Part shown: positions 1 through 28,023 of the stretch, one piece after another | How the letters are laid out: every line of letters begins with the position of its first letter | Position numbering within the stretch: the stretch's first letter is position 1 | DNA from: a virus | Length of the DNA: 28,023 nt | Virus record (IMG/VR): IMGVR_UViG_3300035698_005278 | Location: 1 to 28,023 of that record | Reading direction: 5' to 3' (one strand) | Notes under the pieces: generated by a model | Database searches by the model: none | Told to the model about the DNA's origin: nothing | The model's input: the letters and a program-made list of their open reading frames with translations, nothing else | Translations under genes and position numbers: made by a program

Positions 1-2864
1 CTGCTATCTCTATCACGAGAAATATACTGTGATCCAGATGTCCCACCTAATGTCAAATTCTGCACTGGAACAGCCGTACCAATACCAACTTTGCCATTCG
101 ACAACACAGTAAACGTGCCACCCAAGACATCGAATGGTCCCTGAACAGCAGCAGAGCTGGTAAAGTGTCCATGCGCTGCCTGGATCTCACCGGAGGTCAA
201 GGTAATAGAGTTTACTGATACTGTCCAAGCACCAGTCAAATCACGGGAACCGTCAACCAGCACATAGTTTGTATTGCCACCATCTAAGGCCAGGGTAGAA
301 GTATCTATCCTGATCTGGTCTTGGATCGTGGTTATTGCTGCGGTGGAAGTGTCAAGATTGTTCAGTCTAATTGTCAATGCAGCAGTTGAGGTATCCAGAT
401 TATCAGCTCTAGTAGTCAATGCAGCAGTTGAGGTATCTAAATTATCTATTCTCGTAGTCAAAGTGGCAGTACTAGAATTCAGATTGTTTATGCTTGTTTC
501 GGACGTGCTTCTGAATACATCGAAATCATCTAGTCTACTTTCTGTAGTAGATCGGAACACATCGAAATCATCTAGTCTAACCACAATAGCAGTTGTATCA
601 ACCGCAACAGCATCAAATTGAGTCGAGACATCGTACCCGTCTACAGTACCACTTACCGTAATATCACCCAAAACACTTAACTTTGCTGCAGTAGGGGCTA
701 CCCCAAATCCTATGTCACCAGAAGAACTCATGGAAAGCAAATCGCCTGTAAATGCTCCAGCAGAATCTAAACCGCCTATCTTGTAGAATCCCGCCTGAGT
801 ATAGACCTTATACCCACCATCTGTAGTATCAAACATAGACACTCCAGGATCGCCCGTCCCTGTGTCCTGAATGCCTATAGCTGCATTGCCCGAGTCTACC
901 ACCTCAAGCAAGTAGCCTGGAACAGTTGTTCCTATGCCGACATTCCCTGCAACATAGGCATCGCTACTAATCGTAACCGCATTAGTAAATGTGTTCAGAC
1001 CGCTAAAGGTCTGGGTACCTGTAAGCAACGCATAGTCTAAATTAGCTAGAGTGGCCGTATCGATTCTAATTTGATCTTGAATGGCAGTTATATTTGCAGT
1101 TGAAGTGTCTAAGTTATCAGCTCTAGTGGTTAATGTGGCCGTGCTAGTATCAAGATTATCCACGCGAACTCCAAGAGTTGTCGTGGAAGTAGTGAGAGAA
1201 GCCGTTGCAATATGCAGAGTATCTACCTCAGATCTTAGAGTAGATGTATCAACCCGAATCTGATCTTGGATTGTCACAATAGCAGCCGTTGAGGTATCGA
1301 GATTGTTCAGTCTAACCGTAAGCGCAGTAGTTGAGGTGTCTAGGTTATCCACTCTATCTTCCGACGTGCTACGAAATACGTCAAAGTCATCTAGTCTATC
1401 TTCTGAGGTACTACGGAACACATCAAAGTCATCTAATCTAACTATAATTGCAGCAGTAGATGTATCGAGATTATCGACTCTCGTTTCGGACGTACTACGA
1501 AACACATCAAAGTCATCTAATCTAACTATAATTGCAGCAGTGGAGGTATCGAGATTATCTATACGTGTTGTTAGAGTGGCAGTGGACGTATCAAGATTAT
1601 CCACTCTAGTTTCAGACGTGCTTCTGAACACATCAAAATCATCCAATCGAACCGTGATAGTAGCGGTGGAAGCGTCGAGGTTGTCGACTCTAGTTTCGGA
1701 CGTACTACGAAACACATCAAAGTCGTCCAGTCGAACTGTAATAGCAGCCGTAGATGTATCCAAGTTATTCAGCCTAACCGTAAGTGCAGCCGTGCTAGTA
1801 TCAAGATTATCAGCTCTAGTTCCAAGAGTAGTCGTTGATGTGGTCAATGAAGCCGTAGCAATATGCAGAGCGTTAACCTCAGATCTCAGAGTAGATGTAT
1901 CAACTCGAATCTGATCTTGGATTGTAACAATAGCAGCCGTGGAGGTATCGAGATTGTTCAATCGAATCGTCAATGCAGCGGTAGATGTGTCTAGGTTATC
2001 GACACGAGTTGTTAGCGTTGCGGTAGAGCTGTCGAGGTTGTCTGTTCTAGTTGTTAATGTTGCAGTGCTAGCATCAAGATTATCCACACGAACTCCAAGA
2101 GTTGTCGTGGAAGTAGTGAGAGAAGCCGTTGCAATATGCAGAGCGTTAACCTCAGATCTTAGAGTAGATGTATCAACTCTGATCTGGTCTTGGATCGTGG
2201 TTATTGCAGCAGTTGATGTGTCTAGGTTATCGACACGAGTTGTAAGCGTCGCAGTCGAAGAGTCGAGATTGTCTAGTCGAACGGTGATCGTTGCGGTCGA
2301 AGCGCGGAGGAGATCTACTTCAGTTCTTAGAGTTCCAGTATCAATCCGAATCTGCAATTGAACAGCAGCTATAGCGCCTGTGGATGCATCTAGGTTATCT
2401 AGTCTAAACTGAGGCTCGTAACCCAATAAGGTCACGCTAGCAGGGTTCAGGACATAGGTAGCTGAACTGCCAGCAATTGTTCTGATAAATTGAACTGACA
2501 ATACGTTCAAGCTTGAGATAGCTACCTTAGACGTACCATCAACGAAAGTATTCAGGATTGTTGTATCTCCAGAACTTGGAGAACTATTCAGAATCGAGCC
2601 ATCACCGAATTTAATCAGATCGAAATATCCAGTTGAAAAGAATCTTAGAGACGTACCAACAGCATAAGAAGAACCTGAACTCGGAACGACATCACCAAAA
2701 TTACTCGAATCATCCCCGTCATGTTTATGTGTATCCATAATGAAATAAACATCTTCAAAAACCTTGTTGATGAAAGGTTGATCCTTTATTCTATATGGCG
2801 GTTGTTCAGCATAAGCCGGACATAGAAATAAAAACAGTGCCATTAAAGTTAGGAATATTTTCAT
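1..2864 (-). CDS. Long coiled-coil tail fibre with signal peptide (C-terminus beyond left edge)
   Basis: The frame is open from the ATG at 2862-2864 to the left edge, at least 954 residues, with the C-terminus missing. Residues 1-19 form a classic signal peptide (basic start, Leu/Phe core, ending CPAYA). About 135 residues follow that may anchor the fibre to the tail. From about residue 155 to 610 the protein is built of 14-residue (two-heptad) repeats such as RLDNLDTSTAAITT, alternating with longer units containing IQDQIRVDTSTLRSEV. A beta segment with NVGIGTTVP follows, then a second coiled block (about 755-855), then another segment with GKVGIGTAVPVQ. GIGT-type segments are known from phage tail fibres and trimeric surface proteins. 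The start overlaps the stop of the upstream gene (ATGA), so translation is probably coupled. Likely role: trimeric host-recognition fibre. A C-terminal intramolecular chaperone may lie outside the window. The fibre call is secure; receptor specificity is unknown. Confidence 0.85.
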   Translation of the reverse strand, partial: MKIFLTLMALFLFLCPAYAEQPPYRIKDQPFINKVFEDVYFIMDTHKHDGDDSSNFGDVVPSSGSSYAVGTSLRFFSTGYFDLIKFGDGSILNSSPSSGDTTILNTFVDGTSKVAISSLNVLSVQFIRTIAGSSATYVLNPASVTLLGYEPQFRLDNLDASTGAIAAVQLQIRIDTGTLRTEVDLLRASTATITVRLDNLDSSTATLTTRVDNLDTSTAAITTIQDQIRVDTSTLRSEVNALHIATASLTTSTTTLGVRVDNLDASTATLTTRTDNLDSSTATLTTRVDNLDTSTAALTIRLNNLDTSTAAIVTIQDQIRVDTSTLRSEVNALHIATASLTTSTTTLGTRADNLDTSTAALTVRLNNLDTSTAAITVRLDDFDVFRSTSETRVDNLDASTATITVRLDDFDVFRSTSETRVDNLDTSTATLTTRIDNLDTSTAAIIVRLDDFDVFRSTSETRVDNLDTSTAAIIVRLDDFDVFRSTSEDRLDDFDVFRSTSEDRVDNLDTSTTALTVRLNNLDTSTAAIVTIQDQIRVDTSTLRSEVDTLHIATASLTTSTTTLGVRVDNLDTSTATLTTRADNLDTSTANITAIQDQIRIDTATLANLDYALLTGTQTFSGLNTFTNAVTISSDAYVAGNVGIGTTVPGYLLEVVDSGNAAIGIQDTGTGDPGVSMFDTTDGGYKVYTQAGFYKIGGLDSAGAFTGDLLSMSSSGDIGFGVAPTAAKLSVLGDITVSGTVDGYDVSTQFDAVAVDTTAIVVRLDDFDVFRSTTESRLDDFDVFRSTSETSINNLNSSTATLTTRIDNLDTSTAALTTRADNLDTSTAALTIRLNNLDTSTAAITTIQDQIRIDTSTLALDGGNTNYVLVDGSRDLTGAWTVSVNSITLTSGEIQAAHGHFTSSAAVQGPFDVLGGTFTVLSNGKVGIGTAVPVQNLTLGGTSGSQYISRDRDS
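290..2410 (-). repeat. Degenerate 42-bp tandem repeats in the fibre gene
   Basis: The DNA repeats with a 42-bp step (14 codons) and several variant units. At least seven units encode the motif DFDVFRSTSE (for example near 499, 541, 1362, 1401, 1486, 1612 and 1698). A longer composite unit of about 95 bp occurs almost identically at about 1159-1253 and 2083-2177, with a more diverged copy at about 1819-1903. Copies that are near-identical at the nucleotide level indicate recent internal duplication or recombination. Confidence 0.85.
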
Positions 2865-4537
2865 CGTCTACGCCTATTTTTGCCTCTTGTATAGGTATTT
2901 ACTCCGATACCAAGACTATCAGCAATCATCCCAAGTAGTATATTTGCAGACTCTGGATCATCCCTTAATTCCAGAAAATTGCTAACTGGCATTGGAACAG
3001 CCAAATTTCTAAGCTCTCCCAAGAAAGTAATCTTCTCTCTGCTAAAATCTTGACCCTTCAATAAATCCCTAGCGACACTAGCAGCCGGAGACAATTTCCC
3101 TTCAAAGAAATTGTAGATTACATCAGTCTTATCCATAGTGCCAAAATCGCCAGTATTGAGTTCCTTAACCTTTCCAGTAGTCGAACTTTTGTAGTGTCCG
3201 TTAATCAGTCTAGCTGCCAACGTTATTATAGATGACATACCACCGCTAACGTCAAAGGTTGTATTCTTGTATCGAATCTTCCCAAAATCAGAGCTTCTGG
3301 GGTCCATCTCCACATGTAAGTCTTTCGGTGCAACAGCTTTCGCAATAGCCAGAATTGCAGCAGTTCCGGAGATTATCTTCATCAAATTAATGGCAGCTCG
3401 TTTCCTAGCAAATTTACTCATCTTGTCGGTAGGATGCATCAGAAGTGTATCGATATTGCTCTTCAAATTTCTAGGAGAGAAAAAGACATTATTGACTATT
3501 TTGCCAACAGGTTCAAGTTTTCCAAGATGCCCTCTACCCGTCAAAGAGTTAACCAATTTCCCGATACTTTCAAGCTGGAATTGATCCGTGGTATCAACTC
3601 CCGATTTTTCCGCTATATCAAGATATATGTCAAACACGTCCGCTCTTGTCTTTTGAAGGAACGCCGTGTAAGCATTCTCACTAGCTTTGAAGAATTTACC
3701 GGCAATAGGTATTTTTTCGGGTAAACTCGTAGGAAATGCCTCTTCGGTTTTACCTACATCCAATTTAGCCTGTTTCATCTTATCGTAAGTCGGTCGTGAA
3801 ACTATATCGGCATTCAACTCGTCCATAACCTTCGCACCACCGAAGGTCCGATACATATCGACAAAACTCTTGCGGGCATTTTTCTGCCAGACACCTGGAT
3901 GAGTAAACAGAGTTTTCCAACCTTGCCTCAAGAGCGCACTGTTATCCAGCGTAGACTTCATGGCCTTGGCATAACCGGCAGCATTAGAAAGCAATTCCAG
4001 GGGATCCTTTATGGCCTCAACGGCAGTCTTCTTTTTTGCAGCTAACTTCAAATCGTTTGTATAGTTGTGGAAAGCCACTACGGCTCTTCCGTAATCTAAT
4101 CTATCCCCGCCTTGTTCCATCGCTGCTCTTTTTTCTGTCACGATCTTAGAGAGCTCAGCTATTTTGCCGGCTTCACCCATAGTCACTCCCATCTTTAGTT
4201 TTGTAGCTGCAAGATCTTCCAGGAAAGCATTCTTGTCGGTTTCAGTTAAAATCTCTGTCATTGTTTCAACTTTGGTTAACAAATCTCTCTTAGCAGCAGG
4301 CTTGATTCCAGTTATCTTCTTAGCCCAATTTATCATGCCTTGTTGCTGGTTCTTTAAGAGTAATTTGCTCTCGAATAGTGAGTTGACTTCGCGGGCGTTC
4401 ATCTCGCCAAGAAAAGCAGCGAAGTAATTCCTTCGAGCTTCACTGCTCATACTAGACAGTTTCCCTGGCTCAATTTCGCCAGACTTGATTTTATTCAAAA
4501 ATTCATCAGCTAGAGTTGACGGTAGACAATATTTCAT
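2861..4537 (-). CDS. Internal virion protein / polyvalent-protein C-terminal half (558 aa)
   Basis: This is a 558-residue, mostly helical, Lys-rich protein. The middle contains the segment LDNSALLRQGWKTLFTHPG, which I recognise from the C-terminal parts of large phage polyvalent or internal virion proteins. Around residues 385-400 there is a short hydrophobic stretch (ISGTAAILAIAKAV) that could insert into a membrane. The C-terminus is strongly basic (GKNRRRR). Its ATG follows the TAA of the 919-aa gene with no gap (TAAATG), and its own stop overlaps the fibre start. In related phages these regions can form one long protein, so it may be the detached second half of a polyprotein. Likely role: an ejected or internal head protein that works with its neighbour during DNA entry. 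The role is inferred from position and family resemblance; no catalytic motif is visible. Confidence 0.6.
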   Translation of the reverse strand: MKYCLPSTLADEFLNKIKSGEIEPGKLSSMSSEARRNYFAAFLGEMNAREVNSLFESKLLLKNQQQGMINWAKKITGIKPAAKRDLLTKVETMTEILTETDKNAFLEDLAATKLKMGVTMGEAGKIAELSKIVTEKRAAMEQGGDRLDYGRAVVAFHNYTNDLKLAAKKKTAVEAIKDPLELLSNAAGYAKAMKSTLDNSALLRQGWKTLFTHPGVWQKNARKSFVDMYRTFGGAKVMDELNADIVSRPTYDKMKQAKLDVGKTEEAFPTSLPEKIPIAGKFFKASENAYTAFLQKTRADVFDIYLDIAEKSGVDTTDQFQLESIGKLVNSLTGRGHLGKLEPVGKIVNNVFFSPRNLKSNIDTLLMHPTDKMSKFARKRAAINLMKIISGTAAILAIAKAVAPKDLHVEMDPRSSDFGKIRYKNTTFDVSGGMSSIITLAARLINGHYKSSTTGKVKELNTGDFGTMDKTDVIYNFFEGKLSPAASVARDLLKGQDFSREKITFLGELRNLAVPMPVSNFLELRDDPESANILLGMIADSLGIGVNTYTRGKNRRRR

Positions 4538-7297
4538 TTAGCACCTCAACGAATTCACAAAGGAAATCCATGTCTCTCGCTTTGGTCGAACTCGCTTTAT
4601 TTCAAATTCAATGTCTCGGACTGTATCTTTCTTTGCTTTTGCAAGATCTTTTTCACCTAGTCGCTTTAAGGCCATGTCTTCTCGGATCTTGGCAATATTT
4701 GCCATAGCGCCAGCAGGAGAGTTGGGATCACGTTCAGCTAAAGTTCGTATCCTCTGACCCATAGTTGTAGCCTCAGTCGCCAGACGTGAATTAATAGCTA
4801 AATCTCGTAATGTAGCTACGTCTCCTTCCTTGATAGCTCTACCTTCCACTGCAACAAACAAACTCTCTGGGATAACATTTGGAGGCGGTCTTTCTAGGCC
4901 CATAGCAATCCTTTTGGCTTGTTCATAATCCTGAGACATTATATCGTTGGCAGCAAGTGCCTGCTCTTTCATGTTGACTGTTTTGTATTCTGGTAAACCA
5001 CCGAAACCTTCGGTAAGATTCTTTGAGATTGCCATTGCTTCAACATTCTCAGATAATCCCCTTGTTTCAACTTTGCCTGTTCCAGCTATTGGAGGCAATT
5101 TTATTGGTCTTGTGGGTTGTTTTTTTGGTTGGGATTGCGCCTTGTTCCAGATGTCGGTGAGTTGGGCATCATTTTCTGGAGTAAACACAACATTAATTGT
5201 TTTCTCACCTAAATCTATTTTTTGATAATACCTATTGTTCCCATCACGAATTACTATCTTTCCATTTTTAAATCTTACCGCAACAGGATCATTAGGGTGT
5301 TTTGATTCTATTTTTCCAATTGCTTTTATAATTTGTTCTCGACTAACAGGAGTTGATACCATATCTATTGGAATAGTTTTCTCTGCGTACACAAACTCCT
5401 CCGCACTCTTGTACTTGCGGGCTTCTTGGATTAAAGATTGTTCGGGGGTTACTGCTGGGGTTGGTTCAACGGCTGGCCGTCCAGGCTCAATGCCCAGTCC
5501 TGGCCCTTCGACGGGTACTGCCTCTCCAACTCTTGCTTCGAGGAGATTGGGGTCCTGTGTTTTGGTAGGTAAGGTTTTCCATTCATAATTTGTTCCCTCA
5601 CTTTTATTATACTGGTCGATAAAGTTTTTGTCAAGGACGATTCTACTCTTCCCCGACTCTTTAGCCTTGAGGCTCATCAGGTCCGCTGCTTTCTCTCCTA
5701 CACCGAAACCAGATGAGAAGGTTATTCCCTTATGTTCTACCCCTTCACGGTTCGTGACAGTCAATCTACTCGCTTCTTCCTGAAAGGCTTTGAATCGATC
5801 CATCACCTCATACGGGCTACTCTTCTCGCCTTTCGGGTTGATAACTAGAGCAAACTCATCACCACCAAGTCTAACAGGCGAAAATCCATGCTTTTTAGCT
5901 AAGATCATAGCACCTTTCATCAAAGAATCAGCACCCGTATGCCCCAAATCTGTGTTTAATTGCTTCAAATTGTCAATATCCATGTTGATTAATGGAGTTT
6001 CAATCAGTTTTTTTCCATCAATCTTGCGTTTCGCATCAAAAACAAACTGTTTCTGCCATATTCCAAGATCTTTTGTAATAAATCTATCAGATATTTCAGA
6101 TTTAGCGTCCTGTAACTCTTGACTAGAAACCGCTTTCCCACCGGACTCCCTCTGGACTCTTTCGAGAGTTTTTAGAGATTTTGGAACCGGTACATCGAAA
6201 TCGTTAAGAATGTCTGTTTTGTCGAATTGGGTTGGGGTTTCACGTGGAACAATCGGTGCTTTATCTGGAAGAGGGGCCTGCTTAGGGGCGGGGACAGGTT
6301 GTCCCTTTTCTGAACCAAACGAAGTCACTGCTTGCACTCCACCACCCATAGCAGCACCAACCAGAGTCCCGAAAACAGCAGCAGAATCTACGCCTTGATC
6401 TAACGGTTGTTTTGTAGCTGCATTTTGAGCTATTTGCTCCTGAACGGACTGTGGAAGTTCTTCAAGAATACCCTCTTCAAATGCACCATATATAACCATT
6501 TTGACAAGATTCTTCTGTGCTTTTGGAGCAGTATATCCAGCAGTTAACAAAACATCAATATCGGCAATACCCAGTTTCTTTGCAATCTTACCGCCAAGAG
6601 CGCCTAACATGCCAGTGGCAGCCCCAGAAACTCCAGCAATAGCAGATTGTCGCCCAGACAGACGGCCAGATGGTTCATCCTGTCGGACCTGTTCAGCTAG
6701 ACTTCCTGCAGAAATAGCACCTTCACCAGCAGCAGCAGCAGCGACAGGAGTAATCTTTGAAGCAAGCTTTGGTAAAATTTTAGGAGCAAGTTTAAGCAGT
6801 CCTCGACCAGCAGCAGCAGCTCCTATCATGGATGGAGCAGACTCAGCAATAGCTTGAGTGATAACTGAAGGATTAGAAAGAACCGCGACAGCTTTATCTA
6901 TTATTCCTTTTGACTTACCAACTCTCGTGGAAGCTTCTTTCTGTGCTGGAGAATAAATTTCATTAAGCATCTCTTTGGATCTTTTAGGATCAAACCCTGC
7001 AACATCCTTCAGGAATTTGCCCGCTCTTCCGCCTGTCGTAATATCAGCTAATCCTACGTATGACTCGGGGAGGCTAATGGCACCCTTAAGCAATGAAACC
7101 CCTACATCTTGAGCCCTCTCTGTGTAAGTGGCCGTAGTTTCGGGTTTAACAGATTGAGCAGCCTGAGGCGAAAGTAATTCCTCCGTGCTCAGTATCTCTT
7201 GACTGGATTTCTTTCCAAACAAATCTTCTGAAGAGATTATTCCATTATCTTCTTTTGAAAATAACTCTTCTGTTGAAATTATTTTATTTTTTGCCAT
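4538..7297 (-). CDS. Large internal virion (polyvalent) protein with GGDEF diguanylate cyclase domain
   Basis: This is a 919-residue multidomain protein. Residues 1-45 hold three copies of a short acidic motif (IISTEELF, IISSEDLF, ILSTEELL). Residues 50-330 are Ala/Gly-rich helical segments typical of phage internal or ejection proteins. Residues about 405-560 are a GGDEF domain: D440 in the DIDNLK motif, N448 and D457 at the guanine-binding positions, GGDEF at 478-482, and a distal AKESGKSR segment. No RxxD inhibitory site precedes GGDEF. Residues about 640-705 resemble a ParB-type fold (IVIRDGNNRYY, then LGEKTI). Residues 740-860 match a conserved polyvalent-protein segment (ESLFVAVEGRAI, MGQRIRTLAERDP). 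GGDEF enzymes make c-di-GMP from two GTP. The gene overlaps its upstream neighbour by 19 bp and abuts the next gene. I infer a virion-carried, ejected enzyme. The domain calls are firm, the delivery route less so. Confidence 0.8.
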   Translation of the reverse strand: MAKNKIISTEELFSKEDNGIISSEDLFGKKSSQEILSTEELLSPQAAQSVKPETTATYTERAQDVGVSLLKGAISLPESYVGLADITTGGRAGKFLKDVAGFDPKRSKEMLNEIYSPAQKEASTRVGKSKGIIDKAVAVLSNPSVITQAIAESAPSMIGAAAAGRGLLKLAPKILPKLASKITPVAAAAAGEGAISAGSLAEQVRQDEPSGRLSGRQSAIAGVSGAATGMLGALGGKIAKKLGIADIDVLLTAGYTAPKAQKNLVKMVIYGAFEEGILEELPQSVQEQIAQNAATKQPLDQGVDSAAVFGTLVGAAMGGGVQAVTSFGSEKGQPVPAPKQAPLPDKAPIVPRETPTQFDKTDILNDFDVPVPKSLKTLERVQRESGGKAVSSQELQDAKSEISDRFITKDLGIWQKQFVFDAKRKIDGKKLIETPLINMDIDNLKQLNTDLGHTGADSLMKGAMILAKKHGFSPVRLGGDEFALVINPKGEKSSPYEVMDRFKAFQEEASRLTVTNREGVEHKGITFSSGFGVGEKAADLMSLKAKESGKSRIVLDKNFIDQYNKSEGTNYEWKTLPTKTQDPNLLEARVGEAVPVEGPGLGIEPGRPAVEPTPAVTPEQSLIQEARKYKSAEEFVYAEKTIPIDMVSTPVSREQIIKAIGKIESKHPNDPVAVRFKNGKIVIRDGNNRYYQKIDLGEKTINVVFTPENDAQLTDIWNKAQSQPKKQPTRPIKLPPIAGTGKVETRGLSENVEAMAISKNLTEGFGGLPEYKTVNMKEQALAANDIMSQDYEQAKRIAMGLERPPPNVIPESLFVAVEGRAIKEGDVATLRDLAINSRLATEATTMGQRIRTLAERDPNSPAGAMANIAKIREDMALKRLGEKDLAKAKKDTVRDIEFEIKRVRPKRETWISFVNSLRC

Positions 7298-8157
7298 TGA
7301 TTGTTCCCGATATATTTATAGGTTCCCTTACCTGGAACTGTTTGAGTTTCTTCTTTGGTATATCCAAATTTGTCTTTCTCACTAGTACTTGCGTTACCTT
7401 TAAAAAGACCACCAACCCCTTTTGCTGCAGATCCAATCATCTTAACTCCCTGTGCTGCAGATCCGAGCATATCAGCGAACCAGCTAGACTCTTCTTCCTC
7501 TGGCATTTCTTTAGCTCTAAATCGATCAATCTGCTCTTGAGGATATCCAGCCTCTTCAAAAGCAGCAGCAACTTCTTCTCTCAGAGAATCCTCATCAACT
7601 CCACCCTTTGCCTTCAGATACTCTGTATAAGCTTTATTTGCTCTGCTATTCAAAGCTGTCTGATTCTTGTCTGTTTCGCTTTTATCAAACCCAGCTTTCT
7701 GTCTCTCAGTCTGTCCTTCCAATCTTTTGTCTTGTCTTTCCTGTTGACCAGTAGCAGAAATCCTAGTCCTAGCGACTGCAAGCGTTTGTTTTAGTTGTTC
7801 CTCAGGTTGCTTTGTGCCAACAACAAGATTTGCACTAGGATAAGCAGCAGCTAGCATTGGAGTAATTTCAGTCATCTTTGGTGTTGCCGGTTTCCCGAAT
7901 CTAGGTTGATTAGCAGCGATTCCACTCGTTATAGGTTGCTGTTGCGGAGTTGTGCCGGCAGTAAGACCAGCAGCCCCAGGACCAGCAGAAGGCATCCTGA
8001 ATGATCCAGACTCATTTATCTCATCAACGGCCTGTTGATATGATTGAGGCGTAAAAAGACTTGGATTGTTTTGTAAAAGATTATCGAGTCTATCGAATTG
8101 ATCCTTTTTCTTGTCGTACTCAAACTTTCTACGCGCTGTTCTCATTCCTGTTGGCAT
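7279..8157 (-). CDS. Internal virion protein, 292 aa
   Basis: This is a 292-residue protein with a basic N-terminus, a Pro/Gln/Ala-rich linker (about residues 55-100), a charged Gln/Lys/Arg helical stretch (about 125-185) and a Gly/Ala amphipathic segment (SAAQGVKMIGSAAKGVGGLF) that could touch membranes. The C-terminus ends in a short Tyr/Trp-containing module (GTYKYIGNNQWQKIK). AAGGAG lies 6 bases before the ATG. It sits between the 403-aa and 919-aa internal proteins and overlaps the latter by 19 bp. Position and composition fit the middle member of a three- or four-protein ejection set like T7 gp14-gp15-gp16. I see no direct similarity to those proteins, so the call rests on context. Confidence 0.55.
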   Translation of the reverse strand: MPTGMRTARRKFEYDKKKDQFDRLDNLLQNNPSLFTPQSYQQAVDEINESGSFRMPSAGPGAAGLTAGTTPQQQPITSGIAANQPRFGKPATPKMTEITPMLAAAYPSANLVVGTKQPEEQLKQTLAVARTRISATGQQERQDKRLEGQTERQKAGFDKSETDKNQTALNSRANKAYTEYLKAKGGVDEDSLREEVAAAFEEAGYPQEQIDRFRAKEMPEEEESSWFADMLGSAAQGVKMIGSAAKGVGGLFKGNASTSEKDKFGYTKEETQTVPGKGTYKYIGNNQWQKIK

Positions 8158-8172
8158 ATCTTTCTCCTTTTA

Positions 8173-9384
8173 TTAAGACCAAATTGATGCAATGGATGCT
8201 ATCCCACTTCCTCCACCAAAATCACTCACAGTAGGCAGAAGCAAATCAGGAAGTCTGTTTGTCATAGACTCCCAGAAACCAGGACCTTCAATTTGCTTCT
8301 GTTTTAGATCTAATTCCCTAGAACTCAATTCATTCTTGAATTTCAATTCAGCAGCAGATTTTTCTTTTGCCCAATCAATCTGCTGGGCTTGCAAGAATTT
8401 CCGAAGATCAAATTCTCCACCAGTCATACTCTCTTTACTCTCTATCTCAAGTCCAGTCAACATGGTCTGGAATAGATTATCAATAAGATTCTGTTTCTCT
8501 GTATTAGCTAACTGCATACCCTGTAACCGTCGATCAGCTTCAGCCGATGCCATTTGATACATCATTCCCTTCTCATCTTGCTGCAACTTAGCAAACGAAG
8601 GATAGGCTTGAGCTAACATCATCTCTTCAACGGGACCACGCTCGTATCTATCTTTATAAGCTTGTCGCACTTCTTTTTCTTTCTCTGCTTGTCTACCCAA
8701 CTGAGACATAGCCAATTCGCTACGAGCTCCAGCTTTCTGTGCGAGTCCTTGTCCCTGAGCTCCTGCCATAGCAGCCGTGATAGGCTCAGAAATCCTACCT
8801 GCACCACTGATCCCGTACTCTTCGCCGGTCATCTTAATATCAGCTATAGATCGAGCTATTTCACGATCAATATCTTTTAGAGTCTGTTGCAAAATCCCAG
8901 ATTCAGTCTGCTTAATAGCCTCTTCAGCCGTGCTAGGAGTCTGTAGCAATTTTAAGTAATCCTGGAATTGTCCCTCAGATTTTTCGCCTACACCCTTAGC
9001 AAGATCGGCATATTGCTGAGGTATTGCATTAGGATTAAGTCCTTCAGCATATTTGCGATATTCTTCTAAAGGTTGGTTTATTCCTGAATAATCAGTTTGA
9101 CCACCTGAAAGGACACCTTTCAAAAGGTTCCCGTAGAATTCATCGGGGGAAGTCCTATCAAATGAACCGTCAGCAGGTCCTATATATTTAGGAGCAGCAG
9201 GAATTGTAGTTATTTGTTCTCCTCCAAGTCCAGGTCCACCATAAGCAGTCAATCCAGACATAAACGTTGGCTCTTCATTCCCTTTCCGCATACCAACAAC
9301 ATTCCCATTATTATCAAGTATATTTGTATAGGGACTTGAACCTGTCGTCTGAACTTGTCTCTGAACACTGCTTGGTAGAATCAT
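8173..9384 (-). CDS. Internal virion protein, 403 aa
   Basis: This is a 403-residue protein with a Gly/Pro-rich N-terminal third that is likely disordered (about residues 40-85). Long helical, Gln/Glu/Lys-rich stretches follow from about residue 120 to 355. A small-residue segment (ISEPITAAMAGAQGQGLAQ) lies near the centre, and the C-terminal end is hydrophobic (LPDLLLPTV, then GIASIASIWS). A strong Shine-Dalgarno (GGGAGGG) precedes the ATG. It directly follows the tail nozzle gene and precedes two further internal-type proteins, the usual place of ejection proteins in short-tailed phages. No enzyme motif was found. The internal virion role is inferred from gene order and the helical, low-complexity make-up. 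Confidence 0.55.
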   Translation of the reverse strand: MILPSSVQRQVQTTGSSPYTNILDNNGNVVGMRKGNEEPTFMSGLTAYGGPGLGGEQITTIPAAPKYIGPADGSFDRTSPDEFYGNLLKGVLSGGQTDYSGINQPLEEYRKYAEGLNPNAIPQQYADLAKGVGEKSEGQFQDYLKLLQTPSTAEEAIKQTESGILQQTLKDIDREIARSIADIKMTGEEYGISGAGRISEPITAAMAGAQGQGLAQKAGARSELAMSQLGRQAEKEKEVRQAYKDRYERGPVEEMMLAQAYPSFAKLQQDEKGMMYQMASAEADRRLQGMQLANTEKQNLIDNLFQTMLTGLEIESKESMTGGEFDLRKFLQAQQIDWAKEKSAAELKFKNELSSRELDLKQKQIEGPGFWESMTNRLPDLLLPTVSDFGGGSGIASIASIWS

Positions 9385-9396
9385 AATTCCCTCCCT

Positions 9397-12300
9397 TTAT
9401 TCCTGTGGTGCAGGATCACTCGTATAGTATAAATTCCCATTCAATAGTCGCCATGCATTGATACTAGATATAGACCACTTGAAACTTATGTATTTCCCCT
9501 GTTTCAACTTAGAAACACTGAATGGTAATTTGAAATTCTGGTATCCAGTCTTGGTATCCATCGCATAATCTGCCATAGATATAGCATTCCCATCCTCATT
9601 CACATAATATTCAGTCTCTAACGTTGCATCGCTATTGATCGTTGTCATGAACAATTCATCGAAAGTCGTATACGTATCAGCTCCAGATACTGGGAATGTT
9701 TTAGTCTTGTAATACGCATCAATCGCCGATCCATCATCATCTGTCCCGTATTCAAGCTGATAAATCCCATTTGAATCTCCGAAATAAAACGTACCAGAAT
9801 AATTCACAATTCCATCGACATGGATTCCACTATATCTCTGCCATTGCCGATTCTTATCGTAAACCAAAACTTTGTTGTTTGAAGTCGAAAAAACTGCAAC
9901 AGCTAACCAATATCGATTCTCAATGTAATCAGCAAAAGTCCGAATTGCACTACCTTCACTGAAATTAACCGTAATGCTATGAAGTATCACCGAATGAGTC
10001 GAGACTGAACCTTTATAAAAATCTGCTGAGACTGTGATATATTGACCCACTTCGATACTAGGAGTCTGTCCATCAACAACGGATTGGCTAGCTAGATAGG
10101 TAGAACTATCGTAAATATCTATACTGGAATCAGTATCAACAAACAATGTGTAATCTATCGATCCACCACTCAGAGTATCGTCAAGTCCAATTGTTCCCCA
10201 TTCGTTGAATTTAGTATTCGCATCAAATGATCTTGTCGTAAATGTTGAATAGAATACCATCGTTGCAAAATAAACTTGAAATGTTCCATCGTAAGATCCT
10301 AGTGTATAATTCGATCCTCCTGTGGTAAAACTACTCGTATAGAGTAGGACACTCGACGAATAATCAACCGTAGCTAATTCAGGTGCGTAGAATTCTGCGT
10401 GAGGAATATAAGTTATAGTCGTTCCACCATTGCCATAATACCCTGTCGCAAAAGTAGCTCCACCGTGTGCAAAATAACTGGAACCGCCACCGCCTCCTCC
10501 TTGTCCGGTTGTATTACAACATCCACCACCTCCTCCCCCATAATAACCACCGCCACCACCTCCTTGAGAGGGAGATTCCCCTCCCACACCCAAAATACCA
10601 CTTTTACCAGCGCTTTGTCCGCCAACTCCCCCAGAAGATTGAGTTCCACCTCCTCCACCACCATCGGGATAATTAGAAGCAAACCCTCCTTTTTCCCCAT
10701 TAGGTGGCGTTCCAAATCCAGCAGCCCCACCCGTAGAAAGGAATCTTAAATCTGAACTTGGAGGCCAACAAGCATTTCCGTAACCACCACCCCCAGCAGC
10801 AACAAGAATACGATCTGTCCAAGTTGATCCATTTATCCTAATATCAGAAGATCCTCCACCACCTGAATTTGATCCGCCTACTCCCACGTAACCCACACTA
10901 GTGGAATCGCCTCCCCCATTCCAACCACCAGGAGCAAGGTGATCACTTACTGACTGACCAACCTCTCCAGCTCCACCCACAAATACCGACAATATATCTC
11001 CAGGAGTAACTGTCATAGTTGCGGTTACAAGTGCTCCTGATCCTGTCCTTAATGCATAAGATCCGACACCCCCAGAACCTCCAGCCAATTCTATAGTTAT
11101 GCTACTTACACCTATTGGAACTACAAAAGGCTCAGACGAACCTGAGTAATCAAAATTTTGAGTGGTTATTGATGCTACATTCGTTATAGTCGTATGCATC
11201 ACAAACCAATATGTATTCCCAGCTGCTAAACGCTTATCAGTCATAGTGGATTGACTGAAATAATAATCACTAGTGTATGTGGTCAAATTCCCATTACTGT
11301 TCGTATTAGATGAAATCTTAGTCGTCGAAGTATCAAACACAACCTCAGCCGGGCAAGTAGCCCCCGTATGAAGCGTTAACCAAGAATCATACCCTTCAAC
11401 AACGTTACTCTTATACTGGAACCCCATAGTAACCTTATCTAACTGAAACGTGTCCGTAGCAATGAACATAACAGCGTAAGCACCAGTAGAAGATGAATCA
11501 TAAGTCGAATACATGCTATCAGAAGTCCCACCACTTCTCGTCGCTCCAGTAGCAAGAAACACAGAAACCTGAGTCGTCGAACCAGAAAATAATCCGATAT
11601 CACCAGGACTCGTAGTCGTATCAATCGCAACACCAAGCGTCCCAGAAGCCCAATCAGCAGCACTCGTCTGGACCCACTGCCGATTGTTCAAATCCCCCTG
11701 TTCAATCGTCTCCATATAGGTATCGATATTCTGACTGATAGGATAATACTTCTCACCATCAAATTCGTAAATAATCCGATCATTCCCAAACCACCGTAAC
11801 ATCCCATCACAATTCTTAATCGAATCGGGATAATTGCATCCAACCGTATCGCTATACTCCCGACTCTTGAAATTGCTCTTACGACTACCAAAAATAGCCC
11901 CAAATGAACGTTGCTTGTACCACATAAGCTTATCATCATAAGTAGCGTATAGACCCGTCAAAATGTCATCTAAGGCCCCTTGAATCTGCAGTCTGGATGG
12001 ATCTGTATCAATAGAATCAGCAGCAAGAGTAAAATTGCTACCATCTAAATATTCTGAAACATAAATCGTTCGCTCATCACCAGAAATACCAGCCATCCAT
12101 AACCGACCTTTATGCGTTACCAGGAATTTAGGCTTATAAGTCCCCACAACATAAACATCAGATGTATCCCAATATTTCAAACCATCAGTAGTGTTACAGA
12201 AATATAATTCATCTCCTAACCCTGTAACATAAGTCGTCACATCAGGATCAACAGTCGAAATCGTAATGGTAAACGATTCACTGCCAAGAGTAGCTTTCAA

Positions 12301-12582
12301 AACATTGCTAGACTGAGTAATGAAATACTTCGAGCCATTCGCAATATAGAAACTGAATAGATTCTTCGACGATTCAGTGGAAAACTGAATATACCCCGCA
12401 CGAGGCTTCAAGCCCGATCCATCATCAGTCACTATATTCTCAGCGTCAGGAGTCTGATCCTTAAGAAATAATGCGTTATCATCAGTATTTAATCCACCAA
12501 ATTCACTGATCCTCGCTACGGCTGAATATATAGCAACCGTAGTGAAAACAAAGAGTGAAGTTAAATACAGGAATTTTTTCAT
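9397..12582 (-). CDS. Tail nozzle / DNA-stabilisation-type protein with signal peptide and inserted glycine-rich domain
   Basis: This is a 1061-residue protein. Residues 1 to about 23 are signal-peptide-like (MKKFLYLTSLFVF core, possible cleavage after AVA). The segment FGGLNTDDNALFL, then DAENIVTDDGSGLKPRAGY, is the typical start of podovirus tail nozzle or stabilisation proteins (P22 gp10 / T7 gp12-like beta-propellers). Repeating beta blades follow. Residues about 487-727 are a glycine-rich domain with many GGGGG runs and IELAGGSGG and ILVAAGGGGYG motifs, a module known from phage adhesins and other surface proteins. Blade-like sequence resumes after it (NRYWLAVAVFS, YDKNRQWQRY). The ATG overlaps the adaptor stop (TAATG), as expected for adaptor-nozzle partners. 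Likely role: lower tail tube with a surface-exposed insertion. The combination with a signal peptide is odd and is covered in the findings. Confidence 0.75.
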   Translation of the reverse strand: MKKFLYLTSLFVFTTVAIYSAVARISEFGGLNTDDNALFLKDQTPDAENIVTDDGSGLKPRAGYIQFSTESSKNLFSFYIANGSKYFITQSSNVLKATLGSESFTITISTVDPDVTTYVTGLGDELYFCNTTDGLKYWDTSDVYVVGTYKPKFLVTHKGRLWMAGISGDERTIYVSEYLDGSNFTLAADSIDTDPSRLQIQGALDDILTGLYATYDDKLMWYKQRSFGAIFGSRKSNFKSREYSDTVGCNYPDSIKNCDGMLRWFGNDRIIYEFDGEKYYPISQNIDTYMETIEQGDLNNRQWVQTSAADWASGTLGVAIDTTTSPGDIGLFSGSTTQVSVFLATGATRSGGTSDSMYSTYDSSSTGAYAVMFIATDTFQLDKVTMGFQYKSNVVEGYDSWLTLHTGATCPAEVVFDTSTTKISSNTNSNGNLTTYTSDYYFSQSTMTDKRLAAGNTYWFVMHTTITNVASITTQNFDYSGSSEPFVVPIGVSSITIELAGGSGGVGSYALRTGSGALVTATMTVTPGDILSVFVGGAGEVGQSVSDHLAPGGWNGGGDSTSVGYVGVGGSNSGGGGSSDIRINGSTWTDRILVAAGGGGYGNACWPPSSDLRFLSTGGAAGFGTPPNGEKGGFASNYPDGGGGGGTQSSGGVGGQSAGKSGILGVGGESPSQGGGGGGYYGGGGGGCCNTTGQGGGGGGSSYFAHGGATFATGYYGNGGTTITYIPHAEFYAPELATVDYSSSVLLYTSSFTTGGSNYTLGSYDGTFQVYFATMVFYSTFTTRSFDANTKFNEWGTIGLDDTLSGGSIDYTLFVDTDSSIDIYDSSTYLASQSVVDGQTPSIEVGQYITVSADFYKGSVSTHSVILHSITVNFSEGSAIRTFADYIENRYWLAVAVFSTSNNKVLVYDKNRQWQRYSGIHVDGIVNYSGTFYFGDSNGIYQLEYGTDDDGSAIDAYYKTKTFPVSGADTYTTFDELFMTTINSDATLETEYYVNEDGNAISMADYAMDTKTGYQNFKLPFSVSKLKQGKYISFKWSISSINAWRLLNGNLYYTSDPAPQE

Positions 12583-13322
12583 TATCTCGGTGCCACCTGT
12601 ACACTATTGGAATAATTTACCATAGACCCTAACCTAGCTCGCATCACAACAATCTCATTGGTATAGAGCTGATAATAAGTCTGGAATTCCGTAAGCTTCG
12701 ATTCAATCCGCTTAATCTGTGCCGAAACATGATAAACAATCGCTTGATGATAAGAAGTCAAATTGCTCTTAGAATCAAACGGGATATCAGTCGTTACCGA
12801 TACAGAACTAACCGTACTGTAATATTGAATAGTTACAGTACCAGTCGTTAGAGTCGTTGCTATAGGAATGTAACTTATAGTGAGATTCTCAGAAGATGGA
12901 CCAGCACCAACCTGAGAAATATAGTATTCCGATGGAGTACCAGTCTGAGTCTTCCACTCAACATTATCACTATAAAGCTTGCGAATAGAAGTTTCCTCTA
13001 TCTCTATGATATTGCCTGAAGTATCTTTCAACTCAACTTTCTCTACGGCAATTAAATCACTCGGGAGATCGTAATAAGTAGTGTTGACAGAAAGAGCATA
13101 ACTGGTAGTCTTCTCAGCTAACCAAGTCGCATTAACAATCTCTCGCTGTGCAGTATTGGCAAACGTAGCCAACACTGCGTCGCTATATCTATACCTGGAA
13201 GAATCAGCAGGATTATCATTAACATTAATTCTTACCTGATCACAAACCTCAGATAAAGTAAGAGAATAACCCGCTGAAACACAAACAAAAAGAAGGAGAA
13301 TAGATAGGATATATTTTTTCAT
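12582..13322 (-). CDS. Head-tail adaptor (gp4/gp11-like) with signal peptide
   Basis: This is a 246-residue protein. I place the start at the ATG at 13320-13322, because AGGTGG lies 5 bases before it; an in-frame GTG at 13331 has no ribosome site. Residues 1-20 are a clear signal peptide (MKKYILSILLLFVCVSAGYS). Mature residues then read TLSEVCDQVR, SSRYRYSDAVLATFANTAQREI, YDLPSDLIAVEKVEL and, near the end, helices with HVSAQIKRIE. This pattern (disordered start, RYSDA helix, then a beta strand with LP.D) is that of short-tailed phage adaptor proteins that attach the tail to the portal. It precedes the nozzle gene with a one-base overlap. A signal peptide on an adaptor is unexpected, since adaptors normally join the portal in the cytoplasm. 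The family call is moderately sure. Confidence 0.65.
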   Translation of the reverse strand: MKKYILSILLLFVCVSAGYSLTLSEVCDQVRINVNDNPADSSRYRYSDAVLATFANTAQREIVNATWLAEKTTSYALSVNTTYYDLPSDLIAVEKVELKDTSGNIIEIEETSIRKLYSDNVEWKTQTGTPSEYYISQVGAGPSSENLTISYIPIATTLTTGTVTIQYYSTVSSVSVTTDIPFDSKSNLTSYHQAIVYHVSAQIKRIESKLTEFQTYYQLYTNEIVVMRARLGSMVNYSNSVQVAPR

Positions 13323-13331
13323 ATATCCCAC

Positions 13332-13781
13332 CTATTTCACATACTCTTCCCAAATATAAGCGCCTTCAGTCCCCAAATACCCACTATCATCCCAAACACC
13401 CCACAATTTACCCTGATAATTGGTTTCCCAAGTATCTTCATCACTTGTTAAACTAAACGATGATAAATGAATACCAACCGTAGTCCCATAGAAGTCATAG
13501 GCATCAGAAGCATTTATCTGCAATGCAGCGTGAGATGACATATTCACAATTATACGAGTACGCCACCGGTTAGTCGTCCCAAGGTTTGTGTTAAGAATAG
13601 CAGACGAAATATCAACCGACGTACTAGTCGATGGAGATACCATCCGTTCCCTGACACTAGACCCACCCTGAATACTCACTGGATCGACACTTCCCCGTCT
13701 ATCTACACCAGCATTGCCAGCAGAGCCAGCAATACCAGTGCAAACAAAGAAAAGAGAAAATAATATTGAAATATAACCCAT
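13332..13781 (-). CDS. Small exported tail-module protein of unknown function
   Basis: This is a 149-residue protein with a hydrophobic N-terminus (residues 1-21, GYISILFSLFFVCTGIAG, small residues SAGNA after it) that looks like a signal peptide, though its first residues lack the usual Lys or Arg. The mature part is Ser/Thr-rich with predicted beta strands (SFSLTSDEDTWETNYQGKLW, GVWDDSGYLG). The ATG has AAGGGGG about 6 bases upstream. It lies between another signal-peptide protein and the adaptor gene, and is probably a structural or virion-surface protein. I do not recognise a family. The Cys in the N-terminal segment is not in a proper lipobox, so a lipoprotein is unlikely. Confidence 0.6.
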   Translation of the reverse strand: MGYISILFSLFFVCTGIAGSAGNAGVDRRGSVDPVSIQGGSSVRERMVSPSTSTSVDISSAILNTNLGTTNRWRTRIIVNMSSHAALQINASDAYDFYGTTVGIHLSSFSLTSDEDTWETNYQGKLWGVWDDSGYLGTEGAYIWEEYVK

Positions 13782-13795
13782 ATTAAACCCCCTTG

Positions 13796-14644
13796 TTATG
13801 GTTGTGGAGTAAAGTATGTCTGGATATACCTCACATTGTAGTCATTGGTACCAGTTCCATCAGTTGCGAAGTTAATTGTGTTGTAAGTCGCATCTTCTAC
13901 ATAAGTAGTCGTAACGGCCCCAGCTTCATCAACATGGTAAATATCGCCAGTAGCTGCAATATCATTAGCAAGCCCAATATCATCATTCGTTCCGATGAAA
14001 ATTGCAACAGTCGCATCAGGAGTCCCAAGACCAATTGTAATATTAGAAATGGTTATACTTGAGATAGAAGCCCAAGCAATATTTCCCAAACCAGCAGTAG
14101 CATTAGAAGTTGAAACTAAGGAAATATATTCATTAGTTGAAATTCCAACAGAATTAATTCCCTCAACATAACAAGTTCCAGTAACTGTCATCGTAGTTTG
14201 ACCAGTTGATCCAGTCGCAACAGTAGCCAAAATAACAATATTCCTCGGAACAGGTGACTGAGTGAAATCCGAAGTAACATAGGTCGTTCCACCAGCAACT
14301 AACGTTGTGGTCGAAATGAATGCACCAGCAAAGATAATATCATGATCTTTAGCAGGTAGATCAACAAATGATTCAAGATGTCGAGCTACTCCACCAAGAG
14401 TAATCATTCCATTATCAGCAAGATACAATTTCAACCAATTAGCAGTCGGTGATCCTAATTCTCCAACTCTGGAATGATTCGTGATATGTCCGCCAGACGA
14501 TACTCTATAAGCATAAGTAGAAATGTCCAAAGAATAGTTAGCGTCAATCGTAAGTCTGTCACTCTCAGTATCAGCATTTCCTGCAAAAGCAAAATTGCCT
14601 AGTAGGAATACAGATAGTGAAGCGAGTATTAATTTTTTCAACAT
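13796..14644 (-). CDS. Exported beta-rich structural protein (282 aa)
   Basis: The best start is the ATG at 14642-14644, because GGAGGTG lies 5 bases upstream; the longer open frame to 14707 adds unlikely residues overlapping the upstream gene. From this start the protein opens with a textbook signal peptide (MLKKLILASLSVF, ending NFAFA), cleaved near residue 21. The remainder is Thr/Gly/Val-rich and beta-strand-like (TTLVAGGTTYVTSDF, SSITISNITIGLG). It ends in IQTYFTPQP. Such sequences occur in phage head or tail surface proteins. It follows the capsid block and opens the tail block. I do not recognise a specific family. Confidence 0.6.
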   Translation of the reverse strand: MLKKLILASLSVFLLGNFAFAGNADTESDRLTIDANYSLDISTYAYRVSSGGHITNHSRVGELGSPTANWLKLYLADNGMITLGGVARHLESFVDLPAKDHDIIFAGAFISTTTLVAGGTTYVTSDFTQSPVPRNIVILATVATGSTGQTTMTVTGTCYVEGINSVGISTNEYISLVSTSNATAGLGNIAWASISSITISNITIGLGTPDATVAIFIGTNDDIGLANDIAATGDIYHVDEAGAVTTTYVEDATYNTINFATDGTGTNDYNVRYIQTYFTPQP

Positions 14645-14663
14645 CGATACACCTCCAAATATA

Positions 14664-15170
14664 TTAGTCCGGTCGTATGTATTCAAGATTACCAGCATCA
14701 GGATCATCAGGCCGAAGTTGTCGACGGATGTTTTTCAGACGATGCGCCTTCTCTAAATACGCCTGAGAAAACTCAGTTTTTGCCATTTCATTAGCTGCTT
14801 TCCTGAAATCAGGATTAAGCGAACCATCTTCAAATTGCTTCAACCGAGTCATCTTTCGAGGTATCATCATCTTCTGGACTTGCTCTATCAAATTAGTCTC
14901 ATCACGTTCAAGATCAGCTTTTTCAGCTTCACTCAAAGGTTCAGGTTGACTACCAGCTAGAACTCGTTCCATTTTTGTTATCTGTCGACTATTCCGACTT
15001 TTACCACCACTTTGAAGCTCTTGAGAAATACTCTTCTTCATCTCTCTTGAAAATTCAGGCGATTCACCAGCTTCATCTCTCTTAGATGTGTTGATGTCTC
15101 TCTGCATATTCATTCTTTCTTCAAGTGGTGCGATTCTCCGCATTGGTTTCCCTCTTGGATCGGCACTCAT
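14664..15170 (-). CDS. Charged helical virion-morphogenesis protein of unknown function (168 aa)
   Basis: This is a 168-residue, highly charged protein without signal peptide or membrane segment. The N-terminal half is rich in Arg, Ser and Lys and probably disordered. The second half is helical (SEAEKADLERDETNLIEQVQ, AYLEKAHRLKNIRRQL). AAGGAG lies 7 bases before the ATG. It sits directly downstream of the major capsid gene and upstream of the exported tail-module proteins. Proteins of this place and make-up are often head-completion or assembly factors, but I see no family motif, so the role is left open. The region just upstream carries a partial duplication of its own start site. Confidence 0.55.
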   Translation of the reverse strand: MSADPRGKPMRRIAPLEERMNMQRDINTSKRDEAGESPEFSREMKKSISQELQSGGKSRNSRQITKMERVLAGSQPEPLSEAEKADLERDETNLIEQVQKMMIPRKMTRLKQFEDGSLNPDFRKAANEMAKTEFSQAYLEKAHRLKNIRRQLRPDDPDAGNLEYIRPD

Positions 15171-15239
15171 AAAGGCACTCCTTTATTCTTAATTTTAAAA
15201 AAATCGGCACTCAGAACTAAGGCACTCTATTTTTTCTAT

Positions 15240-16139
15240 TTAGGCAACTTCAAACCCTAACAACCACTCCCAACCAATAGACCCATAACCATACAAAGAC
15301 GACACCAAATATTTCGGTGTGCGTGCTTCAAAGTCACTAGCCTTCTCGAATGCAATTGGATCAACTTCATTCCAAACCTGGAATTGTTTCATCAATTCAG
15401 GATCAATCAAGCCCCAGTTGTTCGTATCATACATCCTAACATCAGTAACAGTCTGAAACTTCCCGTAATGAACGTTGAAGTCATTGTTGTCTGTATACGG
15501 ACGCTGCTTAGACTTAACAACCTCTTCAAACGGATCTTCAAGATCAATCCCGCCAGCCAACATGCGAGGCATGATGTCTAAGGTATTGTCAAGATTGCTA
15601 ACGAACTTACGCATATAAATGCGTGCAGCTGATAGCGAAACTCCGTTGAATGCAGTCGTCAACTTATTGCCCTGACTGGATCCACCAACATCAGAGGTAT
15701 GCGCAGTATGAGACAACGCAAGCCCGTCCCGGGTCGTGTACGCACCGTTGAACATGTTGTTGAACCAATAGACCGCATCAGAAGCTATACGACGCTTCAT
15801 ACTCAGCCCTAACATCTCGGATGCTTGTTTCGCAACCCGAAGTTGATCAAACCTCATCCATCGATACTCAATCTTCAATCCAAGCAAATACTCTTTCGCC
15901 GTGATTGTGTTTTTGTACCCTTCCTTCCAATCCGCATACTGCAGATCTCCGGTATACTCTGGAACCGTATCCATATCACCAATCTCAAGATAAGTCTCAG
16001 TCTGTTTATTCGATTTTTCAACTTTATAGAAAAAGTCTCTCCTCGAATTAACTTGACGACCAAGCCCCAAATGAAATGAGCGCTTTGCAATCGGCTCTAG
16101 CGTATTTTGAAACGCTTTTAAACCTACAACTCTAGCCAT
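15240..16139 (-). CDS. Major capsid protein (HK97-fold type)
   Basis: This is a 299-residue protein. Its pattern is that of phage major head proteins: an N-terminal stretch with RDFFYKVEKSNKQTETYLEI, a central region with WFNNMFNGAYTTRDGLALSHTAHT, which resembles Mu gpT-like capsid proteins, then a basic helix (SLSAARIYMRKFVSN) and a C-terminal domain ending GWEWLLGFEVA. Length is normal for the class. A strong Shine-Dalgarno (GGAGGTGG) precedes the ATG. The gene order portal, scaffold, decoration-like protein, capsid protein supports the call. There is no cleaved N-terminal delta domain inside the protein; the separate scaffold gene upstream fits this. Confidence 0.82.
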   Translation of the reverse strand: MARVVGLKAFQNTLEPIAKRSFHLGLGRQVNSRRDFFYKVEKSNKQTETYLEIGDMDTVPEYTGDLQYADWKEGYKNTITAKEYLLGLKIEYRWMRFDQLRVAKQASEMLGLSMKRRIASDAVYWFNNMFNGAYTTRDGLALSHTAHTSDVGGSSQGNKLTTAFNGVSLSAARIYMRKFVSNLDNTLDIMPRMLAGGIDLEDPFEEVVKSKQRPYTDNNDFNVHYGKFQTVTDVRMYDTNNWGLIDPELMKQFQVWNEVDPIAFEKASDFEARTPKYLVSSLYGYGSIGWEWLLGFEVA

Positions 16140-16154
16140 TTATACCACCTCCTA

Positions 16155-16892
16155 TTAGTCTACTGGATTCAAAACGCCATCATGTATCACAATATCAGCC
16201 TCAAACCTTACGTCCTTCAAAGAATTGAGACCAGTCAATGCAGCATGTTTCGTCGGATCCATTTGCTCAGTTATTCCAGCTCTACGAATACGTAGATCAA
16301 TGATAGCCCCAGCAACTGCACCAGCAGCAGCCTGACTAGTCAATTTTCCATCAGCACTCAAACCAAGTAACTTATGAAACCTTGGCAAGATCTTGATGAA
16401 ATATGAAGTCGTATCAAGATCAGTCGTGAACGCTGCTTTCAATGTACATGAACCAGAAGCAGAAGCAGTCATATAATTCGTCTGACCAGCTCCCGTCCCC
16501 GAAACAACGTAAATGAACGAACCATCAATGTCGTCTTCCAATGAAGTAACTGTCATGGTCGTACTATTCACCGCTTGTGTACAGACAATCGCATTTGCAG
16601 CAGTTAGATCGAACTCGATCTTAATGATCGGAGGACAATTAATCAACTCAACCGGTGCCGTAACAAACTTAGTTCCAGCCATCAACGTATCGCCAACCTC
16701 AGAGTAATCATGAAGATTCTCCAGGATTCCGAAAGAATCGGCAATCGCACTCGTACCACTAGCAGTAACTAACATCCCATTATCCGTGCCGGCAGACGCG
16801 CCTATCTTCAGCAACGAATCGCCAGAAATATCCGCACCAGCTCCGTAAATAGGAAGGTCGTAATGCCTTCTTTGTACCTTACTTACTCTCAT
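16155..16892 (-). CDS. Head decoration-like structural protein (245 aa)
   Basis: This is a 245-residue protein rich in Ala, Thr and Ser, with many beta strands and no signal peptide. Segments such as SFGILENLHDYSEVGDTLMAGT and FVTAPVELINCPP suggest a small beta-barrel fold as in capsid-stabilising or decoration proteins, and the C-terminal part (RRAGITEQMDPTKHAALTGL) may reach the capsid surface. It starts after AAGGAGG and ends 15 bp before the capsid gene, the usual position of decoration or capsid-assembly partners. I do not see a definite family motif, so the call is contextual. Confidence 0.55.
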   Translation of the reverse strand: MRVSKVQRRHYDLPIYGAGADISGDSLLKIGASAGTDNGMLVTASGTSAIADSFGILENLHDYSEVGDTLMAGTKFVTAPVELINCPPIIKIEFDLTAANAIVCTQAVNSTTMTVTSLEDDIDGSFIYVVSGTGAGQTNYMTASASGSCTLKAAFTTDLDTTSYFIKILPRFHKLLGLSADGKLTSQAAAGAVAGAIIDLRIRRAGITEQMDPTKHAALTGLNSLKDVRFEADIVIHDGVLNPVD

Positions 16893-16912
16893 TTTTTATA
16901 CCTCCTTTTTGT

Positions 16913-17140
16913 CTACTTTCTTGACGGCATTGGGTTTTTAGATCCAATATCGTAATTGATTGTCACGAGGGCCTGTCCGTATCCCTCGGCATCCAAATTA
17001 GCCGTATTAATTACGAATTCATTCAACTTTGCACCTTTTTCACTAGCAACAAAATCCGCTACACCCTTCTCAATCTTCTTAGATAAAAGAATGGGATTGC
17101 GTTCAGTCCTATGTGAAACAACCTGAATCACTTTCTGCAT
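16913..17140 (-). CDS. Small conserved-type phage protein, 75 aa, unknown function
   Basis: The start is placed at the ATG at 17138-17140, preceded by a near-perfect AAGGAGGTG; a longer open frame to 17191 overlaps the upstream gene and lacks such a site. The 75-residue protein has an alternating strand-helix-strand pattern (QKVIQVVSH, then a helix around KIEKGVADFVASE, then QALVTINYD), suggesting a compact alpha/beta fold. It lies between the zinc ribbon and decoration-like genes in the capsid block. Function is not recognised. Confidence 0.6.
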   Translation of the reverse strand: MQKVIQVVSHRTERNPILLSKKIEKGVADFVASEKGAKLNEFVINTANLDAEGYGQALVTINYDIGSKNPMPSRK

Positions 17141-17144
17141 ATAC

Positions 17145-17480
17145 TCACCTCCTTTTTCTCTTCCAGCCAGTAGCCGGAATTTTATTATCATCTGGGAATT
17201 TCGCCGGCTTGCTACTAGCCCAGTTTAAACTCCCACAAAATCTACAACCACTCCTAGCAGAATGATCAATCGGATATTCATATACATCAAAAGTAGTCGG
17301 GCCAACCTCTTTCGCATATACCACAAGACCATCACCACTACTCGAAAGTGAAGTCCTCCTGATATCATTAAAAGTTCCACACTGCTTACACTTAACAAAG
17401 TTCGTCATACCAATACGCCGACCCTTCTTACTAGGAAAGGCCTCTTTAAATCCATGTGCATCGTATCGGCGTTTACTCAT
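17145..17480 (-). CDS. Zinc-ribbon protein of the head gene cluster (111 aa)
   Basis: This is a 111-residue basic protein with two Cys pairs about 50 residues apart, CKQC (near residue 31) and CRFC (near residue 79), which would form a zinc ribbon. Between them is a beta-like segment (GLVVYAKEVGPTTFDVYEYP). The C-terminus is Lys/Arg-rich (GWKRKRR), suggesting nucleic-acid contact. Only one base separates it from the scaffold stop and its Shine-Dalgarno is weak, so translation is probably coupled to the scaffold. Similar zinc ribbons occur in phage head clusters, with role unknown. It could be a structural or regulatory RNA/DNA-binding protein. Confidence 0.6.
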   Translation of the reverse strand: MSKRRYDAHGFKEAFPSKKGRRIGMTNFVKCKQCGTFNDIRRTSLSSSGDGLVVYAKEVGPTTFDVYEYPIDHSARSGCRFCGSLNWASSKPAKFPDDNKIPATGWKRKRR

Positions 17481-17481
17481 T

Positions 17482-18297
17482 TTATTTCATCTTATGTATC
17501 GGTGTAGTTTTATACATAGAATATTCCTTCTCAGAAATACCCGCTTCTCGCGCCATTAAACGCTCATCATTAGATAATCCAGATGATGTCTTGTGCGTCT
17601 TCTCAATTCCTGAACGACGACTAGAAGTAACTATCCGCTTGTTCCTGTCCTGACTCCTAGTAGCCTTCTTAGTGTTCTTCATACTTAAACCACGCGCGTA
17701 ATGATACGCCGTCTCTAAAGTCTCAGGTTTCGATCTTTCTGCAGCCGGTCTAGTCGACAAAAACTGCTCCATACCTTCCCGATGTTTAGAAGCATCCGCA
17801 AATTCTGGATTCTTAGAGAATTTATCAATCGCTGATACCTTGTTGATATCACCTAACTGAGATTCGACAAATTGCCGGATCTGATTGATCGTGTGCTTCT
17901 GCATAGTCTCAATGAACTCAACTTGCTTAAACTCCATCCCAGATCGTTCTTCAATCTGCTGCTTCTCTTCATCTGAATACTTGTACGGTTGCGACGGTTG
18001 AGGCTTGTTCGCCTGTTCAATAGTTTCCTTGAGTGTCGCCATCTCCTTCTTGATATCAGAAAGTTCAACGTCCCTTTGGTCTATCTCGGCTTCTCCATCT
18101 TCGCTAGATTCTTTTTCATCCTCGACATAGCCTTCTTCATCCTCTTTATCTTTTGACTCTTCGTCAAGATCGGTCCCGTCTTCCGGCTTAGGTTCAGCGT
18201 CGACATCTTCCGGATTGGTCGCATCCTCAATCCCTGGTTCATTGATGTCCTCCTCCTGATCGTCAAATTTCATACTCGATTGGTCATTTTTTTCCAT
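17482..18297 (-). CDS. Capsid scaffolding protein
   Basis: This is a 271-residue protein whose N-terminal 85 residues are extremely acidic (long Asp/Glu runs). A helical coiled-coil part follows (VELSDIKKEMATLKETIEQ, then EEKQQIEERSGMEFKQVEF), and the C-terminal third is basic (NTKKATRSQDRNKR) with a final amphipathic tail (EYSMYKTTPIHKMK). An acidic start, helical middle and basic C-terminus just upstream of the capsid genes is the signature of phage scaffolding proteins, whose basic end binds the capsid subunit inside the procapsid. AAGGAG lies 10 bases upstream of the ATG. No protease motif is visible, so release without self-cleavage is likely. The call rests on composition and position. 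Confidence 0.7.
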   Translation of the reverse strand: MEKNDQSSMKFDDQEEDINEPGIEDATNPEDVDAEPKPEDGTDLDEESKDKEDEEGYVEDEKESSEDGEAEIDQRDVELSDIKKEMATLKETIEQANKPQPSQPYKYSDEEKQQIEERSGMEFKQVEFIETMQKHTINQIRQFVESQLGDINKVSAIDKFSKNPEFADASKHREGMEQFLSTRPAAERSKPETLETAYHYARGLSMKNTKKATRSQDRNKRIVTSSRRSGIEKTHKTSSGLSNDERLMAREAGISEKEYSMYKTTPIHKMK

Positions 18298-18345
18298 TAT
18301 ATTTACACTCCTTTTCGTAACGTTTTTCGTAGGCTCTTACTGAAC

Positions 18346-18543
18346 TCATACGATGAGAGTCCTATAAGTTAAATCTTTACAGTCCTTACACTTAGACTCA
18401 ATACCTATCTTCTTTGTAGGTTTATCGTCATCCGTCAAATTTTCTACCGTTATCTTTAACAATAATCGGGGAGAATGCCGAGTAGGATCACAGATATTGC
18501 ACCTTATTTCAACCCATTCATTTGTGTTTATCTTTGTAGTCAC
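18346..18543 (-). CDS. Com-like small zinc-finger protein (65 aa, GTG start)
   Basis: This is a 65-residue protein beginning at a GTG (18541-18543) with AAGGAG 7 bases upstream. It overlaps the end of the upstream gene by 26 bp. Two Cys pairs, CNIC (near residue 15) and CKDC (near residue 52), are separated by a strand-rich segment (RLLLKITVEN). The arrangement, RC..C then a hydrophobic strand then an IGIESKCKDCK-type segment, resembles phage Mu Com, a zinc-binding translational activator that unfolds mRNA at the mom start. Here there is no mom gene in view, so its target is unknown. The family resemblance is moderate and the regulatory role is inference. Confidence 0.5.
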   Translation of the reverse strand: MTTKINTNEWVEIRCNICDPTRHSPRLLLKITVENLTDDDKPTKKIGIESKCKDCKDLTYRTLIV

Positions 18544-18862
18544 GTATCTGCTCCTTAACCTTGATTAACTCATTCTCAAAGTTTGATTTCTCAGCTACAC
18601 AATTCCGTATCGCCATTACTTCAATGATCTTCTTGCGTTCAGATAAAAGAATATCAATATCTCTAGCAGAATATCTCTGAAAATTAAACAACTTATCTTC
18701 AATCTCATTGAACTTATCCGACTCTTTCAACTCCAACTTCTTCCACAACACACAATCTAAATCTTTTTCAACATCATTAATATTGCTAATCTCTATCATT
18801 AAAGATTTACGACGATCCTCTAACTCTTCTAATCTCTTAACACTACCTTTACTTCTTCGCAT
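18518..18862 (-). CDS. Coiled-coil protein next to portal (114 aa)
   Basis: This is a 114-residue, highly charged, almost all-helical protein (VKRLEELEDRRKSLMIEI, ENELIKVKEQIRDYKD) predicted to form coiled coils throughout. GGAGGG lies 4 bases before its ATG. It overlaps the portal stop by 14 bp and the next gene by 26 bp, so translation is coupled on both sides. Such proteins beside portal genes can be assembly factors, but I recognise no family. No membrane segment or Cys cluster is present apart from isolated Cys residues. Confidence 0.6.
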   Translation of the reverse strand: MRRSKGSVKRLEELEDRRKSLMIEISNINDVEKDLDCVLWKKLELKESDKFNEIEDKLFNFQRYSARDIDILLSERKKIIEVMAIRNCVAEKSNFENELIKVKEQIRDYKDKHK

Positions 18863-20996
18863 TTTTCCCTCCTAGGGATTCTTTCATTTCAGCTAAAGCT
18901 TTTACCTTAGCAGCCGAATTCTGTACTTTCTTGGTCTTGAGCGTATCAGCATCACTCGCTGCCTTAGCCCTAGCAACAGCATTATCTAACCGAGGATTAC
19001 CCTGCTCACCTTGCTTACCACCCTGACCACCACCCTGTTTAGCCCCCTCAGCTCGCATTGCCATAGCTTGCTTCTGCTCGAACATCTGCAAATCCTGTTC
19101 AGTCGGCAATACCTTCGACAATCCAAACAAATTAGCCCGCGATGTAACCTTACGCAATAACTCTACACGCTTCTTAGCATCCATCGCAATAGTAGGCTCA
19201 GTTAAATACATCTGACGAGCAAACATCCAACGCTTCAACTCATCATCAGAATTCGTTACCACATTAGTAGCCCGCATCTTTAACATTATCCCCGATCGCA
19301 ATACACGCTTAGGGATGCTGTTATGCTCAACCCGACCACTAGCGTCAATACTGTTATATGATATCTGTGCCGGACCAAACTGATACAAATGCGACAGTAT
19401 AATAGAACTCACCTGGTCAACACCAAACCGCAACTCCTCTAGAACATTCTGCATACGCAGATTCCCTTGCTCTATCAGCATCTGGGTCTTGTTCCCGGGA
19501 GCATTCGGATCTTCCGGCATTGCACGCCCGGAAAAAGTATAGATGTCAAACCCAACTATCAAAGATCCTAACTTCATTAAATTGTTCTCCTCAGCTAACG
19601 ACTGACCATAGTCAACAGGCTGAATCTTGAACTGCTCAAAATCTTCAGGATTCTCTAACCAAAAAGTCACACCAGGTCGGAACTTGTTCTCATCAGCTCC
19701 CAAATCAAAATCTTTCTTGATACCCTTCCGCGCCTTAAATGAAGGAATATTCGTTATGTCCATCGACATTGTACGTGAATTATGACGGTGATCTATCTCC
19801 TCGTTCACATACTCCAGTTCACCTATGATAGATCTGCCGTCTAGTTGTCCAGGGCGTTTCTCGCGTCGGAAGAATGCAAAGTAATCTACCCCATAAGGAT
19901 ACTCCATCATTGACATCAATTTCCTATTCTCAAATGAGAATGTCAATAAATACTTCTCTTCAACTCCGTCGTCATCTAAATCGAAATAATCTACAATATC
20001 AAAAAACTCAAATTTATCCTTGGAACCCTCGTCACCTATCCCTAGATTCTCATCTCTCGATTTACCATAATCTGACTGATCATCGTAGTTCCTACCCTTA
20101 ATCAACTTATCAACTTCCTCGCTATACCATAACTTCTCATTACCACGTCGCTTGACTTCGCCTTTCCGCAAATAATACCTGTCTCCATATCCCCTGCAAT
20201 CTTCACGACTGATACTCTTAGCATTCGCTGGGAACGTTACAAGATCTATTCGCTCAACTAAATATGCTTTGGGACCTATATACATTGGCTTATCATACTC
20301 AACTAAAATTTCGACGGGTGAATCAGGAGATGCTTCAGTCTCAATCTTTTCCATTAACTCACGTAACTCGTCTTCTCCTAGCCCTGACTCTTCCAAGTTC
20401 CCGCCGAACTCTTCCATTAACTGTTCAGAATTTTCGAGATATACAACCTCTTTAACTCTCTCATAATCTTCTGCATAGGGTATCTTAAGTACCGATAACA
20501 TATCCCTAGCAGCACAATAAAAAGCATCACGCATACCCTCTTTAATGTTCCAGTCCAAATCCACTTTGGTGTTAACCATCTGCTCAATCTTGTCAATCCA
20601 CATATCATTAACATCAGAATCCGAAGTCGACATCCCATACCATATCTCACGCTGACTCAAAATCGATCTCGTCGTGATAGTGTGATAAATCTTCATACAA
20701 ATACCAATCAAATCTATATGAATGCTTGGACTACCCTCATAAGGCCATGAACTCTCCTCAACTACACCTTCAAGGATATCACTCCAATCCTCAAGCGTCT
20801 TGTGCAATTCAGCTGAATCAGATTTCCAATCTTCAATCTCTTTCATCATGTGCTTAGTCACACGTTTTCGCTCATCTTTACTTAAATTGAGCAATTCACC
20901 TAGATTGTTCTGGTATTCATCAGAATAAGCAGTAGCACTCTTGCCTTTAGCCTGTTTCTTCTTGGTCTTAACCTCTTCGATTGATACGTTTTTCAT
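18849..20996 (-). CDS. Portal protein
   Basis: This 715-residue protein is read from the ATG at 20994-20996, which has GAGAGGG just upstream; the longer open frame would need a TTG at 21008 with no ribosome site. The segment SSWPYEGSPSIHIDLIGI followed by a helical TTRSILSQREIWYGM region is characteristic of phage portal proteins of the large podovirus/siphovirus type. The middle is acidic (VDYFDLDDDGVEEKYLLTF), followed by a long helical region with REKRPGQLDGRSIIGELEYV, and the C-terminus is Gln/Lys/Ala-rich and likely disordered (QGGGQGGKQGEQGN). It forms the dodecameric ring through which DNA is packaged by the terminase encoded upstream. Length and order (terminase, portal, scaffold, capsid) agree. 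Confidence 0.8.
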   Translation of the reverse strand: MKNVSIEEVKTKKKQAKGKSATAYSDEYQNNLGELLNLSKDERKRVTKHMMKEIEDWKSDSAELHKTLEDWSDILEGVVEESSWPYEGSPSIHIDLIGICMKIYHTITTRSILSQREIWYGMSTSDSDVNDMWIDKIEQMVNTKVDLDWNIKEGMRDAFYCAARDMLSVLKIPYAEDYERVKEVVYLENSEQLMEEFGGNLEESGLGEDELRELMEKIETEASPDSPVEILVEYDKPMYIGPKAYLVERIDLVTFPANAKSISREDCRGYGDRYYLRKGEVKRRGNEKLWYSEEVDKLIKGRNYDDQSDYGKSRDENLGIGDEGSKDKFEFFDIVDYFDLDDDGVEEKYLLTFSFENRKLMSMMEYPYGVDYFAFFRREKRPGQLDGRSIIGELEYVNEEIDHRHNSRTMSMDITNIPSFKARKGIKKDFDLGADENKFRPGVTFWLENPEDFEQFKIQPVDYGQSLAEENNLMKLGSLIVGFDIYTFSGRAMPEDPNAPGNKTQMLIEQGNLRMQNVLEELRFGVDQVSSIILSHLYQFGPAQISYNSIDASGRVEHNSIPKRVLRSGIMLKMRATNVVTNSDDELKRWMFARQMYLTEPTIAMDAKKRVELLRKVTSRANLFGLSKVLPTEQDLQMFEQKQAMAMRAEGAKQGGGQGGKQGEQGNPRLDNAVARAKAASDADTLKTKKVQNSAAKVKALAEMKESLGGKNAKK

Positions 20997-21004
20997 ACGC
21001 CCTC

Positions 21005-21268
21005 TCAAATATCGTCGTCTTCGTCTGAATTATTATCATAAGCATTTGACATACCAGGCTGTTTACTCATATCCTTCTGGAACTTCTGCCCCTCGTCTAT
21101 CTCAGCTTTGATTTCCATAGCCTTGATACCTACATTGTCATTATCACTTTCACCAACTTTACCAGTAATAGTCAACGTTACACTATCACCTGAAGATAGA
21201 TCCACTAGTTCAGGAAAGTTCATTTTACTTATTTGAATCAATTCCTCGTCAATGAATTCCTCGTCCAT
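21005..21268 (-). CDS. Small acidic protein upstream of portal (87 aa)
   Basis: This is an 87-residue, very acidic protein that begins MDEEFIDEELI and ends in a Ser/Asp/Glu tail (NNSDEDDDI). A central strand-rich part (SGDSVTLTITGKVG) suggests a small beta domain. GGGAGGGAG lies a few bases before the ATG. It ends 8 bp before the portal start. I do not recognise a family. Acidic small proteins here may be assembly chaperones, but this is only a contextual suggestion. Confidence 0.55.
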   Translation of the reverse strand: MDEEFIDEELIQISKMNFPELVDLSSGDSVTLTITGKVGESDNDNVGIKAMEIKAEIDEGQKFQKDMSKQPGMSNAYDNNSDEDDDI

Positions 21269-21280
21269 AAACTCCCTCCC

Positions 21281-21592
21281 TCAATGCACAACTTTTAGAT
21301 CCGGTACTACCTTCCGCAATCCCGGGGTTATACCAGGCTGCAAAATATTGCTGTTATTAGCCTCACGCTCTTTCGCTCGGTTCATCGCAACAAACCGCAC
21401 CATCTCATCCGTACGCTCTTGCATAAATCCCTTCAAGATCGCTGTTCCTAACTCACGATTCGGCACTAACGGTTTGATGTTAACCTTCAACTGAATCGAG
21501 TGTACATCCTCCATCGGCGTATCAACTTTAACCTCGACACCGTCCCGATCCAAATATACTATAGAAAACAACCTGACATCATCTGTACTCAT
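21281..21592 (-). CDS. Unknown small phage protein (103 aa)
   Basis: This is a 103-residue protein with an N-terminal beta hairpin pattern (RLFSIVYLDRDGVEVKVD), a central strand (IQLKVNIKPLV), a helix rich in Met, Arg and Glu (KGFMQERTDEMVRFVAMNRAK) and a C-terminal tail. AGGAGGT lies 6 bases before the ATG. It sits between the co-chaperonin gene and the acidic protein, in the same operon as the portal. No family or catalytic motif is recognised. Confidence 0.55.
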   Translation of the reverse strand: MSTDDVRLFSIVYLDRDGVEVKVDTPMEDVHSIQLKVNIKPLVPNRELGTAILKGFMQERTDEMVRFVAMNRAKEREANNSNILQPGITPGLRKVVPDLKVVH

Positions 21593-21617
21593 GGCACTAC
21601 CTCCTGTTATTTCTAGT

Positions 21618-22211
21618 CTAATGACTCATCACTACTATATCTTTATCTACCGGTATAACCAAATATGCATCATGCTCGTGTACCATTGCATACCTCTTAC
21701 CCTCAAAATCTATCCGCTCCGGTCCACAGAACTGATTGAAGAATATCCGCTTACCAACTGATAAATCCTCGTCAGTAACTCCCGGGCCTATCCCCATAAC
21801 AACTCCAGTAAAATACTGCTCTTTAGTCGCATCTTTCGCCCTCAAGATCGTTGTACCCTTATGCTCGTCGGCATTCTCCCATCTGACTAATATCCTAGTC
21901 TCTAATGGCAGTAAATCTATCTCATTGTCACCATAGTAGACACCTAAGATATCCTCTTGTTTCATAATGATAAACTTCGTACCGTCAATCTTGACCTCGC
22001 TCCCAGCATACTTGCAATAGAGTATCTTATCTTCTTTCTCGACTTCCATGACAATTTCTTTCGTTCCTGGACCCGTAGCACACACAAATCCTTTCTGGCC
22101 ACTCTCCTGGGATTGCTGAGGTAGTAAGATCCCACCTATCTCAGTCTCTTCTATCGGCTTGACTATTACCACTTCACATCGGCACTTTATATCTGCAACT
22201 GCTTCTACCAT
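21618..22211 (-). CDS. Tandem (double) GroES/Cpn10 co-chaperonin
   Basis: This is a 197-residue protein containing two GroES folds in a row. Domain 1 (about residues 9-93) is close to bacterial GroES: VVIVKPIEE, mobile loop with GGILL (26-30), QKGFVCATGPGT, then KYAGSEVKIDGTKF and IIMKQEDILGVY. Domain 2 (about 99-191) keeps the fold more loosely: ETRILVRWE, loop GTTILR (119-124), TGVVMGIGPGV, and KRIFFNQFCGPERIDFEGK. GroES binds GroEL through the mobile loop; domain 1 retains the hydrophobic tripeptide, domain 2 is altered. T4 gp31 shows that phages can replace GroES to fold capsid protein. The gene lies between large terminase and portal, so a role in folding virion proteins is likely. A single-chain double GroES resembles plant Cpn20-type proteins in design. 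GAGGAG lies 10 bases before the ATG. Confidence 0.85.
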   Translation of the reverse strand: MVEAVADIKCRCEVVIVKPIEETEIGGILLPQQSQESGQKGFVCATGPGTKEIVMEVEKEDKILYCKYAGSEVKIDGTKFIIMKQEDILGVYYGDNEIDLLPLETRILVRWENADEHKGTTILRAKDATKEQYFTGVVMGIGPGVTDEDLSVGKRIFFNQFCGPERIDFEGKRYAMVHEHDAYLVIPVDKDIVVMSH

Positions 22212-22234
22212 AGCGCTCTGTCTCCTCTGTTAGA

Positions 22235-23857
22235 TTATGCTACTCGTCGTTTCCTAAATCTTGATCCGAAACTGTGCTCGTGTTGCCCACCCGTTACCAT
22301 TATTGGAGAGTCTATAGCATCCTTACTACGATACGTCTCGTCTAACGTAAAGAACTTGAGCAAATATAACCCTATCATCCTTGTTATGACACAGTCTAGC
22401 CACCCAGTCGATGTTAGCTTACCTGCATCATTAAACACGGCTTCATACATCTCGTCTATAGCAGTTAGAGAATTCTCTTTGTACACCATACCGTCAATAG
22501 CATTGCGTAGTGAGGTTAACGATAGTAGCTTCGTCCGCTCGTCTGTAGGAAACCCCAAGTTGCCTTGCTTATCAGGCCAGATATCTTTATCACGGAAGAC
22601 ATGAGGATAGCCTTGCCCCTTGATAGCCTCTAAGGTAGCAGCTCCCATGTTGTTGGACTCTGGAGCTAGCAAAGCCCACTTGTAGTATTCTCCAAGCGTC
22701 GCTAGCTTGCGTCCGAACGCTCCCGGGTCACATCGTAGTCTTATCTCTGCTACGACCTCCCAGCTCGAGCGGTCCCACACACATCCAACAGACCAGCAGC
22801 GATTAGCAGCCTTTAGAGGATCTAACCCGTTCTCATCTCTCACGCCACCCGCAATATCAGCAGTGATCATGTATCGTCTACCTTCTCTCGGTGGCTTCCA
22901 AATGGTTAGCTCGCCCTTATCGGATGCTGAAAAATTGATCTCTCGCTCGTCGTCTACGAGCTCTCCCCGAAAGATTATGTCACTTACCATAGCCTCCATC
23001 TGTTTAAGTATTTTAGAATTGAATACAGGTCTACCAGAAGTTAGGAAGGCCTCGCTGATAGTCTCGGGAAACTCCTGAGCTATCATTGTCTTATCACTAA
23101 ATCCTAGTCTGATCTTTTCAAACTCCTCTGGACTATAAAAGTCCTTCCACCCGAAAAATCTAGGCCTCCCCGATATCTCCCCATTAGTCGCCTGAATCCA
23201 GCGTCGCCTCATATGATTGAACCCGTTGGCGGTCGTCTCTATAACCTTGATACCAGACCCTACATGTATCATAGACCGCGAAGCTTCTATGATCTCGTTA
23301 GCGGTCACGATGGTTGTATCGGGATAATGAGCAGCTTCAGATAACAATAATCCATACACGGTCCCACCGCGTTCCCCTGTACGACTCGTAGCAGTCCCGC
23401 AATAGAAAGAAGCTTTGTTCTCTTTTAACACCATCTCGCTACCTTCCGTATGGACATCAAAGTAAACCCCAAATAGTTTATCATTCCATAGCTTGGTATT
23501 CTTAAATAGAGGCGATAACAAAAATCCGCGCATACGCCGGAAGTGTTGCTTGGTCGCATCTATCTTATAGGATATCTCTAAGAAACGCCTGGGTTCCTTA
23601 TATAGGAGCATAACAGACGCAAAAACAGCTAGCCACATAGAGGTAAAGCCCATCTTGCGGGCCTTGACATCGATCTCGTCGACATCGTTAAACCACCACT
23701 CGCTACCGTAGTCATTGACGAGCTCATCATAATATTTGTTCTGGGGTTTGCGAAAGTGGAAGGGAACCATCTTGCCTGAGACGGGATCATCTATCAGCAT
23801 TGTGTCTTGGATAAAATCTCTTATTCTGTCACCAGGTTTAGAGAGTTTTTTCTTCAT
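22235..23857 (-). CDS. Terminase large subunit (DNA-packaging ATPase and nuclease)
   Basis: This is a 540-residue protein. The ATPase part has a variant Walker A, KARKMGFTS (65-73), a Walker B-like LLLSEAAHY with E174 as the likely catalytic Glu (Ser takes the usual Asp place, as in some P22/SPP1-like terminases), and a coupling motif around IETTANG (206-212). The nuclease part shows D334 in ITADIAGG, a second acidic site at APESNNMG (E400) and a C-terminal Asp region, matching the RNase H-like headful nuclease. Length is typical. Its ATG overlaps the small-subunit stop (ATGA), so the two are coupled. The enzyme drives DNA into the procapsid through the portal and cuts the concatemer. Assignment is very secure. 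Confidence 0.92.
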   Translation of the reverse strand: MKKKLSKPGDRIRDFIQDTMLIDDPVSGKMVPFHFRKPQNKYYDELVNDYGSEWWFNDVDEIDVKARKMGFTSMWLAVFASVMLLYKEPRRFLEISYKIDATKQHFRRMRGFLLSPLFKNTKLWNDKLFGVYFDVHTEGSEMVLKENKASFYCGTATSRTGERGGTVYGLLLSEAAHYPDTTIVTANEIIEASRSMIHVGSGIKVIETTANGFNHMRRRWIQATNGEISGRPRFFGWKDFYSPEEFEKIRLGFSDKTMIAQEFPETISEAFLTSGRPVFNSKILKQMEAMVSDIIFRGELVDDEREINFSASDKGELTIWKPPREGRRYMITADIAGGVRDENGLDPLKAANRCWSVGCVWDRSSWEVVAEIRLRCDPGAFGRKLATLGEYYKWALLAPESNNMGAATLEAIKGQGYPHVFRDKDIWPDKQGNLGFPTDERTKLLSLTSLRNAIDGMVYKENSLTAIDEMYEAVFNDAGKLTSTGWLDCVITRMIGLYLLKFFTLDETYRSKDAIDSPIMVTGGQHEHSFGSRFRKRRVA

Positions 23858-24222
23858 TTGCGCTTGTCCCTCATCTTGTCTAGCTCTTGCGCTATGTCGT
23901 TGGATATGCTGATATCTTGCTTATCTTTCCAGTCATCACGGAACCTGTTTTTTATGTTCAAATGCCAGCCCTGGTAATTAAACTTTGAATTTTCAAGGTT
24001 TTTATGACCTTTAGTTTCCCACCAACCTTGAGAATAGCCCAATCCCTTCTGTATGGCTAAGTAAAATTCAGGCTTCCTAGGGTCCTTTTGCCACATCAAT
24101 AATGTATCACGGTCAATATCCAATTCAAGCGCAACACTAGCCAAAGAGGAGCCATCTTTCATTAGCTCAACGACTTTATCACATATTTTGGGATCATATA
24201 AGGTAGGCCGACCAGCTGGCAT
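23854..24222 (-). CDS. Terminase small subunit
   Basis: This is a 122-residue protein starting MPAGRPTLYDP, the common start of small terminases, followed by a helix-turn-helix (VALELDIDRDTLLMWQ, about residues 30-45) that would bind the packaging site, and a helical part for oligomerisation (GWWETKGHKNLENSKF and later). The C-terminus is charged and likely contacts the large subunit. AGGA lies about 6 bases upstream of the ATG, and a consensus promoter lies about 50 bp upstream. It is the first gene of the late operon and overlaps terL by 4 bp. The partner gene makes this call firm. Confidence 0.85.
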   Translation of the reverse strand: MPAGRPTLYDPKICDKVVELMKDGSSLASVALELDIDRDTLLMWQKDPRKPEFYLAIQKGLGYSQGWWETKGHKNLENSKFNYQGWHLNIKNRFRDDWKDKQDISISNDIAQELDKMRDKRK

Positions 24223-24271
24223 AAAAAATCCTCGCTTAACAAGAATCTACTACAAGTTGAAACTGCTATCT

Positions 24272-24300
24272 ATTATAGCAGATATATTTGATAATGTCAA
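24272..24300 (-). promoter_or_regulatory. Consensus sigma70 promoter of the late operon
   Basis: On the minus strand TTGACA (24295-24300) and TATAAT (24272-24277) are both perfect, with a 17-bp spacer. Transcription would begin near 24265, giving a leader of about 43 bases before the small terminase ATG. The promoter should be recognised by host housekeeping polymerase without a phage factor. Confidence 0.85.
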
Positions 24301-24355
24301 TAGGATAGTGATTTTAGCAGAAATGGTGGCCCGCCTAGGAGAATTTAGCCAGGTC

Positions 24356-24383
24356 TTGTTGCGCTCCCCATCAGGGGACAAGA
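24356..24383. other. Hairpin in the late leader region
   Basis: An inverted repeat reads CTTGT ... TCCCC-ATCA-GGGGA ... ACAAG. The inner 5-bp stem with a 4-base loop is perfect, and the outer arms match around an asymmetric internal bulge. No T-tract follows on either strand, so it is not a standard terminator. It would lie in the RNA made from the extended -10 promoter. Confidence 0.4.
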
Positions 24384-24402
24384 GGTTCGGCGAGCCAACC
24401 AT

Positions 24403-24411
24403 AGTATAGCA
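24403..24411 (-). promoter_or_regulatory. Possible extended -10 promoter upstream of the late operon
   Basis: TGC-TATACT on the minus strand matches an extended -10 element. The -35 region at 17 bp (TTAGGG) is poor. Two palindromes lie about 47 and 77 bp upstream of the expected start, positions typical of activator sites, so this promoter may need an activator. Weaker call than the consensus promoter downstream. Confidence 0.4.
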
Positions 24412-24435
24412 CAAACCCATAGAATCCCTAAACAT

Positions 24436-24451
24436 TGTAAAGACATTTACA
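24436..24451. promoter_or_regulatory. Operator-like palindrome, copy 1
   Basis: TGTAAA-GACA-TTTACA is a 16-bp dyad. It belongs to a pair with the copy at 24466-24481; the surrounding bases (ATTG on the left, CACG or CACGG on the right) are shared too. Centre-to-centre spacing is 30 bp, about three helical turns, so two dimers would bind the same DNA face. Confidence 0.7.
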
Positions 24452-24465
24452 CGGTCCCTGGCCAT

Positions 24466-24481
24466 TGTAAAGACGTTTACA
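24466..24481. promoter_or_regulatory. Operator-like palindrome, copy 2
   Basis: TGTAAA-GACG-TTTACA differs from copy 1 by one base in the spacer. Its right half (TTTACA) could also act as the -35 of a weak plus-strand promoter, with ACTAAT 17 bp downstream. A repressor or CRP-like activator dimer is a natural reader; the winged-helix gene at 25251 is one candidate. Confidence 0.7.
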
Positions 24482-24837
24482 CGAGTTACTAATTATGCAC
24501 TAATTCTCCTCCTGTTTTTGACCCCCCAAAAAATACGTTTCATTGATTTATCATATCGAAAGTTTTTTTAATGGGTCTAATAATATTAATATTGCCCCCC
24601 CTCTACTCTCCCCATTAGATGCCCTACAATGGTATTTCGCGCTTACGTTTATTTACATGCATAGATAGGCTATTCTTCACTAATTACATATTATTAATAT
24701 ATATTAAATATATATTATATACTATACTATAACAAACAACCTTCTTTCGACATGATTAATCAATACGAACATCATACCAGCACCATTCTTTGATACATTA
24801 CATTTTTGTAAGCATTAACTTTTAGAGGGAGAATAAT
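24482..24837. other. AT-rich intergenic region without clear genes
   Basis: This stretch holds homopolymer runs (C6 near 24525 and C7 near 24595), an almost pure A/T block at about 24683-24730, and members of direct and inverted repeats listed separately. No convincing gene, tRNA or terminator is seen. An easily melted, repeat-flanked region between divergent operons could be a replication origin or a control region, but no DnaA-box cluster was noticed. Confidence 0.5.
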
Positions 24838-24930
24838 ATGGACATAATTAGTAAGATGGTACAATTTAAACGACTACAATCATTTAAAAAAATAATCGTA
24901 TTGATTAGTGATGTTACATATTATCAATAT
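24684..24930. repeat. 17-bp direct repeat pair in the intergenic hub
   Basis: TTACATATTATTAATAT at 24684-24700 recurs as TTACATATTATCAATAT at 24914-24930 with one mismatch, 230 bp apart. Both copies sit beside inverted-repeat arms. Confidence 0.6.
24757..24907. repeat. 12-bp inverted repeat, outer pair
   Basis: TAATCAATACGA at 24757-24768 is matched exactly by its reverse complement TCGTATTGATTA at 24896-24907, enclosing about 127 bp. Confidence 0.65.
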
Positions 24931-24938
24931 TATTCTCC
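24828..24938. repeat. 12-bp inverted repeat, interleaved pair
   Basis: GGAGAATAATAT at 24828-24839 is matched exactly by ATATTATTCTCC at 24927-24938. The left arm contains the ribosome site of the small ORF at 24838, so folding of the RNA could hide that start. Confidence 0.65.
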
Positions 24939-24987
24939 ATCAGCACAGTCCCCACCGCACCCAACCAGAGCCCGGGGTGTGCAATGA
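24838..24987 (+). CDS. Possible small ORF, 49 aa
   Basis: The ATG is preceded by GAGGGAG at a good distance. It encodes 49 residues with a basic N-terminal half (VQFKRLQSFKKIIVLI) and a Pro/Ser-rich tail. Its start lies in an inverted-repeat arm, and its stop overlaps the next candidate ORF (ATGA). No clear promoter precedes it and no family is recognised, so it may be chance. Confidence 0.3.
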   Translation: MDIISKMVQFKRLQSFKKIIVLISDVTYYQYYSPSAQSPPHPTRARGVQ

Positions 24988-25127
24988 TTTGGGGCTTGCA
25001 CTTAAAGGCTTGCTGTTGCGTTATTGAGGCATGTGGAGCTGATTGGGAGTGTTGGTGTCATGAGCCACTAGGGACGGCCTGGAACGGATGCTGGGGCACT
25101 CTTGTGTGTGCGCTAGGATTGTGGTAG
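24984..25127 (+). CDS. Possible Cys/Trp-rich micro-ORF, 47 aa
   Basis: The ATG overlaps the previous ORF's stop. The 47 residues contain eight Cys and six Trp (KACCCVIEAC, WECWCH, CWGTLVC). The DNA here is G/T-rich on the plus strand, which by itself produces many TGT and TGG codons, so the composition may be an artefact. Its stop overlaps the -10 of the promoter at 25102-25130. Confidence 0.22.
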   Translation: MIWGLHLKACCCVIEACGADWECWCHEPLGTAWNGCWGTLVCALGLW

Positions 25128-25130
25128 AAT
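25102..25130 (+). promoter_or_regulatory. Sigma70 promoter of the rightward (early) operon
   Basis: TTGTGT (25102-25107) and TAGAAT (25125-25130) are separated by exactly 17 bp. The expected start is near 25137, just at the beginning of the structured leader, leaving about 114 bases before the regulator ATG. Confidence 0.65.
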
Positions 25131-25134
25131 CAAT

Positions 25135-25237
25135 GTATCGTTAAGGTATCCCAAGGGCTATTTCTTTTTTCTAGTAGCCTTCACAGTGCGAGTGCCTTTG
25201 GTCCTTGACGATACTCTGTGAGGGCTACTTTTATTTT
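25135..25237 (+). promoter_or_regulatory. Structured leader with alternative stems (attenuator-like)
   Basis: Stem A pairs GTATCGTTAAGG (25135-25146) with CCTTGACGATAC (25203-25214), 12 bp with one T-G wobble. Stem B pairs GTAGCCTTCACAG (25174-25186) with CTGTGAGGGCTAC (25216-25228), 13 bp with one wobble, and is followed by TTTTATTTT, as in an intrinsic terminator. A third hairpin pairs AGGGCTA (25154-25160) with TAGCCTT (25175-25181), using the left arm of stem B. A and B are interleaved (A left, B left, A right, B right), so they either exclude each other or form a pseudoknot. The layout suits control of read-through into the regulator gene at 25251. The loop of stem B is long (29 bases), which weakens a plain terminator reading. 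Confidence 0.6.
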
Positions 25238-25250
25238 AGGGAGGTATTAT

Positions 25251-25601
25251 ATGGAACCCTGTCCCACATGTAGCGACGCTAAGTTAAATTCAATCTGTCT
25301 TGCTTTGAAGAGAATACAAATAATGATGAGCGAAGTTATACATGAATTAGATAGGGATGTTTACGGTTCAGATAATGTCCTTGATGCATTTCGAGATAAA
25401 AAGAAAAAGGTCATTTTCCGAAAATTGCAAGAGCGTGAAGTCTGGACGCATTCGGATTTAACTAGACACACAAATATGCCTGGTGGTTATTTAAAAAAGA
25501 TTATACATTCTTTAATTGCATCAAATATTGTGGAATCAAAATTGATGAAAGTTAATGGCAGTAGAAGATTCTCTGTATGCTACAAGCTGAAAGATAATTG
25601 A
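25251..25601 (+). CDS. Winged-helix regulator with N-terminal CPTC motif (116 aa)
   Basis: The chosen start is the ATG at 25251, 7 bases after GGGAGG; an upstream in-frame GTG (25218) lies inside the terminator-like stem. Residues 1-8 contain CPTC, and another Cys is at about residue 16, possibly a metal site. The C-terminal 65 residues look like a winged helix: helix KVIFRKLQE, turn and recognition helix in HSDLTRHTNMPGGYLKKIIHSLI, then a wing hairpin ESKLMKVNGSRRFSVCYKL. It is the first gene after the early promoter and attenuator-like leader, typical for a phage regulator. It may bind the TGTAAA dyads about 0.8 kb upstream, but this is a guess. Confidence 0.65.
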   Translation: MEPCPTCSDAKLNSICLALKRIQIMMSEVIHELDRDVYGSDNVLDAFRDKKKKVIFRKLQEREVWTHSDLTRHTNMPGGYLKKIIHSLIASNIVESKLMKVNGSRRFSVCYKLKDN

Positions 25602-25670
25602 TTTTGATACAATATTATATGTGGCGCGAATGATTGGCAATTGGTTTACGGAAAACAGGAGGCCTGAGCG

Positions 25671-25715
25671 ATGGGATTGAATGAAACAGACGAAGAGGAA
25701 ATGACCAATGACTAA
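25671..25715 (+). CDS. Very short ORF, 14 aa, possible leader peptide
   Basis: ATG follows AGGAGG at 8 bases, a strong ribosome site, yet only 14 codons follow, half of them for acidic residues or Asn. It overlaps the next ORF's start by 8 bp, so it may exist to load ribosomes onto that gene. It could also be a non-functional remnant. Confidence 0.3.
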   Translation: MGLNETDEEEMTND

Positions 25716-25851
25716 TCGATTCGCTGATGTGCCATTAGAAGTCTTACACCACAGTCCAGACGCTATCTATGAGGTCTATTTCCTATGTGGTGGACGCTAT
25801 AGTTTTGATGAGTTCTACAGGATTTTGGATGTTAAAGAAATGTGGCGATGA
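25708..25851 (+). CDS. Small unknown protein, 47 aa
   Basis: ATG at 25708 lies after AGAGGA and inside the end of the 14-codon ORF. It encodes 47 residues with aromatic and acidic content (DAIYEVYFLCGGRYSFDEFY), ending VKEMWR. A helical structure is likely and there is no membrane segment. It sits between the regulator and the promoter at 25923. No family is recognised. Confidence 0.45.
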   Translation: MTNRFADVPLEVLHHSPDAIYEVYFLCGGRYSFDEFYRILDVKEMWR

Positions 25852-25876
25852 GCATAGAAATTTATTCCCACCGACG

Positions 25877-25951
25877 ATAAATCTACAAATAAATCTATCA
25901 AAAAGAAATATTGATTTAGGGGTTGACAAGATCCATAAACTATGCTAAAGT
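25877..25951 (+). promoter_or_regulatory. Internal early promoter with upstream 12-bp-spaced direct repeats
   Basis: TTGACA (25923-25928) is perfect, the spacer is 17 bp, and the -10 is TAAAGT (25946-25951). Two copies of ATAAATCTA (25877-25885 and 25889-25897) lie just upstream, 12 bp apart, and could bind a regulator. Transcription would start near 25958 and serve the small genes from 25984 on. Confidence 0.65.
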
Positions 25952-25983
25952 TATGGTGTAGTCAAATTTTGCTTGGGGGCCTC

Positions 25984-26145
25984 ATGAAAACAAAACACAT
26001 CTGCAGCACAACCACAATCAGTCACTTTAGTATATTTTTATATCGCATTATCGAAATCGCTAATGGCGAGCGCAAATCTTTCCCACGCATTGTCCCGTAC
26101 AAGTATGCACAAGCAATAAAAGTTTGCTTAATGATTTTAATTTAA
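25984..26145 (+). CDS. Small unknown basic protein, 53 aa
   Basis: The ATG at 25984 follows GGGGG at 5 bases and lies about 26 bases after the predicted transcription start; an upstream in-frame ATG at 25942 falls within the promoter and is rejected. The 53-residue product is basic (MKTKHIC, ERKSFPRIVPYKYAQAIK) with short hydrophobic stretches but no clear membrane span. Function is unknown. Confidence 0.45.
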   Translation: MKTKHICSTTTISHFSIFLYRIIEIANGERKSFPRIVPYKYAQAIKVCLMILI

Positions 26146-26157
26146 GGGGGTATGAAA

Positions 26158-26481
26158 ATGGAAACAAAAAAAATAATTATAGAGCAAATCGAAAGCGGAC
26201 GCTTTAATATCCATTGCACCGCGAGTACTACTCACGACAGGATCATTGAGGTACCGGTAGGAGGATATGCCGTTGTCATATCTGCATACTACGGGGACCA
26301 GTACACTGCTCATGATACCGCAGAGTTGGCAATTGATGCTGCAAAAAATCTCAAAGAAAAATATGGAGAAATCAGTTACGTTATCATGGACGACAATGGA
26401 CGACAAATGCAGATCGAACAGGGGTACTATGAGGACAAATTGGAATCGTTGGACGACTACTTTTTGGGGGTGACGAGATGA
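26158..26481 (+). CDS. Unknown alpha/beta protein, 107 aa
   Basis: AAGGGGG lies 7 bases before the ATG at 26158; an in-frame ATG at 26152 is only one base from it, so the later start is preferred. The 107-residue protein shows strands (KIIIEQIESGRFNIHC, YAVVISAYYG), a helix (TAELAIDAAKNLKEKYG), a strand (ISYVIMDDNGR) and an acidic tail. Its stop overlaps the next ATG (ATGA). It is part of the early operon of small genes. No family is recognised. Confidence 0.6.
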   Translation: METKKIIIEQIESGRFNIHCTASTTHDRIIEVPVGGYAVVISAYYGDQYTAHDTAELAIDAAKNLKEKYGEISYVIMDDNGRQMQIEQGYYEDKLESLDDYFLGVTR

Positions 26482-26870
26482 TAACCGAAAACATAACACA
26501 ATTAAACTTCTTTAACGATCCTGGGCATGGATGGTTAGAAGTAGGTATAAAGGAACTTGAGAGCTTAGGAATTGCGGACAAGGTGTCTAGTTATTCTTAC
26601 ATGAAGAATGGGAGAGCATATCTTGAGGAAGACTGCAACGCATCTTTATTGGTTAGAACATTAGGGTTTCGGCCTCTATATAATGATGTATATGCCGACA
26701 ATCAATCAAAAGTCAGAAACTATCAAACTTACGACTATCAAGCATATCTAAAAGAGAAAAAGTATAAAAAGGACTTGGCTACTTTAAAGAGACACGCCAA
26801 GCATGAAGCCTATACGTCCTGTGGGCTTGTGAAAGTTCGGGGAGCGTTAGGGGGTGTTTACTATGAATAA
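26478..26870 (+). CDS. HGWL-motif phage protein, 130 aa
   Basis: This is a 130-residue protein. The N-terminal part reads FFNDPGHGWLEVGIKELESL, then a hydrophobic and Tyr-rich segment (KVSSYSYMKNGRAYLEEDCNA). This HGWL-plus-LEEDC pattern is seen in small phage and plasmid proteins of unknown function. The second half is Lys/Tyr-rich and helical (DYQAYLKEKKYKKDLATLKR). Start and stop overlap the neighbours, showing translational coupling. A role in early phage takeover is likely by position only. Confidence 0.55.
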   Translation: MITENITQLNFFNDPGHGWLEVGIKELESLGIADKVSSYSYMKNGRAYLEEDCNASLLVRTLGFRPLYNDVYADNQSKVRNYQTYDYQAYLKEKKYKKDLATLKRHAKHEAYTSCGLVKVRGALGGVYYE

Positions 26871-26910
26871 GATTAACAATAATAATGAGATAAAGGGGGT
26901 GGCGGTATGA
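26863..26910 (+). CDS. Very short coupled ORF, 15 aa
   Basis: ATG at 26863 lies 8 bases after AGGGGGT and inside the end of the previous gene; its TGA overlaps the next ATG. The 15-residue peptide is Asn-rich. It may serve only as a translational bridge between the two neighbours, since the real genes would otherwise be separated by 36 bp. The evidence is the overlapping starts and stops alone. Confidence 0.25.
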   Translation: MNKINNNNEIKGVAV

Positions 26911-27452
26911 AACTATACAAAACAACAGAAACAAAAAGCACAGACTCATATCCATATGGGTATAAAAAGACAACGGCCTATTTCTCACTTGAGTTTAAAC
27001 GAGGCAAGGGTTTCCGGTCAGTTTTCCAGACCATTAACCCTAAAACTGGAAAGCTCAATAAACCAAAGAAGGGAACATATAGCCACATAAAATTATTAGG
27101 GATAGATGAGAATGAACACTATAAATTCGCTAGCCATGCATTCTATAATGGAGACAAGGTCAATGATCTCTGTAAATTCTTGAATGAGAATTATGATCTG
27201 TTTACACCTGAACAAATAGAATATATTGCAATGTACTTTCTTGCATATCTAAGGGCAACAGCCAAATCAATGGTCATTTACTGCAAGGCGAATACAGATA
27301 AAACATTAGAAGTAATGGATAGAACAGTAAAAACAACCATTGATGGTATTAAAACTCACAGTAACTTCTGGGGATTGATTGACTATCCACATCAAGAGCT
27401 TGAGGCATTGAAAGACCCTACTTACAATCCGTTTAGAGCTGTAGCAGCATAA
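26907..27452 (+). CDS. Unknown early phage protein, 181 aa
   Basis: This is a 181-residue basic protein. The N-terminal half is strand-rich with many Lys, Tyr and Phe (KKTTAYFSLEFKRGKGF, VFQTINPKTGKLNKPKKG). The second half is helical with a hydrophobic helix (EQIEYIAMYFLAYLRATA). AAGGGGGTGG lies upstream of the ATG. It ends the block of coupled genes, 17 bp before a GC-rich double hairpin. No enzyme motif is seen; nucleic-acid binding is possible from its charge but unproven. Confidence 0.6.
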   Translation: MKLYKTTETKSTDSYPYGYKKTTAYFSLEFKRGKGFRSVFQTINPKTGKLNKPKKGTYSHIKLLGIDENEHYKFASHAFYNGDKVNDLCKFLNENYDLFTPEQIEYIAMYFLAYLRATAKSMVIYCKANTDKTLEVMDRTVKTTIDGIKTHSNFWGLIDYPHQELEALKDPTYNPFRAVAA

Positions 27453-27469
27453 CTTAATGATTTTGACTA

Positions 27470-27531
27470 CCCCGGGTTGTCACAGTCCCGGGGCCTACCC
27501 CTCTCCGGTGCGATACCCTCCGCCGGGGAGG
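27470..27531 (+). other. GC-rich double hairpin between early gene groups
   Basis: Hairpin 1 pairs CCCCGGG (27470-27476) with CCCGGGG (27487-27493) across a 10-base loop. Hairpin 2 pairs CCTCTCCGG (27500-27508) with CCGGGGAGG (27523-27531) with one wobble. No T-run follows either, so this is not a classic terminator. It may stop rho-dependent transcripts, protect an mRNA 3' end, or be a small structured RNA. GC content is far above the flanking sequence. Confidence 0.6.
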
Positions 27532-27560
27532 CAGGATTTGAGAGAGGAGAGATATCAAGT

Positions 27561-27650
27561 ATGAAAAATATACTATTGATGATCGTGATTGGAGTTAGTG
27601 AGATATGTATAGGATTGGTATTAGCGATGTGCTGGGCGGTGCGAGGATGA
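27561..27650 (+). CDS. Single-span membrane micropeptide, 29 aa
   Basis: ATG follows GAGAGGAGAG at a suitable distance. The 29 residues are nearly all hydrophobic (NILLMIVIGVSEICIGLVLA) with a short basic end (VRG), which would span a membrane once. It overlaps the next ORF by 4 bp (ATGA). Phage micropeptides of this kind can be lysis or membrane effectors, but no family is known to me. Confidence 0.45.
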   Translation: MKNILLMIVIGVSEICIGLVLAMCWAVRG

Positions 27651-27727
27651 TTAGACCGACAATAAAAGCATTGATCGTCTTGGAGGTATTATTGATAGTG
27701 TTATATATGTGGATGAGGATAAGATAA
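27647..27727 (+). CDS. Second single-span membrane micropeptide, 26 aa
   Basis: The ATG lies within the stop of the previous micropeptide gene. The 26 residues have a basic start (MIRPTIK), a hydrophobic core (ALIVLEVLLIVLYMW) and a basic end (MRIR). Coupled expression with its neighbour would give equal amounts, as for a two-part membrane complex. No function is recognised. Confidence 0.45.
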   Translation: MIRPTIKALIVLEVLLIVLYMWMRIR

Positions 27728-27750
27728 CGAAGAACTAAAGGAGGCGTGAG

Positions 27751-27918
27751 ATGAGTAAAATAATATTAAAAATAACGTTACATGACGGAGAAGGCAAAGA
27801 ACTTGATTATTCGTATATTACAAATAAAGAATTTAAGGAAAAACCACACTTAAAAAGCGTAGTTGAATGGATACAAGATGTTTGCAAGGAAATGATAAGG
27901 AGGCGGGCGGGTGAGTGA
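27751..27918 (+). CDS. Small unknown protein, 55 aa
   Basis: AAAGGAGG precedes the ATG by 6 bases. It encodes 55 residues: an N-terminal strand (KIILKITLHDGEGKELDYSY) followed by a charged helix (HLKSVVEWIQDVCKEMIRRR). Its end overlaps the next gene's GTG start. Function is unknown; it may be a DNA- or protein-binding inhibitor by size only. Confidence 0.5.
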   Translation: MSKIILKITLHDGEGKELDYSYITNKEFKEKPHLKSVVEWIQDVCKEMIRRRAGE

Positions 27919-28023
27919 TACAGACAGGAAGTTTAGACGTTGCGAAACATGTAAAAAGTATCATTGGAGTAATTTAAAATGTTGTCCAATATTTTATTTT
28001 AAACATAAAGATTACGGAGATGA
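27911..28023 (+). CDS. Zinc-binding small protein, partial at right edge
   Basis: GTG at 27911 has AAGGAGG 7 bases upstream and overlaps the preceding gene. The 37 visible residues contain CETC (near residue 11) and CC (near residue 27) between basic and aromatic residues (KKYHWSNLK), as in small zinc fingers. The frame is open at the window end, so its length and type are unknown. Confidence 0.5.
   Translation, partial: MSDTDRKFRRCETCKKYHWSNLKCCPIFYFKHKDYGD

Follow-up and report, generated by a model that had tools for sequence, protein, structure and literature searches.

Tailed phages are held to assemble entirely in the cytoplasm, and the locus described here raises the question of why a tailed phage would carry secretion signals on the proteins of its tail. 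The window (the whole stretch of DNA analyzed, a 28,023-base virus record) is a single long gene block on the minus strand, for which 28 gene N-termini were listed. We asked whether its N-terminal leaders are genuine signal peptides, how widely they occur among relatives, and how a virion could be built from such parts.

N-terminal leaders in the window

N-termini were scored with a simple von Heijne-type rule, based on an uncharged hydrophobic core, a positive n-region and small residues at -3/-1; this rule accepted six textbook leaders and rejected TrxA. The original prediction had placed Sec-type leaders on five proteins, all of which are present. They are carried by a fibre-like repeat protein of 954 aa (3–2864; leader 2808–2864, 19 aa, MKIFLTLMALFLFLCPAYA, mature start EQPPYRIKD), a nozzle-type tail protein of 1061 aa (9397–12582; leader 12514–12582, 23 aa, MKKFLYLTSLFVFTTVAIYSAVA, then RISEF), a head-to-tail adaptor of 246 aa (12582–13322; leader 13263–13322, 20 aa, MKKYILSILLLFVCVSAGYS, then LTLSE), a 149-aa protein of unassigned fold (13332–13781; leader 13710–13781, MGYISILFSLFFVCTGIAGSAGNA, then GVD) and a 282-aa protein, the first exported gene past the capsid block (13796–14644; leader 14582–14644, 21 aa, MLKKLILASLSVFLLGNFAFA, then GNA). 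The fibre gene contains a coiled-coil repeat region and runs past the contig end. The 149-aa and 282-aa proteins would be virion components, judging from the position of their genes. The adaptor starts at the ATG at 13322, and a GTG at 13331 falls within its Shine-Dalgarno region.

Four of these proteins (fibre, nozzle, adaptor and 282-aa protein) passed the strict rule, and the early Lys reported for four of the five leaders was found as well. The features of Sec/SPase I substrates, namely a positive n-region, a hydrophobic core of 8–15 residues and small -3/-1 residues, are present throughout except in the 149-aa protein, whose leader is the weakest of the five: its core is strongly hydrophobic (2.8), but it has no positive residue and failed the strict rule. 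Homologues of this protein occur in two other loci. No lipobox Cys stands at +1 in any of the five leaders, as read directly, and none was flagged by the rule. The same rule called a leader in 0.6% of shuffled N-termini and in 0.3–1.4% of stretches starting from an internal Met.

None of the other 23 genes of the window scores as having a leader, in agreement with the claim that capsid, portal, scaffold, terminase and ejection-type proteins lack one. This leaderless set includes the large terminase (22235–23857), the portal (18849–20990), an acidic scaffold-like protein (17482–18297), a conserved, decoration-like pre-capsid protein of 245 aa (16155–16892), the major capsid protein (15240–16139) and a 168-aa protein, p168 (14664–15170). 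It also includes four ejection-type proteins of 403 aa (8173–9384), 292 aa (7279–8157), 919 aa with a GGDEF domain (4538–7297) and 558 aa (2861–4537). The exported segment is bounded on one side by p168, which is kept in the clade described below, and on the other by the 403-aa ejection-type protein.

A clade of relatives and its outgroups

Scans with single proteins (MCP, terL) found no relatives, and a terL alignment of six rows proved too diverse. A three-row terminase alignment retrieved 80 loci and led to IMGVR_UViG_3300025087_000179 (hereafter G010), which is homologous to the window in capsid, portal, scaffold, decoration, adaptor and terminase. In G010, leaders are found on the protein following the capsid block, the adaptor, the nozzle, a tail-collar-like fibre and two more proteins past the ejection genes, while head and ejection proteins have none; its partition is thus that of the window. 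Further searches with capsid alignments recovered some 35 loci from more than 25 metagenomes, represented by 25 loci at less than 95% capsid identity.

The same split between head and outer proteins was observed in more than 25 divergent relatives from many metagenomes. In the 25 representatives, the stretch from p168 to the ejection genes is filled by leader-bearing genes wherever the contig extends there; one locus (L165) has extra leaderless genes inserted in it. Across the clade, leaders were found on 82 of the 88 genes of this segment. The slot of the 282-aa protein holds an exported protein in every clade member extending that far. The small exported proteins may belong to the tail, the fibres or the decoration of the virion. 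HHalign gave no support for the first exported proteins being homologues of capsid cement proteins.

Clade counts followed one rule and were limited to proteins with a known start of the conserved domain. A leader was present on 18 of 19 adaptors and 18 of 19 nozzles (36/38 scorable cases), compared with 1/149 in portal, scaffold, Zn-ribbon protein, decoration, capsid, p168, ejection and terL proteins together, that single case being a false call. Both misses, one adaptor and one nozzle, belong to L166, where a hydrophobic leader can be recognized by eye. In the adaptor of L131 and the nozzle of L127 the leader is readable yet broken in frame, probably by sequencing errors. The Fisher p-value for the partition (6e-35) is overstated, since clade members share ancestry and are not independent. 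Three held-out loci (L211, L212 and L215), fetched after the pattern had been fixed, all fit as far as their contigs go, and L212 has two adaptor genes with a leader on each. The suggestion, made from the window, that the leaders go with an exposed position on the virion is supported across the whole clade. In an MCP tree, every leader-bearing phage lies on the same side of one 99/99 branch of length 0.97. The window is a long branch in this tree. Searches for a host found no MCP relatives in GTDB genomes, and the one tRNA gene found had no match.

Fibres of different clade members are not homologous, and every one of them carries a leader. In many exported fibres the mature N-terminus bears a common motif, close to xPPYxxKDxxxxxNFRxxY, whose first residue lies at +1 to +3 relative to the predicted cleavage site; the window fibre has its motif in common with exported proteins of G048, G054 and G052. 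This motif may be the end that docks on the virion, by analogy with SU10, whose fibres attach to the adaptor through their N-termini (PMC9509320). It was not found in cytosolic outgroup fibres.

In kind and order of proteins (portal, SU10-like adaptor, nozzle, head-packed ejection proteins), the clade resembles SU10/Pam1-type short-tailed phages (PMC9509320). Outside the clade, however, the adaptor has no leader in the relatives surveyed. Among 30 adaptor matches from terminase-related phages, only that of G010 has one, and the rest mostly begin 0–13 residues ahead of the domain; in the non-clade loci fetched, leaders were found on 0/19 adaptors and 0/9 nozzles. In cultured Pseudomonas phage H66 the adaptor homologue is likewise leaderless: it begins at exactly the residue following the G010 leader, and it is annotated as a virion protein by mass spectrometry. 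The nearest GenBank capsids (28–34% identity to that of L130) are those of Alcaligenes phage vB_Af_QDWS535, the Manatee Spring podoviruses, DSL-LC04 and Pelagibacter phage HTVC023P, which have a homologous capsid, a GroES gene near the portal and a similar gene order. Unlike the clade, the first three have no tail leaders, whereas HTVC023P has two leader-bearing proteins of unassigned role between capsid and adaptor, with adaptor and nozzle leaderless. We also looked for homologues that begin further upstream with an unrelated, non-hydrophobic stretch, a finding that would have spoken against export: none occurs within the clade, and non-clade homologues simply have no extension. Taken at the level of sequence, these data point to a group of short-tailed phages, not recognized before, with a secretion signal on nearly every protein outside the head and none on those that build or fill it.

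Predicted cleavage sites, paired cysteines and alternative roles for the leaders

The window adaptor matches PF24175 (SU10_adaptor) at 2.9e-20 and 74 bits (cut-off 27) over residues 22–227, from profile position 2, and the adaptors of four clade relatives match it at 83–105 bits. An AF2 model built from 16 clade sequences (pLDDT 85, the leader part being less certain) was matched by Foldseek to the solved adaptors of cyanophage A4, GP4, KHP30 and SU10 with E-values of 1.6e-10 to 5e-8, and also to Pa223. An SU10-like adaptor is expected to have no N-terminal leader; the window and the intact clade members do have one. The domain begins at residue 21–24 in all five members tested (21–22 in the window), right behind the predicted cut. 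The adaptors of G010 and L211 still have a Met at +1 of the mature part, as would be expected if a leader had been placed ahead of an older start codon. Leaders are less conserved than mature parts (26% versus 34% identity) and retain their chemistry: most have Lys/Arg early on, followed by a neutral core and by small residues close to the cleavage point, and acidic residues are almost absent.

The clade nozzle profile matches L004 (71 bits) and L003 (57 bits), both annotated as phage stabilization protein; its AF2 model (mean pLDDT 46) is too poor to judge a beta-propeller or nozzle fold. Of 19 variable Cys columns in the nozzle, 14 fall into seven disjoint, perfectly co-varying pairs with no singletons. 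Kinship reduces the number of independent events behind these pairs, yet the pairs differ in their distribution. Co-varying Cys columns are scarce or absent elsewhere: 2/15 in terL, which has as many Cys, 0/10 in the portal, 0/4 in decoration and 0/2 in the capsid. The pairing is the pattern expected of disulfides formed outside the cytoplasm and is evidence independent of the leaders. No paired Cys were found in the adaptor, so the disulfide evidence comes from the nozzle. Periplasmic glycosylation was considered and rejected, N-x-S/T sites (418 versus 375 expected) not being clearly enriched and an acidic sequon lying below expectation.

Export and cleavage of the outer proteins are thus well supported by the domain start at the cut, the paired Cys, the leaders on non-homologous fibres and the clean outgroups. 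The original prediction had left open whether tail parts are exported or held in the membrane; it is Sec export with cleavage that these observations favor. A possible reading, though one we consider doubtful, is that export and cleavage serve mainly folding, giving beta-rich, Cys-rich outer parts access to disulfides and periplasmic chaperones, and that late joining of head and tail is a by-product. The paired nozzle Cys fit this idea, as do a Cys content of 1.21% in exported mature proteins versus 0.61% in head proteins and a Cys content in clade nozzles twice that of outgroup nozzles. However, the adaptor is largely helical and nearly free of Cys and still always bears a leader, and paired Cys are few in nozzles from the branch to which the window belongs.

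Uncleaved segments could instead tether tail parts to the inner membrane, for an assembly platform or for release. A hydrophobic segment with a positive n-region is also compatible with a signal anchor, cleavage here being a prediction from sequence, but the small -3/-1 residues with hardly any acidic ones, the start of fibre motif and adaptor domain immediately past the cut, and the lack of any such extension on adaptors of cytosolic relatives make anchoring improbable, including the role in release proposed earlier. Slightly less probable still is surface display, by which an exported subset of tail proteins would cover receptors against superinfection while internal initiation supplied a leaderless virion form. 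Export as such and the Met at the cut site in G010 and L211 are compatible with it, but direct reading of the window excluded dual starts, no ATG, GTG or TTG standing at the mature start of adaptor or nozzle, and the adaptor is no obvious receptor blocker. That the leaders are meaningless hydrophobic N-termini, produced by gene calling or chance, can be dismissed despite the weak 149-aa leader: as first argued from the window, chance is no match, 0.3–1.4% per N-terminus being expected against the 36/38 seen, and the partition recurs in the divergent relatives and the held-out loci.

A proposed two-compartment model of virion assembly

The presence of leaders outside the head and their absence from head proteins suggest that the cell membrane lies between the place where heads are built and the place where tail parts mature, the two being joined only at the end. 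In our preferred reading, to which we assign a probability of roughly 0.7, the leaders are working Sec signal peptides cleaved by SPase I and the outer parts are exported; tails would then join DNA-filled heads at lysis. Head parts, portal, terminase and head-packed proteins would remain cytoplasmic. Adaptor, nozzle, fibres and the rest of the outer set would be exported, trimmed and partly disulfide-bonded beyond the inner membrane; both placements have good support from the partition of leaders. In a two-membrane host, the exported location would be the periplasm. It is somewhat more probable than not that the clade's virion is built in just this way, from filled heads in the cytoplasm and Sec-exported, cleaved, disulfide-bonded outer tail parts, all in the periplasm, united only when the inner membrane opens at lysis. 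Split-compartment assembly appears to be the best explanation left.

No phage-encoded signal peptidase was found in 21 records, so the host's enzyme must serve. Adaptors assemble on the portal ring. The contact between the two is described in PMC9509320. With the portal kept inside, the adaptor would not assemble, and the exported tail parts would wait as subunits beyond the inner membrane. P22 heads without a tail lose their DNA, hence some other component, a temporary plug, would be required to keep the filled heads closed. A holin would then open the inner membrane, the two pools would mix, and the tail would build sequentially on the portal; P22-type tails can assemble on finished heads. 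A holin step is expected since both endolysins found (M23 in G010, Amidase_2 in G047) are leaderless.

Filamentous phages are tail-less, have no packaged head and are extruded from living cells. As in the outer proteins of the clade, their virion proteins carry Sec signal peptides, in connection with assembly at the membrane (Inoviridae; PMC4823517). The clade, by contrast, has a virion with a tail, and only its outer parts carry leaders. Assembly of the inovirus type was rejected for the window on the grounds of its leaderless head proteins and its terminase, portal and tailed-phage capsid.

The lineage is otherwise one of ordinary short-tailed phages, and export of the outer parts would be the feature without a known counterpart. 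No prior report of exported tail proteins was found in the open-access literature searched, which takes in few subscription journals and no bioRxiv preprints. The absence of a signal peptide has been used as support for the phage origin of a protein (e.g., PMC6199706), and proteins of this clade may therefore have been misread as bacterial. If the model is true, a clade with secreted outer parts breaks the rule of cytoplasm-only assembly: lysis could time tail attachment, tail-less heads would need some undescribed means of retaining their DNA, and virion proteins would gain the use of disulfides. The clade would then offer a testable system for what sets the timing of tail-head joining.

Leaders in other phages

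Predicted Sec-type signal peptides (leaders) were also found in other phages. A more distant phage, L122 (G012; 2036-14842), carries them on four fibre-like proteins, and its two adaptors and nozzle-like protein have none; this phage is a partial form of the leader trait. On the L121 (G038) contig, which stops before reaching any adaptor, two leader-bearing proteins of 355 and 377 aa (12054-14297) directly follow the capsid gene. The capsid-adaptor interval of the cultured Pelagibacter phage HTVC023P (L186, 21448-23523) likewise holds two proteins with leaders, of unassigned function.

Further leader-bearing proteins

The clade member L212 has two adaptor genes side by side, each with a leader (12140-13599). 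Judging from leaders, predicted export in some members goes far beyond the tail, as in L198 (G046), where several more proteins carry them (731-16118), one being lipoprotein-like with collagen-type repeats.

Other features of the minus-strand genes

The nozzle (9397-12582, minus strand) contains a glycine-rich insert at residues 497-708 that matches ALK_LTK_GRD, and the fibre shows long imperfect repeats (3-2400, minus strand), such as LDTSTAALTTRLDN. A tandem GroES of 197 aa (21618-22211, minus strand) combines two Cpn10 stretches in a single protein; GroES genes lie close to the portal in relatives and outgroups.

One ejection-type protein (4538-7297, minus strand) matches PF00990 at residues 436-531, a GGDEF (diguanylate cyclase) domain, with a score of 24.6 bits against a cut-off of 23.8 and an unbroken RLGGDEF motif. 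The domain is absent from seven large ejection proteins of relatives. If the GGDEF-bearing protein enters the cell with the DNA, it could increase c-di-GMP there.

Follow-up and report, generated by a model that had tools for sequence, protein, structure and literature searches.

A GGDEF domain in a predicted ejection protein

Does a short-tailed phage carry, inside a protein that probably enters the cell with its DNA, an enzyme able to make a host second messenger? This question was raised by a virus record of IMG/VR, a stretch of 28,023 bases that was analyzed as a whole (the window). A first-pass annotation had described an intact diguanylate cyclase domain within an internal virion protein and placed it at positions 5617–6082. 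In this protein, designated P0001, residue 406 starts at 6082 and residue 560 ends at 5618, in agreement with that placement to one base. Features of P0001 and of neighboring genes are shown in Table 1.

The domain was detected by the Pfam model PF00990 (residues 436–531, 24.6 bits against a cut-off of 23.8, E = 2.4e-5) and by TIGR00254 (residues 433–553, E = 1.1e-7), the latter with 31.7 bits, which is under its own cut-off of 37.4. A sequence search against PDB returned 20 chains with the whole P0001 and 39 with the GGDEF domain alone, nearly all of which were GGDEF cyclases (best hit, 3ign). Using an alignment of the domain with 48 viral-contig relatives as input, AlphaFold2 modeled nearly all of residues 435–560 with pLDDT of about 90–96, and the top 50 solved structures identified by Foldseek with this predicted fold were all GGDEF proteins (E from 1e-9, TM 0.6–0.7). 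HMM search and structure prediction, both of which had been named as checks by the first-pass annotation, bore out a GGDEF fold, and the GGDEF domain in P0001 is real.

Table 1. Positions of P0001, its domains and motifs, and neighboring genes in the window
Feature	Position	Strand	Evidence
P0001, 919-aa multidomain ("polyvalent"-type) predicted ejection protein	4538..7297	-	ORF and domain matches
Tandem short motif IISTEELF / IISSEDLF / ILSTEELL, residues 6-13, 20-27, 35-42	7172..7282	-	Sequence, shuffles
All-helical N-domain, residues 55-327, common to giant F116-type phage proteins	6317..7135	-	Sequence, model
GGDEF domain, residues 404-556	5630..6088	-	HMM, PDB and fold matches
Metal/GTP-binding segment D440-x-D-x-x-K445-x-x-N448 ... 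H453 ... D457	5927..5980	-	Alignment
GGDEF signature, residues 478-482	5852..5866	-	Sequence and alignment
Distal AK546-E-S-G-K550-S-R552 phosphate-binding segment	5642..5662	-	Alignment
Exchangeable cassette, residues 629-720, borders YKSAEEFV ... LTDIWNKA	5138..5413	-	Border comparison
C-terminal domain, residues 706-919, common to L002, L003, L004	4541..5182	-	Sequence comparison
P0002, conserved partner gene directly downstream of P0001, 558 aa	2861..4537	-	Homology; separate gene in L002, L003
Two ORFs (292, 403 aa) in the place of smaller ejection/internal virion proteins	7279..9384	-	Position; homolog of 403-aa ORF in same place in L265
Nozzle-type P0006 and SU10-type adaptor P0007 tail genes	9397..13331	-	SU10_adaptor E 3e-20; common to L265, L267

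Catalytic core of the P0001 domain

Multiple alignment showed that D440, K445, N448, H453, D457, GGDEF (478–482), D539, K546 and R552 of P0001 match conserved columns. All residues previously read as being in register with active cyclases (D440, N448, D457, GGDEF 478–482 and the distal AK..GK.R segment, which includes K546) were confirmed, and the RxxD inhibitory site was indeed absent, as positions 469–472 read KHGF. The fold and active-site residues are the same as those of the diguanylate cyclases PleD, DosC and DgcB. However, P0001 differs from these enzymes in that it has no sensory domain, DxLTGLxNR motif or I-site, and the C-terminal half of its GGDEF domain is shorter, by ~10 residues relative to canonical cyclases.

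The DxLTGLxNR motif, which is typical of GGDEF domains but not strictly defining, is eroded to DLGIWQKQF (residues 410–418) in P0001. This stretch was poorly modeled by AlphaFold2 (pLDDT 43–63), and the corresponding columns were ~90% conserved in the 49-sequence alignment. The spacing between G530 and D539, counted in the alignment, is 9 residues in P0001 compared to mostly 15–27 in canonical cyclases from the same scans. Because the N-terminal motif is reduced and this spacing is 9 residues, the domain is divergent overall, but its catalytic core is intact as judged from sequence. The earlier description of the domain as intact thus applies to the core and not to the eroded DxLTGLxNR motif or the short C-terminal half.

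GGDEF and SGDEF domains in giant phage proteins

Scans of IMG/VR revealed 30 non-redundant GGDEF/SGDEF domains in giant phage proteins (ORFs of at least 1300 aa); those found by a VND pattern had not been selected for DEF or K546. D440, N448, G479, D480, E481 and K546 were conserved in 30/30 domains and D457 in 26/30, and the mean frequency of the top residue per column was 0.53. SGDEF replaced GGDEF in 21 of these domains, and 28 had the same 9-residue G530–D539 spacing as P0001. The giants (L026, L031, L059, L069, L105, L111–L113, L115, L130 and others) resemble P0001 in catalytic residues, in this spacing and in being located downstream of tail or internal virion genes in the loci examined. 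For example, genes for a tail protein and an internal virion protein precede the L130 giant, and upstream in L112 there is likewise a gene for an internal virion protein. Unlike P0001, most giants are 2000–4400 aa long, mostly have SGDEF and contain a recognizable (D)xLTGxxNxRA motif; several members, L115 and L111 among them, keep a better-preserved GGDEF domain than that of P0001. The N-domain and GGDEF domain also occurred together in L153/L220 (one contig), L218 and L230.

One polyvalent protein of 3445 aa (L026, 6641–16978, + strand) contained two GGDEF domains together with LPD5, LPD1, ART-PolyVal and LPD38. The second GGDEF copy was altered, with GGDEI and an N at the position of the guanine-contacting D457.

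Small phage GGDEF proteins were also identified. Two examples (L078, 470–976 and L165, 7742–8224, +) are stand-alone proteins of 160–168 aa which group with the giant-protein domains and have the 9-residue spacing seen in P0001. Such proteins differ from P0001 in that they are encoded by stand-alone genes (about 150–170 aa) outside virion proteins. Stand-alone phage GGDEF genes were already known (PMC8471281). The small phage GGDEF proteins include those of the Yuavirus / Bordetella phage LK3 and CN1 type.

Phylogenetic analyses placed giant and small phage GGDEF domains in one clade (support 100/99). The 9-residue spacing suggested that P0001 may belong to this clade. In the free tree, P0001 fell outside it and had a branch length of 5.26 changes per column; a joint clade of P0001 and the phage domains was not rejected (p-AU 0.765). 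P0001 scored slightly better with the canonical HMM (45.3 bits) than with the phage HMM (38.6 bits), and an IMG/VR scan with its GGDEF domain as a single-protein query found no relative. The GGDEF matches in INPHARED that were opened (L012–L016) were set aside: they were mostly sensor-type cyclases on bacterial contigs, and L012 was a conjugative-type element.

It is conceivable that the P0001 domain keeps the fold and the pocket and is no longer a cyclase, functioning as a sensor or sponge of GTP or c-di-GMP, or as a structural spacer in a fast-evolving ejection protein. Bacteria commonly have degenerate GGDEF domains, and because DxLTGLxNR is lost in P0001, there is room for a domain that only binds its ligand. 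The very long P0001 branch, the modest family scores and the altered second copy of L026 are consistent with such a role. However, P0001 and essentially all 30 giant-protein relatives keep the metal and catalytic residues, and retention of D440, D480, E481 and K546 is not what one would expect of a dead domain. We regard loss of cyclase activity as unlikely, if still a serious contender.

Modular organization and gene neighborhood of P0001

P0001 is composed of the N-domain, GGDEF domain, cassette and C-terminal domain. The N-domain was modeled with pLDDT mostly above 90, and its predicted fold had no match in PDB. The borders of the cassette were fixed while the inserts differed in five other contigs (L003, L004, L005, L006 and L007); the search pattern included the right border but not the left one. 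The border consensus was YK(S/T)AE(E/D)FV ... LTDIWNKAQ, and some inserts resembled ADP-ribosyltransferases. L002, L003 and L004 shared both P0002 and the C-terminal domain of P0001, and lacked the GGDEF domain. L265, which is closest to the window in its capsid, adaptor and nozzle, had an unrelated 569-aa protein in the place of P0001. Since the closest contigs lack the domain, contig comparison indicates that GGDEF is an exchangeable module of P0001 and is not essential to this phage type.

P0001 and P0002 are in the same frame, and readthrough of the TAA codon between them was considered and rejected, as relatives keep two genes, either in another frame or spaced apart. Homologs of P0002 were observed on contigs from MAGs of Saccharibacteria, Gemmatimonadetes, Omnitrophota and Acidobacteria; these contigs are possibly viral strays.

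Adaptor, capsid and nozzle-type genes were located upstream of P0001 on the same strand, in an order common to L265 and L267. A glycine-rich domain (ALK/LTK-type, E = 3e-15) was inserted in the nozzle-type protein (9397–12582, −) and was missing from the L265 homolog of that protein. The putative tail fiber (3–2864, −) contained many degenerate RVDNLDTSTA(A/T)-type repeats and a signal peptide.

Evidence for the proposed ejection of P0001

Residues 55–327 of P0001 showed 43–45% identity over ~270 residues to the N-terminus of F116-type giants. These proteins (phiC725A_54, F116p59 and 8P_023) have the same N-terminal helical domain as P0001, and 8P_023 has a short N-terminal tandem motif too; however, they are far larger and contain annotated methyltransferase-type modules instead of GGDEF. 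Of the 86 ORFs carrying the N-domain, most of which were longer than 1500 aa, 83 had it starting no later than residue 120. The authors of the phiC725A study linked their F116-type homolog both with phiRIO-1 internal virion protein D and with the virion RNA polymerase that N4 injects (PMC5217972). Another giant protein, gp69 of the Bcep22-like phage JC1, occupies a comparable genome place and was among the virion proteins best detected by mass spectrometry (PMC9144972). Neither JC1 gp69 nor N4 vRNAP matched the N-domain HMM at E 0.01, and gp69 was consequently dropped as homology evidence and kept as an analogy only.

The first-pass annotation had counted the GGDEF-bearing protein among ejection-type proteins. 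This assignment is supported as probable by the F116-type N-domain and by the adaptor–nozzle–ejection–fiber operon; on homology and gene order, P0001 is probably an ejected virion protein. Since its placement in the virion derives from these two sources, P0001 could instead be an ordinary late protein that is not packaged and acts in the producing cell. We consider this very unlikely: the N-domain is common to giants of the F116 type, which have been related to internal virion proteins, P0001 is downstream of tail genes, and its N-terminal tandem motifs are typical of the N-domain group.

The self-match of the N-terminal motif of P0001 was reached by 0/1000 shuffles. Short N-terminal tandem motifs, which differ between phages and are near-identical within one protein, were enriched in proteins with the N-domain: 29/76 had such a motif at shuffle p < 0.01, compared to 8/311 control ORFs. 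They were seen at the N-termini of giants in L017, L153 and L185–L264, and the motif at L011 9029 was EDLGIIPI, present five times; examples elsewhere include NPFDQFD, FFDDTEE, KPWExF and LKPFTGxLD. These tandem motifs possibly represent an undescribed packaging or docking signal.

Relation to polyvalent proteins and proposed function

The occurrence of GGDEF in such proteins, which the first-pass annotation had implied to be novel, was already published together with a proposed signaling role. Iyer et al. 2017 described polyvalent phage proteins as injected, named GGDEF as one of the domains found in them, though "not very widespread", and suggested from few examples that it serves cyclic-nucleotide signaling against host responses or rivals (PMC5512222). 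We found no experimental test of this 2017 proposal in the literature. The GGDEF-containing polyvalent proteins, such as WP_004096050.1 of the Acetonema longum prophage, share with P0001 a GGDEF domain in a multidomain phage protein, a virion-gene setting and proposed injection. P0001 is likewise located among late/virion genes, and its relatives exchange modules. It differs from the previously described proteins in its smaller size (919 aa), eroded N-terminal motif and a C-terminal partner region that is a separate gene, P0002. Pfam searches detected no curated LPD, ART or methylase domain in P0001 and no curated polyvalent domain (LPD etc.) in P0002; curated polyvalent-associated domains were present in the GGDEF relatives L026, L031 and L069. 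New in the present analysis are P0001 as a further member, the number of giant-protein domains and the conservation of their residues, the 9-residue spacing, and the predominance of SGDEF in that set.

We propose, with about an even chance of being right, that P0001 is an ejected protein of a short-tailed phage whose paired GGDEF domain synthesizes c-di-GMP, or a dinucleotide related to it, as soon as the phage enters. The N-terminal tandem motifs would plausibly help bring P0001 into the particle, and the helical N-domain would be the part common to such ejection proteins, with effector modules (GGDEF and the second cassette) riding behind it. At infection, P0001 would enter the cell together with DNA. 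Two GGDEF copies would then pair, bind GTP via D440/K445/N448/D457/D480-E481/K546 and produce c-di-GMP or a related dinucleotide before phage gene expression. The presence of N448 and D457 argues for GTP as the substrate. As the I-site is absent, synthesis would lack the usual product inhibition through the RxxD site. If active, this enzyme, delivered with DNA, would make a host second messenger ahead of any reading of phage genes, and may thus provide a route to stop swimming, change the state of the surface or biofilm, or misdirect immunity based on cyclic nucleotides as the phage enters.

An active nucleotidyl cyclase might also be aimed at host immunity and not at resetting motility. Its product might mislead or saturate defences that use cyclic nucleotides, or might be a linear or mixed dinucleotide. 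Interference with host responses through similar nucleotides was suggested by Iyer et al. (PMC5512222), cyclic nucleotides serve as decoys on the defence side in Panoptes (PMC12657218), and other conflict domains occur in polyvalent proteins, e.g., ART-PolyVal in L026. However, P0001 has both residues that contact guanine, N448 and D457, which point to GTP and c-di-GMP, and we consider this target rather improbable.

Returning to synthesis of c-di-GMP or a related dinucleotide at entry, a broader and more tentative possibility is that a phage-specific GGDEF/SGDEF family in injected proteins of many short-tailed phages might serve as a weapon that needs no gene expression, resetting or jamming dinucleotide signaling during the first seconds of infection, with P0001 as a minimal single-domain example. 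The recurrent and catalytically conserved set of giant proteins makes a direct assay worthwhile.

Signal peptides on tail proteins

Sec-like signal peptides were observed on the adaptor, nozzle, fiber and neighboring proteins of the window (3–2864, 9397–12582, 12582–13331, 13332–13781 and 13796–14707, all −); the capsid, portal-type, terminase-type and ejection proteins had none. Such signal peptides would imply export of tail parts, which to our knowledge occurs in no tailed phage. Together with the N-terminal tandem motifs, they may matter more than the GGDEF finding. The same pattern was present in L265 (1467–5907, 12607) and L267/L011, with signal-like N-termini in 18/45 ORFs by a simple rule (not SignalP), compared to 53/886 in control phage loci. 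It was also present in L196 (558, 1261, 3283, 14334), and was kept across relatives whose adaptors are 28–46% identical.
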